Below are positions 1-64,000 of a stretch of DNA of 64,000 nucleotides, piece after piece. The translations under genes and the position numbers were made by a program. Positions within the stretch are counted from its first letter, which is position 1. Each line of letters opens with the position of its first letter. This DNA is from an uncultured Monoglobus sp. (GTDB lineage Bacteria; Bacillota; Clostridia; Monoglobales; Monoglobaceae). The stretch spans positions 1 to 64,000 of the forward strand of contig CANQMT010000013.1 in NCBI GenBank assembly GCA_947625055.1. The letters are read 5' to 3'. Below the pieces are notes generated by a model. It did not search any database, was not told the DNA's origin, and saw only the letters and a program-made list of their open reading frames with translations.

Positions 1-94
1 AACCTCACTGAATTTCTGCACTTTTTCCTTGCTTTGATCAATGTTACAACTTTGTTAATAAATTAGATTGACGTGAACTTTTTATATATTAGGG

Positions 95-123
95 TTGATA
101 AAAGTCCTCTATTGGGTTATAAT
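95..123 (+). promoter_or_regulatory. sigma-A promoter of the Xre regulator
   Basis: TTGATA at 95-100 and TATAAT at 118-123 are separated by 17 bases, 30 bases ahead of the regulator start. Its position directly before a Cro/CI-type gene suggests autoregulation, but I found no clear operator palindrome. Confidence 0.7.
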
Positions 124-152
124 TTATTTTTTAAAACCACGGAGGTGTTATT

Positions 153-512
153 ATGAGAGGATTAGGTGAACGTCTACGCAAATTACGTCGCAGTACAATG
201 ATGTCGCAGGATAAATTTGCTAAAGTAATTGGATCATCACAATCGGCGATAAATCGGTATGAAAATGACCAATCGGAGCCGCCATGCGATATATTTTTGA
301 AATACGCTGACTATTTCAACGTGTCAATGGATTACCTCTACGGTCGAACGGACAAGCCGGAAGGAATGTCCTATCAATTCAAACCGAAGTTTGACACGGA
401 TAACGAACAGTTCAGGCGCTTCATAGATATGTGTTTTGACCCGCAATCGCCGTTAAACGGCAAACTAAAACATACGTTATTTGATTTGCTGAAAGAGGGT
501 GAAGTCCGATAA
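153..512 (+). CDS. Xre/Cro-CI family DNA-binding regulator
   Basis: 119 residues. The N-terminal helix-turn-helix of the Xre type spans about residues 4-60, with the characteristic stretch SQDKFAKVIGSSQSAINRYE and the family ending of the domain in MDYLYGRTD. The remaining ~55 residues are charged and of unknown function. The ATG follows GGAGGTG by six bases. The frame ends exactly where a decayed serine recombinase begins (positions 509-512 overlap). That arrangement is common in integrative elements of gut Clostridia, where such a repressor controls the element. Here the neighbour is dead, so the regulator may be an orphan. It likely binds DNA as a dimer in the cytoplasm; its targets are unknown. 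Confidence 0.85.
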   Translation: MRGLGERLRKLRRSTMMSQDKFAKVIGSSQSAINRYENDQSEPPCDIFLKYADYFNVSMDYLYGRTDKPEGMSYQFKPKFDTDNEQFRRFIDMCFDPQSPLNGKLKHTLFDLLKEGEVR

Positions 513-939
513 AAGCCATAATATACACTCGTTACAGTTCGGGCAACCAGAAAGAGGAGTCAATTGAGGGTTAGCTTCGCGAGTGCAAGGAATATGCAGA
601 CTGTAATGATATAGTAATCGTAAAAAACTACATAGATCGCGCCCTGTCCGCTAAAACCGACAATTGCCTCGAATTTCAGCATATGATTAAAGACAGTCAA
701 AAAGGTTTGTTCGATATGGTGCTCGTACGGAAGCTAGACAGATTCGCTCGGAACAGATATGATTCAGCGTATTACAAATCAATTTTACGCAAAAGCGGCG
801 TTAAGGTGGTTTCAGCTAAAGAGAGTATTTCGGACGAATCGGAAGGAATTATACTCGAATCCATGCTTGAAGGCTATTCCGAATACTACTCTACGGAACT
901 GACTCAAAAGGCACAAAAGGCATGACCGATAAATACTAA
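509..939 (+). pseudogene. decayed serine recombinase (resolvase) N-terminal remnant
   Basis: Reading from 509 the conceptual product begins I-K-A-I-I-Y-T-R-Y-S-S-G, the start of a large serine recombinase, so the catalytic Ser neighbourhood (RYSS) is present. Three lesions are visible. The expected ATG start is ATA (509-511). A TAG stop stands at 572-574 where the family has Gln (GQLRECKEYA). A one-base loss near 919-923 breaks the frame in the usual RGMTDK region, after which it soon ends at 937-939. Between the lesions the domain is well preserved (VLVRKLDRFARNRYDSA). The long C-terminal recombinase and zinc-ribbon parts are missing. It is non-functional and is probably what remains of an integrated element. 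An intact-looking ATG frame covers only 683-925. Confidence 0.85.
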
Positions 940-999
940 AACGTCGTAATTAAACAACGGTTCCGGAGCCTGCTTGTCCAAATCAAACAGAACATAACA

Positions 1000-1480
1000 T
1001 CAGCATATTTTACGCTCCATAAATCCCACCGTAAACGGCATATTTTCAAATTTGCGTGTTCCAAGATGCTTAAATCCAATTTTGCAGACATCAGTTTTTA
1101 AGTATTGTGTTTTCCTCAATTATGCCGATTTTTATTTTTTTGGCATTCGTGGATTTATCGATACTGACAGCATATTTTATCATTTCCGTGCCGCAGCCTT
1201 TATGTCTGTATTCGGGCAAAATCGAAAGGTGGTCTAATTCCATTACACCATTCTCTTTTGGAACGAGCGAAAAATACCCTACGATTTTATCATTGTCAAT
1301 ATACGCGAACATCGAAAACCTTAAGCCAAATTTAAATTATAATTTATCCGCCTAAATAAAGCCCATATGCGTTGAGCAGTTTTCTTTGGTTACATTAAAC
1401 TCTTTCGCAACCGTGGCAAAACTCGTGCATATAACAGCGGCACATTTGCTTAAATGTGCGGTCTCCGATAACGGGCTTGG
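1000..1480 (-). pseudogene. decayed GNAT-family N-acetyltransferase
   Basis: On the minus strand one frame reads through recognisable GNAT sequence: an N-terminal part (KCAAVICTSFATVAKEF, then NCSTHMGFI), a TAG stop at 1352-1354, a TAA stop at 1337-1339, then the acetyl-CoA binding core (VGYFSLV, then LSILPEYRHKGCGTEMI). Motif A of the family, R/Q-x-x-G-x-G/A, appears here as RHKGCG. After EENTILKN (about 1091) the frame shifts by one base and the expected C-terminus (GFKHLGTRKFENMPFTVGF) continues in another frame to a stop at 1000-1002. With two stops and one shift it cannot make a full enzyme. The start is uncertain because no good ribosome binding site is visible. Confidence 0.8.
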
Positions 1481-1517
1481 AATAGTTCGCAAATACAAAT
1501 ACGAGCCGGTTCCGATT

Positions 1518-4310
1518 TTATTCGTTTTTGAGCACGGCGCGGACATCTGCCATAGTATTTACATAGCAGTCCGCGTCGTCGCCTTTGTATATGGCGTAAT
1601 TGGAGTATTCCGAGGCGACCGGCATATCCGGAACGCCCCAGCCCCAGCCGTCGGGCAGCGGCACATCCGCGTAGGTTTCGTAATTGCCCGTGACCTCCAT
1701 TATCCGTGGTGGTTTATTGAGCGGAGCCGGCGCCTGCTTCACGGAGTAGTCTATATCGCGGCTCCCGCTGTAATCGCCTATGCCCGTAACGGTTGCCGAA
1801 AACCGTCCTACGCGCACGGAGTCGGGGTAGTCCACGGTATAATCCTGTCCCTCGGTAAGCGGCTCGCCGTCAAAATATACGGTGAGCTCGGGATGCTGCG
1901 CCGTTTGGTTATATGTAACGGCGCGGCGGTCAAAACGAATATCCGCGTAATCAAGGGATTTACCCTTATGCTGCGAAACGGGAAGGTTTTTCGTGAGTAC
2001 CTTGATCTGCGCGACGTGCGACGCGTCCGAGCGCGTATTCGTCCAGCCCTCGCCGGAATCGGAGAAGGTCATGTCGTTGGGAAGATAAATGCCGGAGGCC
2101 TTTTCATATTCGGTCACAACGCGTATTTTTGCTCCGTCGGTCAGTTCCACAACCACGCTGAATACCTGATTTTGCTCCAGCTCCACCGGTTCCTCGAGCT
2201 TCACCGTGTACGCTCCGGGATACAACAGTAAGTCCGATTCCGCCTCCGCGGCAAGCTCGCCGGATTCGGGATCGTTTTCCGGACTGTATATGTCGGTAAA
2301 GTCAGCGGTCGAGTTCTTGTAAATTTTCACCTTGATTTTGTAATTGCCGCCTTCGCCCACAGCCACGTTGACTCCGGTAATACACTCGCGTCTGTCTGCA
2401 AACGCCGTCCTCGACTCAAACATCGCCGCGGCGCGTTCGCCCGGATCAAGCGTCCAGCTCGAGCTTCTTGTCACGGCGGAATCATAGTGGTAGTTGTTAT
2501 CATACTCATCGGGGGAACACATATCGAGCGCGTAGCACTTGGACAGCAGAACGTCATAGGATACGTAGTAGTAGCCGCTGAAGCCGCAGCCCGCGCCCCA
2601 ACTGTTTTTCAAGATCCACGCGCCGTCGCGGGAAGCGGGGCAAGGAGTCCTGTCATCGTAGTAAAATCTGTTTTTATCCACGCTGTCGTCCCAGCCGACT
2701 ATAACGCTCGCGTGTCCGAACCCGTATAAACCGGCGGACAGATTGTTGTTATAGCAGCCCTTTTGTGTCAGCGCGGAATTGCAGTACCAGGCCGCCGCCA
2801 CGCCGCCGTATTTGACGATCGCGCGTTTTAAAGCGTCTTCGTCGCCGGGAAGATTAACCGCGTTTTCAAGCAGATACGCGGGATCGTTTATCGGCTCGGT
2901 GATCGGAACGGACTGAAGAGCGGGCGCGTTCCAGCGAAGCATCGCGTAGACGCCGTCGTGCGTTTCGCCGCCGGTTGACCAGCTATCAAAGTATTCATGA
3001 TAGTCGGGCAGATTGTTGCCCAAAGGATCGAGGGCGGGATTTAAGCAGGCGCAGGCGAGATTCCGGTCGTTAAGGTCGAGCGATGCGAATGACACATTCG
3101 GATCAATTCCCTCGCGCAGAACGCTTGTTTCCGCCGCGCCCGTAACAGCGTATGCCCAGCAGATATTGCCGATCTGACTTCTGACAGGGGTCACAATACC
3201 ATAATCGCGGCCATCGAATCTCGGAAGCTTCGCAAGCTCGTCAACAGCCGCGTCATTAGCGGATCGAAGCTCATCGAGGCTTTTGGGCGCGCGTGATGTG
3301 TCGATATTCGGCGTCGGCACAGCCGTTGGCGTCGGAGTAGGTGCAGACGTGGGTGTCGATGTCGGCGCAGCCGTTGGTGCCAGAGTAGGTGCCGCCGTGG
3401 GCGTTGGCGTAGGAGTAGGCGCGGATGTTGGTGTAGGAGTAGGTGCAACCGTTGGTGCCAGAGTAGGCACAGCCGTTGGCGTTGATGTAGGCGTAACCGT
3501 TGGTGCCAGAGTAGGCACAGCCGTCGGCGTTAAAGTCGGAGTAGCCGAGGGTGTCGATGTCGGCGCAGCCGTTGGCGTTGAAGTCGGAGCAGCCGTCGGT
3601 GTTGAGGTTGGCGCAGCCGTGGGTGCCAGAGTAGGTGCAGCCGTGGGTGTCGATGTCGGCGCAGCCGTGGGCGTTGGTGTAGGAGTAGGCGCAGCCGTTG
3701 GGGTCAGAGTTGGCGCGGCCGTTGGCGTCGGTGTTGGAACAGCCATGGGCGTTGGTGTAGGTGTAATCGTTGGTGTAGGAGTAGCCGTTGCCGTCGGTGT
3801 CGATGTCGGCACAGCCGTGGGAGTCGGAGTAGGCATGGCCGTCGGTGTCGAGGTCGGCGCAGTCGTCGGGGTTGATGTCGGCACAGCCGTTGGTGTCGGT
3901 GTAGGCGCGTCCGTCGGTGTTGATGTTGGAATAGCCGTCGGCGTAGGAGTAGGCGTGTCCTCGCGCGTGAGCGTTGACAGCACATCACACGCGGGCGTAA
4001 TGGTTTCCATATCCCACAGGAACAGCTTTGCCGTGTCCGCTGCCGCTTTGATCGTCGTTTCCGCGGAGGCCGAACCGTTTTGCGCGGCGGCAATGCTTAC
4101 GCTGAGGAGCCTGTTGCCGGAATATACGGCTAAAATTAGCGATTGTCCGTCCTCCGCGCCCGATACGGATGCTGACAGCGCGCCGTCGCGAAGCTTTGTA
4201 TCGCTCCATTGAACGTCGACTGCCGCGTGCACGGCGGACATAGGACATAACAATAAAGCCGCGCTTAAAATAAGCGCCGCGAAACGCCGTAATCCGGTGC
4301 GGATATTCAC
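1518..4310 (-). CDS. secreted papain-like (C1) cysteine protease with Thr-Pro-rich linker
   Basis: 930 residues from a GTG start that follows GGGGAGG by eight bases; an upstream in-frame ATG at 4373 overlaps a likely promoter and lacks a ribosome binding site. A signal peptide (about residues 8-30, ending VHAA) is followed by a beta-rich domain. Next comes a linker of about 220 residues made of T-P/A-P repeats (about 117-337), then a peptidase C1 domain. The catalytic triad is visible as C384 ([10 protein letters not shown]), H533 ([11 protein letters not shown]) and N569 ([10 protein letters not shown]). A lectin-like beta domain commonly seen behind such proteases follows (about 610-760), then an Ig-like repeat and a short C-terminal domain. 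It is probably exported and loosely held at the cell surface. The substrate is unknown. No sortase motif or dockerin is evident. Confidence 0.88.
3300..3960 (-). repeat. degenerate tandem repeat encoding the Thr-Pro linker
   Basis: About 660 bases of imperfect tandem units of 6-18 bases (minus strand sense ACNCCNACNGC and variants) encode [17 protein letters not shown]-like sequence inside the protease gene. The low stop-codon density also leaves the opposite strand open as a Val-Gly repeat, which I consider non-coding. Such tracts change length easily by slippage. Confidence 0.85.
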
Positions 4311-4344
4311 ATCGACCGCCTCCCCATGAAATTCTGTTAGAGAT

Positions 4345-4373
4345 ATTTTATCATGTTTCAGGCAAAAACGCAA
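4345..4373 (-). promoter_or_regulatory. probable promoter of the cysteine protease gene
   Basis: On the minus strand TTGCGT (4373-4368) and TAAAAT (4350-4345) are 17 bases apart, 35 bases before the GTG start at 4310. The -35 box is weak. Confidence 0.45.
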
Positions 4374-4482
4374 TAGCGCTGCGGCGTTTCATGTTGATAT
4401 TTTTAGGGCGCCGATCTATAATATATAACGAAAATATCAATTCGGCTCTTTATGCCGCGGACGGAATCGGAGTCTCATGCTG

Positions 4483-4511
4483 TTGACTTTTTCATATTAA
4501 TGTGATATAAT
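4483..4511 (+). promoter_or_regulatory. sigma-A promoter for the rRNA methyltransferase
   Basis: TTGACT at 4483-4488 and TATAAT at 4506-4511 with a 17-base spacer, a near-consensus promoter. It may drive the following genes through the ECF module and truA, since no other clear promoter is seen between them. Confidence 0.8.
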
Positions 4512-4599
4512 ATCCCATATTGGATTTTTGGCGAGTATTCTATGCACGAAAATCAGATTCTTTATAGTTTTTTGCTTATTATTACCCGGAGGTTTTCAT

Positions 4600-5487
4600 A
4601 TGTTTATATCCAGATCCTGGAATGATTACGAGCTTATCGACGCATCACGCGGAGAAAAGCTCGAGCGCTGGGGCGATGTTATATTAAGGCGCCCCGACCC
4701 CCAGATCGTATGGTCGGTTTCCGCGCCCGAAAAATCCGTTCTTTGGGATAAAGCTGACGCGAGATATATACGCAGCGGCAAGGGCGGCGGGAGCTGGCAC
4801 ACCTTCAAAAAAATCCCAGAAAGCTGGACGATCGGCTATGAAAATCTGAAATTCAGGATCACGCCAATGGGATTTAAGCACACCGGGCTGTTTCCCGAGC
4901 AGGCGGCGAACTGGGATTGGTTCTCGGACATCATCAGAAGCAGCGGCAGGGCCCGCCCGGATGTCAGGGTGCTTAACCTTTTCGCGTATACCGGCGGTGC
5001 GTCGCTGGCGGCGCTTGAGGCGGGAGCCTCTGTCTGCCATGTGGACGCGGCCAAAGGAATGGTGACGCGCGCCAAGGAGAACGCGGCGCTGTCAGGATTG
5101 GCGGAACTTCCGATACGTTATATTGTGGACGACGTTAAAAAGTTTGTGGAGCGCGAGATAAGGCGCGGACGCAAATATGAGGGTATCATAATGGATCCGC
5201 CGTCGTACGGCAGAGGCCCGGGCGGCGAGGTATGGAAAATCGAGGACGAGCTGTTTGAGCTGATCGAGCTTTGCGTTAAGCTGCTCGATGATGACCCTTT
5301 ATTCTTTTTGGTCAACACATATACCACAGGCTTGTCGGGCAGCGTGATGAAAAATATATATGATCTGACGCTTATTAAAAAATTCGGCGGCGATGTTGAC
5401 GTTGACGAGATCGGTCTGCCGATAACGAACGGAGGCTTGCTGCTGCCCTGCGGTTACTCTGCGAGATGGCAGCGCAGGGACCGGTGA
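4600..5487 (+). CDS. class I SAM-dependent RNA methyltransferase (RlmI/RlmK-like)
   Basis: 295 residues from ATG 4600, chosen because CCGGAGG lies seven bases upstream; an earlier in-frame start at 4528 has no such site. The Rossmann fold begins near residue 122 with the SAM-binding stretch VLNLFAYTGGASLAALEAG, and the acidic residue after strand 2 lies in HVDAAKG. Near residue 197 comes DPPSYGRGP, a DPP[SA] motif typical of the COG1092 family of 23S rRNA cytosine/guanine methyltransferases. The N-terminal PUA domain of RlmI is absent and the ~120-residue N-terminal part is instead a beta-rich extension. The rRNA target cannot be told from sequence. Confidence 0.85.
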   Translation: MFISRSWNDYELIDASRGEKLERWGDVILRRPDPQIVWSVSAPEKSVLWDKADARYIRSGKGGGSWHTFKKIPESWTIGYENLKFRITPMGFKHTGLFPEQAANWDWFSDIIRSSGRARPDVRVLNLFAYTGGASLAALEAGASVCHVDAAKGMVTRAKENAALSGLAELPIRYIVDDVKKFVEREIRRGRKYEGIIMDPPSYGRGPGGEVWKIEDELFELIELCVKLLDDDPLFFLVNTYTTGLSGSVMKNIYDLTLIKKFGGDVDVDEIGLPITNGGLLLPCGYSARWQRRDR

Positions 5488-5528
5488 ACGGCAATAACAC
5501 GGAGCAAAACAGACAATAGTAATAAATT

Positions 5529-6401
5529 ATGGATAATATAGCAGAAGTTAGAAATTTGGTATTTGAATATAAGGATGAGGAGACGGGCGCGAGCGCCCGC
5601 GTGCTTGACGGCGTGAGCCTTGATGTGAGGCGCGGCGAGTTTTTGGCGGTTCTGGGCCGAAACGGTTCGGGAAAATCGACCCTCGCCAAGCACCTGAACG
5701 CGATATTGACGCCCACATCCGGCAAAGTCACGGTGGACGGCTTTGACACGTCGGATGACAGCAAGCTTTTTGACATTCGCCGCAGGGTCGGTATGGTGTT
5801 CCAAAACCCCGACAACCAGATGGTCGCCACTATCGTCGAGGAGGATGTGGCCTTCGCCCCCGAGAATCTCGGCGTTCCCAGGGAGGAGATCCGCCGAAGG
5901 GTGGACGAGGCTCTCGAGATCGTCGGCATGAGCGCATTTAAGCGTCACGCGCCCCATATGCTCAGCGGCGGCCAGAAACAGCGCGTTGCGATCGCGGGGG
6001 CGCTTGCGATGCGGCCCGAACTGCTTGTTATGGACGAGCCCACCGCGATGCTTGACCCGAGCGGCCGCGCCGAGGTCATTGAGACAGTCAAAAAACTCAA
6101 CCGTGAAAACGGTATGAGCGTCGTCCTGATCACTCATTATATGGACGAGGCAGTCCGCGCGGACAGAGTTATTGTTCTCGACCGCGGCAGGATCGCCCTT
6201 GAGGGAACGCCGAAAGAGGTGTTCCCGCAGGTCGAAAAGCTGACCGCGCTCGGGCTTGACGTGCCTCAGGCCGCGTATCTGATATATATGCTGAACAAGC
6301 ATGGTCTCGGTCTTGACGCTTCGGCGCTTAACGATGAGGAGTGCGCGGCGGAGCTGCTGCGGGCGCTTGAGAGTCGGCGAAAGGGGGCGGGAGAGCCGTG
6401 A
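5529..6401 (+). CDS. ecfA1: ECF transporter ATPase subunit A1
   Basis: 290 residues. Walker A GRNGSGKST near residue 44, Q-loop MVFQNPDNQMV, ABC signature LSGGQ near 145, Walker B LLVMDEPT near 165 and the switch His in LITHYMDEA are all intact. The Q-loop form FQNPDNQ is the typical mark of EcfA/CbiO proteins. It pairs with the next gene to form the heterodimeric motor of an energy-coupling factor vitamin/metal importer at the membrane. The stop overlaps the GTG start of ecfA2, so the two are translationally coupled. No substrate-binding S component is encoded nearby, which fits a group II module shared by S components encoded elsewhere. Confidence 0.95.
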   Translation: MDNIAEVRNLVFEYKDEETGASARVLDGVSLDVRRGEFLAVLGRNGSGKSTLAKHLNAILTPTSGKVTVDGFDTSDDSKLFDIRRRVGMVFQNPDNQMVATIVEEDVAFAPENLGVPREEIRRRVDEALEIVGMSAFKRHAPHMLSGGQKQRVAIAGALAMRPELLVMDEPTAMLDPSGRAEVIETVKKLNRENGMSVVLITHYMDEAVRADRVIVLDRGRIALEGTPKEVFPQVEKLTALGLDVPQAAYLIYMLNKHGLGLDASALNDEECAAELLRALESRRKGAGEP

Positions 6402-7240
6402 TAAAGCTTGAGAATGTGAGCTATACATATATGAGCGGCGGCCCGTTTGAGAAAAAGGCGCTTGACGGCGTGAGCCTTCACATAAACGAGGGCGAGTTCA
6501 TCGGCGTCATAGGCCACACGGGCTCCGGAAAATCCACGATGATCCAGCTTTTGAACGGGCTTTTGAAGCCCGAAAGCGGCAAGGTCATAATTGACGGACA
6601 GGATCTTTCCGAAAAGAAGGTCAATATCCGCGATATAAGATTTAAGGTCGGTCTTTGCATGCAGTACCCCGAGTATCAGTTGTTTGAGGAGACTGTGCTC
6701 AAAGATATCTGCTTCGGGCCGCTCAATATGGGCCTCTCACAGAAAGAAGCGGAGGAGAGGGCGAAATTCGCGGCCAACATGACGGGGCTCCCCGAAGAGC
6801 TGCTTGACAAATCGCCGTTTGACCTATCGGGCGGTCAGAAGCGCCGCGCCGCGATCGCCGGAATACTTGCCATGGAGCCGAAGGTGCTGATACTTGACGA
6901 GCCTACCGCGGGGCTTGACCCGGCGGGAAGGGACGAGATTTTGTTTAAGATACGCGACATGCATAAACGGATGAAGCTGACAGTCCTGCTTGTCTCGCAC
7001 AGCATGGAGGACGTCGCAAAGCTGGCTGACAGGATACTTGTTTTAAACGGCGGCAGAGTTGAAATGTTCGGCAGGCCCCGCGAGGTATTCGCGCAAAGCG
7101 CGAGGCTTCGCGAGATCGGATTGAATGTGCCGCAGATAACAATGGCGGCGGACAGACTTCGCGCCGCGGGCGTCGATATACCCGAGGGCATATACACCGT
7201 GGGTGACTGCTACAGAATACTGCTGCCGATGCTCACTTAA
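6398..7240 (+). CDS. ecfA2: ECF transporter ATPase subunit A2
   Basis: 280 residues from a GTG start overlapping the ecfA1 stop. Walker A GHTGSGKST near residue 39, Q-loop LCMQYPEYQLFEETV, signature LSGGQKRRAAIAG near 143, Walker B LILDEPTAGLD near 165 and switch His VSHSMEDV are present. The MQYPEYQLF Q-loop is characteristic of EcfA2. It acts as partner ATPase of EcfA1 and couples ATP hydrolysis to movement of EcfT. Confidence 0.95.
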   Translation: MIKLENVSYTYMSGGPFEKKALDGVSLHINEGEFIGVIGHTGSGKSTMIQLLNGLLKPESGKVIIDGQDLSEKKVNIRDIRFKVGLCMQYPEYQLFEETVLKDICFGPLNMGLSQKEAEERAKFAANMTGLPEELLDKSPFDLSGGQKRRAAIAGILAMEPKVLILDEPTAGLDPAGRDEILFKIRDMHKRMKLTVLLVSHSMEDVAKLADRILVLNGGRVEMFGRPREVFAQSARLREIGLNVPQITMAADRLRAAGVDIPEGIYTVGDCYRILLPMLT

Positions 7241-7265
7241 ATTGTGAAAACCGAAAGGCGGAATT

Positions 7266-8075
7266 ATGCTTAAAGATATAACATTGGGTCAATACTTTCC
7301 CGGGGACTCGTTTATTCATCGGCTTGACCCGCGAACCAAGATACTGATAATAATTGCGTATGTTGTCATGGTGTTCCTTATACAAAACTTCATCGGCTAC
7401 CTTGCGCTCGCGCTGTTTTTGGCGCTGTGCGTTGCTGTTTCGGGAATATCTCCGAAATATCTGATAAGAGGTCTCAAACCGATTTTGGTCTTCATTGTGT
7501 TCACCGGAATTTTCAATTTGTTCCTGACCCCGGGTGAGGAGATATGGAGATGGGGTTTTCTAAAGATCACCGTTGAGGGCGTGCGGTTTGCGGCGTTTAT
7601 GGTGCTGAGGCTCATATTCCTGATATTGGGAACATCGCTGCTTACGCTGACGACCTCGCCCATCGCCTTGACCGACGGAATGGAAAGGCTGCTGTCGCCT
7701 TTTAAGAAGGTGCATCTGCCGTCCCATGAGATAGCGATGATGATGACGATCGCGCTGAGGTTTATACCCACTCTGCTTGACGAGACCGACAAGATAATGA
7801 AGGCTCAGTCGGCCCGCGGCGCGTCGATCGACAGCGGCGGAATTTTCAGCCGCGCAAAGGCAATGGTGCCGATCCTGATACCGCTGTTTATCAGCGCGTT
7901 CCGCAGAGCGGATGAGCTTGCGACCGCCATGGAGTGCCGCTGTTACCGCGGAGGCGAGGGCAGGACCAGGCTTTACGAGCTTAAATTCGGAGCGGTCGAC
8001 GTTTTGGGATGGATATACATGGCGGTGCTGCTCGCGGCGGTTATCGCGATAAATATGATATTCGGGAAATTTTGA
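7266..8075 (+). CDS. ecfT: ECF transporter transmembrane subunit T
   Basis: 269 residues with several membrane segments (for example residues 20-65, 75-90 and a C-terminal helix at about 245-265). The two coupling-helix motifs that contact the ATPases are visible as QSARGASID and ECRCYRGGEG. The N-terminus GQYFPGDSFIHRLDPRTK is typical of the family. It lies 25 bases after ecfA2 and ends 2 bases before truA, the classic Firmicutes order ecfA1-ecfA2-ecfT-truA, although the ribosomal protein genes that usually precede it are not here. Confidence 0.95.
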   Translation: MLKDITLGQYFPGDSFIHRLDPRTKILIIIAYVVMVFLIQNFIGYLALALFLALCVAVSGISPKYLIRGLKPILVFIVFTGIFNLFLTPGEEIWRWGFLKITVEGVRFAAFMVLRLIFLILGTSLLTLTTSPIALTDGMERLLSPFKKVHLPSHEIAMMMTIALRFIPTLLDETDKIMKAQSARGASIDSGGIFSRAKAMVPILIPLFISAFRRADELATAMECRCYRGGEGRTRLYELKFGAVDVLGWIYMAVLLAAVIAINMIFGKF

Positions 8076-8077
8076 TT

Positions 8078-8812
8078 ATGAAAAATATAGCAATGCGGAT
8101 AAAATATGATGGGAGCGCCTATCACGGCTGGCAGTACCAGCTTAACGGCCTGACCGTTCAGGAGACAGTTGAAAACGCGCTTTCGGAGGCGTGCGGAGAG
8201 AGGATCCGCGTCACCGGCTGCAGCAGGACCGACGCGGGAGTTCACGCGCTTGATTATGTGCTGAACTTCAGGTCGGAAACGAAAATACCGGTTGAGAAAT
8301 TGCCATACGCCTTAAACTATCGCTTGGGCGACGATATAACCGCGACGGAAGCGTGGGAGGTCCCGGAGGATTTCAGCGCGAGATTTTCCGCAAAAGGAAA
8401 AAGGTATATTTATCTGATCCGCAACGATGTTTTCCGTGATCCGTTCATGAACCGTTACAGTTGGCACTTTCCGTACGAGCTTGATTTTGAAAGCATGAGA
8501 AGGGCGGCGGAGCATTTTGTGGGCACCCACGATTTCAAAGGCTTTATGGCGGGCGGGGGCCAGCAAAAGACCACCGTCAGAACGGTGCGGCTCTGTTCGG
8601 CGGAAAAACTGGACAGCATAATAAAAGTTACAGTCGAAGCCGATGCGTTTTTGTATAACATGGTAAGAATTATTGTCGGGACTCTCGTTTATGTGGGCTG
8701 CGGCAAGATAAAAGAGGGCGATGTGCCGGCAATAATCGAAAGCGGTGACAGAAAAATGGGCGGGATAACCGCGCCGCCCCAAGGGTTGTTTCTTGAAAAA
8801 GTACTATTATAG
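8078..8812 (+). CDS. truA: tRNA pseudouridine(38-40) synthase TruA
   Basis: 244 residues from ATG 8078. The catalytic Asp sits in SRTDAGVHA near residue 52, the universal TruA signature. The N-terminus RIKYDGSAYHGWQYQ and the C-terminal FLYNMVRIIVGTLV motif agree. The enzyme isomerises uridines 38-40 in the anticodon stem-loop of many tRNAs. It follows the ecfT stop by two bases and is presumably in the same transcript. Confidence 0.95.
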   Translation: MKNIAMRIKYDGSAYHGWQYQLNGLTVQETVENALSEACGERIRVTGCSRTDAGVHALDYVLNFRSETKIPVEKLPYALNYRLGDDITATEAWEVPEDFSARFSAKGKRYIYLIRNDVFRDPFMNRYSWHFPYELDFESMRRAAEHFVGTHDFKGFMAGGGQQKTTVRTVRLCSAEKLDSIIKVTVEADAFLYNMVRIIVGTLVYVGCGKIKEGDVPAIIESGDRKMGGITAPPQGLFLEKVLL

Positions 8813-8866
8813 GTATATAACGGACATAAAACAATAAATGCGCATATAAAATAAGGATGAGTATGT

Positions 8867-10090
8867 ATGAAATTTGACATCAACAAAGAATTCAGTTTTT
8901 CGCAGATCTTCGACTTTTTAAAAGAGAAGTTCGGCGCTGTCCGAACATTTGTGAAAAAGCTTGACAGCGGAAGCGTAAAAAATTTGAACGTAAGCGGCAG
9001 AGTCGTGCGGATAAACGCGCTGCGTTTGGGATTGTTCGCGGCTGTTCTGGCGGTTTTGCTGGGGATCTTTATCAATCTTGTGGTTTTGCCCAACACTGCT
9101 TACCGCCCGTATTCGGGAATAGAATTCGACACGGGAGGCGACTATGAGCAGCATGCTTTCGGGGACGATCTGCTGCTGCTCAATAAAAACGGAATCAAGC
9201 TGATCGACAACAAGGGCAGGTATATCTGGGAGGAGCAAATGACCCTTACCAATCCCACGATCGACATTTCGGGGAAATACGCGCTGCTGGCCGATCTTGA
9301 GGGCAATTGCAGTCTGAATCTTTATAATATCAAAGGCAAGAACATTGTTACATACCCCATAAACACCGATCTGCTTTCCGCGAAGGTAAACAAAAACGGA
9401 ACGGCCGCTGCGGCGGTGGCCGCCGAGGGATACAAGGGCGCGGCGGTGGTGTTCGACCGCAAGGGAAACGAAATTTTCAGATGGAACAGCGGCGAGGGAT
9501 ACATCATTGATCTGGATATTTCCGATGACGGAAAGTCAATAGCGGTGGCTCAGATGATGAGCGACGGAGAGGAGACATATTCCAAAATTCATGTAATAAA
9601 CATCTCAAGCGGAAACGAATCGGGCAGTTATATCTGCGAGGGATCGCTTGTGGCGAGCGTGGAGTTTGACGACAGCGGAAGGATCATCGCCGTAGCTCAG
9701 AATAAAGTGTACGGCCTGAATAAAAAGGGCGGCGAGAAATTCATAATTGACCTTGCCGGAAAGTCCGCGGAAAGATACAACGTGACCGACGGCGGCAGCC
9801 TGCTGTTTCTTTGCCGGGATAACCGGGGCGGCACGGTGCTTGAGATCTATAACAAAAACGGAAAACTGACCGGCGTGTTCACGGGCTGCGACGATATTAA
9901 AAGAATGGCCTGCCACGGCGGAACGATAGTTGTTTCAAGCTCAAGAAACGTTATGCGCGTCAGCGAACGCGGCAAACTGCGGAGCACGACCGATATCGAG
10001 CATGATATTATGGGCATCGGCGTGTACGGCAATCAGCGTAACGTTCTTGTGCTTGGCGGAAACAGAGCCGATATTATAAGAATAAGATAA
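8867..10090 (+). CDS. DUF5711-like membrane-anchored beta-propeller protein
   Basis: 407 residues. A cytoplasmic N-terminus of about 45 residues is followed by one membrane helix (about 50-72, LFAAVLAVLLGIFINLVVLP). The rest is an extracellular domain of repeated WD-like beta units (YALLADLEGNCSLNLYN, then LDISDDGKSIAVAQMM, SVEFDDSGRIIAVAQN). The layout matches DUF5711 proteins of Clostridia, whose function is not known. It sits directly ahead of cvpA and rho and may share their transcript. No catalytic motif is visible. Confidence 0.7.
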   Translation: MKFDINKEFSFSQIFDFLKEKFGAVRTFVKKLDSGSVKNLNVSGRVVRINALRLGLFAAVLAVLLGIFINLVVLPNTAYRPYSGIEFDTGGDYEQHAFGDDLLLLNKNGIKLIDNKGRYIWEEQMTLTNPTIDISGKYALLADLEGNCSLNLYNIKGKNIVTYPINTDLLSAKVNKNGTAAAAVAAEGYKGAAVVFDRKGNEIFRWNSGEGYIIDLDISDDGKSIAVAQMMSDGEETYSKIHVINISSGNESGSYICEGSLVASVEFDDSGRIIAVAQNKVYGLNKKGGEKFIIDLAGKSAERYNVTDGGSLLFLCRDNRGGTVLEIYNKNGKLTGVFTGCDDIKRMACHGGTIVVSSSRNVMRVSERGKLRSTTDIEHDIMGIGVYGNQRNVLVLGGNRADIIRIR

Positions 10091-10126
10091 CGGCATGATT
10101 TTAAAAAACAGGAGGATAAGATTTAA

Positions 10127-10771
10127 TTGATTGATATATTGGCCGCGCTTATATTTGTGTTTTTTATCTGGCGCGGATACAGGAACGGATTTATGAAATC
10201 GGCGTACCGAGCCGCCTCGTTCTTTATCTCACTTGCGCTTGCTTATCTGCTTTATCCGTATGTTCGTGACATATTGATGGGCAGCGGCCTCGGCTCCGCC
10301 GTACACGCGAAGATCCTCGGCAATTTTGAGGACTCTGGCGGCGAAGGAGTGTTTTCGGCGATGATGCTTCCGGGATATTTGCGGAGCATGGCGGCAAACG
10401 GTCAGATCGCACTGTCTGACGCGGTTTCGGGCTTTTTGACGGGAATGACGATAAACGCTGCGGCTTTCCTTGCGGTGTTTATCGCGGCGCGGCTGATCAT
10501 CGCGGCCGCGGGCAGGCTCGTCCGAATAGTGTCAAGGCTGCCGGTGATAAGCTTTTTTGACCGCGGTTTGGGAGCTGTAATGGGGATTGCGGAAAGTGTT
10601 TTGCTTATTTATCTCGTTTTGGCCGTGATATATGCCGCGGCGCCGCTGAGACAAAACCCGGTCGTTTATAATTATATTTCAGAGTCAACGCTTGTGAAAA
10701 CCATGTATGAGCATAATCCGGTTGTAGAAATCGTTTTACCGACCGATTACGAAAATCTTATAGGAGAGTGA
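10127..10771 (+). CDS. CvpA family membrane protein
   Basis: 214 residues from a TTG start 11 bases after GGAGG; no ATG in this frame gives the family N-terminus (IDILAALIFVFFIWRGYRNG). The protein has four or five membrane helices and a YRNG-type turn typical of CvpA/colicin V production proteins. The family is tied to envelope maintenance and, in some bacteria, purine/biofilm phenotypes; its biochemical role is unclear. It ends four bases before rho, indicating an operon. Confidence 0.8.
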   Translation: MIDILAALIFVFFIWRGYRNGFMKSAYRAASFFISLALAYLLYPYVRDILMGSGLGSAVHAKILGNFEDSGGEGVFSAMMLPGYLRSMAANGQIALSDAVSGFLTGMTINAAAFLAVFIAARLIIAAAGRLVRIVSRLPVISFFDRGLGAVMGIAESVLLIYLVLAVIYAAAPLRQNPVVYNYISESTLVKTMYEHNPVVEIVLPTDYENLIGE

Positions 10772-10775
10772 AAAT

Positions 10776-12356
10776 ATGAATATGGAAAAAATTCAGAGCA
10801 TGAAAATTCTTGAGCTTAAGGAATACGCGAAAACCTTGGGAATAAAAAGCGTGTATAAATTTAAAAAGAAAGATTTGCTTGAGATGATCTCGGAGGTTTT
10901 GAGTAAAGAGGCGCCCGGGGCCGCGCCGGCCGATCCCGAGGCCGAGGCGGAGCCAAAAACCGACGATGCGAAAGTGGCCGAGGGACAGTTTGACGCCCCG
11001 ATGAGAAACGGCGGATATAACTCGCGGGATTATGCTCCGAAACATCAGAGCGAATATGCGCCCCGCAAAAATGATTACGCTCAAAAGCAAACCGATCCTG
11101 TTCCGAGGCCAGGCGACCCGGGGCGCCGTCAGGGCGAGTACCAGTCCTTCGCGGATCAGGGCAGAAAACAAAATGATCACAGAAAGCAGTACGAGCCGCG
11201 GCCGGGCAAAAATCAGAACATTGAGTATTTTGATCCGGTACACCGCTCGAACCCCGTTGAGGGCGTGCTTGAGGTAATGGAGGAAGGCTACGGATTTCTG
11301 CGCTCGAATAATTACCAGACAGGCCCGGACGATGTGTATGTTCCCCAGGTCCAGATAAAAAGGTTCCGACTTAAAACCGGAGATTACATCAAGGGGCACG
11401 CCCGCATGCAGCATGAGGGCGAAAGGTTCCAGGCCCTGCTTTATGTTGAAAAAGTCAACGGAGACGGCGTTGACGTGTCGCTGCGAAGAAAATCTTTTGA
11501 GGATCTTGTTCCCATATATCCAACCGAAAGGATCAGACTTGAAACCGACAGGACCGATTATTCCATGCGCCTTATTGACTTGATCGCTCCGGTCGGCAAG
11601 GGCCAGAGAGGAATAATCGTGGCTCCGCCAAAAGCGGGCAAGACCACGCTGCTTAAAAATATCGCAAACAGCATAACCAAAAACAATCCCGAGATCCAGC
11701 TTATAGTGCTGCTTATTGATGAGCGGCCAGAGGAAGTTACCGACATGCAGCGCAGCATCAAAGGCGACGTTATATTTTCGACATTTGACGAGGAACCTCA
11801 GAACCACGCCAAAGTTGCCGAGATAGTGCTTGAGCGCGCGAAGCGCCTTGTAGAGCACAAAAAAGACGTTGTGATCCTGCTCGACAGCATAACCCGGCTT
11901 GCGCGGGCCTACAATCTGATAATCGCGCCCACGGGAAGAACTTTGTCGGGCGGTCTTGATCCGGGTTCGCTCTATAAGCCCAAGCGGTTCTTCGGAGCGG
12001 CGAGGAATATTGAAGAAGGCGGCAGCCTGACCATTCTCGCCACCGCGCTCATTGAAACGGGCAGCCGCATGGACGATATGATATACGAGGAATTCAAAGG
12101 AACCGGAAACATGGAAGTCCATCTTGACAGAAAATTGCAGGAGCGGAGGATATTCCCCGCGATAGACATTGCAAAATCCGGAACACGAAAAGAGGAAATG
12201 CTGCTTCAGCGCAGGGAGATAGAGTCAGTATGGCGCATACGCCGCGCGCTGCTCGGCCAGAACCCCGCCGAAGTGACCGAGACCCTGCTCAGATATGTTA
12301 TAGGCTCAAAGAACAATGACGAGCTCATTAACGTGCTCGAAAAAACTTTTAAGTAA
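10776..12356 (+). CDS. rho: transcription termination factor Rho
   Basis: 526 residues. An N-terminal Rho_N helical domain (about 8-45) is followed by a disordered insert rich in Arg, Gln, Asn and Pro (about 46-155). Then come the cold-shock RNA-binding domain ([14 protein letters not shown]) and the RecA-type motor with P-loop [12 protein letters not shown] near residue 283, Walker [17 protein letters not shown] and the Q/R-loop region. All core motifs are intact. The insert makes it about 100 residues longer than E. coli Rho; comparable inserts occur in some Clostridia and Actinobacteria. The hexameric helicase ends untranslated or C-rich transcripts. Confidence 0.95.
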
Positions 12357-12430
12357 TATGATCCAAAAATATTTCAGAATAATAGAATGATCTTTTAAGC
12401 AAATAATATATTAGGGAGAATGAAACAGAT

Positions 12431-13507
12431 ATGAAAAAATATATTTTAATACTTGCCGCGGTGCTGATCCTTTCTTCGTTCGCGCCGCGCTCTGAAAACA
12501 ATAACAACGTCCCGAGCCCCTCGCCGTCAACGGGACAGGCACCCGCGTGGCTCCAGGTCCCGCCAACGCCCGCGCCGTCTCCGACATCGGCTCCGACGCC
12601 TACGCCCGGCGCGCCGGCATCGGCCGCGCCCGACGGTTCCGCGCCCGCGCCGACGCAGAGCGCCGATCCGAATCAAAGCTCCGCGCCTGTCACAGCCTCA
12701 CCCGTTCCGTCGCCTACGATACAGCCGGGCTATGTCAAAGCGGGAACGCCCGAGGCCGAGACCGTCAAGGTCCCGATCCTGCTGTATCATCACATCGCTG
12801 ATGAATTTGACCTTACCAACGCGATCTCGATAATATCGCCGCGCGATTTTAATTTGCACATGACGGCGATCAAAACCCAGTACAAGCCGATAAGCCTCAG
12901 GGAATATGTTGAGTTTGTCAACTGCAAGGACGGCAGCAAAACTTTGCCGACTAATCCGATAATCGTGACGTTTGACGACGGATATCTTTCAAACTATGAG
13001 GTGGCCTATCCGATACTAAAAAAGCTCGAGATCCCCGCGACTATATTTATCGTCACCGACACGGTGGGCGAGATAGGCGGAAAGGGCAAAGTGAATTACA
13101 GCCACTTCACTTGGGAGCAGGCCAAAGAGATGCAGGACAGCGGCCTGATCGACATTGAATCCCACACCAACGACCACATAAAGCTGGGCGAGACCGATAT
13201 CGACACCGTGAACTATGAGCTCAGGAAGTCGAAGTACCTTATCGAAAAGAAGCTCGGCAAGACCTGCGATATGATAGCCTATCCCTACGGTTCATATACC
13301 GACGAGGCGATACAGGCCTCAAAGAAGGCGGGCTATAACGTGCAGTGTCTCGTGGGCGACGATGCCACGAATATCGACTATGAGGTCAATATTCCCCGCG
13401 ACGGGGTCATGAACCTGACGAGAATAACCGTCAGCGGAACTATGGGCAACGTCAACGTCATAGAGCTCGTGAGAAAGGCGATCGCGAACAAAAATATTGA
13501 TTATTAA
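12431..13507 (+). CDS. exported polysaccharide deacetylase (NodB domain)
   Basis: 358 residues. The signal peptide is at 1-23 ([19 protein letters not shown]); no Cys lipobox is present. A Pro/Ser/Ala/Thr-rich linker covers about 25-105. A NodB domain follows, with the metal motif TFDDGY near residue 180 and the second motif SHTNDH near 240 supplying the Asp and two His ligands. The late motif [11 protein letters not shown] also fits. It probably removes acetyl groups from peptidoglycan or another wall glycan. Its end overlaps the convergent dtd gene by four bases. The exact glycan is not deducible. Confidence 0.88.
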
Positions 13508-13953
13508 AGTCCGTTTCCGTCCTCGAGGATCACGGTGAAGGGGCCGTCGTTTGTGAGGCTCACTTTCATGTCGGCGCCGAAAATGCCGTGCTCCACCTTT
13601 TTGAAAAAGTTCTTCGCGTACTCGATAAAATATTCGTATAATTCGTTCGCGTGTTCGGGTGAACCCGCGCCGACAAAGCTCGGGCGGTTGCCCTTGCGGC
13701 AGTCCGCAAACAGCGTGAACTGCGACACCGCGAGAATTTCGCCGCCGACGTCGGCGATCGAAAGATTGGTCTTGCCGTTTGCGTCCGAAAAAATTCTGAG
13801 CTTTGCGATTTTTTGGACTGCTTTTTCAACTTTTTCCTTTGTGTCTCCGCTTGAGACGCCAAGCAGAATAAGGTACCCCTTGCCGATCGCGCCGACTGTC
13901 TTGCCCTCGACCTCGACCGAGGCGCTTGTCACTCTCTGTATCACAATTCTCAT
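13504..13953 (-). CDS. dtd: D-aminoacyl-tRNA deacylase
   Basis: 149 residues, the usual length. N-terminus [18 protein letters not shown], the nucleophile region SQFTLFAD (near 77-84) and the Gly-Pro motif [11 protein letters not shown] near the C-terminus identify the family. It hydrolyses D-aminoacyl esters from tRNA, protecting translation. It is convergent with the deacetylase gene and lies beyond the terminator that ends the purA transcript, so it probably has its own promoter or relies on readthrough. Confidence 0.95.
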
Positions 13954-13976
13954 AAGATCACTCCTAAAGAAAATTA

Positions 13977-13998
13977 AAGGGCTGCCGCGGCAGCCCTT
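13977..13998 (-). terminator. intrinsic terminator of the purA transcript
   Basis: A perfect 22-base palindrome (11-bp arms AAGGGCTGCCG) immediately follows the stop of the 120-residue gene on the minus strand and is followed by a T-rich tail (TTTAATTTTCTTT). Confidence 0.85.
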
Positions 13999-14001
13999 GG
14001 T

Positions 14002-14364
14002 TTACATATTTTTCGCGGCTTCCAGGGCCTGATCCAGCCAGAACATGCCAATATCAAACGCTCTGTAAAGTCCGTCGCGCTCCGCCTGGCGCATAAGGCG
14101 CGAGGCCTTGCCCTCGTTGGTTTTAAGCTCGATGATGACACGCTTTGAAACCGTCAGGTCGCTGAGCTCCTCGTTGTCCTCAAGGCGGAAGCAGACGATA
14201 TACGGATCCTCGGCGTTGCCGTAGCGTATCTCGTTGCCGACCCTTACAAGTTTTTTGCCTTTATAGTCCAGATATTTGTTGCCCGTCATAGGTATTTTCT
14301 TTTTGGGAGCCGCTTTCTTTTTGGGCTTTGAATCTCCCGTGCCGCTTTTAACGATCTCAGCCAT
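14002..14364 (-). CDS. conserved small protein of unknown function downstream of purA
   Basis: 120 residues. The first 25 are Lys/Pro-rich (KPKKKAAPKKKIP); the rest is a compact alpha/beta domain (NKYLDYKGKKLVRVGNEIRY, then VCFRLEDNEELSDL and AFDIGMFWLDQALE). I do not recognise a named family. It starts nine bases after the purA stop and precedes the terminator, so it is the last gene of the purA transcript. The basic N-terminus might bind nucleic acid, but nothing shows this directly. Confidence 0.7.
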   Translation of the reverse strand: MAEIVKSGTGDSKPKKKAAPKKKIPMTGNKYLDYKGKKLVRVGNEIRYGNAEDPYIVCFRLEDNEELSDLTVSKRVIIELKTNEGKASRLMRQAERDGLYRAFDIGMFWLDQALEAAKNM

Positions 14365-14373
14365 ATCAAAAAC

Positions 14374-15651
<1,278 letters not shown>

Positions 15652-15677
15652 TCACTCCTTTTTAAACACACCTACAC

Positions 15678-15706
15678 ATAATAACACAAAATAACGGCAA
15701 ATGCAA
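15678..15706 (-). promoter_or_regulatory. sigma-A promoter of purA
   Basis: On the minus strand TTGCAT (15706-15701) and TATTAT (15683-15678) are 17 bases apart, 32 bases before the purA ATG; AAGGAG lies just ahead of the start. Confidence 0.75.
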
Positions 15707-15740
15707 GAAAAATTTCTTGATTTGCCGCAGTTTGTTAAAA

Positions 15741-16943
15741 TTATTTCGCAAAAAGCTTATTCGCCAAAGTATATCCGTGTTCAACGAACATGCCTGTTTT
15801 TTCGGCCTCGGTCTCGGTGAACGATGAAACGCCGCTGTTTTTCTCGCTGTCGCTCGAGAAAAGCATATAGGGTATAGGGGCCGAAGAATGTGTCATCGTG
15901 GCGAGCGGTGTGGGATGATCGGGCATGATAAGCACGCGGTAATCCTCTCCGCAGCCGTTTAAGTATTCAAGCACCGGGGCGGCGATCTTTTCGTCGATCA
16001 GTTCGATCGCTCTCACCTTGTTTTCGATCTCGTGCCTGTGGCCCGCCTCATCGGGAGCCTCAAGGTGGATATATACAAAGTCGCCGTCGTTTTTAAGGGC
16101 GTTTATCGCGGCCTTTGCCTTGCCGTCAAAATTGGTGTTGATGTTTCCGGTCGCGCCCTCGATATCGGGAACGTTGAGTCCCGCGCAGAGGCCGATGCCC
16201 TTGATGAGATCGACCGCCGATACGACGGTGCCTTTTATTCCGAAGCGCTCGGCGTATGTCGTCAGATTAGGCTTGGTTCCGTTGCCCCAGATCCAGATAG
16301 AGTTGGCGGGATTCAGACCGCGCTCGATCCTCGCCTTGTTTATCGGGTGGTCCTTGAGAAGCTCATAGCTCTTTTTCATCAGGCCGAGTATAGTCTCATC
16401 CTTTGGCAGATAAGGCCCGATTACCCGTCCTGAAATATCGTGGGGCGGGGTCAGTTCAAACTCGTTCTTTTTGTTGTGCCACACCATAAGGTGGCGGTAG
16501 CTGAACCCGCCGAAAAACTCGTAATCCTCGCAGCCGAGCTTGTCGTTGACATATTTGATAAGCTCCCTCGCCTCCTCGGTGGAGATCTCGTCGGAGCTGT
16601 AGTCCACCATAGTCTTGTCGGCGTATTCCGGTTCATCCGACAGTGTGACCACATTGGTCCTGAATGTCGTGTCGGTAAGCTCGAGCGGCACGTTCATCGA
16701 GACCGCCTCAAGCGGCGAGCGGCCCGTGTAATACTCCTGCGGGTCATAGCCGAAAACAGCAAGATTGGCCACATCGCTGCCGGGAGGCAGATCGCCGGGC
16801 ACCGTCCTGACCATTCCCACTTCGGAGCGCTTCGCCAAAGCGTCAATATTGGGCTTTTTCGCGGCTTCGAGCGGAGTTTTGCCGCCGAGCTCCGCGACCG
16901 GAGTGTCCGCCGCGCCGTCGGTCAAAATAACAACATATTTCAT
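15741..16943 (-). CDS. apgM: cofactor-independent phosphoglycerate mutase (ApgM/archaeal type)
   Basis: 400 residues. The N-terminus VVILTDGAADTP carries the metal-binding Asp, and SDVANLAVFGYDP holds the nucleophile Ser of the alkaline-phosphatase-like fold. Late metal ligands lie in EAPDEAGHRHE and MPDHPTP. This matches the ApgM family (about 400 residues) rather than the ~510-residue GpmI. It interconverts 3- and 2-phosphoglycerate in glycolysis. It has its own consensus promoter and GAGGTGATT ribosome binding site. Pfk lies divergently 285 bases away, so two glycolytic genes share this intergenic region. Confidence 0.92.
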   Translation of the reverse strand: MKYVVILTDGAADTPVAELGGKTPLEAAKKPNIDALAKRSEVGMVRTVPGDLPPGSDVANLAVFGYDPQEYYTGRSPLEAVSMNVPLELTDTTFRTNVVTLSDEPEYADKTMVDYSSDEISTEEARELIKYVNDKLGCEDYEFFGGFSYRHLMVWHNKKNEFELTPPHDISGRVIGPYLPKDETILGLMKKSYELLKDHPINKARIERGLNPANSIWIWGNGTKPNLTTYAERFGIKGTVVSAVDLIKGIGLCAGLNVPDIEGATGNINTNFDGKAKAAINALKNDGDFVYIHLEAPDEAGHRHEIENKVRAIELIDEKIAAPVLEYLNGCGEDYRVLIMPDHPTPLATMTHSSAPIPYMLFSSDSEKNSGVSSFTETEAEKTGMFVEHGYTLANKLFAK

Positions 16944-16990
16944 AATATAATCACCTCGTATTGTGTCTCTTGTTTGATCATACTCGCTTA

Positions 16991-17019
16991 ATTATACAAC
17001 TATTCGCGTTTGTTGTCAA
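16991..17019 (-). promoter_or_regulatory. consensus sigma-A promoter of apgM
   Basis: TTGACA (17019-17014) and TATAAT (16996-16991) on the minus strand, 17-base spacer, both boxes perfect. A highly expressed glycolytic gene would fit. Confidence 0.9.
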
Positions 17020-17228
17020 CGCCGCGGCGGAGATTTGTGGAATTTTTAACAAATTTTAATGCGGTAAATTATTGAAAAATAAAGTATTTATAAAATACCT
17101 TTTTGTTACAGTATACAAAATTGCCGAGTAAACGGTATTTTGGCTTGCTTTTTAAATAAATTTGGGGTAGACTTTAATGTGTATAATATTTTTAGTTTCG
17201 GATTTACGGCTTTTATGGAGGTTAAAGT

Positions 17229-18329
17229 ATGAGCGGAATTAAAAAAATCGGTGTTATGACCGCGGGCGGCGACTGTCCCGGACTTAACGCGGTGATACGC
17301 GCGGTCGTCAAGACCGCGATCCAGAAATATGATCTTGAGGTCGTCGGCATCAGGCACGGTTATCGCGGACTGTATTTGGGCGAGCAGGAGTTTGTTCCTC
17401 TCGGGCTGCATGATGTTTCGGGAATAATCTCAAAAGGCGGCACAATACTTTACAGCTCAAACAAAGATAATCTCTTTGACTACACATATGTTGACGAGCA
17501 CGGACAGCAGCACAGGGGCGACGTTTCGGACGTTGGCGTTGAAAACCTTAAAAAGGCGGGCATTGACGCACTGGTCGTTATCGGCGGCGACGGGACCCTG
17601 ACCTCGGCGAGGGATTTTTCCCGCAAGGGAGTTAAGATAATCGGCGTTCCCAAGACGATCGACAACGATCTCGCCTCGACCGACACCACGTTCGGATTTG
17701 ACACGGCGGTCGCGACGGCTACCGAGGCTATCGACAAGCTGAGGACCACCGCCGAGTCGCACAGCAGGACGATCGTGGTTGAGGTCATGGGCAGATACGC
17801 GGGCTTTATAGCCATCGCCTCGGCCCTCGCGGGAGGCGCTGACGCGGCGCTTATTCCCGAGATACCATATGATATTAATATCGTCGCGAACGCCATACGC
17901 GAAAACAGAGCGAGAGGCAAAAATTTCGCACTCGTTGTTGTTGCCGAGGGCGCCAAGCCCAAGGACGGCGGCATGGTTATATCAAAAATCGTTGAGAACA
18001 GCCCCGACCCGATCCGTCTCGGCGGCATAGGCGAGGTCATAGCGGGCCAGCTCGAGCATTTGGCGGGCCTTGAGTGCCGCGCCACGATCTTGGGCCACAC
18101 CCAGCGCGGAGGCACGCCCACGGCCAACGACAGAATACTGTCCACGCGCTACGGCGCTTACGCGGTCGAGATGCTTATGGAGGGCAAATTCGGCAATATG
18201 GTGACGCTCGACGGCGCCAAGCTGAGCTATGACTCGCTTGAGAACGTTATCGGCAGGAACAAGTCGGTCGAGCCCGACGGATATTGGGTAAAGGCTGCCC
18301 GCGCGGTCCATATGTGCCTCGGGGATTAA
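17229..18329 (+). CDS. pfkA: 6-phosphofructokinase
   Basis: 366 residues; TATGGAGG lies before the ATG. Phosphate-binding TAGGDCPGLNAVIR near residue 14, the nucleotide discriminator GGDGTLTSA near 119, and the catalytic PKTIDNDLASTD near 140 are present. The pairing of Gly in GGDG with Lys in PKTID is that of group III phosphofructokinases, which in the characterised actinobacterial and plant members use ATP; PPi enzymes have Asp at the first site. It phosphorylates fructose 6-phosphate. A TATAAT lies upstream near 17180 but without a convincing -35 box. Confidence 0.93.
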   Translation: MSGIKKIGVMTAGGDCPGLNAVIRAVVKTAIQKYDLEVVGIRHGYRGLYLGEQEFVPLGLHDVSGIISKGGTILYSSNKDNLFDYTYVDEHGQQHRGDVSDVGVENLKKAGIDALVVIGGDGTLTSARDFSRKGVKIIGVPKTIDNDLASTDTTFGFDTAVATATEAIDKLRTTAESHSRTIVVEVMGRYAGFIAIASALAGGADAALIPEIPYDINIVANAIRENRARGKNFALVVVAEGAKPKDGGMVISKIVENSPDPIRLGGIGEVIAGQLEHLAGLECRATILGHTQRGGTPTANDRILSTRYGAYAVEMLMEGKFGNMVTLDGAKLSYDSLENVIGRNKSVEPDGYWVKAARAVHMCLGD

Positions 18330-18360
18330 TTTAAAAATTTTAAATTTTTTAAAAAAAGTG

Positions 18361-18389
18361 TTGCAATCGCAAAAATTATGTGTTATAAT
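18361..18389 (+). promoter_or_regulatory. sigma-A promoter of rpmE
   Basis: TTGCAA (18361-18366) and TATAAT (18384-18389) with a 17-base spacer. The leader to the start codon is about 70 bases, long enough for autoregulation, though no structure is obvious. Confidence 0.85.
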
Positions 18390-18466
18390 GTTTTGGTTGC
18401 AATTTAAGAATGTAAATAATGGAGCGAAAGCTCTTGTCCATATCAAATTTGAAAGAGGTGAAAATA

Positions 18467-18670
18467 ATGAAGGAAGGAATTCATCCCAACTATCAGCAGA
18501 CGCAGATCAGATGCGCTTGCGGCAACGTTATTGAGACGGGATCCACAAAGAAGGATATCCGCATAGAAATTTGCTCGAACTGCCATCCTTTCTATACCGG
18601 AAAGCAGAAGCTGGTTGACACCGGCGGCAGAGTTGACAAGTTCAGAAGACGTTACGGTCTTGACAAATAA
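18467..18670 (+). CDS. rpmE: 50S ribosomal protein L31 (zinc-binding form)
   Basis: 67 residues from ATG 18467 after GAAAGAGGTG. Four Cys ligands, C16, C18, C36 and C39 (IRCACGN and ICSNCHPF), mark the zinc-containing type. The [20 protein letters not shown] core is universal. A longer in-frame reading upstream lacks a ribosome binding site and conservation. It is monocistronic, ended by a strong hairpin terminator. Confidence 0.97.
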
Positions 18671-18700
18671 TCGGGATCGCATACATGATTTTGGAATTTA

Positions 18701-18736
18701 AAACCGCGGCACGGTTTTTACCGAGCCACGGTTTTT
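18701..18736 (+). terminator. intrinsic terminator of rpmE
   Basis: The stem pairs AAACCG-GGC-CGGT with ACCG-GCC-CGGTTT, broken by two single mismatches, around a TTTT loop, and runs into TTTTT. It lies 31 bases past the rpmE stop. Confidence 0.85.
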
Positions 18737-18848
18737 CCTATTTTATATTTATCTGTATTTTGGTCAAGCATAAATTTTTTTCAAAATTCGGGAACTTTTG
18801 GATTATATTTGTCGTCTAATAAAATAAAAACCAAAAAGGAGAATGATC

Positions 18849-18935
18849 ATGCGCAAGAAACTTTTGACTATCGCGGCTGTTTTTGCAATTATTACCGGTT
18901 GTTTCGTCGTGTTGTGTTTTGCCGATGAAAAATAA
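18849..18935 (+). CDS. 28-residue membrane or secreted peptide, function unknown
   Basis: ATG 18849 sits six bases after AAGGAGA, an excellent ribosome binding site. The product is MRKKLLTIAAVFAIITGCFV followed by VLCFADEK: a basic start, one hydrophobic stretch of about 20 residues with two Cys, and a short charged end. It could be a single-pass membrane peptide or a signal-peptide-only remnant of a larger exported protein. It lies just downstream of the rpmE terminator and ends 16 bases before the convergent antitoxin gene. Confidence 0.45.
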   Translation: MRKKLLTIAAVFAIITGCFVVLCFADEK

Positions 18936-18951
18936 GTTTAATAACAAATGA

Positions 18952-19143
18952 TCAATCCCAATTTATAGAGGCATGGGAAACAGTTCCCGCTTCGGCAATA
19001 CTTTTATTGGCCGCCGCAATTGCTTCTTTTTCGTCCGGCAGCGCCTCATCCTCGGGAACAAATCTTATTAAAACCTGAAATATCGTATCCAGATCGCTTT
19101 CGTCTATAACATCAATTAATTCTTTAAGAGCTTCTTTACTCAT
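18952..19143 (-). CDS. probable antitoxin partner of the RelE-type toxin
   Basis: 63 residues, acidic (EDEALPDEKEAIAAANKSIAEA), beginning MSKEALKELIDVIDESDLD. It starts 11 bases after the toxin stop. The N-terminal helix pattern and the DEKEAI segment resemble small antitoxins that pair with RelE/ParE toxins, but I cannot assign a named family with certainty. The toxin-first order is like HigBA. The call rests mainly on context. Confidence 0.6.
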   Translation of the reverse strand: MSKEALKELIDVIDESDLDTIFQVLIRFVPEDEALPDEKEAIAAANKSIAEAGTVSHASINWD

Positions 19144-19154
19144 AACAGCGCCTC

Positions 19155-19394
19155 CTATAATCTTTTATATGCATCACCGCGCGGTAATACATCTTTTATG
19201 ATTATTATGTCATTATCATTATAAAATAATATTCTTAAATTACCTACACGAAGTCTGTAATCTTTTTTATAACCGACAAGTTTTTTGACATCACCGCCCG
19301 GCAGTTTTTCTATTGCCTGCCTGACACGAAGCTTTGTCGGTTTATCAAGGGCTTCAATATGCTTTACTGCTTCTCTGCTGTATTCTAAACGCAT
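19155..19394 (-). CDS. RelE/ParE-family toxin
   Basis: 79 residues, the usual size. The fold signature is clear: MRLEYSREAVKHIEALDKP, then the helix RVRQAIEKLPGGDVKKLVGY, then the strand pattern YRLRVGNLRILFYNDNDIII. Basic residues in K-Y-R-L-R-V-G-N-L-R form the expected RNA-contact face of RelE-type mRNA interferases. It is transcribed with the downstream antitoxin from a good promoter. It may act on ribosome-bound mRNA; ParE-like gyrase poisoning cannot be excluded. Confidence 0.85.
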   Translation of the reverse strand: MRLEYSREAVKHIEALDKPTKLRVRQAIEKLPGGDVKKLVGYKKDYRLRVGNLRILFYNDNDIIIIKDVLPRGDAYKRL

Positions 19395-19432
19395 CTTAAT
19401 AACCTTTCAAATTATTCTTAAATCGTATATTA

Positions 19433-19461
19433 ATAATATCACATATTTTAAAAGCTGTCAA
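19433..19461 (-). promoter_or_regulatory. sigma-A promoter of the toxin-antitoxin operon
   Basis: Minus strand TTGACA (19461-19456) and TATTAT (19438-19433), 17-base spacer. It is back to back with the glyS promoter 47 bases away. Confidence 0.8.
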
Positions 19462-19507
19462 TTAAATAAAAAATTATATCAATATATATAACAAATAAAA
19501 AAAACTC

Positions 19508-19536
19508 TTGAAAAAAGCTCGGGTTTATATTATAAT
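19508..19536 (+). promoter_or_regulatory. sigma-A promoter of glyS
   Basis: TTGAAA (19508-19513) and TATAAT (19531-19536), 17-base spacer. The leader of about 75 bases is too short for a T-box and shows no T-box sequence. Confidence 0.85.
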
Positions 19537-19617
19537 CTATAATGATTGGTATTTTGGAGATTTATCGGGTCTCGGTATTGTTTGAGTCCGAAAAATATAA
19601 AAGAAAGGTTGATAAAA

Positions 19618-21000
19618 TTGCAGAACCAAGAAAAAACTATGGAAAAGATCGTTGCATTGTGCAAGGGCAGGGGCTTTGTGTACCCCGGCTCGGATATATA
19701 CGGGGGATTGGCTAACTCCTGGGACTACGGCCCTTTGGGCGTTGAGTTCAAGAACAACGTCAAGGACGCGTGGAGGAAGAAGTTCGTTCAGGAAAGCCCG
19801 TATAACGTGGGTCTTGACGCCGCGATCCTCATGAACCCCAAGGTTTGGGTCGCGTCCGGACACGTGGGCGGATTTTCCGACCCGCTTATGGACTGCAAGG
19901 AATGTAAGGCGCGTTTCCGTGCGGACAAGCTGATCGAGGACTTTTCGGGAGAGAACGCCGACGGCTGGACCGACGAGCAGATGGTGAGCTATATCAAAGA
20001 GCACAACATTCCCTGCCCGGAGTGCGGCAAGCACAATTTTACCGATATAAGAAAGTTTAATCTGATGTTCAAGACGTTCCAGGGCGTCACCGAGGACAGC
20101 TCAAGCGAGATATATCTGCGCCCCGAGACCGCTCAGGGAATATTCGTGAACTTCAAGGCTGTCCAGAGAACCTCGAGAAAGAAGATCCCGTTCGGCATAG
20201 CCCAGGTGGGCAAGTCGTTCAGAAACGAGATCACGCCCGGAAACTTTATATTCAGGATAAGAGAGTTCGAGCAGATGGAGCTTGAGTTCTTCTGCAAGCC
20301 CGGCACCGACCTCGAGTGGTTCAAATACTGGAAGGACTACTGCGAGAACTTCCTGCTGTCGCTCGGAATAAAGAAAGAGAACATCCGTCTGCGCGACCAC
20401 AGCCCCGAGGAGCTGTCGCACTACTCAAACGCCACGACCGACATCGAGTATCTGTTCCCGTTCGGATGGGGCGAGCTGTGGGGCATTGCCGACAGGACCG
20501 ATTTTGACTTAAAGCAGCACAGCGAGCACAGCGGTGAGAAAATGGAATACACCGACCCCGAGACGGGCGAGAAGTACATACCGTACTGCATCGAGCCCTC
20601 GCTGGGAGCCGACCGCGTCGCGCTGGCGTTCCTTGTTGAGGCGTATGACGAGGAGGTCGTTGACCCCGAGAAGAATGACACCCGCGTGGTTATGCATTTC
20701 CACCCGGCTATCGCGCCGATAAAAGCGGCGGTCCTGCCCCTTTCAAAAAAGCTTTCGGAAGAGGCGAGAGCGGTTTACGCCGATCTGTGCAAGGACTTCA
20801 TGTGCGAGTATGACGAGGCGGGCTCGATCGGAAAGAGGTACCGCAGACAGGACGAGATCGGAACCCCGTTCTGCGTGACATACGACTTTGACTCCAAAGA
20901 GGACGGCTGCGTGACAGTGCGCCACCGCGACTCAATGGAGCAGGAGAGAATTAAGATAGAGGACCTTAAAGAATACATCGCGGAGAGAATTAAGTTTTAG
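19618..21000 (+). CDS. glyS: glycyl-tRNA synthetase, dimeric type
   Basis: 460 residues from a TTG at 19618 placed nine bases after AGAAAGG; the family N-terminus ([20 protein letters not shown]) supports this over ATG 19639. Class II motif 2 lies in [13 protein letters not shown] and motif 3 in [18 protein letters not shown] zinc-type Cys set is present in CKECKARF and CPECGKHNF. This is the single-chain alpha-2 form, not the two-subunit GlyQ/GlyS enzyme. It charges tRNA-Gly in the cytoplasm. Confidence 0.95.
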
Positions 21001-21039
21001 GGGGAACCCCTCTCAGTCTGCGGGCGTTTCGCGCTCAAT

Positions 21040-21360
21040 CGTCGTAGGGCAGGCTGCGACCGGAGCCGCGAAGCGGGTTCGTGGCACTATTGTATTCCGA
21101 TTTTACGGATAAACGAGGCCACAAATAATTAACGATAGGCAGTATGAGCCCACAAGCCGCCGGCCGGATGTGGGCATCCGGCCCTACAAATTTTGGGGCG
21201 AGCCGGGCGGTCGGGGTCGTCCGCCCCTACGATGTATTGCTCACGTTGGTTGTAGGGGACGGCGCCCTCGACGTCCCGCGAAATTTTGCATATCCCCACG
21301 ATATGCCGCAGGATCCTGTAGGGGCGGATATTATCCGCCCGTGAAATCCCGCGGGAATTG
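21040..21360. repeat. intergenic island of GC-rich palindromic repeats
   Basis: The 440-base gap between glyS and the decarboxylase gene has no gene. It holds three inverted repeats: 21162-21170 with 21175-21183 (GGCCGGATG, perfect), 21210-21231 with 21251-21272 (GGTCGTCCGCCCCTAC-type arms, imperfect), and 21322-21330 with 21332-21340 (GGGCGGATA, perfect). The phrase GTAGGGGCGG recurs. The second repeat is shared with the island near 40.95 kb. Such elements are common as extragenic palindromes and may form hairpins in RNA. Confidence 0.75.
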
Positions 21361-21440
21361 CGAACGGTTTTTGACCAAAATATTCCCGCCTATTCGCTAT
21401 TCACTAATCTCTAATCACTACGTTGTTAGGAGTCTTTGTT

Positions 21441-22841
21441 ATGTTTGAAAAAACACTGCTCGACGAGCTGATCAAATTTTCAAAAAAGGACGCGGTGCGC
21501 GCGCATATGCCGGGCCACAACGGCGGCAGCGGCCTTGATCCCAAGTTCAGACATAACGCTTTCCGCGTTGATGTGACAGAGCTTGACGCCACCGACAATT
21601 TGCAGGACCCGAAAGGGATGCTTAAAAGAAGCCGCGAGCGGGCCGCCAAAGCCTTCGGAGCCAAGGAGACGTTTTTTCTGGTAAACGGATCCACCGTCGG
21701 TATTCAGGCGGCGATACTTGCCGCGGCGCCGCGCGGAAGCAAGCTGATCGTTGACCGCTGCTGCCACAAATCGGTCATATCGGCCATGATACTGGCCGGG
21801 GTTGAGCCGGTGTTTGTTGAACCCGAGTTTTACCAAAACCACGGGATATACGGGGCGGTCACTCCGATCGCCGTAATGGACGCCATGCACGACAATCCGG
21901 ACGCGGTCGGAGTGGTCATAACCTCTCCCACATATCACGGCGTTTGCGCGGACGTGGAAAAATTGGCGCGTCACGCTCACAGCGCGGACATGTTCCTGCT
22001 GGTGGACGAGGCTCACGGCGCTCATTTCGCGTTCAGTGACAGTCTGCCCAAAACCGCGCTGAGCCGGGGCGCCGACATGGTTGTTCAAAGCGCGCACAAA
22101 ATGCTGCCCGCGCTCGGCCAGACCGCGCTTCTGCATCTGGGCGACAGCAAGCTTGTGTCGGCTGACAGACTGCAAAAATGCGTGAACATGCTGCAAACCT
22201 CAAGCCCGTCGTATATGCTGCTGGCGTCGCTTGACATGGCGGTCCACCGCATGAGAAGCGACGGCGCCAAGCATCTTGAAAAGCTGATCGAGAGGATCAC
22301 CGAGCTAAAATCTAAGATCGGTGTGCTAAGCAATGTTTCCTGCGTTGTCAGCAGCGGGCTTGAGAATGATTATGACATAATGAAAACCGTTGTTGATTTC
22401 TCCGAATTGGGAATAACCGGATACGGAGCGGCGGAGCTGCTCAAACGCGACTACGGCATATATCCGGAGATGGCGGATGAGCGCAGCGTGCTGCTTTACT
22501 TCACGGTGGGGACCACCTTGAAAGATCTTGAGATGGCAGACCGCGCGATAACCGACATTTCAAAAACCGAGTTTAAGCCTCAGGCGCTGAAAAATGTGCC
22601 CAAGCTGCCCCCGATACAGATGTCGCGCCGTTTGGGAGAAGCGTTTTACGCCGAAAGCCGCAGAGCGGATATCGGAGAGGCTGTCGGCAGAGTGTGCGCC
22701 GAGATCGTTAATTGCTGTCCGCCGTGCGTGCCCGTCGCGGTTCCCGGCCAGACAGTCACGAACAATGTTGTGGAATATCTGAGCGCGCAGACCGACATTG
22801 AAACGATCGAGGTCGTCTCGGACGGGGTGAGTGAAAGTTGA
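21441..22841 (+). CDS. PLP-dependent Orn/Lys/Arg decarboxylase-family protein
   Basis: 466 residues from ATG 21441, eight bases after AGGAG. The fold-type I decarboxylase motifs are present: RAHMPGHNGG near the start, D189 in DEAHGAHF contacting the pyridine nitrogen, and the PLP lysine K220 in SAHKMLPALGQ. It resembles the short Firmicutes SpeA/YaaO group located before tmk/holB, here directly before holB with a four-base overlap. The substrate (arginine, lysine or ornithine) is not resolvable from sequence. The promoter is unclear within the repeat-rich upstream gap. Confidence 0.88.
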   Translation: MFEKTLLDELIKFSKKDAVRAHMPGHNGGSGLDPKFRHNAFRVDVTELDATDNLQDPKGMLKRSRERAAKAFGAKETFFLVNGSTVGIQAAILAAAPRGSKLIVDRCCHKSVISAMILAGVEPVFVEPEFYQNHGIYGAVTPIAVMDAMHDNPDAVGVVITSPTYHGVCADVEKLARHAHSADMFLLVDEAHGAHFAFSDSLPKTALSRGADMVVQSAHKMLPALGQTALLHLGDSKLVSADRLQKCVNMLQTSSPSYMLLASLDMAVHRMRSDGAKHLEKLIERITELKSKIGVLSNVSCVVSSGLENDYDIMKTVVDFSELGITGYGAAELLKRDYGIYPEMADERSVLLYFTVGTTLKDLEMADRAITDISKTEFKPQALKNVPKLPPIQMSRRLGEAFYAESRRADIGEAVGRVCAEIVNCCPPCVPVAVPGQTVTNNVVEYLSAQTDIETIEVVSDGVSES

Positions 22842-23824
22842 CGGGATATTTTGACGGTTTGTGGGGCCACGACAGCGTCAAGACGATACTTGAAAACGCC
22901 ATTGAAACCGAAAAGATAGGCCACGCCTATATTTTCTGCGGCCCGGCCGGCGTGGGCAAACGCACGGCGGCCGGAATGTTCGCCCGCGCCGCTTTGGGAA
23001 CATCAAAAATGACGCATCCCGACATAATAACCGTCTCAAACGAATGGTGCGGAGTCGAGAGCAAGTCCGACTCGATACTGACCGATACGATAAACGAAAT
23101 GCGCTCGGATATTTACATCAAGCCGTACGGCGGCGGACGTAAATTTTATATCGTCCCCAAAGGCGACACGATGAACACAGCCTCTCAGAACAAGCTGCTT
23201 AAAGTGTTTGAGGAACCGCCCGCTTACTGCACGATAATACTTATCGCGGAGAATTTGAACCGTTTTCTGCCCACGATTTTGTCAAGGGCTTCGGTTATAG
23301 GGTTTTCGGCGCTTCCCGAAAACATCGTGGCGCGGTATCTTGAGGAAAACTGCGGCATGAGCGCCGACGAGGCGGCGGTCCGCGCGGTCATAAGCGGCGG
23401 CAGCATAGGCTCCGCCAAAGCTCTCAAAGATGATCCCGAGCCCGAGAGACTCAGGAACGCGGCGATCGACGGGCTTGTTTCTCTGCTTGAAGACAATAAC
23501 AAAAACATGATATTGTTTTCAAATTTTTTAAAATCGGAAAATAATGGCGCGGACTTCATATTTTCGGTGCTTCAGAGCTTTTTAAGCGACCTGGTGCATA
23601 TGAAGCTGGGCCTTGAAGAAAGTATAGTAAACAAAGACAAAACGGGACCGCTCAGACGCTTAGCGACCGCCGTGCCCGAGCGGAGCGCGGCGTGTATGCT
23701 TGAGATAGTTCTTAAATACGAGCGGGTATATAAGACAAACGCAAATTTTCGCATGACCATGTTCTGCATGGCTTGCGAACTCCGGGAGGAAATACATGGT
23801 AGAAATTATAGGAGTACGATTTAA
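22838..23824 (+). CDS. holB: DNA polymerase III delta-prime subunit
   Basis: 328 residues from TTG 22838, overlapping the previous stop; no other start gives the conserved FDGLWGHDSVKTILENAI opening. The AAA+ P-loop reads CGPAGVGKRTAA near residue 35 (Arg where Ser/Thr is usual). Sensor-type sequence NTASQNKLLKVFEEPP and the arginine-finger region TILSRASVI are present. The Cys cluster that normally forms a zinc module just after the P-loop is absent: the chain passes straight from FARAALG to HPDII. It would load the sliding clamp with DnaX and delta. The usual neighbours yaaT and a YaaO-like decarboxylase are adjacent. Confidence 0.88.
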   Translation: MTGYFDGLWGHDSVKTILENAIETEKIGHAYIFCGPAGVGKRTAAGMFARAALGTSKMTHPDIITVSNEWCGVESKSDSILTDTINEMRSDIYIKPYGGGRKFYIVPKGDTMNTASQNKLLKVFEEPPAYCTIILIAENLNRFLPTILSRASVIGFSALPENIVARYLEENCGMSADEAAVRAVISGGSIGSAKALKDDPEPERLRNAAIDGLVSLLEDNNKNMILFSNFLKSENNGADFIFSVLQSFLSDLVHMKLGLEESIVNKDKTGPLRRLATAVPERSAACMLEIVLKYERVYKTNANFRMTMFCMACELREEIHGRNYRSTI

Positions 23825-24911
23825 CAGCTCCGGAAAGGCGTATTACTTCGACCCATGCGGTATGAAGCTTTCCATCGGAACAATGGTAGTGGTGGAGACC
23901 GCCCGAGGAGTGGAAATGGGCAAGGTGTCTATCCCCAACCGCGAGGTCGCGGACGAGGATATCAAGGCGCCGCTTAAAAAAATAATAAGAATAGCCAACG
24001 ACGAGGATAAAAAGCAGGCCGAAGAAAATAAGATCAAGGAAAAAGAGGCCCGTGTTATCGCGGTTGACCTTATACGTCAGCACGGCCTTGAGATGAAGCT
24101 TATCGACGTTGAGTACACGTTTGACCGCAGCAAGATATTGTTTTATTTCACCGCCGACGGCCGCGTGGATTTCCGCGAGCTCGTAAAGTCGCTCGCGGGC
24201 GTGTTCAGAACGCGCATAGAGCTGCGCCAGATCGGCGTGCGCGATGAGGCTCGTCAGATCGGCAGCATAGGCATCTGCGGCAGATTTTTGTGCTGCAGCA
24301 CGTTTCTTGACGATTTCCGTCCGGTTTCGATCAAAATGGCGAAGGAGCAGGGCCTGTCCCTTAACCCCACCAAGATCTCCGGCGTGTGCGGAAGGCTCAT
24401 GTGCTGCCTCCAGTACGAGCAGGCGGCCTATGACGACGCGCTCAAGACCATGCCTCACAAAGGAGAGGCGGTCGAGACTCCGGACGGCACGGGTATCGTT
24501 GCCGACACAAACACATTAAAACAGCTTGTTTATGTTAAAATGGACGATTCCCAAAGCCATAAATACGAGGTATATAAGCCGGGCGAGTTTAACATCGTCG
24601 GAAAAACGCCCACCGTTTCGCTTGACGAGGTGAGGGAAAAGCGCGCGAAAGAGGCGAAGGAAAAAGAGCTCGAAAACGCCGTTCCTTACGCCACTTTGCC
24701 GACCGTGGACGAGGAGCCCGAACCGCAGGAGGAGAGGAAACGCTCCGGGAACCGCCGCAGGCGTAACAGACGGAACGGCGGCGCGGAGCGCGCTGCGGAA
24801 AAAGACGCGCCCGAAAATCAATCAAACGGCGCGGAGGCGGCCCCGCGCAAAAACAGAAGACCGCGGAATAACAAGAAAAGACCCGCCAAGGGCGGATACG
24901 GCAATCAATAA
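23796..24911 (+). CDS. ricT: PSP1-domain protein RicT/YaaT
   Basis: 371 residues from ATG 23796 after GGAGG, overlapping holB by 29 bases. The PSP1 domain opens with EIIGVRFNSSGKAYYFDP. The paired Cys motifs GICGRFLCC and GVCGRLMCC, known to help hold Fe-S clusters in the RicA-RicF-RicT complex of Bacillus, are intact. That complex aids RNase Y-dependent RNA processing and sporulation phosphorelay. The last ~85 residues form a charged tail ending in an Arg/Asn/Lys-rich stretch (NRRRRNRRNGG) not found in B. subtilis YaaT, possibly RNA-binding. Confidence 0.92.
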   Translation: MVEIIGVRFNSSGKAYYFDPCGMKLSIGTMVVVETARGVEMGKVSIPNREVADEDIKAPLKKIIRIANDEDKKQAEENKIKEKEARVIAVDLIRQHGLEMKLIDVEYTFDRSKILFYFTADGRVDFRELVKSLAGVFRTRIELRQIGVRDEARQIGSIGICGRFLCCSTFLDDFRPVSIKMAKEQGLSLNPTKISGVCGRLMCCLQYEQAAYDDALKTMPHKGEAVETPDGTGIVADTNTLKQLVYVKMDDSQSHKYEVYKPGEFNIVGKTPTVSLDEVREKRAKEAKEKELENAVPYATLPTVDEEPEPQEERKRSGNRRRRNRRNGGAERAAEKDAPENQSNGAEAAPRKNRRPRNNKKRPAKGGYGNQ

Positions 24912-24913
24912 AA

Positions 24914-25657
24914 ATGAGAAGATTTTTCACCGAGCCCGACAACATAAAAGACGGGCTGATCGAGATAAAAGAGGACGCGGCGCATATCTCGCGCGTGCTG
25001 CGCATGGAGCCGGGCGACGGGATTCTTGTCTTTGACGGCAGCGGCGCCGAATATGAAGCCGAGATCGTCGGGATCGACGGCGGACATATCCGCGCCGAGA
25101 TCAAAGTCGAGCAAAGAACCGCGTGTGAGCCAAAGATCCGCGTCACGCTTTTTCAGGGCATTCCGAAGTCGGGAAAGCTCGAAGTTATTGTGCAAAAAGC
25201 GGTAGAGCTCGGCGCGGCCAGGATCGTGCCTTTCCGTGCCGACCGCTCGATCGCGAAGATACCGGACGGCCCCAAAGGAGAGCAAAAGATCGTGCGGCTG
25301 AACAAAATCGCCCGCGAAGCCGCGAAACAGTGCGGACGCGGCGTGCTTCCCGAAGTCGCGGCGCCCGTCTCGGCGGACGGAATGATCGAAATGATAAAAA
25401 ATCTTGACATGGCGGTAATGCTGTATGAGGAGCTCGGCCATGCGGGCGAGAAAAATCTCAGGTCGGTACTTAGCCGCCCCGCGGAGAGCATAGGCGTTGT
25501 CATCGGCCCCGAGGGCGGATTTTCCGCCGCCGAGGCGGACAGGCTCACCGCTCTCCCGAACGTTTACGCGGCGGGCCTCGGGCCGAGGATACTCAGGACC
25601 GAGACCGCGGGCATGGCGGCGCTGGCGGTGATCATGTATGAAAAAAATGAGATTTAG
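24914..25657 (+). CDS. rsmE: 16S rRNA m3U1498 methyltransferase RsmE
   Basis: 247 residues starting two bases after ricT. The N-terminal PUA-like part (MRRFFTEPDNIK) precedes the SPOUT methyltransferase domain, with knot sequences VIGPEGGFSAAEADRL and LGPRILRTETAGMAAL. It methylates uridine 1498 of 16S rRNA using SAM. The end overlaps the next gene by 20 bases. Confidence 0.95.
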   Translation: MRRFFTEPDNIKDGLIEIKEDAAHISRVLRMEPGDGILVFDGSGAEYEAEIVGIDGGHIRAEIKVEQRTACEPKIRVTLFQGIPKSGKLEVIVQKAVELGAARIVPFRADRSIAKIPDGPKGEQKIVRLNKIAREAAKQCGRGVLPEVAAPVSADGMIEMIKNLDMAVMLYEELGHAGEKNLRSVLSRPAESIGVVIGPEGGFSAAEADRLTALPNVYAAGLGPRILRTETAGMAALAVIMYEKNEI

Positions 25658-26552
25658 CGCGGACGCGCTCAAAAGCTGCGCCCTCTGCCCCAGAGAATGC
25701 GGAGCTGACAGAACCGCGGGCGGACGCGGCTTTTGCGGCATGGACGACAGAATAAAGATCGCCAGATGCGCCCCGCATTATTGGGAAGAGCCGTGCGTTT
25801 CGGGCAAAAACGGCTCGGGAGCGATATTCTTTTCGGGTTGCACATTGGGCTGCGTGTATTGCCAGAACGGCGAGATAAGCCGCGGACGCAAAGGATTTTA
25901 TCTGACGCCCCGGGAACTTTCGGAAAAAATGCTTGAGCTTCAGGGCTTGGGCGTTCACAACATAAATCTGGTAACACCCACTCATCAAATTCCGATGATA
26001 GCCGAGGCTGTTGACGCGGCGAGGCAAAACGGGCTCGCTCTGCCGATCGTGTATAACTGCGGCGGCTATGAAAAACCCGGAACCGTGCGGGCGCTCAGCG
26101 GCCTTGCGGACGTTTATCTGCCCGATATGAAGTATTATTCGGTCGAATATTCAAAAAAGTATTCCTATGCGGATGACTATTTTGAATACGCCAAGGCCGC
26201 GATCGACGAGATGGTGAAACAGACCGGCCCGTGTCGGTTCGATGAGAGCGGGATCATCACCCGCGGAGTGATAGTCCGCCACTTGATGCTGCCCGGACTG
26301 CTGTTTGACAGCAAAAAGATAATAGAGTATTTATACAAAACATATAAAGATGATATTTATATAAGCCTTATGTGCCAGTACACGCCCGTTCGGCGCGCCG
26401 CAGAGCGGTTCCCGGAGCTTGACCGAAAGCTCCCGCGATCGCATTACGAGGCGCTTGTTGAACACTGCGCTTATCTGGGCATAAAAAATATGTATATTCA
26501 GGAGCCGGAGTCGGCGGACAGCCGATACATACCGGAATTCTACGGAGAATAA
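25638..26552 (+). CDS. radical SAM protein, PflX-like
   Basis: 304 residues. The radical SAM Cys motif is C68-x3-C72-x2-C75 (GCTLGCVYCQN). An N-terminal Cys set (CALCPRECGADRTAGGRGFCG) is typical of COG1313/PflX proteins and may bind a second metal centre. Downstream YNCGGYEKPGTV and PDMKYY agree with the family. The reaction is not established; activation of a glycyl radical enzyme is only suggested by name. It overlaps rsmE and is probably co-transcribed. Confidence 0.88.
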   Translation: MKKMRFSADALKSCALCPRECGADRTAGGRGFCGMDDRIKIARCAPHYWEEPCVSGKNGSGAIFFSGCTLGCVYCQNGEISRGRKGFYLTPRELSEKMLELQGLGVHNINLVTPTHQIPMIAEAVDAARQNGLALPIVYNCGGYEKPGTVRALSGLADVYLPDMKYYSVEYSKKYSYADDYFEYAKAAIDEMVKQTGPCRFDESGIITRGVIVRHLMLPGLLFDSKKIIEYLYKTYKDDIYISLMCQYTPVRRAAERFPELDRKLPRSHYEALVEHCAYLGIKNMYIQEPESADSRYIPEFYGE

Positions 26553-26566
26553 AAGGGGGATGTGCC

Positions 26567-27655
26567 ATGAAAATCTGCACCAAAGAGCAATACGAGGCGC
26601 TCAAGAAGGAGATCGAGGGGATCGACTTCGCCGAGGTGAAGCTTGAGAACGAATGTGAGGAACGCGTGTGCGGCGATCTTAATTTGTGGGACGGCCGCAA
26701 CACCGTTCTGGGATACGCCGACGTATCATGGTCAAGCAGCGATCCGACGTCTGTTTCGACCTCGGGAGAAGTCGTCTGCATGCCCGAGGAAAAGAGCGTC
26801 ACGATAACGGCCCACTTTTCATATCAGGACTATCCGGATATCGAGATCGACAAGTCGTTTGACCTGACCGTGCTCAAGGGCAGCGGCGAGAGGAAAAAAG
26901 CCGCGAAAAGGACGGTCGACAGAAAAAACAGGCCCGTCCTGTTTGTGATAGGCGACTCGACGGCGAGCCCCTATCCCCACTCAGGGGAGAACAACCGTTT
27001 TCCGCAGACAGGCTGGGCGCAGTATTTTGACAAGTATTTTGACGAGAGCAAGATACTTGTGCTTGACATAGCCATGAGCGGACGAAGCGCCAAGAGCTAT
27101 ATGACCGAGGACAACTTCAAATTTTTTAAGTCGGAGATACGCGAAGGCGATTATTTGATCCTGCAATTCGGCCACAACGACTCAAAGGCGCAGGACCGGA
27201 ACCGCTACGCTCCCGCAAGCGGCGGTATCGACGAGGATGGCTCGTATAAGAACCTTATGAGCGAATACATAAAGATCGCGCGGGGCGCAGGCGCGAACCC
27301 GATACTGGCGACCTCGGTCAGCCGCAGAAAGCTGTCGGACGCGAGCCTTGAGGAATATGTGAACGCCGCCAAGGAGCTGGGAAAGGAGCTCGGCGTTCCG
27401 GTGCTTGATCTTTACGCGCGCGTCAACGGCTGGATAAACGAGGTAGGGCTTGAGGAAGCGAAGTCGCTCTATAAGATCATAAGGCCGCACGACGAGCGGT
27501 TCATGTATGATCCCGAGTTTTTAAACTCCCAGTTCTACGAGCCGGGCGACAATGACGACACCCACCTTAACATTTTCGGCGCCGACAAGATAGCGGGCTG
27601 GGCGGCTGATGAGATCAGACTCGGAGTTCCCGAACTGGCAAAATATCTGAAATAA
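26567..27655 (+). CDS. SGNH/GDSL esterase with N-terminal Ig-like domain
   Basis: 362 residues, no signal peptide. Residues about 1-110 form an Ig-like beta domain (VSWSSSDPTSVSTSGEV, as in atrophied bacterial Ig domains). The SGNH domain follows: block I FVIGDSTAS near residue 130, block III QFGHNDSK and block V DDTHLN near 330, giving Ser, Asn, Asp and His. It resembles rhamnogalacturonan acetylesterases (RGAE/YesT type). An intracellular position suggests action on imported oligosaccharides. It is separated from the 55.5 kb esterase by 28 kb. Confidence 0.85.
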   Translation: MKICTKEQYEALKKEIEGIDFAEVKLENECEERVCGDLNLWDGRNTVLGYADVSWSSSDPTSVSTSGEVVCMPEEKSVTITAHFSYQDYPDIEIDKSFDLTVLKGSGERKKAAKRTVDRKNRPVLFVIGDSTASPYPHSGENNRFPQTGWAQYFDKYFDESKILVLDIAMSGRSAKSYMTEDNFKFFKSEIREGDYLILQFGHNDSKAQDRNRYAPASGGIDEDGSYKNLMSEYIKIARGAGANPILATSVSRRKLSDASLEEYVNAAKELGKELGVPVLDLYARVNGWINEVGLEEAKSLYKIIRPHDERFMYDPEFLNSQFYEPGDNDDTHLNIFGADKIAGWAADEIRLGVPELAKYLK

Positions 27656-27674
27656 AACTTTAATCAAAAAAATC

Positions 27675-27703
27675 TTGACAATTAAGTATTTTTTTGAGAT
27701 AAT
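27675..27703 (+). promoter_or_regulatory. sigma-A promoter of the ATP synthase operon
   Basis: TTGACA (27675-27680) and GATAAT (27698-27703), 17-base spacer, about 100 bases ahead of atpB. It lies just past the esterase stop. Confidence 0.8.
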
Positions 27704-27801
27704 ATGGAAGGCTGATAATCAGAAAACAAAGAGGAAATCAATGATGATTGCTTGTCTGAGATTTTCTCTTTTGCTTTTGAACAAAACAGGAGGCGAAAAC
27801 T

Positions 27802-28494
27802 GTGGAAGGCATAGCTTCGGAGATGTACAATTTGCTCAACGAGACAAAGATCGCGTTCACTGTGCCGATATTCGGCGGCATACCAATTCCCGAGTCGGTC
27901 GTTGTGACATGGGGGATTATGGCGGTCGTGGTGCTGTTCTGCGCGATTTTTGTGCGAGGCTTTGACATTATGCCCGGGCGGCTACAGACAGCGATCGAGA
28001 TGTTTGTGGGCTGGATATATGACTTCTTTACCGGAATTCTCGGCGAGAAGGGCAAAAGGTATATCCCGTACCTCGGCACGGTACTGATATATATCGGCTG
28101 CGCCAATATTGTCGGTCTGTTCGGCCTCACGCCGCCGACCAAGGATCTGAACGTGACGGCGGGCCTCGCGATAATGAGCATCGTGCTGGTCGAGGCGGCG
28201 GGCATCCGCGCCAAGGGCGCGCGGGGCTGGCTCAAAAGCTTTAAGAGCCCAATGCCGGTTATGCTGCCGTTTAACATATTGGAGCTTGTGATAAAGCCGC
28301 TGTCGCTGTGCATGCGTCTTTTCGGAAATGTGCTGGGCGCGTTTGTTATCATGGAGCTTATCAAGGCGGTCGTGCCGTTGATCGTGCCGCTGCCGTTCAG
28401 CTTCTATTTTGACATATTCGACGGCCTGCTTCAGGCGTATGTGTTCGTTTTCCTGACCGCGCTCTATATCAGCGAGGCAATGGACACGGAATGA
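27802..28494 (+). CDS. atpB: ATP synthase F0 subunit a
   Basis: 230 residues from GTG 27802, eight bases after AGGAGG. It has several membrane helices. The essential stator Arg lies in LCMRLFGNVLGAF near residue 172, and the last helix carries the family sequence YVFVFLTALYISEA. It is first in the operon; the atpI gene often found ahead of it is missing. Confidence 0.96.
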   Translation: MEGIASEMYNLLNETKIAFTVPIFGGIPIPESVVVTWGIMAVVVLFCAIFVRGFDIMPGRLQTAIEMFVGWIYDFFTGILGEKGKRYIPYLGTVLIYIGCANIVGLFGLTPPTKDLNVTAGLAIMSIVLVEAAGIRAKGARGWLKSFKSPMPVMLPFNILELVIKPLSLCMRLFGNVLGAFVIMELIKAVVPLIVPLPFSFYFDIFDGLLQAYVFVFLTALYISEAMDTE

Positions 28495-28575
28495 CATGCC
28501 GCGCAGCGTGACAAAGCAAATAATTTTTCAAACATATATAAAAACATATATTAAGATAAAAGGAGATGCATATTT

Positions 28576-28800
28576 ATGGGAGCATTGATAGCAGTCGGCG
28601 CCGGCATTGCGGCGCTCACGGGACTCGGAGCGGGCATAGGAATCGGAATTGCCACATCCAAAGCGGCCGAGGCCATAGCGAGACAGCCCGAGGCGAAGGG
28701 CGATATTAACAAGACGCTGCTGCTGGGCTGCGCTCTGGCGGAGGCCACCGCGATCTACGGCTTCGTTATCGCTATCATGATCATACTGTTCCTCGGATAG
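28576..28800 (+). CDS. atpE: ATP synthase F0 subunit c
   Basis: 74 residues forming a helical hairpin with the polar loop ARQPEAKGD and the ion-binding acid E56 (ALAEATAIY). By alignment with the Na+-binding Ilyobacter c ring, the Gln32 and Ser66 ligands are replaced by I23 and A57, while Thr and Tyr of the site remain (T58, Y61). I therefore infer proton rather than sodium coupling, though the partial set leaves doubt. Confidence 0.96.
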   Translation: MGALIAVGAGIAALTGLGAGIGIGIATSKAAEAIARQPEAKGDINKTLLLGCALAEATAIYGFVIAIMIILFLG

Positions 28801-28844
28801 GACAGCGTGTGATCGGAAATCAGCAATAACGGAGGTCGATAAAG

Positions 28845-29324
28845 ATGCTTAACTTAAACTGGAATATAATCTGGATCTTTGTGAACATAATCATCCTGTT
28901 CCTTTTGCTGCGTATTTTTCTCTATAAGCCGGTTATGAAGATACTGGACAAGCGCGCCGCCTCGATAAAAAAATCTCTCGACGACGCCGAGGAGGCCAAA
29001 AAAGACGCGGCGGAGCTTAAGGCGAAATACGCTTCGGAGCTTAAAAGCGCCGGCGCCCGAGCCGACGCGATAATAAAAGAGGCTACCGACAACGCGAAGG
29101 TCCAGCGCGAAAAGATAATTGACAAGGCCAAAAACGACGCCGACAACATAATCAAAAGCGCCGAAAAGCAGATCGAGCTTGACAGAGAGCAGGCCATGAA
29201 GGAGATGCGCTCCGAGATCGCCGACATCGCTCTCAGGGCGGCGCACAAGGCCATGGAGCAGGGAGATGTTTCCGAGACCTCTATCAGCAGCTTTTTAAGA
29301 CAGGTAGGTGAGAGCGATGATTAA
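28845..29324 (+). CDS. atpF: ATP synthase F0 subunit b
   Basis: 159 residues: one N-terminal membrane helix ([20 protein letters not shown]) then a long charged coiled coil ([20 protein letters not shown]) that forms the peripheral stalk. GGAGG precedes the ATG. Its stop overlaps the start of the delta-alpha fusion gene by eight bases. Confidence 0.95.
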
Positions 29325-31347
29325 GGTCACAAAAGCCGCTATGCACTACGGCGAGGCCTTGTTTGACATCTGCCCCTATCTTGACAAGAGCGACTTCGCG
29401 CCGCTTGAGTCAAAGGAGCTCAGAGAGGCGCTCAGAAATCCTGCCGTCAGCAAGGCGCATAAGGACGCGGTGATCGACCAGCTTTTTAAAAACGGGTTTG
29501 AGAATATAATCCGCGAGATCTGCGAGCACGACGATATGGACGTGTTCGACTCGCTTGAGGAAGCTTATTCGGCTGTCCGCAACCGCCGAAACTCGGTGGT
29601 CGAGGGAACGCTTGAATACGCCGATCCGCTGTCTGAGCGCGACATTGAGGAAACAAAGCGGACACTGCTCCGCAAATACAAGGCGAAAAGCGTCAAGCTC
29701 AATCTTGTGGAGAACAAGAGCCTGCTCAAGGGCTACCGCCTGACGGTAAACGGCAAGGTGTTTGACAACAGCGCGCTGAACGCCCTTGAAAAGATGCGCA
29801 AAAAGCTCAAGCGCAGCGAGGCCAAAAGCCCCGATGTGGTGTCGGTCCTCAGAAAAGAGATAAACGATTTTGACGCCGAAATGGCGGTTGAGGACGTGGG
29901 AACGGTCTCGTCGATGGGCGACGGCATTGTTATCGTATACGGACTCAGCAACGCCATGTACGGCGAAATGGTGATATTTGAAACAGGAGTCAAGGGCATG
30001 GTCCAGGGTCTTGATGAGTTCACGGTGAGCTGCGTACTGCTCGGAAGCGACCACGGCCTGCACGAGGGCTCAAAGGTCAAGAGGTCGGGCCGCCGCGCAG
30101 GTGTGCCCGTGGGCAACGGGCTGATAGGCCGCGTGGTCAACGCGATCGGCGATCCGATCGACGGTGGAGGCGAGATAGTGAGGGATGATTTCTATCCGAT
30201 CGAAAGTCCCGCGCCGAGAGTTATCGACAGACAGCCCGTGACTGTTCCAATGGAGACCGGTATACTCACGATCGACAGCATGTTCCCGATAGGCCGCGGC
30301 CAGAGGGAGCTTATAATAGGCGACAGACAGACAGGAAAGACCGCGATCGCCGTTGACACGATAGTCAACCAGAAGGGCAAGAACGTTATCTGCGTCTATG
30401 TCGCGATCGGACAGAAAGCTTCGACCGTGGCCAAGCTCGTTAATGACTTTGAAAAAACCGGAGCCATGGACTACACGATCGTTGTTTCGGCTCCGGCCAG
30501 CGATCTGCCGTCGCTGCAGTATATCGCGCCCTACGCGGGCACCGCGATGGCGGAATATTTTATGCGCCGCGGCAGAGACGTGCTTATCGTTTATGACGAT
30601 CTTTCAAAGCATGCCGTGGCGTACCGCGCCATGTCGCTGCTGCTTGAGAGGCCGCCCGGACGAGAGGCCTATCCCGGCGACGTGTTCTATCTGCACTCGA
30701 GACTGCTCGAGCGTTCAAGCCGCCTTGACGAGGCTCACGGCGGCGGCTCGATCACCGCGCTGCCTATAATCGAGACGCAGGCGGGCGATGTTTCGGCCTA
30801 TATCCCGACCAATGTTATCTCGATAACCGACGGCCAGATATTTCTGGAAAGCTCGCTGTTTTTCGCGGGCATGCGCCCCGCGGTCAACGTGGGTCTGTCT
30901 GTGTCCCGCGTGGGCGGTGCCGCGCAGAGCAAGGCGATGAAAAAGGCGGCGGGCCACCTGCGCATAGATCTTGCGCAGTACCGCGAAATGGAAGTTTTCA
31001 CGCAGTTCAGCTCTGACCTCGACCCGGCCACCAAAGAGCTTCTGGCAAACGGCGACCGTATCATGGAGCTTTTAAAGCAGCCGCTTTTAAATCCGCTGTC
31101 AATGACCGCGCAGGTTTTGCTGCTGGCGGCGAGCAAAAAGAAGGTGCTGCTTGACATGCCGATCGAAAAGATAAAACAGTTCAGAGAGGAGTTCCCCGAC
31201 TTCGCCGCTCTGCGCGACGCGGAGCTTGTCGCGTCGATCGAGGAAAGCGGCGAGATCTCGGACGAGGCCGAGGACAGGATCGCCGAGCTCGGCAAAATGT
31301 TTATAGAGGAAAAATTCGGCGCGCCCGAGGACGCGGAACAGGAGTAG
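29317..31347 (+). CDS. fused ATP synthase F1 subunits delta and alpha
   Basis: 676 residues from ATG 29317. Residues 1 to about 165 are a delta (OSCP) subunit: [12 protein letters not shown] at the start, [16 protein letters not shown], and the C-terminal [20 protein letters not shown]. With no stop, residues from about 170 continue as a complete alpha subunit beginning [20 protein letters not shown]. It has P-loop [12 protein letters not shown] near 335, the [13 protein letters not shown] region and a normal C-terminus. No separate atpH or atpA exists in the operon. A single polypeptide would link the peripheral stalk to one alpha of the hexamer; since F1 needs three alpha but one delta, how stoichiometry is met (processing, spare delta domains) is open. 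Confidence 0.92.
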
Positions 31348-31351
31348 AAAA

Positions 31352-32236
31352 ATGCCGAATATTCGCGAGATCAAGGAGCGCATGAGGAGCGTTAACGACA
31401 TTATGAAAATAACGAACGCAATGTTCCTCATCGCTTCATCGAAAATGAAACAGGCGAAAAAGAAGCTCGACGACACCGAGCCTTATTTCTATACCCTTCA
31501 GGACACGATCGCGCATATTTTAAGGCACACTCCCCACACAAGCAACCCGTATTTTCACCGCCGCGACGAGATCCCGAACGAAAAACGCAAAAAGGGATTT
31601 ATAATTATCACGGGCGACAAGGGCATGGCGGGCGCGTATAACCATAACGTGCTGAAGCTTGCCGAAGAGGAAATGGCCAAGGGCGGCGAGATCAAGCTGT
31701 TTATCATAGGCCAGGTGGGAAGAATGTATTTCGCCCGCAAAAAAATTCCGTACGAGGGATATTTCAGGTACACGGCCCAGAACCCGACCATGTACCGCGC
31801 CGAGGACATAACGCGGCTTATGCTCGACAAGTTCATCAAGGAGGAGCTTGACGACGTGTACGTTGTCTACACGGTCGAGACGGGCGGAGTGAAAGAGGAG
31901 GCGAAGGTGCTGCAGCTTTTGCCGTTCCGCAGGACCAAGTTCAGCGATCTTAAAAAAATGGGCGTGCATGAGATACATGCGGACGCGACGTTTGACCCGT
32001 CGCCCGAGGAGGTTATGATGAACCTCGTTCCGAGATACGCGAAAGGCATCCTGTACGGAGCGATGGTAGAATCCTTCGCGGCGGAGCAGGCTGCGAGAAT
32101 GAGAGCGATGGACTCTGCCACCAAGAGCGCCAAGGATATGATACAGGATCTTAACCTTTCGTTCAACCGAGCGCGTCAGGCGGCGATAACCCAGGAGATA
32201 ACCGAGGTAGTGAGCGGAGCAAAGCACAGGAAATAG
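31352..32236 (+). CDS. atpG: ATP synthase F1 subunit gamma
   Basis: 294 residues. The N-terminal helix MPNIREIKERMRSVNDIMKI and the C-terminal helix SFNRARQAAITQEITEVVSGA form the rotor coiled coil; ITGDKGMAGAYNHNV lies in the central domain. It starts four bases past the fused gene stop. It transmits rotation from the c ring to the catalytic hexamer. Confidence 0.96.
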   Translation: MPNIREIKERMRSVNDIMKITNAMFLIASSKMKQAKKKLDDTEPYFYTLQDTIAHILRHTPHTSNPYFHRRDEIPNEKRKKGFIIITGDKGMAGAYNHNVLKLAEEEMAKGGEIKLFIIGQVGRMYFARKKIPYEGYFRYTAQNPTMYRAEDITRLMLDKFIKEELDDVYVVYTVETGGVKEEAKVLQLLPFRRTKFSDLKKMGVHEIHADATFDPSPEEVMMNLVPRYAKGILYGAMVESFAAEQAARMRAMDSATKSAKDMIQDLNLSFNRARQAAITQEITEVVSGAKHRK

Positions 32237-33733
<1,497 letters not shown>

Positions 33734-33747
33734 CGCCGGAGGCGGAT

Positions 33748-34173
33748 ATGAGCGAAAACAAGACCTTTAAACTGAATATACTCGCCAGCGACCGTCCGTT
33801 TTATAACGGGCCGTGCGAGATGCTGGTGTTCCCCGGCCTTGACGGCGAGATGGGCGTGCTGCCCCGCCATGAGACAATGGTGACATGCACCAACGAGGGA
33901 GAGCTGCGCTATAAGATCGACGGCGAGTGGAACTACGCTGCGGTCAGCACGGGCATTATCGAGATAATGCCCGATCATGTCACGCTGCTCGCCGACACGG
34001 TCGAGCGCCCCGAGGAGATCGACGTTAAGCGGGCGCAGGCCGCCGAGGACCGGGCCAAGGAAGCGCTCCGCCAGAAGCAGAGCATAAAGGAATACTACCA
34101 GACCCAGGCCGCTCTTAACCGCGCCATTTCCCGCCTGAAAGTGTCGGGACATAACACGCAGCGCAGGGACTAG
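33748..34173 (+). CDS. atpC: ATP synthase F1 subunit epsilon
   Basis: 141 residues. The N-terminal beta sandwich includes VFPGLDGEMGVLPRHE and GIIEIMPDHVTLLADT; the C-terminal helical hairpin (VKRAQAAEDRAKEALRQKQS) can inhibit rotation. It is preceded by GGAGGCGGAT and is last in the operon, followed at 34361 by a terminator. Confidence 0.95.
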   Translation: MSENKTFKLNILASDRPFYNGPCEMLVFPGLDGEMGVLPRHETMVTCTNEGELRYKIDGEWNYAAVSTGIIEIMPDHVTLLADTVERPEEIDVKRAQAAEDRAKEALRQKQSIKEYYQTQAALNRAISRLKVSGHNTQRRD

Positions 34174-34235
34174 GGAATAGGGCCTAGGAACTAGGGGACT
34201 TTGTCCCCTAAAACCCCTGAAAATATGTGGTTTAT

Positions 34236-34321
34236 GCGAGCTAAAAACAGCTTCTTTGCCGTCCGGGAGCGGCATGACGGAACCGGGTCCGGCGATCATA
34301 TCAGAGCTGTTTTTAGCTCGC
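34236..34321. repeat. 86-base element with perfect 17-bp terminal inverted repeats
   Basis: The arms at 34236-34252 (GCGAGCTAAAAACAGCT) and 34305-34321 are perfect inverse complements. The 52-base centre contains CCGTC...GACGG and other GC-rich pairing. It lies in the trailer of the atp transcript between atpC and the terminator. It could be a small transposon-like (MITE) remnant or a structured RNA. Just upstream (34174-34205) is a TAGGGAATAGGG/CTAGGAACTAGGGG sequence related to that near 41030. Confidence 0.65.
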
Positions 34322-34360
34322 CGCTTTATTATAACTATAACACTTTTCAACAAAACGAAG

Positions 34361-34390
34361 CCCGCCTTTTTTGAAAAGGCGGGTTTTTGT
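34361..34390 (+). terminator. intrinsic terminator of the ATP synthase operon
   Basis: CCCGCCTTTT pairs with AAAAGGCGGG around a TTG loop and is followed by TTTTTGTT. It is convergent with mscL; the reverse strand tail is weaker (CTTCGTTTTG), so it may be partly bidirectional. Confidence 0.9.
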
Positions 34391-34400
34391 TAAGCTGTCA

Positions 34401-34808
34401 TTATTTAACTTCCGATGTACAGTGAGGACATTTTGTGGCGTCCTTGTCGATCTCGCTCTTGCAGTAAGGACATACCTTTGTGGTGACTTCCTCAACGACC
34501 TCTTCCTTCTTTTTGCCGAGGCTCATGACCTTGTTTACGGCCTTGACCATAAAGAAGATGATAACGGCCATGATAAGGAAGTTGATCACCGCGGTTATGA
34601 ACGAGCCGTATTTAAGCTCAACGCCCGCGATCGTCACTGCCAGATCCGAGAAGTCAACGCCGCCGACAAATCCGAGGATAGGCGAGATGATGTCATTGGT
34701 CAGCGAGTCAACAATTGTCTTGAAGGCTCCGCCGATGATAACGCCGACTGCCAGGTCCATAACGTTGCCCTGAGCGATAAACTCCTTAAATTCTTTAATG
34801 ATACCCAT
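34401..34808 (-). CDS. mscL: large-conductance mechanosensitive channel MscL with C-terminal zinc ribbon
   Basis: 135 residues. The MscL core is clear: [20 protein letters not shown] at the N-terminus with the pore helix, the periplasmic loop, and second helix [17 protein letters not shown]. After the acidic linker ([12 protein letters not shown]) comes a zinc-ribbon-like end with C113-x2-C116 and C127-x2-C130 (CPYC, CPHC). The channel opens under membrane tension to release solutes. The Cys ribbon is an addition to the E. coli form; whether it binds zinc or partners is unknown. Confidence 0.93.
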
Positions 34809-34860
34809 GAAATTCCCTCCTTTTTTACATAATTTTATATATTTTTGTTTTCTGTTTCAT

Positions 34861-34889
34861 ATTATACCATATGAATTTTCATATTACAA
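34861..34889 (-). promoter_or_regulatory. sigma-A promoter of mscL
   Basis: Minus strand TTGTAA (34889-34884) and TATAAT (34866-34861), 17-base spacer, with an extended TGG before the -10 box. Confidence 0.8.
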
Positions 34890-34899
34890 GCTTTTTCTC

Positions 34900-34928
34900 T
34901 TGAAAAAGTTCATATTTTGTGGTAAAAT
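34900..34928 (+). promoter_or_regulatory. sigma-A promoter of the DUF445 gene
   Basis: TTGAAA (34900-34905) and TAAAAT (34923-34928), 17-base spacer, 33 bases ahead of the start. It is back to back with the mscL promoter. Confidence 0.75.
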
Positions 34929-34947
34929 ATCATAAAAACCACAAAAT
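34914..34947. promoter_or_regulatory. possible operator inverted repeat
   Basis: ATTTTGTGG at 34914-34922 and CCACAAAAT at 34939-34947 form a perfect nine-base inverted repeat that flanks the -10 box and transcription start of the DUF445 promoter. It could be a repressor site or a 5' hairpin in the mRNA. Confidence 0.4.
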
Positions 34948-34960
34948 GTGAGGTATTGAT

Positions 34961-35881
34961 ATGAATATTCAGCTTATCGCGGGCCCGATCATGGGACTGA
35001 TAATAGGATATATAACAAACAGCATCGCGATTAAAATGCTGCTCCGCCCCTATGAGGCGAAATATATAGGCCGTTTCAGGATCCCGTTCACTCCCGGCCT
35101 TATTCCCAAAGAGAAGGGCAGAATAGCGGGTACGATCGGCAAGGTCATCAGCGGCGAGCTTTTAAGCAGCGCGACCCTGCGCGAGACTCTGCTCTCGGAC
35201 AAGTTTATCGGCGGGATCAAAAACATGGTAAGCGCGGCGGTCGATCGGTTGAAAAACAGCAAAAACACGCTTCGTCAGTCGCTTTACGAAAAAACGGACA
35301 AGGAGCTCGTGGACAGCATGGCCGAGCGCATGACCGCCGACGTCACGGGCCTTATCCACGATCGCTTATCGAAGTTCAATTTCGGCGCGCAGATCGCGAA
35401 AAAGGTTATAACCTCGACCCGCGACAAGTACGCCGAGTCGGGCAGCCTGAAGGCGGTTTTCGCGAAGATGATCGACGACAGCATGATCGAAAGCATGGCC
35501 GAGCCGCTGGGCAAAACGATCGACAGACTGGTTTCGGAAAACTCCGAGGAGATCGTCGGCGGGGCGCTGGGCGGCGAGGTTGAACGCATCATGGACACCA
35601 AATTGTCGGTCATCGGCGAAAGGCTGGACAGCGAAAAGCCGCGTCTTGAGCGGGCCGCCGTCGACATTTACAGGCGGACGGTCGAGAACGATCTGCCGAA
35701 AATCCTGGCGGTGGTCGACATCGCCAAAATAGTCGAGGACAAGATAAACGGCTATGACGCGCGCAAGCTCGAGGAGCTCGTGTTCTCGGTCATGAAAAAG
35801 GAGCTCCGCGCGATCGTGTGGCTGGGCGCCCTGCTGGGCTTTTTGATGGGATTTGTCAACGTGATGATAAGCTTTTTATAG
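34961..35881 (+). CDS. DUF445 family membrane protein
   Basis: 306 residues. A hydrophobic N-terminus (LIAGPIMGLIIGYITNSIAI) and C-terminal helix (LGALLGFLMGFVNVMIS) bracket a long, mostly helical middle. The opening ITNSIAIKMLLRPYEAKYIG and FTPGLIPKEKGRIAGTIG are the DUF445 signature. In B. subtilis the relative YheB is spore-associated, but the function is not established. It is preceded by its own promoter with a possible operator. Confidence 0.85.
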   Translation: MNIQLIAGPIMGLIIGYITNSIAIKMLLRPYEAKYIGRFRIPFTPGLIPKEKGRIAGTIGKVISGELLSSATLRETLLSDKFIGGIKNMVSAAVDRLKNSKNTLRQSLYEKTDKELVDSMAERMTADVTGLIHDRLSKFNFGAQIAKKVITSTRDKYAESGSLKAVFAKMIDDSMIESMAEPLGKTIDRLVSENSEEIVGGALGGEVERIMDTKLSVIGERLDSEKPRLERAAVDIYRRTVENDLPKILAVVDIAKIVEDKINGYDARKLEELVFSVMKKELRAIVWLGALLGFLMGFVNVMISFL

Positions 35882-35995
35882 TCGGAATACGCGCCGTGTC
35901 CGTCGGCGCGTGTGAAAAATTCCTCTTTATGCAGGATATACAAATTTTATAATGATTTTTTGTGCAGGAATTTTTATTATTTTTGCAACTTTTTG

Positions 35996-36004
35996 TGGTA
36001 TAAT
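35996..36004 (+). promoter_or_regulatory. extended -10 promoter of the A2M-like gene
   Basis: TGGTATAAT at 35996-36004 matches an extended -10 element; no good -35 box is at the right distance. It is 62 bases before the ATG. Confidence 0.5.
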
Positions 36005-36065
36005 CAAGTCTAATATAACAGATGACAATTGTATTTCATTTTAAAACAGACAGGAGGACGATTAT

Positions 36066-39000
36066 ATGAAAAAAATTGTTTCGGTTTTATTGATCGCGGC
36101 GCTTATTGCCGCTGTTTTTGTTCCGGTCGGCGCTGCGGAGACGGCGTATCGGGGCGGCATGAGCCTCACGCCCGTCTCGTATGACTCGACCGGAGTTATG
36201 CCCGACAGCGCCTATGTACTGGCCGGTGCGGGCGCGGAGCCGCTGATCATGATAAACGACACGATAACAACGACCGTCACGCCGAACGGAGACGGCTCTT
36301 TTTTGGTGACGCCCGACGCGCCTCTGACCTACAACAAGCTTTACACCTTCAGGCTTGAGGGCGAGGAGCCCGCGGTATGGACGTTCCAGACCGCCGAGAA
36401 ATTCCGCGTTGAGAGCACTCTGCCCGGCGACGTGGCGGACAGTGTTCCGGTCAACACCGGAATTGAGATCGCGTTTTCGCACGATGATTTTGATTTAGAG
36501 CAGGTCAAAAACGGATTTGAAATAAAGCCGATTGTCGCGGGAAACTGGGAAAAGCACGACAAGACCGCCGTGTTTGTGCCGGACGCGCCGCTTGAGCGCG
36601 CCGCCGAATATACCGTTAAGCTTTCAAAGGACATCGCCCGCCAAAACGGCGAAACTTTGGGAGAAGCTTATCGCTTCACGTTCACCACCGAGGGAGAAGA
36701 GGAAGAACGGAACAGCGGCGTATATCTTTCGGCCTATTCGGACTATGTCGAAGCTCCCACCGATACCGCGCCTGTGCTGGCGGTTTACGCTCACCGCGAG
36801 GACGGAAAAGATATTGATATCGCGGTGAAGGTTTACGCTGTCGCCGCCGAAGATGCGGAGGCGTATTTCACCGAGGATATTAACATGGCGCAGCTTTCGG
36901 AAAGGCGCGGAGCCGAGCTTATGAGCTTTTCACAAAAGGCCGACGACGAGAAGAAGCGTTACGGCGCGACTTACATAGATCTGCCGCGAGCCCTTGAGAA
37001 CGGATTTTATCTTGCCGAGCTCAGCGCGGAGGACAGGATTGAGCATGTGCTGATACAGTCGACCGACATCGGCGCGTATATTACGAAGGACAATGACGGT
37101 TATCTTATCTGGACGAACAACGTGAGCAGCGGCGGGCCCTGCGCGGGCGCGCGCTTCAGCTCGGACGGTTTGGGCGAGGCGGTTTCCGACGCCTCGGGCC
37201 TCGCTTGGCTTGCCGCCGCGGACACAGATGATGAGGAAGTTCGGCTTATCAAAGCGGAGGCGGACGGAGAGAGCGCCGTTTTCAGAGTTTATAATTATGA
37301 TTTTTATGACAGAGAAAACAAATATTTTTCGGCTCTGGAGTTTGACCGTAATCTGTATAAGCCCGACGACACATTGTATTTCTGGGGCGCGGTCAAGGCG
37401 ATCACGGGAGAAGAGCCGAAAAGCGTTATCGCCGAGGTTTACAGCGGCGGCTATTATTCGGGCGGCAACACGCCTCTTGTCACGGTCAGTGCGGACTGCG
37501 ATGACGGCGTGTTCAGCGGCAGCCTGCCGCTGCCGGACTTAAACAGCGGCGGTTACGTTTTGCAGATCAAAAACGGAGAGGATGTAATATGCTCCAAATA
37601 TTTTAACGTTGACCAATATCAAAAGCCCGATTACACGCTTGAGCTGACTGCCGACAAAAAGGCGGTTTTTATCGGCGACAGCATAAACTACAGCGTCAAG
37701 ACACAGTTCTTTGACGGCACCGCCGTGCCCGGCCTCGATGTGAATTTTAAGGCCGAAAACGCTTTTTTCGCGAACGAAAACGAAACGCTTGTCACCGATG
37801 CGCTCGGCGAGGCATCGGTCAGCGTGACTCCGTCGCTTGTGAAAAATGATAGGGCGGGTTATCACAAATCAAGCTACAGAGTGTCGGCCTATGCGAAAAG
37901 GCCCGAGCTGGGCGACATTTCCGACTCGGCCGTGACCGAAGTCCTGCTAAACGATATCGGGATCGGCGTGAAAAGCGAGTTTAAGGACGGAACAAGCGTG
38001 ATAAGCCTGCACTCCGACCTGCTCACGGTTGACAAGGTAAACGGCGGAGATGGCGAGCGGACAAACAGCGATGATTATATTTCGGGTCCCGACGTGGGCC
38101 GCGCGATCCGCTGCGAGCTGAAATATAATTATTATGAAGAGCGTCAGACGGGGACCGGATATGACTATATAAACAAAAAATCTTATCCGATCTATGAGTA
38201 CGACGAAAAGACGGTCACGGCTGCGAGCTTTGATCTTACCACCGACGGCGAGGGAAACGCCGAGTATTCGTTTACCCCCGACAGAAACGAGGGTAAGGGC
38301 GGATATTACACCCTTGACCTAAGCTGCGCCGACAGCCGCGGCGGAACGTATGTTGACAACGACAACTACATAAGGACGACCGAGCACCGTTTCAGCCCGT
38401 ATTCATACGGTTACTACCCCGACGGATATGACATAAGCTGCGACAAGGAGAGCTACGACGTCGGCGAGAGCGTGAACGTCAGCGTGACAAAGGGCGGCGA
38501 GCCCGCGCCCGACGGCAGGTTCCTGTTTTTGAAGGACTGCAACGGAATAAAGGACGCGTCCGTGACGACAAGCGGCGCTTACGCCACGGTGTTTGACGGC
38601 CTGCCCGAGATCTGCGTAAACTGCGTGATTTTTGATCCCGAAAGCGGATACACGGACATAGGTGTTGCGGAGGCGGAGTATGACACCGAAAAAAGCCGCC
38701 TGAGCTTTGAAATATCCACCGACAAAGAGGAGTATGCCCCCGGCGAGAACTGTGAGATCACGGTCAAAGTTTTCGGGCCCGACGGAACGCCCGCCGCTGC
38801 GAGCGTCAATATCAGCGTTGTTGACGAGGCGCTGTTTGAGCTTTCGGACTATGTTCCGAACACGCTCGAGCAGCTTTACGGAAATTTTTATTCAACGCTG
38901 AGAGAGGTCTACAGCTCTCACCAAATGCTGAAATACGAGTCGCCTATGGCGGCGGAAGCAACGTTCGCCACAGGCGGAGGGGGCTCAAACGACTCGTCGT

Positions 39001-40847
39001 CGAGCCGTGACACGGCGCGCGTCCGCTCGGATTTTAAGGACACCGCGTCGTTTATAAGCCTTAAAACCGACGAGAGCGGGACCGCCTCGGCGTCGTTCAC
39101 CCTGCCCGACAACATAACGTCGTGGCGCGCCGCGGTGTCGGCTGTGACGGACGATATGGAGGCCGGCAACGGCTCGCATGCGATAAAGGTGACGATGTCC
39201 GCGTTTATCAGCTACACAATGAGCAAAACCTACATGGCGGGCGACTCTCCCATGATCGGCGTCAGCCTGTACGGCAGCGCGCTCGGCGGTGACGAGGATG
39301 TGGTGTTCACGGCCTATGACGGCGTTCAATACGCGACAGCCCAAGGCAAACCGTTTGAGCGTGTGTATATTCCGCTGAGCATGGACGGAACCTTGGGTCA
39401 GCGCGAGCTTATAATATCGGCTGAGGTAAACGGCATGGCTGTCGACAGCGTTCAGACCGCGTTTGAGGTGGTTGACACCTATAACATGACCGAGCAGGCG
39501 ACGGAATACTCGTCGCCATACGAGCCGATCATACCTCAGTCCGACAGAAGCGTCAAAGTCATTTTCTCGGACGAGAGCCGCGCCTCGCTGCTGAACGATA
39601 TTTATTATATGCGTTACCTTTGCGGCGACAGGCTTGATCAGCGGGTTTCTATGACCAAGGCGCTTGAGCTGCTTAACAAATATTACGAGTACGAGTGCGA
39701 GATCCCCGATACCGACTGGAGCGCTTATCAGAGCGAGGACGGCGGGATCAAGCTGCTGCCCTACGGCGAAAGCGAGCCCGAGCTTACCGCGATGCTGACG
39801 CCGTATATTGAGGAGCATATTGACCGCGGCAGGCTTTGCGAATATCTGGCTTCGATCGAGGGAAACGCGAAGGTCCTGTATTCGCGCGCCGTCCTGCGCG
39901 AGCCGGTGCTTGACGAGATCGAGGCAATGTCCGCTGCTGACAATTTGAGCACCGTTGAGTATTTGTATCTGGCGCTCGCGTATTGCGAGCTCGGCGAGCT
40001 TGACAAGGCCGCCGGGATATTTGAAAGCCGCGTTGAAGCCGCGGGACTTATCGAGGACTACGGCACAATGATGAGGATAAGGGGCGGAGAAACAGCGGAT
40101 GAGATTTTGGAGAGCACGGCGGTCGGCGCGCTTGTCGCCCTGCGTCTGGGAATGAACAGCGCCGCGAAGCTCTACGGCTACACCGCTGCATACTCGACCG
40201 ACGATATATTGATCAACATTGAGCGCCTCGCGTATATCGCGGCGGCAGCCGAGACCCTGCCCGCCGAGAGCGGAAGCGTTTCGTATCAGCTTTATGGCCA
40301 GACCTTCGAGACCGAGCTTCGCGGGGGAGGCTGCCACACGGTCACGGTTCCCGCGGCGTTCCTGCCGGAGTTTAAAGTGCTCAGCGCCTCGGAGTCGATA
40401 AGGATGCTCTCGGTGTCCCGGGTCAAGATGAACGTTGACGAGACTTTAAGCCCCGATGTGAGCGTTGAGAGGGTATATTCAAATTCCTCAAGCGGAGAGA
40501 TAACCAACGCGTTTAGCGAAAACGACATAGTAAAGATCACGTTTAACGTTGAGTTCAGCGAGGCGGCTCCCGACGGCGGATATGTTATCACCGATTATCT
40601 GCCATCGGGCCTGACCCCGATCTTAAACGGCAGGCGCGACACGGGCTCGTTTATGTTCTTCTACGGCGGTGGCCAGCAGGTTCGGCTCTACGCCTATCCC
40701 GACAAGAACAACAAGGACACCTGCAGCTATTACGCCAGAGTCACAAGCCCCGGAAGCTTCACAGCCGACAGCGCGGTGATCCAAAACACATATTCAACAA
40801 ACATAATAGCCGCCACAAGTAAAGACAACGTAGTGATAAGCAATTAG
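36066..40847 (+). CDS. large exported alpha-2-macroglobulin-like protein without thioester
   Basis: 1593 residues after GGAGGACG. The signal peptide is at 1-24 (VLLIAALIAAVFVPVGAAE), with no lipobox Cys. Two Ig-like (Big_5) repeats cover about 30-215, then macroglobulin MG-type domains to about 980. They include ISVVDEALFELSDYVPN, the bacterial A2M mark, and a Gly/Ser/Asp-rich bait-like stretch (TGGGGSNDSSSSRD). The A2M core with LPDNITSWRAAVSAVTDD lies near 1020. Where thioester forms carry C-[LV]-E-Q the sequence reads GDRLDQ near 1187, so the covalent trap is lost. A helical domain and a C-terminal beta domain end the protein. It may guard the envelope against proteases, but no partner penicillin-binding protein is adjacent. 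Confidence 0.82.
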   Translation: MKKIVSVLLIAALIAAVFVPVGAAETAYRGGMSLTPVSYDSTGVMPDSAYVLAGAGAEPLIMINDTITTTVTPNGDGSFLVTPDAPLTYNKLYTFRLEGEEPAVWTFQTAEKFRVESTLPGDVADSVPVNTGIEIAFSHDDFDLEQVKNGFEIKPIVAGNWEKHDKTAVFVPDAPLERAAEYTVKLSKDIARQNGETLGEAYRFTFTTEGEEEERNSGVYLSAYSDYVEAPTDTAPVLAVYAHREDGKDIDIAVKVYAVAAEDAEAYFTEDINMAQLSERRGAELMSFSQKADDEKKRYGATYIDLPRALENGFYLAELSAEDRIEHVLIQSTDIGAYITKDNDGYLIWTNNVSSGGPCAGARFSSDGLGEAVSDASGLAWLAAADTDDEEVRLIKAEADGESAVFRVYNYDFYDRENKYFSALEFDRNLYKPDDTLYFWGAVKAITGEEPKSVIAEVYSGGYYSGGNTPLVTVSADCDDGVFSGSLPLPDLNSGGYVLQIKNGEDVICSKYFNVDQYQKPDYTLELTADKKAVFIGDSINYSVKTQFFDGTAVPGLDVNFKAENAFFANENETLVTDALGEASVSVTPSLVKNDRAGYHKSSYRVSAYAKRPELGDISDSAVTEVLLNDIGIGVKSEFKDGTSVISLHSDLLTVDKVNGGDGERTNSDDYISGPDVGRAIRCELKYNYYEERQTGTGYDYINKKSYPIYEYDEKTVTAASFDLTTDGEGNAEYSFTPDRNEGKGGYYTLDLSCADSRGGTYVDNDNYIRTTEHRFSPYSYGYYPDGYDISCDKESYDVGESVNVSVTKGGEPAPDGRFLFLKDCNGIKDASVTTSGAYATVFDGLPEICVNCVIFDPESGYTDIGVAEAEYDTEKSRLSFEISTDKEEYAPGENCEITVKVFGPDGTPAAASVNISVVDEALFELSDYVPNTLEQLYGNFYSTLREVYSSHQMLKYESPMAAEATFATGGGGSNDSSSSRDTARVRSDFKDTASFISLKTDESGTASASFTLPDNITSWRAAVSAVTDDMEAGNGSHAIKVTMSAFISYTMSKTYMAGDSPMIGVSLYGSALGGDEDVVFTAYDGVQYATAQGKPFERVYIPLSMDGTLGQRELIISAEVNGMAVDSVQTAFEVVDTYNMTEQATEYSSPYEPIIPQSDRSVKVIFSDESRASLLNDIYYMRYLCGDRLDQRVSMTKALELLNKYYEYECEIPDTDWSAYQSEDGGIKLLPYGESEPELTAMLTPYIEEHIDRGRLCEYLASIEGNAKVLYSRAVLREPVLDEIEAMSAADNLSTVEYLYLALAYCELGELDKAAGIFESRVEAAGLIEDYGTMMRIRGGETADEILESTAVGALVALRLGMNSAAKLYGYTAAYSTDDILINIERLAYIAAAAETLPAESGSVSYQLYGQTFETELRGGGCHTVTVPAAFLPEFKVLSASESIRMLSVSRVKMNVDETLSPDVSVERVYSNSSSGEITNAFSENDIVKITFNVEFSEAAPDGGYVITDYLPSGLTPILNGRRDTGSFMFFYGGGQQVRLYAYPDKNNKDTCSYYARVTSPGSFTADSAVIQNTYSTNIIAATSKDNVVISN

Positions 40848-40869
40848 AGAATAGTGATTAGTCCTCCCC

Positions 40870-41030
40870 TCTCCGTCTTTTCGCCTCACGGCGAAAATCC
40901 ACCTCTCCCGAGGGAGAGGCAGACGAGCGGCGCATAGCGCCGCTCTGCGGGACGCCGAGGTCGTCGTCCCCTACGACCAAAGCGCGCAAAATGCCGTAGG
41001 GGCGGACGACCTCGGCCGCCCTAGTCCCTA
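40870..41030. repeat. intergenic island of palindromic repeats
   Basis: The 308-base gap between the A2M-like and GH3 genes has no gene. It holds four hairpin elements in a row: TTTTCGCC/GGCGAAAA (40878-40897), CCTCTCCC/GGGAGAGG (40902-40919), GAGCGGCGC/GCGCCGCTC (40925-40945) and a 22-base arm pair at 40954-40975 and 40995-41016 with 20 matches. The last pair shares the CCCCTACG/GTAGGGGCGG and GGTCGTC core with the island at 21.2 kb. It is flanked by GTGATTAG-type and CTAGTCCCTAGTTCC-type sequences also related to other gaps here. Confidence 0.75.
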
Positions 41031-41056
41031 GTTCCTATTCCCCAGTCCCTACGTTG

Positions 41057-41091
41057 AAAGACCTTCCTGAATTAACAGGAAGGCCTTTTTA
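41057..41091 (+). terminator. intrinsic terminator after the A2M-like gene
   Basis: AAAG-CCTTCCTG pairs with CAGGAAGG-CTTTT around AATTAA, followed by TTTTTAATT. It also stands at the end of the convergent GH3 gene, but its reverse T tail is short. Confidence 0.85.
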
Positions 41092-41155
41092 ATTGGGAAG
41101 AAATTATATTAAATTTTTTCGGTTTGGGTGGGTCGAGGGGCGGAGCCCCTCGATC

Positions 41156-44100
41156 TTATTTAAGCTCGTCGATAGAGCCGGCGTTGTAGATGTTATTAAA
41201 ACCCTGCTCTTTGGCGATCTCCGCCGCCTGAGCCGCGCGTCTGCCCGAAGCGCAGTAAACGATGATCGTCTCGTCCTTGTCCTGAGTGTCGAGCCACTGT
41301 CCGAACTCATCGACAGGCACGTTGACCGATCCGTCTATGCTGTCCTCGGCGTATTCCTCGGGCGATCTAACGTCGACCGCCACAGCGCCCGCCGCGATAA
41401 GCTCTTTCGCCGCGTCGCCCTTGATGCTCTCCTGGCGCGCGTCGGCGATAGCGATCTCTGCCGTTTCGCCGTTTCCGCTCAGGTAAAGGGTCTCGCCGTC
41501 GCTGCCTAACTCTTTGATGTCAAAGTCACACACCTTTTTGATCGTCGTGCACTTGGAGCAGGGGGTCATGGTTATCATGTATCCCCCGTCGCAGCCCGCG
41601 TAAAGCTGATCGCCCGCGGAAACGATGTCGTTGATAACCGGGGATGAGGGCGCGCCCTCATCCTTTTCGGCATAGCTCACGGGTGTGTGGTTGCCCCAGA
41701 TGTTGAGTGATTTTCCGCCGATTATCTCGTTTTTCCCGCTGTTGTTATTATGCGCGAGAGCGGTGAATGTGCCGTTCCAGTCAACAACCTTTATAAATGT
41801 GACATCTTTGCCGTTCAGTTCGTTATAGTCAATTTTTTCTGTTGTGCCGTCGTTTTTCGTCAGGGTTACGAGCGAGCCGTCAATTTCAATTTTTGCGGTT
41901 TCGTTTTCCGCTGAAAGTACATTCTGCGATAAGGGTTCGCCGACTGAGGCTGTTGTTCCACCCAGGTTATATTTCAGGGTGATACAGTCATGGTTTCCGG
42001 CGTATTTGCCGTCCGAGGTCAGCTTGACAAACAAACCCTTTGTTCCGCTGAATCCCTGTTTTATCGCAAATTGCAGATCGTTATATGTATCCCAGTTTTT
42101 GCCCTGAATGATGTTGACTGAGCCGAGACTGTTTTCGGGAGTCAAAAGCTTGTCAATTGTAGCTCTGTCCGCAGAGGCGACGTCGATACCGGCGGTATCG
42201 ACCGCGAAAAATTCCGCCGACGCGTTTCCGGCGTCATTTCTTGTCGCCGAATACAGATCAATGACTTTGAGGTTATCCATTGTCTGATCGCCGAAATAGA
42301 ATATATCGCCGCCGGCTGTGGTGTCTATAATTTTGCCGCCGCTTGCCGTGTTTGACGCTTTTTCTGTACCGGCTGTTTTGCCGCTTGAATTCCAGCTTTT
42401 GGCGTAATCCTCAAACTCGATCAGGCTATCAAAGTTGGTATCGGGAAGAGGAGCGGGGGTCGGTGTGGCGGTCGGCACGGGAGAAGGCGTTGCCTCGATC
42501 GCTGTCGCTCCGGGCTCGAACAGCACGCCGAACAGCTTCTTGTTGGAGCCGCCGCCGTATACGTAAACGGGAATTCCGGCCTTAACATTCATTTGAACAG
42601 CGGTGGCCGTGTTGTCGTTAATTCCGAATTCGGTTACGCTCTTGCCGTCTTGTTCGATATACATTTGTCTTGTGTCGCTCGCGGCGAATACCGCTGTAAC
42701 TACTCCGTCGCTGTCGGGTGTGAAGTATACGCGCCGCGCGCCTGCCTGGCCCTTTCCGCCCTTGAGCGAGCGGGTGAAGGTGTATGTCACTCCGTTGGTG
42801 TGTTTGTAGGTGATGCCCTTGTCGCTTGCCCAGCCGCCGTCACAGCTCATGCCGAGGGCGCTCTCGGCGGTTACGCCTTCTGAGATAACGAAGAATCTGT
42901 CATAAATGCTGTCGCTGAAATTATAGACATATATATCCTTCATTTCAGGCGCGGTATATACTGTATCTTTTTTCCCGGTCATTGGCTGCATTGTGTCAAT
43001 ATTGTTCCAGCCGAAGATGGAAACTTTGCTGCCGTCTTTGAAGCCGTTCAATAAGTACTTGCCTTTATCGGTAATATTGGCCGTTGATGTGTTTGTCAGA
43101 GCATTTGCCGAGTCATATCCGGCTCCGATCAGAATTCCCGACTCAAGGTTGGTGTTGACCGCGATCGTGCCGTTTCCTATCGAAACAGGGTCAATGTCTT
43201 CATAATTATATTCAAGACTTATATAGTCGAGGTTCGCGCTGTTGGTTTGAACATAAATCGTGCCGCAGCCGTTTTCGTCAAGCGACATTTTGGAGAGCTC
43301 GTAGCGGTTGATTTCCGCCGTTACTTCCGCCCAGTTGGTCCAAGCGCCTGTCGCCTGTGCTTTGACGGAAGCAATAGTCCAGTTGCTGTTCGGGAGCAGC
43401 GAAACGTTGATATCGCTGTCGCCCGAGTCCTTGGAAACTCTGAACTTGATACCCGTCAGTCTGTCAAGCTTAACGCCGTCAAATCTCAGCCACGAGGCTT
43501 TTGTGCTGCCCGCGTCTTTGCCTCCGCTGGCTCCCGCTTTTTCATCGTTCAGGTTTGCGCCCGCGTCGTCGTCCGCGTTTTCGCCCTCGATCTGGAGGTT
43601 GGCGTAAACGATAACGGAGCCGCATTTCTCGTTGGGATAATCGCTCGCGGTTATCTTATAAATTCCGTTGGTGTAAAGCGTGACTTCGCCTGTGGTCAAA
43701 TTGATCTCCGCGTTCTTTCTGGATGAGCCGTCCAGCCTCTCGATCGACCAAACGAGGTCGCTTGATACGGCGCTGCCTTCCGATATTGCCTCCATGGCGA
43801 ATTTTGCGGGATTGCTTTCGTTGATCGCGCCCGTTATTGATGTTGCCGTGGCTGTGATAACGCCTATTCCGTCCGCGTTATAATTGATCTCGCCGCCGGA
43901 TATTATGTTAGAGTCGGCTGAACGGACAGTGTAAGCTTCCGTGAGTTCGATTTTCGGAACAGCCTGCATAGCCGCTATAGTCTCATTCAGCGCGGTCTCA
44001 AGACCGTCGTCTATAAGCGCGGTTTCAAGCGTGGAGCGGAAGTCAGTATAAATTCCTTCGAGTTCGGCCCAATTTTCAGACGTATACGCGATCTTCGGGC

Positions 44101-47100
44101 ATTCCGCGTATACCGCGTCAAGACGGGCGAGATATTCCGCCTTCTTCGCCGGGTCGATTCCTTCGCGGTACAGAGAAACGACCGGGAACGAGTATTCGGC
44201 GCTGCTGCCGTCTTCCTTAGAAGCTTTTACCGTGATCGTGGCGGTGCCTTCCTTGGCGCCTGCCGTAACGTTTCCGGCCGCGTCAACATTGGCGACTTCC
44301 GGATTGTTGCTGCTGTATGTTACCGTTATGCCGTTTGCGGCAAAGTCGGTGATGACCTTGTCGTTTTTAAGCGTAACGCTGGCGTTTGCCGAAACGGTGT
44401 TCGCGGCGTCCGCGCCGTTGTTAACGCTGTATACTTTAAGTCCCGAAGGGATAGCGTAAACGCTCTTGACGGTTTCGGCGATAGTGCCGCTTACGCTGAA
44501 CTTAACAGTGTGGCTTTCGGCGTCCGCCGAGCTGCCGCCGACTTTGGCGGTGTACTCGCCGGGGATAACGTAGTTCTGCTGATTTGCCTCGTCAAAGAAG
44601 AACACGTCCGAAAGGTCAAGGCTGAATGTCGCGGTCTTGGTCTCGCCGGGATCTAATGTCACTCTTTCAAAGCCCTTGAGCTGCTTTAAGGGCAGCGTCT
44701 TGCCGTCCGCGCCGGGAACGGTTATGTAAAGCTGAGCTACCTCGGTTCCCGCCGCGCTGCCTGTGTTCTTAACGTCGGCGGTGATCGTCACGGTGTCATT
44801 CGCGTCCGCTGAGGCTTTGTCTATCTTAACGTTTGAATATTCGAATGTGGTGTAGCTTTCGCCGTAGCCGAAGGGATAAACCGGTGTTCCGCTGTAATAC
44901 TGGTAGGTCCTTCCGGGATATTGTGCCTCGGGGTTGTTTATGTCATAAGCCAGTTCGTAGCTTGTGAAATTGTAATCAACTCCGTCCACATTTGTTCTTG
45001 GCGATCCTATCGGCATTTTGTCAAGATCGGCCTTGGTGTACCATGTGGTGGTCAGCTTGCCCGAGGGGTTGACCGCGCCTGTCAGCACCTTGCCCAGAGC
45101 CTCGCCCTGCCTCTGACCGTTGTATGACGTCCAGAGCATTGCGGCGCACTTGTCCTTAAATCCCTCAACGTTTATCTGGCCGACCGTCTGCAAAACAACG
45201 ATCGTCTTAGCGGGGAACTCGTCGCAAATCTGCTGAACATGGCTCTGTGTTGTCGGAAGGTCAATAGACGCTCTGTCGTTTGATTCGCTGGAGTCAGCTT
45301 CGGTGGTTCCGCCGTAGGCTATGATATAGTCGGCTGTTTCAAGCGCGCCTCTGTAGTTGTCGATCGAGAAATCCGCGCTCGCGTCGATCTTGATATACAT
45401 ATCGCGGGTCTCGGTGTAGCCGCCGGTTGCTCCGTTGTACACGCCGGAGTTTACGGCGTAGGTGTCCGCGTTAGCGGTATTCTGGATCTGAACCGATGCT
45501 ACGGCCTGATTAATGCTTCCGTAGCCGACTGTTACCGTGACCTTGGGCATTCCGGGCATTGACGCCGCCTCTATAAGCACGTCGGTCACATTCGCGAAGT
45601 TAACGCTCGGAATTACGGCCACTCCGTTTGAGGTTATGTTCATAAGACCGTCTTCGCCCTTGCTCATACCGACTGTGTTTTTGGCGGTCGATAAGTCCAG
45701 TTTAAGGTCGCCGCCGCTGCTGCGTTTTAAGGTTATGCTTTTTATGTTGAACAAAGGTGTTGTGCCGCTTACGCTTCCGATAAGCTGGACCGTTGAGTTC
45801 GGGTTTATCTGCTTTACAGCCTGCGTTATTCCGTCAAGCGGATTTATAGTCTTTGTCGGCTCTCCGGAATAGTCGCCCAAAACAACATCGTCAGCCTTAT
45901 CGCCGACAATGGCTATGTTCAAGGCTTTCGATGAGTCATTAAACGGCAGCGCGCCGTCGTTTTTGAGCAGGACCCAGCTTTCCTCTGCCGCTTTCTCGGC
46001 AACGGCAACATGTTCGTCGGTTTCAATAACATCGGACTTGATGTCCTGATACTTGGCGCCGTTGTCAAACTCGCCTGTTCTCATACGCTGAAGAAAAACG
46101 TTATACAGCGCCAGATCCAAGTCGTCCTCGCTTATCAGACCCGCGTTTACCGCGGCAACGAGCTGAGCTGTTCCGTTGCCGTCGCCGCCGCAGTCAAGGC
46201 TTGAGCCGGCCTTGATTATCTTGGAGACTGTCATGGCCGCCGTTATGTCCTCAATGTTCATATCGGGATAGAGCTTCTGTTTAAGAGGCGCTCTGCCGTA
46301 GGCGTTGTCCCAGGCGCCGCAGTCGCCGACGATAAAGCCGCCGAATCCGTATGCTCTTTTCAGAACATCACTCAACAAATATGAGTTGGCGCTCGAGGCG
46401 ATATAGTCGATCTTCTGACCGTCCATTGATGTGAGTATCTCGCCGTTTCTGTAGAGCGTGGTTCCGTTATAAGAGCTCATTACCGCGCCCGGATCCGAAC
46501 TCATAACAATATCGCGGAACGCGCGGGAATAATACTCGCGCATCGTGCGCTCGTTCATGATCGAGGTTCCCGTCTGACGCTCGCCCTCGCAGTTGTTGGC
46601 GGCATAATGCTTGATTGTGGCGATGACCTTTAAATATTTTTCATCGTCGCCCTGCATTCCGCGAACAGCGGCGCCGCCGATCTGAGCCGTCAGAAACGGA
46701 TCTTCGCCGTAGCTTTCCTCGTTTCTGCCCCAGCGCGGGTCGCGCGCCATATTGATCGTCGGGTTCCAGTAGTTTAAGTCATAGCGCGGGTTCTTGCCTC
46801 TCGCTTCGGTGGACATGATATCCATGCTCGTCTGCATAAGAGCCGTGTCCCATGTGTTGGACATTGCAAGGCTTGAGGGAAAGCTTGTGGCAACGCCCAA
46901 TCTTGCAACGCCGTGTATACCCTCGTTCCAGTAGTCATACTTGCTGACGCCGAGACGGCTGATCGCGGGCGTGCCCTTGGCCGCGGTCTGCGCCGCTTTT
47001 TCCTCAAGTGTCATGCGCGAAACCAGATCGGCCGCTCTTTCCTCAAAAGAGAGCGATGTGTCCTGATAGGGCAGCAGATCGGCTGCCGCCTGAACTTCGG

Positions 47101-47272
47101 GCGTCTCGGGCCGGACCGTCTGATCTGCGGCCTGCTCGTTTTGGACTGCCTGCTCCGCCGCGGGCTGCGGCTGCGCGTTATCGTCCGTCGCCGCCAGGAC
47201 AGCCGCGTTCGGAGCGCAGGTCAGCAGCATCGCGGCCGCCGCTAACGCGGATATTGTTTTCCGTACTTTCAT
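41156..47272 (-). CDS. giant secreted GH3 glycoside hydrolase with carbohydrate-binding modules and a C-terminal rhodanese domain
   Basis: 2038 residues; CAAGGAGG precedes the ATG. The signal peptide is at 1-28. The GH3 barrel (about 85-390) has nucleophile D317 in GGFIVGDCGAWDN and KHYAANNCEGERQTG, closest in style to beta-xylosidase/arabinosidase GH3s. The GH3 C domain (about 440-785) is interrupted by a beta module at about 504-624. A fibronectin-like domain (814-914), a Big_2 repeat (about 947-1024), CBM6/35-like modules (about 1225-1350 and 1620-1740) and a short Cys-bearing beta region follow. The end is a rhodanese domain (about 1944-2038, VAVDVRSPEEYAEDSIDG) with active-site C2007 in YCASGRR. 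It probably acts outside the cell on hemicellulose. The rhodanese tail is very unexpected. An AraC gene is divergent. Confidence 0.9.
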   Translation of the reverse strand: MKVRKTISALAAAAMLLTCAPNAAVLAATDDNAQPQPAAEQAVQNEQAADQTVRPETPEVQAAADLLPYQDTSLSFEERAADLVSRMTLEEKAAQTAAKGTPAISRLGVSKYDYWNEGIHGVARLGVATSFPSSLAMSNTWDTALMQTSMDIMSTEARGKNPRYDLNYWNPTINMARDPRWGRNEESYGEDPFLTAQIGGAAVRGMQGDDEKYLKVIATIKHYAANNCEGERQTGTSIMNERTMREYYSRAFRDIVMSSDPGAVMSSYNGTTLYRNGEILTSMDGQKIDYIASSANSYLLSDVLKRAYGFGGFIVGDCGAWDNAYGRAPLKQKLYPDMNIEDITAAMTVSKIIKAGSSLDCGGDGNGTAQLVAAVNAGLISEDDLDLALYNVFLQRMRTGEFDNGAKYQDIKSDVIETDEHVAVAEKAAEESWVLLKNDGALPFNDSSKALNIAIVGDKADDVVLGDYSGEPTKTINPLDGITQAVKQINPNSTVQLIGSVSGTTPLFNIKSITLKRSSGGDLKLDLSTAKNTVGMSKGEDGLMNITSNGVAVIPSVNFANVTDVLIEAASMPGMPKVTVTVGYGSINQAVASVQIQNTANADTYAVNSGVYNGATGGYTETRDMYIKIDASADFSIDNYRGALETADYIIAYGGTTEADSSESNDRASIDLPTTQSHVQQICDEFPAKTIVVLQTVGQINVEGFKDKCAAMLWTSYNGQRQGEALGKVLTGAVNPSGKLTTTWYTKADLDKMPIGSPRTNVDGVDYNFTSYELAYDINNPEAQYPGRTYQYYSGTPVYPFGYGESYTTFEYSNVKIDKASADANDTVTITADVKNTGSAAGTEVAQLYITVPGADGKTLPLKQLKGFERVTLDPGETKTATFSLDLSDVFFFDEANQQNYVIPGEYTAKVGGSSADAESHTVKFSVSGTIAETVKSVYAIPSGLKVYSVNNGADAANTVSANASVTLKNDKVITDFAANGITVTYSSNNPEVANVDAAGNVTAGAKEGTATITVKASKEDGSSAEYSFPVVSLYREGIDPAKKAEYLARLDAVYAECPKIAYTSENWAELEGIYTDFRSTLETALIDDGLETALNETIAAMQAVPKIELTEAYTVRSADSNIISGGEINYNADGIGVITATATSITGAINESNPAKFAMEAISEGSAVSSDLVWSIERLDGSSRKNAEINLTTGEVTLYTNGIYKITASDYPNEKCGSVIVYANLQIEGENADDDAGANLNDEKAGASGGKDAGSTKASWLRFDGVKLDRLTGIKFRVSKDSGDSDINVSLLPNSNWTIASVKAQATGAWTNWAEVTAEINRYELSKMSLDENGCGTIYVQTNSANLDYISLEYNYEDIDPVSIGNGTIAVNTNLESGILIGAGYDSANALTNTSTANITDKGKYLLNGFKDGSKVSIFGWNNIDTMQPMTGKKDTVYTAPEMKDIYVYNFSDSIYDRFFVISEGVTAESALGMSCDGGWASDKGITYKHTNGVTYTFTRSLKGGKGQAGARRVYFTPDSDGVVTAVFAASDTRQMYIEQDGKSVTEFGINDNTATAVQMNVKAGIPVYVYGGGSNKKLFGVLFEPGATAIEATPSPVPTATPTPAPLPDTNFDSLIEFEDYAKSWNSSGKTAGTEKASNTASGGKIIDTTAGGDIFYFGDQTMDNLKVIDLYSATRNDAGNASAEFFAVDTAGIDVASADRATIDKLLTPENSLGSVNIIQGKNWDTYNDLQFAIKQGFSGTKGLFVKLTSDGKYAGNHDCITLKYNLGGTTASVGEPLSQNVLSAENETAKIEIDGSLVTLTKNDGTTEKIDYNELNGKDVTFIKVVDWNGTFTALAHNNNSGKNEIIGGKSLNIWGNHTPVSYAEKDEGAPSSPVINDIVSAGDQLYAGCDGGYMITMTPCSKCTTIKKVCDFDIKELGSDGETLYLSGNGETAEIAIADARQESIKGDAAKELIAAGAVAVDVRSPEEYAEDSIDGSVNVPVDEFGQWLDTQDKDETIIVYCASGRRAAQAAEIAKEQGFNNIYNAGSIDELK

Positions 47273-47322
47273 GATTTTTCCTCCTTGATTGTGATATTTG
47301 AATAAAATTTATAATTTTCTAC

Positions 47323-47351
47323 TTGAAATATACCACAAATCCTGCTATAAT
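47323..47351 (+). promoter_or_regulatory. sigma-A promoter of the AraC regulator
   Basis: TTGAAA (47323-47328) and TATAAT (47346-47351), 17-base spacer. The GH3 gene starts 50 bases away on the other strand, so the 138-base gap is a shared control region. Confidence 0.8.
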
Positions 47352-47410
47352 TAAAGTCATATTATATATAAAACAAGACAAAAAGTATAATGAAAGGATG
47401 TGTCTGTTAA

Positions 47411-48217
47411 ATGCTTCCGGTTTATGAAATAAGACCCTCGGATCTGACGGTCAAGCGCAATGATTACCAACTGAGTTATCCGGAGCATATGCACGATTAT
47501 ATTGAGATAATATACGTGTATAAGGGCATGCAGAGGCTCAACATCGAAAGCGGCGGTTTTGAGATTCGCGAGGGCTGCCTCGCGGCGGTGTTCCCGGAAA
47601 CGGTCCATTCGTTTTCCGCGCCCGACGGACAGGACAAAAAGAACAATGAGGTGCTGATACTCATGTGCGCACCGAAAATGTTCGGCGGACTGTTCCCGAA
47701 CCTCAAGGACCTCAGACCCGAAAACCCGATAGTTGACAAGGAAGATATATGCGGCGGGTTTCGCTGCGCTCTTGAAAACATAAAGCCGGGCGAGAGTTTT
47801 GACGTGACATTTTCCTGGGCCTGCGTGATCGTTTCGTATTTGTTAAAGGCGCTGACTCTGAAGCACAAGTCCGACGGGCCGGTGACGGATATAACCTATA
47901 AGATAATAAAATACATAGAGCAGAATTTTACCGAGACAATAACCCGGCGTTCCATAGCCGAGCATTTCGGCGTGAGCGAGAGCTATATTTCGGCGATATT
48001 CAGCGGCAGATTCAAGATGAACCTCAGAAACTATCTCGGCCTTATCCGCGCCGAATATGCCGCGGGGCTTATCCGCTCGACAAGCGAGAGCTTTACGCTC
48101 ATAAGCCAGGAGGCGGGATTTGACAATCCGAGGACGTTTAATCGTATGTTTAAGGCGGCGTACGGGCAAACGCCGAGGGAATACCGCAGAAATATCAACC
48201 GTCTGATCAAAGATTGA
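47411..48217 (+). CDS. AraC-family regulator, cupin sensor type
   Basis: 268 residues. The N-terminal cupin-like half contains SYPEHMHDYIEIIYVYKG and the EGCLAAVFPETVHSF strand pair. The C-terminal pair of helix-turn-helix motifs (about 170-266) includes TRRSIAEHFGVSESYISAIF and the family end SQEAGFDNPRTFNRMFKAAY, GQTPREYRR. It likely senses a sugar and switches the divergent GH3 gene and perhaps the genes downstream. No membrane segments. Confidence 0.9.
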   Translation: MLPVYEIRPSDLTVKRNDYQLSYPEHMHDYIEIIYVYKGMQRLNIESGGFEIREGCLAAVFPETVHSFSAPDGQDKKNNEVLILMCAPKMFGGLFPNLKDLRPENPIVDKEDICGGFRCALENIKPGESFDVTFSWACVIVSYLLKALTLKHKSDGPVTDITYKIIKYIEQNFTETITRRSIAEHFGVSESYISAIFSGRFKMNLRNYLGLIRAEYAAGLIRSTSESFTLISQEAGFDNPRTFNRMFKAAYGQTPREYRRNINRLIKD

Positions 48218-48283
48218 ACTGTACTTTGGTACGGCGACAGTGAAATTTCGTTGTGTTATAATAATACTGAGGAGGTACAATAG

Positions 48284-50659
48284 ATGGATGGCGGCAAACT
48301 GATCATCAGGACGCGTCTTATTGAAAGGCTCAGCAAAGAGCTTAAACATAAAAAAATCGTGTATTTCGGAGCGCATATAGGCTGGGGAAAGACTACTGCC
48401 GTAAAGCAGTATCTCGAATCCAACAATTACCGATATTGTTATGTTTCCGCACGCGAAAGCGATTGGCACGCCGCGGCTGCGAACGCCGTGGAGTCAGGCG
48501 CGGAGCATATAGTCATTGATGATGTACATCTGGCATACTCTAAGGGCGGCGAAATTTCCGCTCTTATAACATCGTCGGCTCCCGGCACGATGTTTTATAT
48601 TATCGGACGCGCACCGCTCCCTCCATATCTCAAAGCGTTTTACAGCACCCGACAGCTCGTTGTTTATGATGAAACGCTCTTTGCATGTAACAGCGACGAG
48701 CTGACCGCTTTGGCCGAATTGTACCGCCTTGATTTAACCCCAAATACCCTGCACGAGATTCGCGAGTTTACCGAAGGGTGGATACTCGGATCGGTATTCT
48801 TGTTCGAAAAGGGCGGAGACTTCGGCGCGGGCTTTACGGAAGAGCAGAAGCAACTGATCAGCCTTGACATATATCAGTATGCGGATCACGCGTTTTTTTC
48901 GGAGCTTCCGCCCGAAGTGCAGGAGATACTTCTGAACGTGGCGCATGTTGACGAGTTCACGCTCGGCCATGCGCAGATGCTTTGCGGAAATACCGATATA
49001 AAACAATGGCTCGAGCGCGCGCTGAACTTGAGCTGTTTTTTGTGCTTTGTACCCCCGGATGATTTCAGCTTCAGCAAATATGCCGCGCCGTATTTTAAAT
49101 GGAAACAGAAAAAGGAGCTCAGCGAGGACGCGCTGGCGAGACAGTACGAGATCTCGGCGCTCTATTATACGCTGCATGATGATATAAGAAGCGCGCTAAG
49201 ATTTTACAAAATGGCCGGCAACACCCGAAAGATCGCCGAGCTGCTTCTTAAAAGCACAAGGAACAATCAAAGCATGAGTTTTTTCTATGAGCTGCGGGAA
49301 TATTTTTTTGAATTGCCGTATGAGACGGTGATCCAATATCCGGAGCTTATCAGCATGATATCCATGATATATTCAATCATATGCAATATCGACGAGAGCG
49401 AGCGGTATTTTGATATGCTGACGGAGATCGAAAATGACGAAAAGAGCGACGCCGCAATGAAAAAACGCGCCCGCGAGGAATTGGCCTATCTCACGATCTC
49501 GCTTCCGCACCGCGGCACGAACAGTATTGTGAAGATCGTCAAAAGCCTGGCCTCGATCATATTAAGCCGCGACATGAGCATAAACGTCATGAGCGTGACA
49601 GCGGATATGCCGAGCCTTGTGAACGGGGGTAAGGATTTCAGCGAATGGACAAAATCCGACAGATTTTTGTATAAGACCATGCGCAAACCGCTGCAGACGG
49701 TGGTCGGCAAAAACGCTCTCGGACTCCCGGATATAGGGATCGGCGAGAGTTTGTTCCTGCATAACGCCGACGACAATTTCACCGAGGAACTGACATATCT
49801 GAGCCAGGGATTTTATGACGCGGAAAAATGCGGGAACATACAGCTCCAATTTGCCGCGCTGGCGGTCATGGCGAAAATACATATTATCCGCGGCAATTTA
49901 AGCGGCGCGGTCGATCTGGTAAAGAGGTTTGACAAAAGGCTCCCGAGATACGCGGAAATCAGAAAAAACATCAGCGCGTTCATGACGAATATCATGATGT
50001 TTTCCGGCGATGACGAGTATATGCGGAACTGGATAAAAAACGAGGCTCCCGATGAGCTTGAGGACTTTTGCATAACCTTTCGCTATCAATATATGACAAA
50101 GGCCAAAATTTACATCGTGTTTGAGCAATATGACGAGGCTCTGGCGCTTCTCGGCAGATGCGGCAAATATTTTATTGAGTACGAAAGACCGTATATGCAT
50201 ATCGAGGCGCTCATTCTGAGAGCGGTAATATTGAACAGATTAAGCGATCCGGCTTGGGATGAGGCGTTTTCGGAAGCTCTTAAATTATGCGAGGAGTACC
50301 GTTTTGTGCGTATCGTTTCAAACAACGGTATCGCCGTGCTGGATCTGCTGCGAAAGACCTCCGCCGATATTAACAAGCAGTTCAAAAAATCGCTGCTGGA
50401 TTGCACAAAACGGCAGGCGGTGCTTTATCCGAAATATTTGCAGCCCGTAATAAAAACCGATTATAATCTGAGCGGAACCGAACGCATGGTGCTTAAACTG
50501 TTGTGCGACGGACTTTCAAATGAAGAGATAGGCAGGATAATGAACATATCCCTGCGCACGGTAAAGTTCCACCTCACGAATATATACAGCAAAATGAACG
50601 TCAAGAACCGTTTCGCGGCGATCCGCGAGGCGCAGATCAAAAAAATAATTACCCAATAA
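48284..50659 (+). CDS. MalT-like STAND ATPase with LuxR-type DNA-binding domain
   Basis: 791 residues, preceded by GAGGAGGT. Walker A GAHIGWGKTT near residue 29, Walker B EHIVIDDVHL, then a winged-helix and a long helical TPR-like region (about 290-700). The C-terminus is a LuxR/GerE domain (about 728-790, SGTERMVLKLLCDGLSNEEI, then TVKFHLTNIYSKMNV). MalT-type proteins bind an inducer and ATP, oligomerise and activate transcription. Placed between the GH3/AraC pair and the pectate lyase gene, it probably controls the polysaccharide locus. The inducer is unknown. Confidence 0.9.
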   Translation: MDGGKLIIRTRLIERLSKELKHKKIVYFGAHIGWGKTTAVKQYLESNNYRYCYVSARESDWHAAAANAVESGAEHIVIDDVHLAYSKGGEISALITSSAPGTMFYIIGRAPLPPYLKAFYSTRQLVVYDETLFACNSDELTALAELYRLDLTPNTLHEIREFTEGWILGSVFLFEKGGDFGAGFTEEQKQLISLDIYQYADHAFFSELPPEVQEILLNVAHVDEFTLGHAQMLCGNTDIKQWLERALNLSCFLCFVPPDDFSFSKYAAPYFKWKQKKELSEDALARQYEISALYYTLHDDIRSALRFYKMAGNTRKIAELLLKSTRNNQSMSFFYELREYFFELPYETVIQYPELISMISMIYSIICNIDESERYFDMLTEIENDEKSDAAMKKRAREELAYLTISLPHRGTNSIVKIVKSLASIILSRDMSINVMSVTADMPSLVNGGKDFSEWTKSDRFLYKTMRKPLQTVVGKNALGLPDIGIGESLFLHNADDNFTEELTYLSQGFYDAEKCGNIQLQFAALAVMAKIHIIRGNLSGAVDLVKRFDKRLPRYAEIRKNISAFMTNIMMFSGDDEYMRNWIKNEAPDELEDFCITFRYQYMTKAKIYIVFEQYDEALALLGRCGKYFIEYERPYMHIEALILRAVILNRLSDPAWDEAFSEALKLCEEYRFVRIVSNNGIAVLDLLRKTSADINKQFKKSLLDCTKRQAVLYPKYLQPVIKTDYNLSGTERMVLKLLCDGLSNEEIGRIMNISLRTVKFHLTNIYSKMNVKNRFAAIREAQIKKIITQ

Positions 50660-50682
50660 AAAGCGCGAAACGCGCTTTTTTT
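50658..50682 (+). terminator. intrinsic terminator of the STAND/LuxR gene
   Basis: AAAGCGCG-AAA-CGCGCTTTTTTT directly at the stop codon: an eight-base stem, three-base loop and T run. Confidence 0.92.
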
Positions 50683-50693
50683 GCTTTTGGGTC

Positions 50694-50722
50694 TTTAAAT
50701 TATAAAAATTATGTGTTATAAT
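50694..50722 (+). promoter_or_regulatory. promoter of the pectate lyase gene
   Basis: TTTAAA (50694-50699) and TATAAT (50717-50722), 17-base spacer. The weak -35 box fits a gene needing an activator such as the upstream MalT-like protein. Confidence 0.65.
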
Positions 50723-50754
50723 ATTCAATATATAACTTTTAAGGGGGATTAAAC

Positions 50755-53700
50755 ATGAGACATTGCACAGGATTTAAAAGAATGTTTTGCGCTTGTATGG
50801 CGGTTATGCTCTTTGCGTTTTCATTGACCGCCGCTCCCGTTATTGCCGAGGGCGAAACGGGCGGCGCGGCGTATTATACAAAAGATCCGGTGATAAGCGG
50901 CGGAAAAACGGTCACGGCGGAGATCGTCAACGAAAGCGGCGAGAATGTTCTGTTTATAGCGGCCGCGTATGAGGACGGGGCCGTTTCGGACGCCGAAACT
51001 CAAACGATTTCGTCGGGAAGCGGAAGCGTCGAGGCGAGAGTCGAGTTTGACAAGGAGTATACCGACGTCAGGTGCTATCTTTGGTCCGAAAGCAGCATAG
51101 AGCCTTACGGCGACGTGACCGACGCGCTGCCCGATCTGCTGCCCGCGTTCCCGGGCGCCGAGGGCGGCGGAAAATTTTCTCCCGGAGCCAGAGGCGCGCT
51201 GCCCGGCGGCAAACTCGCGGTGTACCATGTGACGCAGCTCGGCGACTCGGGCACGGGAAGCCTGCGCGACGCGGTCTCAAAGTCGGGAAGGATCGTAGTG
51301 TTTGACATAAGCGGCACGATCGAGCTCAAAAGCGATATAAATATGAACAGGGACAACGTCACGATACTGGGCCAGACCGCGCCCGGCGACGGCGTGACTG
51401 TCAGCGGCGGCTCGATAGTAACGGGCGACGGAGTTAAGAATATAATAATAAGATATTTAAAGGTGCGTCCCACCGATAAGAACGGCGGAGAGCCCGACGG
51501 AATCGGCGGCAGATACGGTACCGATATAATTTTTGACCATGTCAGCACCTCATGGTGCGTTGACGAGCTGCTTACCCTTTACGCGGGTGCTGCTCAGGAC
51601 GCGAAACCAGACAAACCCGTGGGCAATCATCTGACGATCCAGAACACGATCGGAAGCGAGAGCCTGCGCATGAGCAACCACACCAAGGGCGCGCACGGCT
51701 ACGGCGCGATCTGGGGCGGCACCTATGCCAGCTATCTGAATAACCTGCTGGCTCACCACGACAGCCGCAGCCCCCGTCTTGACCGTCAGCTTGTCGCGAC
51801 CGACGTCAGCAACAACGTAATATACAACTGGGGCCAGACCAACTCGGCTTACGGCGCCGAGCCTTATTCGAGCGCCAATGAGAAATCGACCGCTGACCAG
51901 AGGAACCCCTCAAACGTGAACTGGGTCGGAAACTATTACAAGTCGGGCCCGTCCACCAGAGCGATGCTCAAAACAAGGGTGTTCGACGTGACCGAGCCCC
52001 TGACCGCTGCCGACAGAAAATCCGTGTTCTATTTTGACGATAACTATATTTACGGAATGGGTACGGTAAGCGACTATAAGAACAACAGCATAGTAAACAA
52101 TTATGTCGGTGCGGATTTCGCCGACAGCGAGATCGACATGGGATATTACAAATACCGTCAGACCTCGGCGGAAGAGGCCTTTGACCGCGTCCTCAGCACC
52201 GCGGGAGCGACTTTGCCGCGGCGCGACGCGAACGACGCCAGAATAGTTAACGACGTTATAAACGGCACAGGCAGAGTTATCAACAACGCCGGAGAGGTCG
52301 GCGGTCTGATACCCGTAGAGTCCGAGACGAGAGTGTTTGAGGTACCCGCCGATTGGCTGAATGACAACGGCTATGCCGGTATGGCAGAGACCGACATCAC
52401 GGACAGCGGCTACACCGTTATCGAGGAATATGTTAACTATCTGACCGAGGAGATGAGCAAGACTCCGCCGACCAACGCCAATATCGTTGTGCAGTCGCCC
52501 GCGATCGCGGCGCTCACCGATAATATCGAGGGCATGGAGGTCGACAACGGCGAGTGGACGGTCATCACCGAGGGCGAGCCGCTGAGATATAAGGCGACGG
52601 CGATAGCCCGAGGCGGAAATGAGGTCACAAAAATGGAGCTCTATGACCGCAACGCCAAGATCGGTGATTATGACGGCTCCGCGATTGACAGCGATATACA
52701 GCTCAATGTCGGAACGCATTACCTCACCTGCCGCGCGATAAACACCCGCGGCGAAAAGACGCAAAGCACGACCTCTATCGTTTATGTCAAGTCGGCGGCG
52801 GCCCCGGGCAGCTACTCTTTTGAGGAGATCAAAGAAAACGGCTACACCGGATACGCCGGCAAAGGCGGCGCCTCGATGGACGAGAAGGGCGTTTACACGA
52901 TTTACGGCTCGGGCAGACTCACCACCGATTCAAGCGATAGCTGCGGTTTTATGTACAAAGAGGTCAGCGGCGACTTTGACGTGACCGTCAGAGTCGAGGA
53001 GATACCAAAGTTTGAGAATCAGCAGGTGAGCGGTCTCATGGTGCGTTCGGGATTTAATCAGGGCGACATAATGGCGATGATAGGCGACGGCTGGGTAAAG
53101 AACGGCGAAAACGCCAGGATCCTGACCCGAAAGAGCGAAAAGGGCTCATCTCAGGAAATATATTTCATGGACAAGAGCGGCGCGCCCGTTGACAATTCGG
53201 ACGACAAGCACAGCAAGAGCATGCCGAAATATATGAGAATACAGAGAAACGGCAACAGCTTGACGTTCAGCGTTTCCAACATGGGTATCGACTGGACCGA
53301 CAACGACCGCCAGCCCGTGACGATCGAGTACGACAATCTGCCCGAGACTATGTATGTGGGTCTTGCGACCGACTCGGCAAACGGAGTCTCTGTGAAAGAA
53401 TATTTCTCAGTCGCTAAATTCAGCAATCTGGTGTTAAACGGCGAGAGAGACGTTGAACCTCCGGAGAAGGGAGAGGTCCCGTTCTATGATGAGGATTTTT
53501 ACAGCGCCGATTGGTTCTTCCCGTCGGGCAGCGGCCCCAAAAGTTTAGCGGATACTCCTCTTGACGGAAACATAGACGACGCGGCGCTGTTCTGGGGCCC
53601 ATGCTACAGAAATTTTAAGCCTCAAAACGCGGGCGTCGTCAAAGCGACGGCAGACTTCTTCACCAGAACCACGCCGAGGGTGGATCCTGATGCAGGAGCG

Positions 53701-54081
53701 AGATTTATGTTGCAGGGCATAAACGAAGCCGGCGAAACGGTCAAGATAAAGAGCGTCTACGCGCAGCATTCGCTGGGATTTTTCGAGGACTATGACGACA
53801 CACCCTCAAAGCCGGAGATCACTCCGACGTCCGACGCCAAATATGATATAGAAAAATGGTACAAGGTCGAGATGACTCTTGACTACAACACGGGAAAGGG
53901 AACATATTCATTTAAACCCTATACCGAATATAACTCGTCAATCGGAAAGTATGAGACGGGCGCTTCGATATTCGATCTCACGTTTGACTTTGACACAAGC
54001 GTGGCTGTCAGCCAGCTCCACTTTGAGCGCCGCGGCGGTTTTGAGATGTATCTCGACAACGTCGGCGTAAGCGTTGAATAA
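50755..54081 (+). CDS. secreted multidomain PL1-type pectate lyase
   Basis: 1108 residues after AAGGGGG. The signal peptide is at about 1-31 (FAFSLTAAPVIAEG). A small beta domain leads to a right-handed beta-helix lyase (about 128-560), recognised by LPAFPGAEGGGKFSPGARG, YHVTQLGDSGTGSLRDAV, FDISGTIEL, DHVSTSWCVDELLT and HGYGAIWGG. An Ig-like domain (about 580-680) follows, then a jellyroll module (GDFDVTVRVEEIPKFENQQV, about 690-900) and a C-terminal beta domain. It should cleave polygalacturonate outside the cell by beta-elimination. No dockerin, sortase or SLH motif is visible. Confidence 0.88.
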   Translation: MRHCTGFKRMFCACMAVMLFAFSLTAAPVIAEGETGGAAYYTKDPVISGGKTVTAEIVNESGENVLFIAAAYEDGAVSDAETQTISSGSGSVEARVEFDKEYTDVRCYLWSESSIEPYGDVTDALPDLLPAFPGAEGGGKFSPGARGALPGGKLAVYHVTQLGDSGTGSLRDAVSKSGRIVVFDISGTIELKSDINMNRDNVTILGQTAPGDGVTVSGGSIVTGDGVKNIIIRYLKVRPTDKNGGEPDGIGGRYGTDIIFDHVSTSWCVDELLTLYAGAAQDAKPDKPVGNHLTIQNTIGSESLRMSNHTKGAHGYGAIWGGTYASYLNNLLAHHDSRSPRLDRQLVATDVSNNVIYNWGQTNSAYGAEPYSSANEKSTADQRNPSNVNWVGNYYKSGPSTRAMLKTRVFDVTEPLTAADRKSVFYFDDNYIYGMGTVSDYKNNSIVNNYVGADFADSEIDMGYYKYRQTSAEEAFDRVLSTAGATLPRRDANDARIVNDVINGTGRVINNAGEVGGLIPVESETRVFEVPADWLNDNGYAGMAETDITDSGYTVIEEYVNYLTEEMSKTPPTNANIVVQSPAIAALTDNIEGMEVDNGEWTVITEGEPLRYKATAIARGGNEVTKMELYDRNAKIGDYDGSAIDSDIQLNVGTHYLTCRAINTRGEKTQSTTSIVYVKSAAAPGSYSFEEIKENGYTGYAGKGGASMDEKGVYTIYGSGRLTTDSSDSCGFMYKEVSGDFDVTVRVEEIPKFENQQVSGLMVRSGFNQGDIMAMIGDGWVKNGENARILTRKSEKGSSQEIYFMDKSGAPVDNSDDKHSKSMPKYMRIQRNGNSLTFSVSNMGIDWTDNDRQPVTIEYDNLPETMYVGLATDSANGVSVKEYFSVAKFSNLVLNGERDVEPPEKGEVPFYDEDFYSADWFFPSGSGPKSLADTPLDGNIDDAALFWGPCYRNFKPQNAGVVKATADFFTRTTPRVDPDAGARFMLQGINEAGETVKIKSVYAQHSLGFFEDYDDTPSKPEITPTSDAKYDIEKWYKVEMTLDYNTGKGTYSFKPYTEYNSSIGKYETGASIFDLTFDFDTSVAVSQLHFERRGGFEMYLDNVGVSVE

Positions 54082-54189
54082 GAACAACATTGCGGTGATT
54101 ACGTTCGGCCTATCCTGCGGCGTTTACTGTGATTATCGGCTTGCCGGAAGTTTAATTAACGGTATTTGGCATAGAATTTCGGAGGCTTT

Positions 54190-55539
54190 ATGGATCAAAA
54201 TTTTACCGAGGGAAAAATCCTTCGCCAGCTTATAGGCTTCGCGCTGCCGATGCTGCTGGCGCTTTTCCTTCAGGCGATGTACGGCGCGATAGATCTGCTG
54301 GTCGTTGGGCGCTTCGGGGTTTCCGCCGACGTCTCGGCGGTTTCCACCGGCAGCCAGATCATGCAGACGATAACCTTTATGATCGAGGGCGTGTCTATGG
54401 GAATAACCGTTCTCGCCGGACACAGAATAGGCGAGGGCAACAATAAAGAGGCGGGGAGAGTGATAGGCAGCGGCATCGCGCTGTTCGGAATCATCGCCGT
54501 TTTGGCGACGGCGCTCATGCTGTCCTGCTCCCGCCCGCTGGCCGCGCTTATGCGCGCGCCCGAAGAGGCTTTTGATCTGACGGTGAAATATATTTTTTGG
54601 TGCTCGGCGGGCATGGTTTTCATTGTGGCATATAATTTGCTGGGCAGCATTTTCCGCGGTGTGGGCAACTCAAAGATACCGCTCATGACCGTGGCTATCG
54701 CCTGTGCGTTTAACATAATCGGCGATTTGATTTTTGTGGCGGGCTTTAAAATGGGCGTCGCGGGCGCGGCGCTTGCCACGGTCATGGCTCAGGGCGTCAG
54801 TGTGCTGCTGTCGCTTGTCATAATCCGGCGTATGAAAATGCCGTTTAAGCTCACCCGCCGCGATATCCGTCTGAGAAGGAGGATAGTCAAGCGGATATTG
54901 TTCCTGGGCGTTCCGATAGCCCTGCAAGACCTTCTGGTCAGCGTGTCGTTTCTGGTGATCCTCGCCATTGTGAACTCCCTGGGCCTTGTTGCCTCGGCGG
55001 GAGTCGGCGTGGCCGAAAAGCTGTGCGCGTTTATTATGCTGGTACCGTCGGCATATATGCAGTCGATGTCCGCGTTTGTGGCGCAGAACATAGGCGCCGA
55101 GAAATACGACCGCGCCAAAAGAGCGCTGCTCTGCGGGATTTTGTCGTCATTGGCGGTGGGCGTTGTGATGTTTTACATATCTTTCTTTCAGGGAGATGTT
55201 TTGTCAACGATATTCACAAGCGATCCTCAGGTCGTTTCGGCCGCGGCGAGCTATCTTAAGGCTTATTCGCTTGACTGCATTTTGACGTCGTTTCTGTTCT
55301 GCTTCAGCGGCTATTTCAACGGCTGCGGGCGGACAATGTTCAACATGATACAGGGAGTGCTGGGCGCGTTCTGTGTGCGCATACCCGTCTCGTATTTTGT
55401 GAGCCGGATCGCGGGCGTTTCCTTGTTTTACATAGGCCTCGCGACGCCGTGCTCGACAATAGTGCAGATCATAATTTGCGCGGCATATTTTATAATTACC
55501 GAAAGAAAAGCCCGCGGACCGCGCGGCGCGGAAATGTAA
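54190..55539 (+). CDS. MATE-family efflux transporter
   Basis: 449 residues with about 12 membrane helices. N-terminus ILRQLIGFALPMLLALFLQA, first-half GAIDLLVVGRFGVSADVSAV and the repeat half YSLDCILTSFLFCFSGYFNG are typical of the NorM/DinF-like group. It exchanges protons or sodium for organic cations or drugs. Placed between pectate lyase and an esterase it might export a sugar derivative, but that is only context. A preceding gap of 108 bases has no clear promoter. Confidence 0.9.
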   Translation: MDQNFTEGKILRQLIGFALPMLLALFLQAMYGAIDLLVVGRFGVSADVSAVSTGSQIMQTITFMIEGVSMGITVLAGHRIGEGNNKEAGRVIGSGIALFGIIAVLATALMLSCSRPLAALMRAPEEAFDLTVKYIFWCSAGMVFIVAYNLLGSIFRGVGNSKIPLMTVAIACAFNIIGDLIFVAGFKMGVAGAALATVMAQGVSVLLSLVIIRRMKMPFKLTRRDIRLRRRIVKRILFLGVPIALQDLLVSVSFLVILAIVNSLGLVASAGVGVAEKLCAFIMLVPSAYMQSMSAFVAQNIGAEKYDRAKRALLCGILSSLAVGVVMFYISFFQGDVLSTIFTSDPQVVSAAASYLKAYSLDCILTSFLFCFSGYFNGCGRTMFNMIQGVLGAFCVRIPVSYFVSRIAGVSLFYIGLATPCSTIVQIIICAAYFIITERKARGPRGAEM

Positions 55540-55548
55540 GGAGAGAGT

Positions 55549-56490
55549 ATGATTAACGTTTATTTGCTCGGAGATTCGATCGTGACGGCTTATGGCGGCG
55601 ATCATGAAAATATTATAGGAGGCTGGGGAGACCACTTGGGCAGCTTTTTTGACGGCGGAGTCAGGGTCGTTCCCTGCGCCGAGGGCGGGAAAAGCACCCG
55701 CAGCTATTTAAACGACGGAAGATTTATCGACAACGGGAAATTTACAAAGGATATGTTCCCTTACGGCGTCGGACCGTGCCTCAGGCTGATCGGGAAAGGG
55801 GACTTTGCGCTGATCGAGTTTTGTCATAACGACGATGATTCCGCGAGGAGCGAGAAGCGCGGGCTCCGCCACACGCCGCTCGGCGGGCCCGATAGCCGCG
55901 GCGTCTACCCGAGCGCCCTTCCGGAGGGTGACACGCCTTATGCGTTTGACTGCGGAGCCACCTATAAAGGATTTTTAAAATTCTACATAAGAAAAATAAA
56001 AGAAAAGGGCGCGATTCCCGTGCTTGTGACTCCGCCGCCCAGAGGATATTTTAAGAACGGAAAGATCGCCTCGGTGCCGGGCAACCACGGCGGCAGCGAT
56101 AAATTCGGAGATTACGCCTATGTTCGCGCCATGCGGCAGACCGCGGAGGAAGAAAGCGTTCCGCTGATCGAGCTGTTTGACAGGGCGAAAGCGTATATTG
56201 ACGGGCTCGGCGAGGAAAAGTTCAAATATCTCCAGTCGATCAAGGACGAGGAAGGCAGGACCATCGGCGAGGCGCGCTTCGGCAGACCCAAACGCTGGCC
56301 CGAAGATTATGATGAGATCATGGAGAGCGAGGCCTTTGCGGAGACCGACAACACTCACCAGAACCGCTACGGCTCTTTTGTGTACGCCTCGTTCATAGCC
56401 GATGAGATAAAACAAAAGATCCCCGCCTTGGCCGGGCACATTCTTGACGTTCCCGCAAAAAAAGTACCCCCGCCAAAAGGCCTCGAATAA
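55549..56490 (+). CDS. SGNH esterase, rhamnogalacturonan acetylesterase-like
   Basis: 313 residues, no signal peptide, start nine bases after the MATE stop with AGGAGAGAG. SGNH motifs: Ser in LLGDSIVTAYG near residue 10, block III EFCHNDDDS, and the late Asp/His in DNTHQNRYG near 270. It resembles YesT/RhgT enzymes that take acetyl groups from pectic rhamnogalacturonan fragments. Being cytoplasmic, it would act on imported products of the secreted lyase. Confidence 0.85.
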   Translation: MINVYLLGDSIVTAYGGDHENIIGGWGDHLGSFFDGGVRVVPCAEGGKSTRSYLNDGRFIDNGKFTKDMFPYGVGPCLRLIGKGDFALIEFCHNDDDSARSEKRGLRHTPLGGPDSRGVYPSALPEGDTPYAFDCGATYKGFLKFYIRKIKEKGAIPVLVTPPPRGYFKNGKIASVPGNHGGSDKFGDYAYVRAMRQTAEEESVPLIELFDRAKAYIDGLGEEKFKYLQSIKDEEGRTIGEARFGRPKRWPEDYDEIMESEAFAETDNTHQNRYGSFVYASFIADEIKQKIPALAGHILDVPAKKVPPPKGLE

Positions 56491-56504
56491 TTTTAAATTT
56501 TATG

Positions 56505-56533
56505 TTGTATTTTAATAAAAATTATGCTATAAT
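56505..56533 (+). promoter_or_regulatory. promoter of the Phd/YefM antitoxin gene with overlapping palindrome
   Basis: TTGTAT (56505-56510) and TATAAT (56528-56533), 17-base spacer. TTATGC at 56522-56527 and GCATAA at 56541-56546 form an inverted repeat around the -10 box, a likely autoregulatory operator. Confidence 0.7.
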
Positions 56534-56570
56534 ATTTACAGCATAAAACAAAAACGAAGGGGGATTTTTT

Positions 56571-56828
56571 ATGCCTAATATAAGACCCGTATCGGATTTG
56601 AGAAACTATAATGAGGTTTTGCGGGAGATCACGATCGACTCGCCGGTATTTTTGACAAAAAACGGCAGAGGCAGATACGCGATCGTGGATATAAAAGAAT
56701 ATGAAAAAACCAACGCGGTTTTAAAGTTGATGGGCAAGCTTGCCGATGCCGAAAAATCAGCCAAAGAGAACGGCTGGATTACCGCTGAGCACACCGAGAA
56801 GGCGCTGGGCGTATATAGTTTTTTATAA
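56571..56828 (+). CDS. Phd/YefM-family antitoxin
   Basis: 85 residues after AAGGGGG. The Phd/YefM DNA-binding fold is clear: PNIRPVSDLRNYNEVLREI, then SPVFLTKNGRGRYAIVDIKE. The C-terminus (AEKSAKENGWITAEHTEKAL) would bind a RelE/ParE toxin. The last residues (VYSFL) run into the stump of that toxin, so the natural C-terminus may have been changed by a deletion. It may survive as a stand-alone regulator. Confidence 0.88.
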   Translation: MPNIRPVSDLRNYNEVLREITIDSPVFLTKNGRGRYAIVDIKEYEKTNAVLKLMGKLADAEKSAKENGWITAEHTEKALGVYSFL

Positions 56829-56907
56829 GATTGATAAAGATTTTGTCTCAATTTACAGAATTTTATATGCCCGCAGAGATTATTTGAAGATAATTTTTGA
56901 TGATTAA
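56806..56907 (+). pseudogene. C-terminal stump of a RelE/ParE-type toxin
   Basis: In a frame different from the antitoxin, 56806-56907 reads WAYIVFYKIDKDFVSIYRI then LYARRDYLKIIFDD and a stop. YIVFYKI...VYRILYARRDY is the conserved C-terminal strand pair of ParE/RelE toxins that pair with Phd antitoxins. The first ~65 residues of the toxin are missing, and its remains overlap the antitoxin end, so an internal deletion joined the two genes. It is inactive. Confidence 0.75.
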
Positions 56908-56944
56908 TTTAGGAGTTTGACAGGAAAATAAGGCTTTATATTCA

Positions 56945-56971
56945 AAGATCCGCGGCGGCGCCGCGGATCTT
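56945..56971. terminator. hairpin between the antitoxin stump and the nif3 gene
   Basis: AAGATCCGCGGC-GGC-GCCGCGGATCTT, a perfect 12-base stem. On the plus strand it is followed by GCTTTATCTTTTTTT; on the minus strand by a short TTT. It probably ends transcripts from both sides. Confidence 0.6.
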
Positions 56972-56974
56972 GCT

Positions 56975-57775
56975 TTATCTTTTTTTATACGGCTCGGCCG
57001 AGGATTTGTGTATTATTAGATCGGGGAATTCTTCTTTTAAATATTCTTCCATGAAATCGCAGATTATATTTTCCGTCTCAAAATGACCCGCGTCTATCAG
57101 GTTTATGCCGAGCTCAAGCGCCAGTTGGGCCTCGTGGTGCTTTATTTCCGAGGTAATGTAAACGTCGGCGCCCGCGTTATAGGCGCAGTAGATCAAGTCT
57201 CCGCCGCTGCCGCTGCACACCGCCGCGGTAGTTATCACATCCGACGGGTCGCCGGTGTATGAGATCGCGGCGCAGCCGAGAACGTTTTTCACATAGTCAA
57301 CGTAGTCCGCCATTTCGGTCGGCGTGTCAAGCCTTCCGACGCGGCCTATATTGTCAAGCGGCTTTCCGCTTCCGTCAACACATTCAAGGTCGTCAAAATG
57401 CCGGGTGTCCACAATGTCGAGCTTGTCGCAGAGAATGTCGTTCATGCCTCCGTCGGCGATGTCAAAATTGGTGTGGGCGCTGTACAGCGCGATGTCGTTT
57501 TTTATCAGATTTATGATCACGCTGCCCGTAACGTCCTGTTCGATAACACGGTTTATTGATGTGAAGATCAGCGGATGGTGTGTTATTATCATGTCCGCTC
57601 CCAGCGCGATCGCCTCGCGGACGTTTCGGCTGGTGCCGTCAAGCGCGATATAGACCGTGTTTACCTCCTTATCCATATCGCCCGTCATAAGTCCCGGATT
57701 GTCCCACGGCTCGGCGAGACTGCGCGGCGCGAGCCGCTCGATATGGTCTGCTATTTGTTTTACGGTAACAGGCAT
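56975..57775 (-). CDS. Nif3-like dinuclear metal protein
   Basis: 266 residues. Metal-binding His/Asp lie in ADMIITHHPLIF, HTNFDIADGGMND and DAGHFETE, the three marks of the Nif3/YqfO family (GTP cyclohydrolase 1 type 2 by name). The insert domain of longer YqfO forms is absent. The true reaction is unsettled. It starts four bases after trmK, the usual Firmicutes pairing. Confidence 0.93.
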   Translation of the reverse strand: MPVTVKQIADHIERLAPRSLAEPWDNPGLMTGDMDKEVNTVYIALDGTSRNVREAIALGADMIITHHPLIFTSINRVIEQDVTGSVIINLIKNDIALYSAHTNFDIADGGMNDILCDKLDIVDTRHFDDLECVDGSGKPLDNIGRVGRLDTPTEMADYVDYVKNVLGCAAISYTGDPSDVITTAAVCSGSGGDLIYCAYNAGADVYITSEIKHHEAQLALELGINLIDAGHFETENIICDFMEEYLKEEFPDLIIHKSSAEPYKKR

Positions 57776-57779
57776 AAGA

Positions 57780-58487
57780 TCACTCCTTAAAGTTTTTTGT
57801 TTGTTCCGTCAGCGCCGCGATAATTTCGCGGGTGCGGCAAAGCTCCGCCCGCGCCTCGGGCGAGGAAGACCGGGCGAGACCGTCCGCTTTGGCGATGAGG
57901 GCGTTTGTCAGATTTTCGAGGTATTTGTCGAAATGCTCGGGCCTGCGCTCAAGCAGATCCCGTCCCGCAAGCCGTTCGTGAGGCTGAAGGGGCTGATGTT
58001 TTTCGTTTCCGGGCGACATCGCAATGATGTTGTATATCTTGTTCCCCTCAACTGCGAGATGCTCGCGGATGTCTTTGAAGCCGCGCCCGTAAATATAATC
58101 CCTGAGCTCGGGCGCCGACGACATGGGCTGAATTATGATAAGCCCGGCGCGCATCACAACGCTTGGAGAATTTTCCAGGATCTCCGCGATCGTTTCGCCG
58201 CCCATTCCGGCAATCACTATTGTGTCGGCGTTGTCGGCGGGCGTTACCGTCTCAAGCCCCGCGCCGAGCCTTAGCGAGATCCTGCCGTCCGTTTTGCTGC
58301 CGCGGACGGTCGCGGCGGCCGTCTTCAGAGGTCCTTCGTTAATGTCGGACGCTATTGCGCGTTCCGTCTTTCCCCGCTCGATAAGATAAACGGGTAAGTA
58401 GGCGTGGTCGGTGCCTATATCCGCGGTCATTTTTGAATTTTCAATGAGGCCGGCTATCTTTTCGAGCCTCGGTGTAAGCTTGATCAT
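57780..58487 (-). CDS. trmK: tRNA (adenine-22 N1) methyltransferase TrmK
   Basis: 235 residues. SAM-binding ADIGTDHAYLPVYLIE near the N-terminus, IVIAGMGGETIAEIL and IIQPMSSAPELRDY identify TrmK (YqfN). It methylates A22 of tRNAs with a long variable arm. It forms an operon with nif3 from a near-consensus promoter. Confidence 0.94.
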   Translation of the reverse strand: MIKLTPRLEKIAGLIENSKMTADIGTDHAYLPVYLIERGKTERAIASDINEGPLKTAAATVRGSKTDGRISLRLGAGLETVTPADNADTIVIAGMGGETIAEILENSPSVVMRAGLIIIQPMSSAPELRDYIYGRGFKDIREHLAVEGNKIYNIIAMSPGNEKHQPLQPHERLAGRDLLERRPEHFDKYLENLTNALIAKADGLARSSSPEARAELCRTREIIAALTEQTKNFKE

Positions 58488-58520
58488 ATCGGAAATCCCT
58501 TTAAATATAATTATATATAG

Positions 58521-58549
58521 ATTCTATATTTAATCACATTATTTGTCAA
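58521..58549 (-). promoter_or_regulatory. sigma-A promoter of trmK-nif3
   Basis: Minus strand TTGACA (58549-58544) and TAGAAT (58526-58521), 17-base spacer. Confidence 0.82.
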
Positions 58550-58603
58550 TACAAAAAAGGAAAAAAGGATTTTTTGTAGAATAATAAAGGCAGGAGTGAT
58601 TTT

Positions 58604-59602
58604 ATGAACGTCAGAAAAATGATCGAGGCGCGGGAGCGGGAGTATTTGTCGGATCGGGCAATGCTCAGCGAAAACTCCGCGGGCAGGCGCGAAAAAGAGG
58701 AACCGTGCGAACTCAGAACATGCTTCCAGCGCGATCGCGACAGGATAATCCACTCAAAGGCGTTCCGCAGACTGAAACACAAGACGCAGGTGTTTTTGTC
58801 GCCCCAGGGCGACCACTATCGTACGCGGCTGACCCATACTCTTGAGGTCGCGCAGATCGCCAGAACGATCTCGCGGTCGCTCTGCCTGAACGAGGATCTG
58901 ACCGAAGCGATCGCTCTCGGCCACGACTTGGGGCACACGCCGTTCGGTCATATGGGAGAACGGGTGTTAAATGACATTTGTCCCGGCGGTTTTGAGCACA
59001 ACAAGCAGAGCCTCAGAGTGGTCGACGTGCTTGAAAACGGCAGGGGACTCAATCTGACGTATGAGGTTCGGGACGGTATTTTGAACCATACCGGAACCGA
59101 AAGAGCGAAAACTCTTGAGGGCAGGGTAGTAGCGCTGTCCGACAGGATAGCTTACATAAATCACGATATTGACGACGCGGTTAGGGGCGGAGTGCTCAGC
59201 GAGAGCGATATACCGTCGGCGTTTGTGTCGGTTCTCGGGGACCGACATTCGGTGAGGATAGACACCATGATAAAGGCTGTTATCTCGGCGAGCGGCGATG
59301 ACATAGCCATGGAGCCCGAGGTCCACGCGGCCATGATGGGGCTCAGGCAGTTTTTGTATGAGCGCGTGTATATGAACCCCGAGCTTGAGATCGCTTCCGA
59401 GGAAAACAAAGCGAAGAATATTTTAGAGAGTCTTTACGAAAGATTTTTAAGCGATATTGATTTAATTCCCAAAGAAACGCGAAACAACAGCCGCACCGAC
59501 GATAAATACGTTATCGCGGCGGATCACATCGCGGGAATGAGCGATCCGTTCGCCGTGGCGTGCTATCAGGAGCTGTTTGTGCCGAGATTTTGGGTGAAAT
59601 AG
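58604..59602 (+). CDS. dgt: deoxyguanosinetriphosphate triphosphohydrolase-like HD protein
   Basis: 332 residues. The HD motif is complete: HTLEVAQIAR supplies the first His, and LGHDLGHTPFGHMGE supplies the His-Asp pair and further catalytic His. DRDRIIHSKAFRRLKHKTQV near residue 50 is the nucleotide-binding family signature. It splits dNTPs into nucleoside and triphosphate. It starts the dgt-dnaG-rpoD block common in Clostridia. CAGGAG lies before the ATG. Confidence 0.94.
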   Translation: MNVRKMIEAREREYLSDRAMLSENSAGRREKEEPCELRTCFQRDRDRIIHSKAFRRLKHKTQVFLSPQGDHYRTRLTHTLEVAQIARTISRSLCLNEDLTEAIALGHDLGHTPFGHMGERVLNDICPGGFEHNKQSLRVVDVLENGRGLNLTYEVRDGILNHTGTERAKTLEGRVVALSDRIAYINHDIDDAVRGGVLSESDIPSAFVSVLGDRHSVRIDTMIKAVISASGDDIAMEPEVHAAMMGLRQFLYERVYMNPELEIASEENKAKNILESLYERFLSDIDLIPKETRNNSRTDDKYVIAADHIAGMSDPFAVACYQELFVPRFWVK

Positions 59603-59644
59603 AAAATTTGCAGTAAAGAATTTGTTTGAAAAGAGGCGGAGCCG

Positions 59645-61429
59645 ATGGCAAATCAGGATTTTCAGAGTTTTCTTGACGAGGTCGTGATGAAGAACGACAT
59701 TGTTGAGATCATCTCGGGCTTCACTGTTTTAAAACGCAGCGGCAGCAACATGATGGGTCTGTGCCCGCTTCACAACGACAAGAAGTCACCGTCGCTGTCG
59801 GTATCTCCGGACAAGCAGATCTTTCACTGCTTCGGCTGCGGAGCCGGGGGCAGCGTGATCCAGTTTGTCGAGGCCGCCATGAATCTGGATTTCATGGACG
59901 CAGTGAAGTACCTGGCTGACAGAGTGCATATGGAGATGCCCGACAAAAGGAGCGGCGGCGACAAACAGAAGCAGTTGATGGCGTCGCGGAAGAAAGAGCG
60001 GCTGTATCAGATAAACGCGCGTGCGGCGCGGTATTATTTTGATCAATTGTCAACGCCCGAAGGCAGACCGGGGCTTGAATATTTAAAAAAGAGGAAAATA
60101 TCAAATTCGACTATAAAAAAGTTCGGTATAGGCTACGCGCCCGAGGGTTGGTCAAACCTCATTGACCACCTTAAAAAGCAGGGCTGTTCCGAAAGCGATA
60201 TGTATGATGCGGGCCTTGTAAGAAAACGCGAAAACGGCACATATTATGATGCGTTTTATGACGGCCGAGTCGTGTTCCCGATAATCGACGTCCGCGGCAG
60301 AATTATCGCCTTCGGCGGCAGGATAATCCGCGACGGAACGGACGCTCCGAAATACTGGAACACGCCCGAGACAATGATATTTAAAAAGAAGGACAACCTT
60401 TTCGGGCTTAACCTTGCCAAGAATGACAAGTCGGGCAGACTGCTGCTGATGGAGGGCTATATGGACGTTGTGGCGCTGCATCAGAGCGGTTTCGGAAACG
60501 CGGTCGCCTCGCTGGGCACTTCGTTCACATCGGAACAGGCCCGCCTTGTCAAACGTTACGCTCCGAGAGCCGTGCTGTGCTATGACAACGATGAGGCCGG
60601 AAAAAAGGCTACGCTGCGGGCGGGCGACATTTTGTTTGATGAGGGAGTTAAGGTGCGCGTGCTGACAGTTACGGACGGCAAGGATCCCGACGAGTTCATC
60701 AAGAACAAAGGGCCGGATATGTTCGCGGTCCTGATCGAAAAGGCTAAACCGCTAATTGAGTATAAAATTAACGAGATAAGAGAAAAATATAATCTAAACG
60801 ACGTGGACGACAAAGTGGACTTTATCCGCGAGGCTTCGGCGGTTTTGGCGAGGGTGAAAAATCCTGCCCAGCGCGAGATCTATGTCGGCAAGCTTGCGGA
60901 TGAGCTTAAAATAAGCGCGGACAGCATAATGTCAGGAATAACGGAGTTTGAGCGAAAAAACGACCGCATTGAGGCGAGGCGGCAGGAAAACGCGCGTTTG
61001 AGGCAGATTGTCAGACGGGAGTCGGCCGGAACGGAAAACGCTCGGGGCCTATATTGGGCCGAGCGGATGCTTCTGAACCAGATGTGCGACAAACAGGTTA
61101 TGAAACGGGTAAAAGAAAACGGCATAACCCCGGATGATTTTATATGTGATCCGGTCCACCGGAGGCTGGCGGAGCTCCTGTTTGAACTGAGCGAAAAAGG
61201 CGTTTGTCCGGAGCCTGCGGACTTGATAGGCAGGAGCCTTCCGGAAGACGCAGGGCCTGTCTCCGACATACTTATGAGCGACAAGAACATAAAGGATAAG
61301 GCGTCGGCATGCGCCGGTCCTATAGAGACAATGATGAAGGCGAAAGAAGGGCGGCTCATTGCGGGCGGCGCCGATGACGATGAACAGCTCATGCGGCTGT
61401 TTGAAAAGAAAAAGCAGAGAAAGCTGTGA
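59645..61429 (+). CDS. dnaG: DNA primase
   Basis: 594 residues after AGAGGCGG. The N-terminal zinc finger is CPLHNDKKSP with CFGC; the RNA polymerase-like core follows, with TOPRIM Glu in LLMEGYMDVVAL and Asp-x-Asp in CYDNDEAGKKA. The C-terminal helicase-binding domain (about 450-594) is present. It lays RNA primers for replication with DnaB. Confidence 0.96.
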   Translation: MANQDFQSFLDEVVMKNDIVEIISGFTVLKRSGSNMMGLCPLHNDKKSPSLSVSPDKQIFHCFGCGAGGSVIQFVEAAMNLDFMDAVKYLADRVHMEMPDKRSGGDKQKQLMASRKKERLYQINARAARYYFDQLSTPEGRPGLEYLKKRKISNSTIKKFGIGYAPEGWSNLIDHLKKQGCSESDMYDAGLVRKRENGTYYDAFYDGRVVFPIIDVRGRIIAFGGRIIRDGTDAPKYWNTPETMIFKKKDNLFGLNLAKNDKSGRLLLMEGYMDVVALHQSGFGNAVASLGTSFTSEQARLVKRYAPRAVLCYDNDEAGKKATLRAGDILFDEGVKVRVLTVTDGKDPDEFIKNKGPDMFAVLIEKAKPLIEYKINEIREKYNLNDVDDKVDFIREASAVLARVKNPAQREIYVGKLADELKISADSIMSGITEFERKNDRIEARRQENARLRQIVRRESAGTENARGLYWAERMLLNQMCDKQVMKRVKENGITPDDFICDPVHRRLAELLFELSEKGVCPEPADLIGRSLPEDAGPVSDILMSDKNIKDKASACAGPIETMMKAKEGRLIAGGADDDEQLMRLFEKKKQRKL

Positions 61430-61445
61430 GCGGAGGTAGATTATT

Positions 61446-62591
61446 ATGAGCAGTAAAAAAGAGGACGCGAACAAGAAAAACGCCGAGACGAAAGCGGCCG
61501 AGATGAATGTTGCCAAAAAGAAGGCGCAGATCATTCAGGGTCTTCTGGACGAGGGCAAAAAGCTTGGGATGCTTGAATATAAAACCGTGGCGGACAAGCT
61601 TGAAGAACTCGAACTTGAGGCCGAGCAGATGGATCGGATTTATGAGATCATAGAGAAACAGGGCATCGAGATCGTCGGCAGTATCGATCCCGAGCCGGTT
61701 GTGGACGAGACCGAGCAAGTGACCGAGGAAGAGCTTGAGGATATGTCGGTCCCGGACGGCATCAGTATTGACGATCCGGTTCGCATGTATCTCAAGGAGA
61801 TCGGAAAAGTAAATCTGCTCACCGGCGAGGAGGAAGCGGAGCTTGCCAAGAGAATGAGCGAGGGCGACGTTATGGCCAAGCGCAAGCTTGCCGAGGCCAA
61901 TCTGCGCCTGGTAGTCAGCATCGCGAAGCGCTATGTCGGTCGCGGAATGTTGTTCCTCGATCTTATTCAGGAAGGAAACCTCGGACTCATCAAGGCGGTC
62001 GAAAAATTTGATTACACAAAGGGATATAAATTTTCGACCTACGCCACATGGTGGATAAGACAGGCGATCACAAGGGCGATCGCCGATCAGGCAAGGACGA
62101 TAAGGATCCCGGTTCACATGGTCGAGACGATAAACAAGCTCGTGAGAGTTTCGCGCCAGCTCGTGCAGGAGCTCGGCAGGGACCCGCTGCCCGAGGAAGT
62201 CGCGAGAGAGCTCAACATGCCGGTCGACAAGGTGGGCGAGATCTTAAAGATCGCGCAGGAGCCGGTGTCGCTTGAAACTCCGATAGGCGAGGAGGAGGAC
62301 AGTCATCTGGGCGACTTTATCCGAGACGACGACGCTCCCGCGCCGTCCGACGCAGCAACGTTCACTCTGCTCAAGGAGCAGCTTGTGGACGTGCTCAGCA
62401 CTTTGACCCCGAGAGAGGAAAAGGTCCTGCGTCTGCGGTTCGGCTTGGACGACGGCAGGGCCAGAACGCTTGAGGAAGTCGGCAGAGAGTTTAACGTCAC
62501 CCGCGAAAGGATACGTCAGATCGAGGCTAAGGCCCTCAGAAAGCTGCGCCACCCGAGCCGCAGCAAGAAGCTGAAAGATTATTTGGAATAG
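61446..62591 (+). CDS. rpoD: housekeeping sigma factor RpoD (SigA)
   Basis: 381 residues after GCGGAGG. The short N-terminal 1.1-like region (about 30-75) lacks the large insertion of E. coli sigma-70. Region 2 ([40 protein letters not shown]), region 3 ([11 protein letters not shown]) and region 4 ([39 protein letters not shown]) are intact. It reads the TTGACA/TATAAT promoters seen across this window. Confidence 0.97.
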
Positions 62592-62675
62592 TTTTTAAAT
62601 ATTCATGAACAAAATATAATTTTTCGGCATACATAAACATAGGAACACATAGAACGGATATAAGCTGATCTTAAG

Positions 62676-62708
62676 GCCGACTCCCCTTCCGACAGGAGGG
62701 GAGCCGGC
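62676..62708. repeat. hairpin repeat upstream of the CDF gene
   Basis: GCCGACTCCCCT pairs with AGGGGAGCCGGC (11 of 12 bases) around a nine-base loop. It resembles dispersed CTCCCC...GGGGAG elements of Clostridia and carries an in-frame GTG just downstream that could be mistaken for a start. Confidence 0.55.
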
Positions 62709-62757
62709 TGTGACAGAGCGCGGTATTACGCGAAACCCGATCAATGGGGGTGAGAAG

Positions 62758-63642
62758 GTGGAAAATCCCAAAAAGACGATCATGCACGTTTCAAACGTCA
62801 GCATAGTGATAAATATTCTGCTGTCCGCCGTGAAGCTGGTGGCAGGCTTTGCGGCGAACTCGGGCGCCATGATCAGCGACGCCATTCATTCCGCGTCGGA
62901 TGTTTTCAGCACGGTGATCGTTATGATAGGCGCGGGCGCCGCCGCCAAAAAGGCGGATCACGACCATCCGTACGGCCACGAGCGCATGGAGTGCATCGCG
63001 GCGGTTATTCTGTCAGCGGTGCTGTTTGTGACCGGCCTCGGCATCGGATTTGAGGGCCTGAAAAAAATTATCGGCGGCCACTATGAGCAGCTTGCGGTTC
63101 CGGGCATGCTCGCCCTGGGAGCCGCGGCGCTTTCGATCGCGGTAAAGGAGCTGATGTTCTGGTACACGAGGTATTATGGCAAAAAGGTCGATTCCACCGC
63201 GCTTATGGCGGACGCGTGGCACCACCGCAGCGACGCTCTCTCGTCGATCGGCTCGCTCGCCGGAATTATCGGCGCGAGACTGGGGTTTCCGATCTGCGAC
63301 CCGCTGGCAAGCGTGGTCATATGCGTGTTTATTTTAAAAGCGGCGTATGACATCTGCAAGGAGGCGCTCGACAAAATGGTCGATAAATCCTGCGACGATG
63401 AGACCGAGCGAGAAATGGCCGAGATAATAAAGCTTCAGGACGGGGTAAAAAGCCTTGACCTGCTGATGACAAGAATGTTCGGCTCAAAGATCTATGTGGA
63501 CGTTGAGATCTCGGCCGACGGAAATATCAGCCTGGTCAATGCCCACGAAATAGCCGAGGACGTCCACCACGCCATAGAGCGGAGCTTCCCCAAAGTAAAG
63601 CACTGCATGGTCCACGTCAACCCCTACATAGAGAAAAAGTGA
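62758..63642 (+). CDS. cation diffusion facilitator (CDF) metal exporter
   Basis: 294 residues from GTG 62758, chosen for the GGGGGTGAG site seven bases upstream; a GTG at 62710 would add 16 residues from repeat sequence. Six membrane helices with metal sites MISDAIHSASDVF (helix 2) and MADAWHHRSDAL (helix 5) are seen. The cytoplasmic C-terminal domain follows (about 205-294, HCMVHVNPY). It expels zinc, manganese or iron against protons; the ion is not certain. Confidence 0.92.
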   Translation: MENPKKTIMHVSNVSIVINILLSAVKLVAGFAANSGAMISDAIHSASDVFSTVIVMIGAGAAAKKADHDHPYGHERMECIAAVILSAVLFVTGLGIGFEGLKKIIGGHYEQLAVPGMLALGAAALSIAVKELMFWYTRYYGKKVDSTALMADAWHHRSDALSSIGSLAGIIGARLGFPICDPLASVVICVFILKAAYDICKEALDKMVDKSCDDETEREMAEIIKLQDGVKSLDLLMTRMFGSKIYVDVEISADGNISLVNAHEIAEDVHHAIERSFPKVKHCMVHVNPYIEKK

Positions 63643-63661
63643 TATAATTGAATTAAAATGC

Positions 63662-63690
63662 TTGCAATTTGCGTCAATTTGCGGTATAAT
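63662..63690 (+). promoter_or_regulatory. promoter of the RelB/DinJ antitoxin gene
   Basis: TTGCAA (63662-63667) and TATAAT (63685-63690), 17-base spacer. A CAATTTGCG direct repeat (CAATTTGCG-T-CAATTTGCG) fills the spacer and may be an operator. Confidence 0.75.
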
Positions 63691-63732
63691 TGATTTAAAC
63701 TGAAGCAATTATAATATAAAGAGGTGAATTGT

Positions 63733-64000
63733 ATGACAACGGTCAGCATTCGTTTGGACGATGATATGAAGAAGGATTTGGACAGCATGTGCAGTGAAAT
63801 GGGTATGAATATAACAACCTTTTTTATGATATACGCGAAAAAGGCCCTGAGAGACAGAAAAATCCCGTTTGAGATCACCGCTGTCGAACCGTTTTATTCG
63901 GATAAAAACCTTGAGCATATCGAAACGGCGAAGCAGCAGGTCAAGGATGGCAGAGTTGTTGTAAAATCCATGAACGAACTGGAGGCAATGGAGGTTGAGT
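63733..64000 (+). CDS. RelB/DinJ-family antitoxin, cut by the window end
   Basis: At least 89 residues, no stop before the window ends. AGAGGTG precedes the ATG. The ribbon-helix-helix start MTTVSIRLDDDMKKDLDSMC and NITTFFMIYAKKALRDRKIP are typical of RelB/DinJ. A RelE/YafQ-type toxin gene would be expected just beyond the edge. Confidence 0.88.
   Translation, partial: MTTVSIRLDDDMKKDLDSMCSEMGMNITTFFMIYAKKALRDRKIPFEITAVEPFYSDKNLEHIETAKQQVKDGRVVVKSMNELEAMEVE

Follow-up and report, generated by a model that had tools for sequence, protein, structure and literature searches.

The C-terminal tail (approximately residues 1786 to 2038) of a GH3 glycosidase from an uncultured Monoglobus sp. is, with a probability of about 0.9, an accessory module that consists of the last three or four blades of a YCF48-like beta-propeller and a PspE-type rhodanese. 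On this reading, the module derives from, or has a common ancestor with, a propeller-rhodanese protein, exported and encoded by its own gene, that is a neighbor and partner of beta-xylosidase-like GH3 enzymes, and it became fused to their C termini in the Monoglobus group. The architectural statement is the best supported and is well supported: the tail is an accessory GH3 partner, a propeller with a PspE-like rhodanese, fused in cis. The gene lies in a 64,000-nucleotide stretch of contig CANQMT010000013.1, referred to here as the window. Neither the partial-propeller-plus-rhodanese nature of the tail nor its existence as a separate protein beside GH3 was part of the initial annotation of this DNA.

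An intact GH3 gene encodes a C-terminal rhodanese

The gene is a single open reading frame with an ATG start and zero internal stops (Table 1). Pfam searches identified N- and C-terminal GH3 domains (PF00933 and PF01915), an Fn3-like domain, Big_2, a weak CBM6 match, and the rhodanese profile PF00581. These domains, along with a Sec-type signal peptide that is recognized by sequence alone and is kept in orthologues, agree with the initial annotation of the product as an exported 2038-residue GH3 glycosidase with a C-terminal rhodanese. The catalytic half resembles the GH3 beta-xylosidases and Xyl3A (7vc6, NF041776) and has a DCGA nucleophile motif. Beta-xylosidases were the closest solved structures to the GH3 part in a PDB sequence search, which paired D317 with the SDC motif of 7vc6. 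By homology, the nucleophile D317 and the acid/base glutamate (SESNDR) appear to be conserved. The NCBIfam Xyl3A model matched with an E value of 3e-137 but scored short of its curated cutoff, and the window protein differs from these enzymes in having 1,100 additional residues (Ig, CBM-like, and propeller-rhodanese).

TABLE 1 Features of the GH3 gene and its surroundings, in window positions
Feature	Residues	Position	Strand	Basis or remark
GH3-Fn3-Big_2-CBM6-like-partial propeller-rhodanese protein	2038 aa	41156..47272	minus	
Sec-type signal peptide (MKVRKTISALAAAAMLLTCAPNAAVLAA)	~1-28	47189..47272	minus	sequence reading alone
GH3 catalytic part	~66-924	44501..47077	minus	Pfam, PDB sequence search
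CBM6-like module	1230-1324	43301..43585	minus	Pfam, slightly below cutoff
About four beta-propeller blades	1786-1941	41450..41917	minus	model, fold matches, profile match
Cysteine triad (C-x10-C-x2-C)	C1894, C1905, C1908	41549..41593	minus	sequence comparison
Variable cysteine	C1915	41528-41530	minus	sequence
Rhodanese, PspE-like, short C terminus	~1947-2038	41159..41434	minus	Pfam, NCBIfam, structure model, fold matches
Catalytic-type cysteine of CASGRR loop	C2007	41252..41254	minus	sequence, copies compared
Divergent AraC-family regulator beside GH3 gene		47411..48217	plus	Pfam
Alpha-2-macroglobulin-family protein with Big_5		36066-40847	plus	convergent with GH3 gene
Exported protein resembling pectate lyase (LPAFPGAEGGGKFSPGARG...)	1108 aa	50755-54081	plus	Pfam: weak DUF1349 only

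PF00581 matched residues 1954 to 2030 with an E value of 6e-16 and 59.2 bits, against a cutoff of 22.2. The sequence CASGRR at residues 2007 to 2012 fits the six-residue CxxGx[R/T]-type catalytic loop, which makes the window rhodanese a candidate active sulfurtransferase. The loop cysteine is present in all tail copies that reach it, and the sixth loop residue is R, K, or W elsewhere. A structure model of residues 1779 to 2038 (mean pLDDT 92.7, pTM 0.82) contains approximately four four-stranded beta-blades followed by the rhodanese. Foldseek and VIA-align matched the C-terminal part of the model to solved single-domain rhodaneses, including PspE, with target-normalized Foldseek TM scores of 0.78 to 0.79 and Z scores of 13 to 15. 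PspE (2jtq) superposed with an rmsd of 1.1 over 77 residues at 36% identity (Z 13.4), and it is also among the closest solved rhodaneses by sequence. The profile match and the model thus confirm a rhodanese module with the full loop C2007-A-S-G-R-R at the protein end, and they dispose of a non-rhodanese fold. The segment from 41156 to 41450 had been assigned to the rhodanese; the domain occupies approximately 41159 to 41434, and 41435 to 41450 is part of the preceding blade.

The view that rhodaneses are normally cytoplasmic or stand alone proved too strong, since Escherichia coli PspE, among the nearest solved relatives of the tail, is periplasmic (PMC2593051). PspE shares with the tail its export, minimal rhodanese size, similar loop, and short C terminus, and PspE models were the best NCBIfam matches of the tail (NF007627, E = 1.4e-15). 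The scores were 57.3 against a cutoff of 102 for NF007627 and 52.3 against 126.3 for TIGR02981, and the tail is therefore not PspE itself. PspE is a free 85-residue protein, whereas the tail rhodanese is fused to propeller blades and GH3. Another rhodanese family, NF045521, has a short name that points to glyco genes (rhoda_near_glyco), but its better matches reached 39.8 to 44.3 bits against a cutoff of 145, which places the tail outside that family. A rhodanese also forms the C-terminal domain of larger proteins in CoADR-Rhd (3icr), persulfide dioxygenase-rhodanese (5ve3), and beta-lactamase-fold-rhodanese (3tp9); unlike the window protein, none of these is a glycosidase, and they are mostly involved in sulfur or redox chemistry.

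Purifying selection acts on the rhodanese part, with pairwise dN/dS values of 0.07 to 0.39 that are rough, some dS values being near saturation or very small. Relative to most sister species, dS was approximately 0.3 to 0.7 in the rhodanese part and 0.9 to 1.4 in the GH3 part (window 41159-41840 compared with GH3). The lower dS of the tail hints at recombination or gene conversion at the 3' end.

Three cysteines are conserved in a predicted partial propeller

Sequence comparison and the model identify the cysteine-bearing beta region before the rhodanese as the probable C-terminal three or four blades of a YCF48-like beta-propeller. The window tail aligned to positions 117 to 284 of a 288-position profile of the stand-alone propeller (E = 1.3e-14), with about four blades ahead of the rhodanese rather than a complete propeller. 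Foldseek and VIA-align matched the N-terminal part of the tail model to arcs of WD40/BamB-type propellers. For a complete propeller-rhodanese protein, the model (pLDDT 83.6) had a seven-bladed propeller fold, and its top Foldseek matches were YCF48 5oj3 and 5ojr (E = 7e-12).

The best Foldseek matches of the stand-alone version are thus YCF48/BNR-type seven-bladed propellers, which include a photosystem II (PSII) assembly factor (5oj3, 2xbg), and YCF48 also gave weak Pfam and NCBIfam matches. Those matches fell short of the YCF48 family proper, the best (both from locus L110) being 12.9 bits for PF14870 and 13 bits for NF010237 against cutoffs of 27 and 326. Identity to YCF48 is 11 to 14% over the matched length, and the proteins studied here differ from it further in lacking a photosynthetic context, in carrying the C-x10-C-x2-C triad and a C-terminal rhodanese, and, in the fused form, in keeping three to four blades only.

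We collected 51 distinct tails: 35 in near-full-length frames and 16 that are truncated where a contig stops, frameshifted, split, or genuinely separate proteins. The triad cysteines were found in all 51, which upholds the earlier suggestion that the beta region containing CSKCTTIKKVC (residues 1905 to 1915) belongs with the rhodanese. Alignment of 25 tails revealed four invariant cysteines (alignment positions C116, C127, C130, and C229, corresponding to window C1894, C1905, C1908, and C2007), along with invariant rhodanese G and D-x-R positions.

The fusion to GH3 is conserved in the Monoglobus group

In the genome that contains the window (2.21 Mb, 99% complete), PF00581 matched exactly three times, each time at the end of a giant frame (1687 to 2075 codons), and three of the five GH3 genes of this genome carry the tail. 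There is no further PF00581 match in this genome, which rules out a generic cytoplasmic rhodanese gene nearby. Across the Monoglobus-like genus, 12 of 12 genomes matched; most have three copies, and almost all of the matches lie in giant frames. All 35 of the near-full-length tail-bearing frames are GH3 proteins with the motif RDPRWGR. Among the relatives with names in the genome collection, uncultured Monoglobus from rabbit gut predominate, and Candidatus Roslinia and other Clostridia are also represented. Wider searches used a profile of the cysteine blade alone; this profile detected the tail in four of the nine genera of the family, with none found in the other five, and in 17 of 391 genomes of the class, where it is rare.

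An artificial union of the GH3 gene with a separate rhodanese gene through misassembly or sequencing error, as the initial annotation had allowed, has practically no chance of being the explanation. We found nothing in its favor, and the same fusion recurs in all 12 genus genomes, one of which is a single 2.76-Mb contig, in three paralogues, and in other families. This conservation therefore refutes an assembly artifact.

One paralogue family of approximately 1,680 amino acids, with GH3, CBM-like, and propeller-rhodanese parts, lacks a signal peptide throughout the genomes examined and keeps the tail. Its members are G000:C18:4266-9299 (L031) in the genome of the window (G000), L022, L026-L029, L074, L076, and L114. 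These proteins are possibly cytoplasmic enzymes with carbohydrate-binding modules, an odd combination. Several copies have the loop arginine replaced (CSRGIW and CNRGIW, last residue W), which may weaken sulfur transfer; the CSRGIW form occurs in many genomes. In L114 (G017) and L107 (G070), the cysteine blade is kept and the rhodanese has been lost, which makes the rhodanese dispensable, if useful. One sister genome also encodes a stand-alone lipoprotein-like rhodanese in a 145-codon frame (G002:C1:745426-745692, L004/L040) beside three tail copies.

Genes near the window GH3 gene include a LuxR/MalT-like regulator, alpha-2-macroglobulin, a MATE transporter, and a GDSL-type esterase. Homologs of the adjacent AraC-family regulator (37 to 62% identity) adjoin other tail-GH3 loci (L048, L049, L056, L068, L111, L114, and the C18 paralogue of the same genome). 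No sulfatase was recognized among the neighbor genes read or scanned, which encode sugar transport, regulators, and GH3; the proposed role in sulfated-glycan use thus found no backing.

Separate propeller-rhodanese proteins adjoin GH3 genes

The module also exists as a separate protein. At L068 and L072, the gene for an exported blade-rhodanese protein of approximately 250 residues immediately precedes a GH3 gene, which is followed by a dockerin-like gene; at L068, the tail-protein and GH3 genes overlap. Both GH3 proteins end at a jelly-roll segment (YGGGSNK...), the segment from which the fused proteins continue into the tail. In the assembly, the separate tail gene of L072 (L072:1338-2179) has a frameshift in the C-x-K-C stretch or immediately behind it, which may be an error or mark a pseudogene. 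L065 has the order GH3-type protein (its catalytic part lying beyond the contig end), dockerin-like protein, and 311-residue blade-rhodanese protein. The separate tail proteins of L065 and L068 carry a signal peptide. The small exported dockerin-like protein (L068:5839-6459, L072:6177-6821, L065:2082-2720, L066:188-832) is conserved next to GH3 and the separate tail gene, and cohesin domains occur on the GH3 partners of L108 and L109.

Full propeller-rhodanese proteins with a lipoprotein-like or membrane-anchored N terminus are encoded directly upstream of GH3 at the more distant loci L108, L109, and L110, and the propeller without rhodanese at L107 also adjoins GH3. The sole further case from a 398-genome sample of the phylum, L149, has sugar ABC transporter genes, propeller-rhodanese, and GH3 on the same strand. 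All separate copies with readable flanks (L065, L068, L072, L107, L108, L109, L110, and L149) thus adjoin a GH3 or GH3-type gene, a count of few and partly related loci from which L066, at a contig end, was left out. Family searches around G256, G203, and G070 yielded no additional stand-alone copies, and the pairing statistics therefore rest on few loci. The propeller-rhodanese and GH3 evidently belong together. Because the separate protein is encoded beside GH3 in distant Bacillota, the tail can be read as a fused-on GH3 partner (a "Rosetta stone").

Phylogenetic analysis, with the complete versions drawn as a distant group, put the separate short proteins, at middling support, in between two groups of fused proteins. 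This placement is compatible both with one fusion and a later split and with two fusions.

DISCUSSION

The catalytic-type loop and the cysteine triad suggest how the tail might work. In E. coli, PspE passes sulfur from thiosulfate on to thiols, and its reaction with dithiols produces sulfide and a disulfide (PMC2593051). Because of this activity, and because the conserved C-x-x-C dithiol of the blade adjoins the rhodanese in sequence, we favor persulfide/dithiol exchange as the chemistry that may occur in the tail. The module would pack against its GH3 enzyme and would act in the maturation, stability, or control of that enzyme. Sulfane sulfur would be carried by C2007 as a persulfide, with thiosulfate or polysulfide as the source, and C2007 would swap sulfur with, or set the redox state of, the putatively nearby blade cysteines C1894, C1905, and C1908. 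We offer this working mode tentatively, as one that may well turn out otherwise; the broader combination of a GH3 partner module with persulfide/dithiol chemistry, our best explanation as a whole, stands at even odds.

The propeller-rhodanese could instead be a noncatalytic or moonlighting scaffold that binds protein or glycan and holds GH3 to a partner or substrate, its cysteines being structural (a disulfide or metal site). YCF48 propellers bind proteins as assembly factors and have been solved with a D1 peptide bound, and a scaffold would fit with the cysteine blade outlasting the rhodanese in two lineages and with the copies that lack the loop arginine. The paralogue that lacks a signal peptide also keeps the triad; there, a disulfide becomes less probable, and a metal or free thiol gains in likelihood. 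Even so, deep divergence has left the loop cysteine, loop glycine, and D-V-R motif in place, a conservation for which a pure scaffold has no need, and we regard this alternative as possible but doubtful. A role in surface sulfide chemistry, also raised earlier, fares poorly as sulfide disposal given the paralogue family without a signal peptide and the two lineages that lost the rhodanese.

Tethering of the enzyme to the cell surface by the tail, for example, via mixed disulfides, is distinctly unlikely. In its favor, the secreted tail-GH3 proteins are not among the SLH-bearing proteins, and several stand-alone versions resemble lipoproteins or N-terminally membrane-anchored proteins. Against this, SLH domains are used widely in the same genome (129 matches), the tail is restricted to GH3 proteins and absent from other secreted proteins, and at L065 and L068 it is a separate protein with its own signal peptide. 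Retention of the tail by the paralogue without a signal peptide implies that plain surface anchoring does not account for the module. For these reasons we rejected a general C-terminal sorting or anchor signal as the main reading, and the anchoring part of the earlier proposal of a redox/anchoring module is improbable as a general role. Some of the SLH matches belong to giant surface proteins, encoded by 6649- and 10245-codon open frames. Detoxification, in which GH3 would release the cyanide of cyanogenic plant glycosides for conversion to thiocyanate by the rhodanese, is the sole textbook reaction that joins a glycosidase and a rhodanese, and the sister genomes come largely from rabbit gut. 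It is nevertheless very improbable: the GH3 part is closest to beta-xylosidases, the neighborhoods are sugar-uptake and plant-wall loci, two lineages have no rhodanese, and PspE, with a Km for cyanide of approximately 32 mM, binds this compound poorly and gives E. coli no protection against it (PMC2593051).

Compared with these alternatives, a GH3 partner module fused in cis remains the reading that we prefer. The conserved pairing of neighboring genes in distant Bacillota and their fusion in the Monoglobus group together constitute classic evidence for shared function. The parts are known folds and their pairing is new; we found no named family for the propeller-rhodanese/GH3 combination in the profile libraries searched, including NCBIfam, and, in the literature searched, no paper on the combination and none naming Monoglobus together with rhodanese, so that it is undescribed as far as these searches go.

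The pairing of the tail with GH3 joins persulfide chemistry and polysaccharide breakdown, two fields that are seldom linked. Degraders of plant fiber in the gut constantly encounter thiosulfate and sulfide. We therefore put forward, as a speculation with long odds, that the extracytoplasmic propeller-rhodanese is a dedicated glycosidase partner in which persulfide/disulfide exchange between the rhodanese cysteine and the propeller triad would switch or mature GH3, and that plant-glycan breakdown in the gut would thereby answer to ambient sulfane sulfur.

Follow-up and report, generated by a model that had tools for sequence, protein, structure and literature searches.

Does the run of polysaccharide genes in this stretch of an uncultured Monoglobus genome constitute one pectin system, and what does each of its two regulators control? 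The window, by which we mean the whole 64,000-nucleotide stretch that was analysed, carries six successive open reading frames: GH3 on the minus strand, then AraC, STAND/LuxR, PL1, MATE and SGNH on the plus strand. All six genes could be confirmed, in the order and at the coordinates that an initial sequence-only reading had given them:

41156–47272, minus strand: secreted multidomain GH3 protein, 2038 amino acids (domain matches, alignment)
47411–48217, plus strand: AraC/XylS-family regulator, paired with the GH3 gene (domain matches, conserved pairing)
48284–50659, plus strand: MalT-like STAND P-loop NTPase with TPR and LuxR-type (GerE) DNA-binding domains
50755–54081, plus strand: secreted PL1-type pectate lyase with a C-terminal extension
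54190–55539, plus strand: MATE-family transporter (MatE)
55549–56490, plus strand: SGNH/GDSL esterase, rhamnogalacturonan-acetylesterase-like

The same reading took these genes for one pectin or hemicellulose system under both regulators. Gene co-conservation within the genus stands; a single system under both regulators is not supported. We propose that the locus very probably consists of two adjoining units, an AraC/GH3 pair, in which the AraC regulator belongs with the GH3 gene, and a genus-level STAND–PL1 block with MATE and SGNH further 3′. The AraC/GH3 divergent pair is kept in all 13 clade-A loci in which both genes are visible, and is found also in clade C and in other families, where the AraC partners are 37–63% identical to that of the window. 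It occurs without STAND in genomes G005, G014, G002, G003 and G017. The STAND gene is present in 9 of the 12 genus genomes, and PL1 lies directly 3′ of it in 8 of these 9 (in G006 the contig ends within PL1), so that the co-occurrence of STAND and PL1 suggested as a check is borne out within the genus. In G008 AraC–STAND lies on one contig and PL1–MATE on another, and in STAND-less genomes the PL1 relatives sit elsewhere. The genome's own clade-B GH3 (L004) has no adjoining AraC gene. The AraC/GH3 pair is the older unit, which the STAND–PL1 block adjoins only within the genus; joint running of one system by AraC and STAND is not supported, as AraC/GH3 and PL1 are each found without STAND. The locus is thereby re-framed, with STAND as a later neighbour.

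What does the STAND regulator control? A Walker A motif (GAHIGWGKTT), a GerE domain (67.5 bits) and a partial TPR match place the protein among the STAND/LAL regulators; its TPR_MalT match (38.8 against a cut-off of 45) is sub-threshold. Immediately 5′ of the gene lies a conserved element:

48221–48238, no strand: 18-bp element GTACTTTGGTACGGYGAC 5′ of STAND, shared by all 9 genomes with variation only at Y

The 18-mer occurs once exactly in the genome and twice with three mismatches, its reversed control gives one match, and it is absent from the PL1 promoter. These counts do not support a single regulon for STAND, and control of the pectin genes by STAND finds no backing, a comparison of promoters having revealed no common operator that would place PL1 under STAND. 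Nor is there support for such a regulator being unusual in Clostridia, as had been thought: 95 of the 291 genomes of the class have TPR_MalT matches, some of them to generic TPR proteins, and in 31 of these 95 the matches exceed the curated cut-off; several of the best lie in frames of 790–940 amino acids. An arrangement akin to one operon, with GH3, PL1, MATE and SGNH under the joint control of AraC and STAND, draws on the gene order, which 8 of the 9 genus genomes with STAND keep as far as PL1, on an extended −10 (TGTTATAAT) common to the window's STAND and PL1 promoters, and on the suitability of both PL1 and the acetylesterase for pectin. We nevertheless consider it unlikely: AraC/GH3 and PL1 are separate, without STAND, in other genera and in G005, G014 and G004, the STAND element is missing from the PL1 promoter, and a terminator-like hairpin separates STAND from PL1.

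The downstream genes fit their assignments to different degrees. A Pfam scan of the PL1 protein gave no pectate-lyase domain and its NCBIfam PelZ score (108 bits) is under the cut-off of 840; its homology to pectate lyases is seen in the match to the solved enzyme 9buj (E 8e-40). Some PL1 paralogues seemed to share a conserved in-frame TAA; this was discarded, as all five loci inspected show it to be the ordinary gene end, which the alignment had reached or overrun. The best match of the SGNH protein is rhamnogalacturonan acetylesterase 1deo (E 1.4e-6, query residues 3–115); GDSL models are below cut-off and inspection of its N-terminus found no obvious signal peptide. Across the window no Rfam family reached its gathering score and a tRNA search found none. 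The window genes scanned, a subset of its open reading frames, include no sugar importer, in agreement with the sequence-only reading. Its use as a sign of an incomplete set is not supported, however: genome-wide there are only 2 PF01547 binding proteins and a search for KduI found none, so absence of an importer at the locus says little.

How, then, is the AraC/GH3 unit controlled? An AraC-type helix-turn-helix (PF12833, HTH_18, 67 bits) and an AraC-like sensor domain (PF02311, AraC_binding, 45.7 bits), both present, assign the regulator to the AraC/XylS family. Its promoter and that of GH3 are face-to-face in the shared intergenic region:

47323–47351, plus strand: promoter toward AraC, TTGAAA-17-TATAAT (sequence; kept in aligned loci)
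47355–47380, no strand: candidate AraC operator, AGTCA (47355–47359) and AGACA (47376–47380), 21-bp period

The motif TATAATNAAAGTC...AGACAAAAA has 2 matches in the genome, both in AraC/GH3 promoters, and its reversed control has 0. By eye, boxes like those of the operator, with at least one base change, can be recognized upstream of G111, G385 and L098, and the clade-C intergenic region of G005 has degenerate boxes only. We infer that AraC, probably sensing a sugar derived from the plant cell wall, would activate the GH3 gene via the 21-bp-spaced direct repeat.

The GH3 protein is more elaborate than its first description, which had its GH3 identity right and overlooked CBM6 and Big-like modules, propeller blades and a C-terminal rhodanese. 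It comprises a signal peptide, GH3 N- and C-terminal domains, Fn3-like, Big-like and CBM6 modules, propeller blades and rhodanese, of which three parts concern us here:

44528–46918, minus strand: GH3 catalytic region, residues 119–915
41438–41908, minus strand: beta-propeller-like domain, residues 1789–1945, about 4 blades
41159–41437, minus strand: rhodanese domain, residues 1946–2038, loop CASGRR, Cys 2007

Both GH3 domains exceed their curated cut-offs (PF00933, 99 bits against 27; PF01915, 143 bits against 31). The stretch GFIVGDCGAWD aligns with GWITSDCDAVDN of 7vc6 and has the nucleophile Asp of the family, predicted to be D317. A xylosidase-type W-x-E-x-x-H-G motif occurs in 19 of 19 GH3 domains and the closest relatives are beta-xylosidases; the NCBIfam Xyl3A equivalog score is 459 bits against a cut-off of 1250. 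The enzyme, secreted and of beta-xylosidase/arabinosidase type, is therefore likely to remove side chains from pectin or hemicellulose. All 19 domains have C318 and C361, which may form a disulfide beside the catalytic nucleophile; in a study of GH3 xylosidases the beta-face of subsite −1 carries a disulfide, with Glu89 and Trp87 at O4 and C5 (PMC8913315). A further cysteine pair, 683/709, is kept in 5 of 5 secreted clade-A proteins and absent from clade C (0 of 4).

An AF2 model of the propeller has a pLDDT of 92 and VIA-align Z of 12–14 to WD40/YCF48-type propellers, the type listed for this front part, to which an unlisted family could be closer. Its cysteine triad (1894, 1905 and 1908; C...CxKC) is found in 30 of 30 relatives and persists in four more distant proteins. 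The rhodanese matches PF00581 (59.2 bits against a cut-off of 22.2, residues 1954–2030) and has the active-site Cys; its predicted fold gives a VIA Z of 15.1 to 3tp9 and 14.1 to GlpE (1gmx), and it scores 36 bits against the NCBIfam rhoda_near_glyco (NF045521) cut-off of 145. All 30 relatives have the catalytic-type Cys; the loop Arg is present in 26 of them, and 3 of the 4 clade-C rows of the alignment are among those that have lost it.

Is the tail consistently associated with GH3? Of 42 named loci, 36 have it fused to GH3 sequence, 5 have it standing alone, with GH3 sequence adjoining in 4 of these, and a contig end cuts the remaining one. A search of the class gave 37 full-length matches, spread over five families and 17 of the 391 genomes, the GH3-linked forms being either fused or encoded by a neighbouring secreted or lipoprotein gene. 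Outside its own family the analysis covered 7 of 9 tail matches, each of them linked to GH3, with the module demonstrated in only part of the large GH3 genes. Beyond the class the module seems to have a narrow distribution, since a phylum-wide sample of 398 genomes matched the tail at E ≤ 1e-30 only in its own genome; a search of viral contigs gave no relatives. One clade-C-like GH3 of G017 has the propeller without the rhodanese, and in G057 an in-frame TGA interrupts the rhodanese part. Clade-C GH3 proteins have no clear signal peptide and are thus probably cytoplasmic, yet retain the tail. A literature search, the coverage of which leaves out the main Monoglobus genome paper (Kim et al. 2019), did not turn up this architecture.

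What might such a tail do? We suggest that it is a sulfur- or thiol-handling partner acting in cis on GH3 itself, and put the combined picture, a two-unit locus with an AraC-activated GH3 and a tail of this kind, at about even chances. Sulfane sulfur from thiosulfate or polysulfide would load the rhodanese Cys, which would then form or protect the C318–C361 disulfide, with the propeller Cys triad as a putative relay or metal site. Action through this particular disulfide, suggested by residue conservation, is a tentative notion. PspE together with DsbC is reported to substitute partly for DsbA/DsbB (PMC5403849), and PspE to transfer thiosulfate sulfur to dithiothreitol with release of sulfide (PMC2593051). 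Against the model count the probably cytoplasmic clade-C proteins with their tail, the loss of the loop Arg in most clade-C rows, the G017 protein without rhodanese and the interrupted rhodanese of G057.

Alternatively, the tail might serve, without catalysis, for docking, anchoring or sensing, with the rhodanese fold as a mere scaffold, which we regard as just as tentative. Propellers commonly bind partners, the stand-alone forms have the look of lipoproteins or of proteins anchored in the membrane, 3 of 4 having response-regulator genes nearby, and the G017 protein dispenses with the rhodanese. Conservation of the Cys (30/30) and loop Arg (26/30) would however be needless for a pure scaffold, and retention of the module in clade C, which has no clear signal peptide, counts against surface anchoring. 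A third idea gives the rhodanese the task of detoxifying or trapping a reactive aglycone from the GH3 step, either cyanide from cyanogenic glycosides or glucosinolate sulfur, with the propeller in a role like that of plant specifier proteins. Such specifier proteins are propellers, and a GH3 myrosinase is known from Citrobacter. GH3 also includes beta-glucosidases, some papers on bacterial myrosinase contain the terms GH3 and Citrobacter, and the PspE rhodanese accepts cyanide (PMC2593051). We deem this idea improbable, since the xylosidase-type motif in 19 of 19 domains and the beta-xylosidase matches make glucose release unexpected; cohesin and dockerin domains on one GH3 partner point to cell-wall polysaccharide instead.

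If the rhodanese does act on GH3, anaerobes would gain an oxygen-free way of making disulfides, or a switch responsive to sulfide, in the fibre-degrading enzymes that they export. Rather more speculatively, and against the odds as we judge them, some anaerobic Clostridia may have an extracellular sulfurtransferase, cis-fused or a co-encoded lipoprotein, dedicated to a cell-wall glycosidase whose active-site disulfide it builds or gates. Sulfane sulfur would then replace oxygen for the GH3 disulfide, and gut sulfur chemistry would control plant-fibre digestion. A glycosidase with a built-in rhodanese joins two chemistries usually studied separately, and the recurring fused and neighbouring forms, together with the conserved AraC operator, make the idea directly testable.

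How does the locus compare with known systems? The STAND protein has the P-loop, TPR region and LuxR-type helix-turn-helix of MalT, but falls far below the MalT equivalog cut-off (PRK04841, 88.6 bits against 537). With the GH3 beta-xylosidases (PcBxl3, 7vc6/7vc7; TrXyl3A; NCBIfam Xyl3A) the GH3 protein has in common the GH3 domains, the W-x-E-x-x-H-G motif and the SDC/GDC nucleophile region, although it is far larger and adds Big and CBM6 modules and the propeller–rhodanese tail. The tail has the blade arrangement of WD40/YCF48-type propellers, but in its fused form about four blades and an invariant C...CxxC. The E. coli single-domain rhodaneses PspE and GlpE offer the same fold and CxxxxR-type loop, and PspE also acts outside the cytoplasm; the window rhodanese is instead fused to a propeller and a glycosidase, or encoded beside one.

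Based on the comparison of related genomes, we propose that this locus very probably comprises two units, a divergent AraC–GH3 pair in which AraC is linked with GH3, and a STAND–PL1 block. Gene calls confirmed all six genes at the positions assigned by the sequence-only reading:

41156-47272 (-), GH3 protein of 2038 aa
47411-48217 (+), AraC regulator
48284-50659 (+), STAND protein, a MalT-like P-loop NTPase with a LuxR-type HTH
50755-54081 (+), PL1 pectate lyase
54190-55539 (+), MATE exporter
55549-56490 (+), SGNH esterase

The idea of one system under both regulators, put forward in that reading, is not supported: the AraC–GH3 pair is present with or without STAND, and PL1 relatives lie in other gene contexts (related genomes G002, G003, G004, G005, G014 and G017). 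The family GH3 proteins fall into three clades, A, B and C, and the window protein belongs to A. The divergent pair was found in 13/13 clade-A loci with both genes visible (own genome, G002, G003, G005, G006, G007, G009-G014 and G017) and is more widespread than the STAND–PL1 linkage. STAND orthologues (74-85% identity) are present in eight other genus genomes, 9/12 including the own genome; among 26 other family genomes a relative was detected in one only, at 30% identity. Three genus genomes lack the gene: G005 (99% complete, one contig), G004 (74% complete) and G014 (79% complete). When the suggested co-occurrence of STAND and PL1 was checked in the genus genomes, PL1 directly followed STAND in eight of nine: own, G006, G007, G009, G010, G011, G012 and G013, with G006 counted although its contig stops inside PL1, and with a G010 PL1 only 68% identical. 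In the ninth, G008, AraC-STAND sits beside an unrelated convergent gene and PL1-MATE is on a different contig. MATE lies at a greater distance in G009, G010, G011 and G013; in G011 (locus L019 15010-17542), the one of these four that was inspected, a kinase-like and a peptidase-like gene separate it from PL1. Three PL1-like genes flank the AraC–GH3-tail locus of G385 (L148 26-15074), for which no STAND match is listed; this makes G385 another instance of the unit next to pectin lyases.

The family assignments of the initial reading hold, with caveats for three proteins. The lyase matches the solved pectate lyase 9buj (E 8e-40), has no pectate-lyase match in Pfam and matches NCBIfam PelZ under the cut-off. 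The esterase, in which an obvious signal peptide is absent, weakly resembles rhamnogalacturonan acetylesterases. Besides its P-loop and LuxR-type HTH, the STAND protein matches MalT-TPR in part, and it scores far under the MalT equivalog cut-off. The own genome (2.21 Mb, 99% complete) holds 12 PL1-type matches (E <= 1e-30), and M. pectinilyticus is described as rich in PL1 and CE8 (PMC12163728). Elsewhere in the window, an ATP synthase delta (OSCP) domain and the alpha subunit share one 679-aa frame (29308-31347, +), which makes it an atpH-atpA fusion of an unusual kind; in G017 (L153) two separate frames of matching size resemble atpH and atpA. A secreted alpha-2-macroglobulin-like protein (1593 aa, 36066-40847, +) is convergent with the GH3 gene, from which repeat-like intergenic sequence (40860-41050) separates it, and such a gene also adjoins GH3 in G007 and G012. 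The SGNH gene is followed by a short frame (56571-56828, +) that resembles Phd/YefM antitoxins, with a score slightly below the curated cut-off.

The 13 aligned GH3-AraC intergenic regions have in common TACTTGAA, TATAAT, AGTCA and AGACAAAA. TTGAAA-17-TATAAT is directed at AraC and a TATA-like -10 on the opposite strand at GH3; because these -10 elements point at each gene from opposite strands, we read the two promoters as lying face to face. AGTCA and AGACA are spaced by 21 bp, two helical turns, a spacing also seen in AraC-type operators. Their joint pattern has two matches genome-wide, the AraC–GH3 promoter of the window and that of the clade-C GH3 with its own AraC; the reversed control gave none in the whole genome. 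The strict pattern is absent from G111, G385 and L098, which have altered but similar boxes as read by eye, and the G005 clade-C region has degenerate boxes only. STAND has a separate 18-mer of its own, with one exact copy in the genome and none in the PL1 promoter.

What does the GH3 protein carry? Its C-terminal end, missed previously, is a rhodanese preceded by a propeller, together termed the tail. A 250-residue model from 30 rows (pLDDT 92, pTM 0.80) matches rhodaneses in its back half (3tp9, Z 15.1, 92 residues, 1.5 A; GlpE, Z 14.1, 95 residues, 2.1 A) and propellers in its front half (Z 12-14, 133-146 residues, 2.6-3.7 A). In 30/30 rows the rhodanese Cys is invariant, as are three cysteines of the propeller (C...CxKC); the rhodanese loop Arg is kept in 26, with Lys in one and Trp in three. 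Rhodanese matches number only three in the own genome, and each lies in a GH3 protein encoded by a frame of 1687-2075 aa. Across 12 genus genomes, 30/34 such matches fall in frames 1311 aa long or longer; the other four measure 609, 441, 393 and 145 aa, the first two also matching the tail profile.

The association with GH3 extends beyond the genus. A peptide-pattern scan over 84,980 species genomes returned 42 tail loci: 36 share a frame with GH3 sequence, one is cut by a contig end and five stand alone, with GH3 immediately adjacent in three (L097, L098, L105), part of the GH3 middle region upstream in L084, and a contig that stops at that point in L087. When 391 class genomes were searched with the tail profile, full-length matches numbered 37, in 17 genomes and five families, and G017 gave one propeller-only match; matches weaker than this one span essentially rhodanese alone. 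Nine full-length matches lie outside the own family, and the seven fetched (all but two in G284) are each tied to GH3 sequence: by fusion in G111, as a fused fragment in G183, over two consecutive frames in G385, and through an adjacent gene in G245 (two loci), G191 and G057. These last stand-alone proteins are longer, with mostly lipoprotein- or membrane-anchor-like N-termini, and a response-regulator gene is near three of the four loci. In a phylum draw of 398 genomes, the own genome alone matched at E <= 1e-30.

The GH3 cysteines differ between clades. Two cysteines occur in 19/19 GH3 domains: Cys 361, and Cys 318 beside D317, the inferred nucleophile. Clade A members all carry Cys 683 and Cys 709 (5/5); clade B has Cys 709 in 4/4 and Cys 683 in 3/4, and clade C has neither (0/4). 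Signal-peptide-like N-termini are found in A and B; in clade C they are absent from three of four members checked, the fourth having an uncertain start. This distribution is the pattern expected for a disulfide of exported forms. Two genes resembling aldo/keto reductases with ferredoxin-like ends flank one clade-C GH3 that lacks a signal peptide and has an AraC of its own (L005 2175-10366). One GH3 of G017 (L153 3172-8286) keeps the propeller Cys triad and has lost the rhodanese.

In the mechanism that we favour, AraC would switch on the GH3 gene, the enzyme would be exported, and the rhodanese would load sulfane sulfur and then act on the GH3 cysteines. This sulfur step is a tentative proposal that we consider rather unlikely; clade-C tails, the rhodanese-less G017 protein and a broken G057 copy count against it. 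The tail might instead be a docking or sensing module, a reading that we consider about as likely as the sulfur step. The GH3–propeller-rhodanese architecture was not found in a literature search, with subscription papers largely outside its scope, and no description came to light of a cell-wall glycosidase unit of the GH3 type that is paired with a sulfur-handling partner. Its parts have known counterparts. GH3 xylosidases have a disulfide at the beta-face of subsite -1 (PMC8913315), which by alignment we take as 318-361 here. The W-x-E-x-x-H-G motif, present in 19/19 domains and in the aligned xylosidase (Trp87/Glu89 of TrXyl3A; PMC8913315), argues against a glucose-releasing function. For the sulfur step, PspE is a rhodanese precedent for involvement in disulfide formation (PMC5403849) and also for the transfer of sulfur to a dithiol, in which sulfide is released (PMC2593051).
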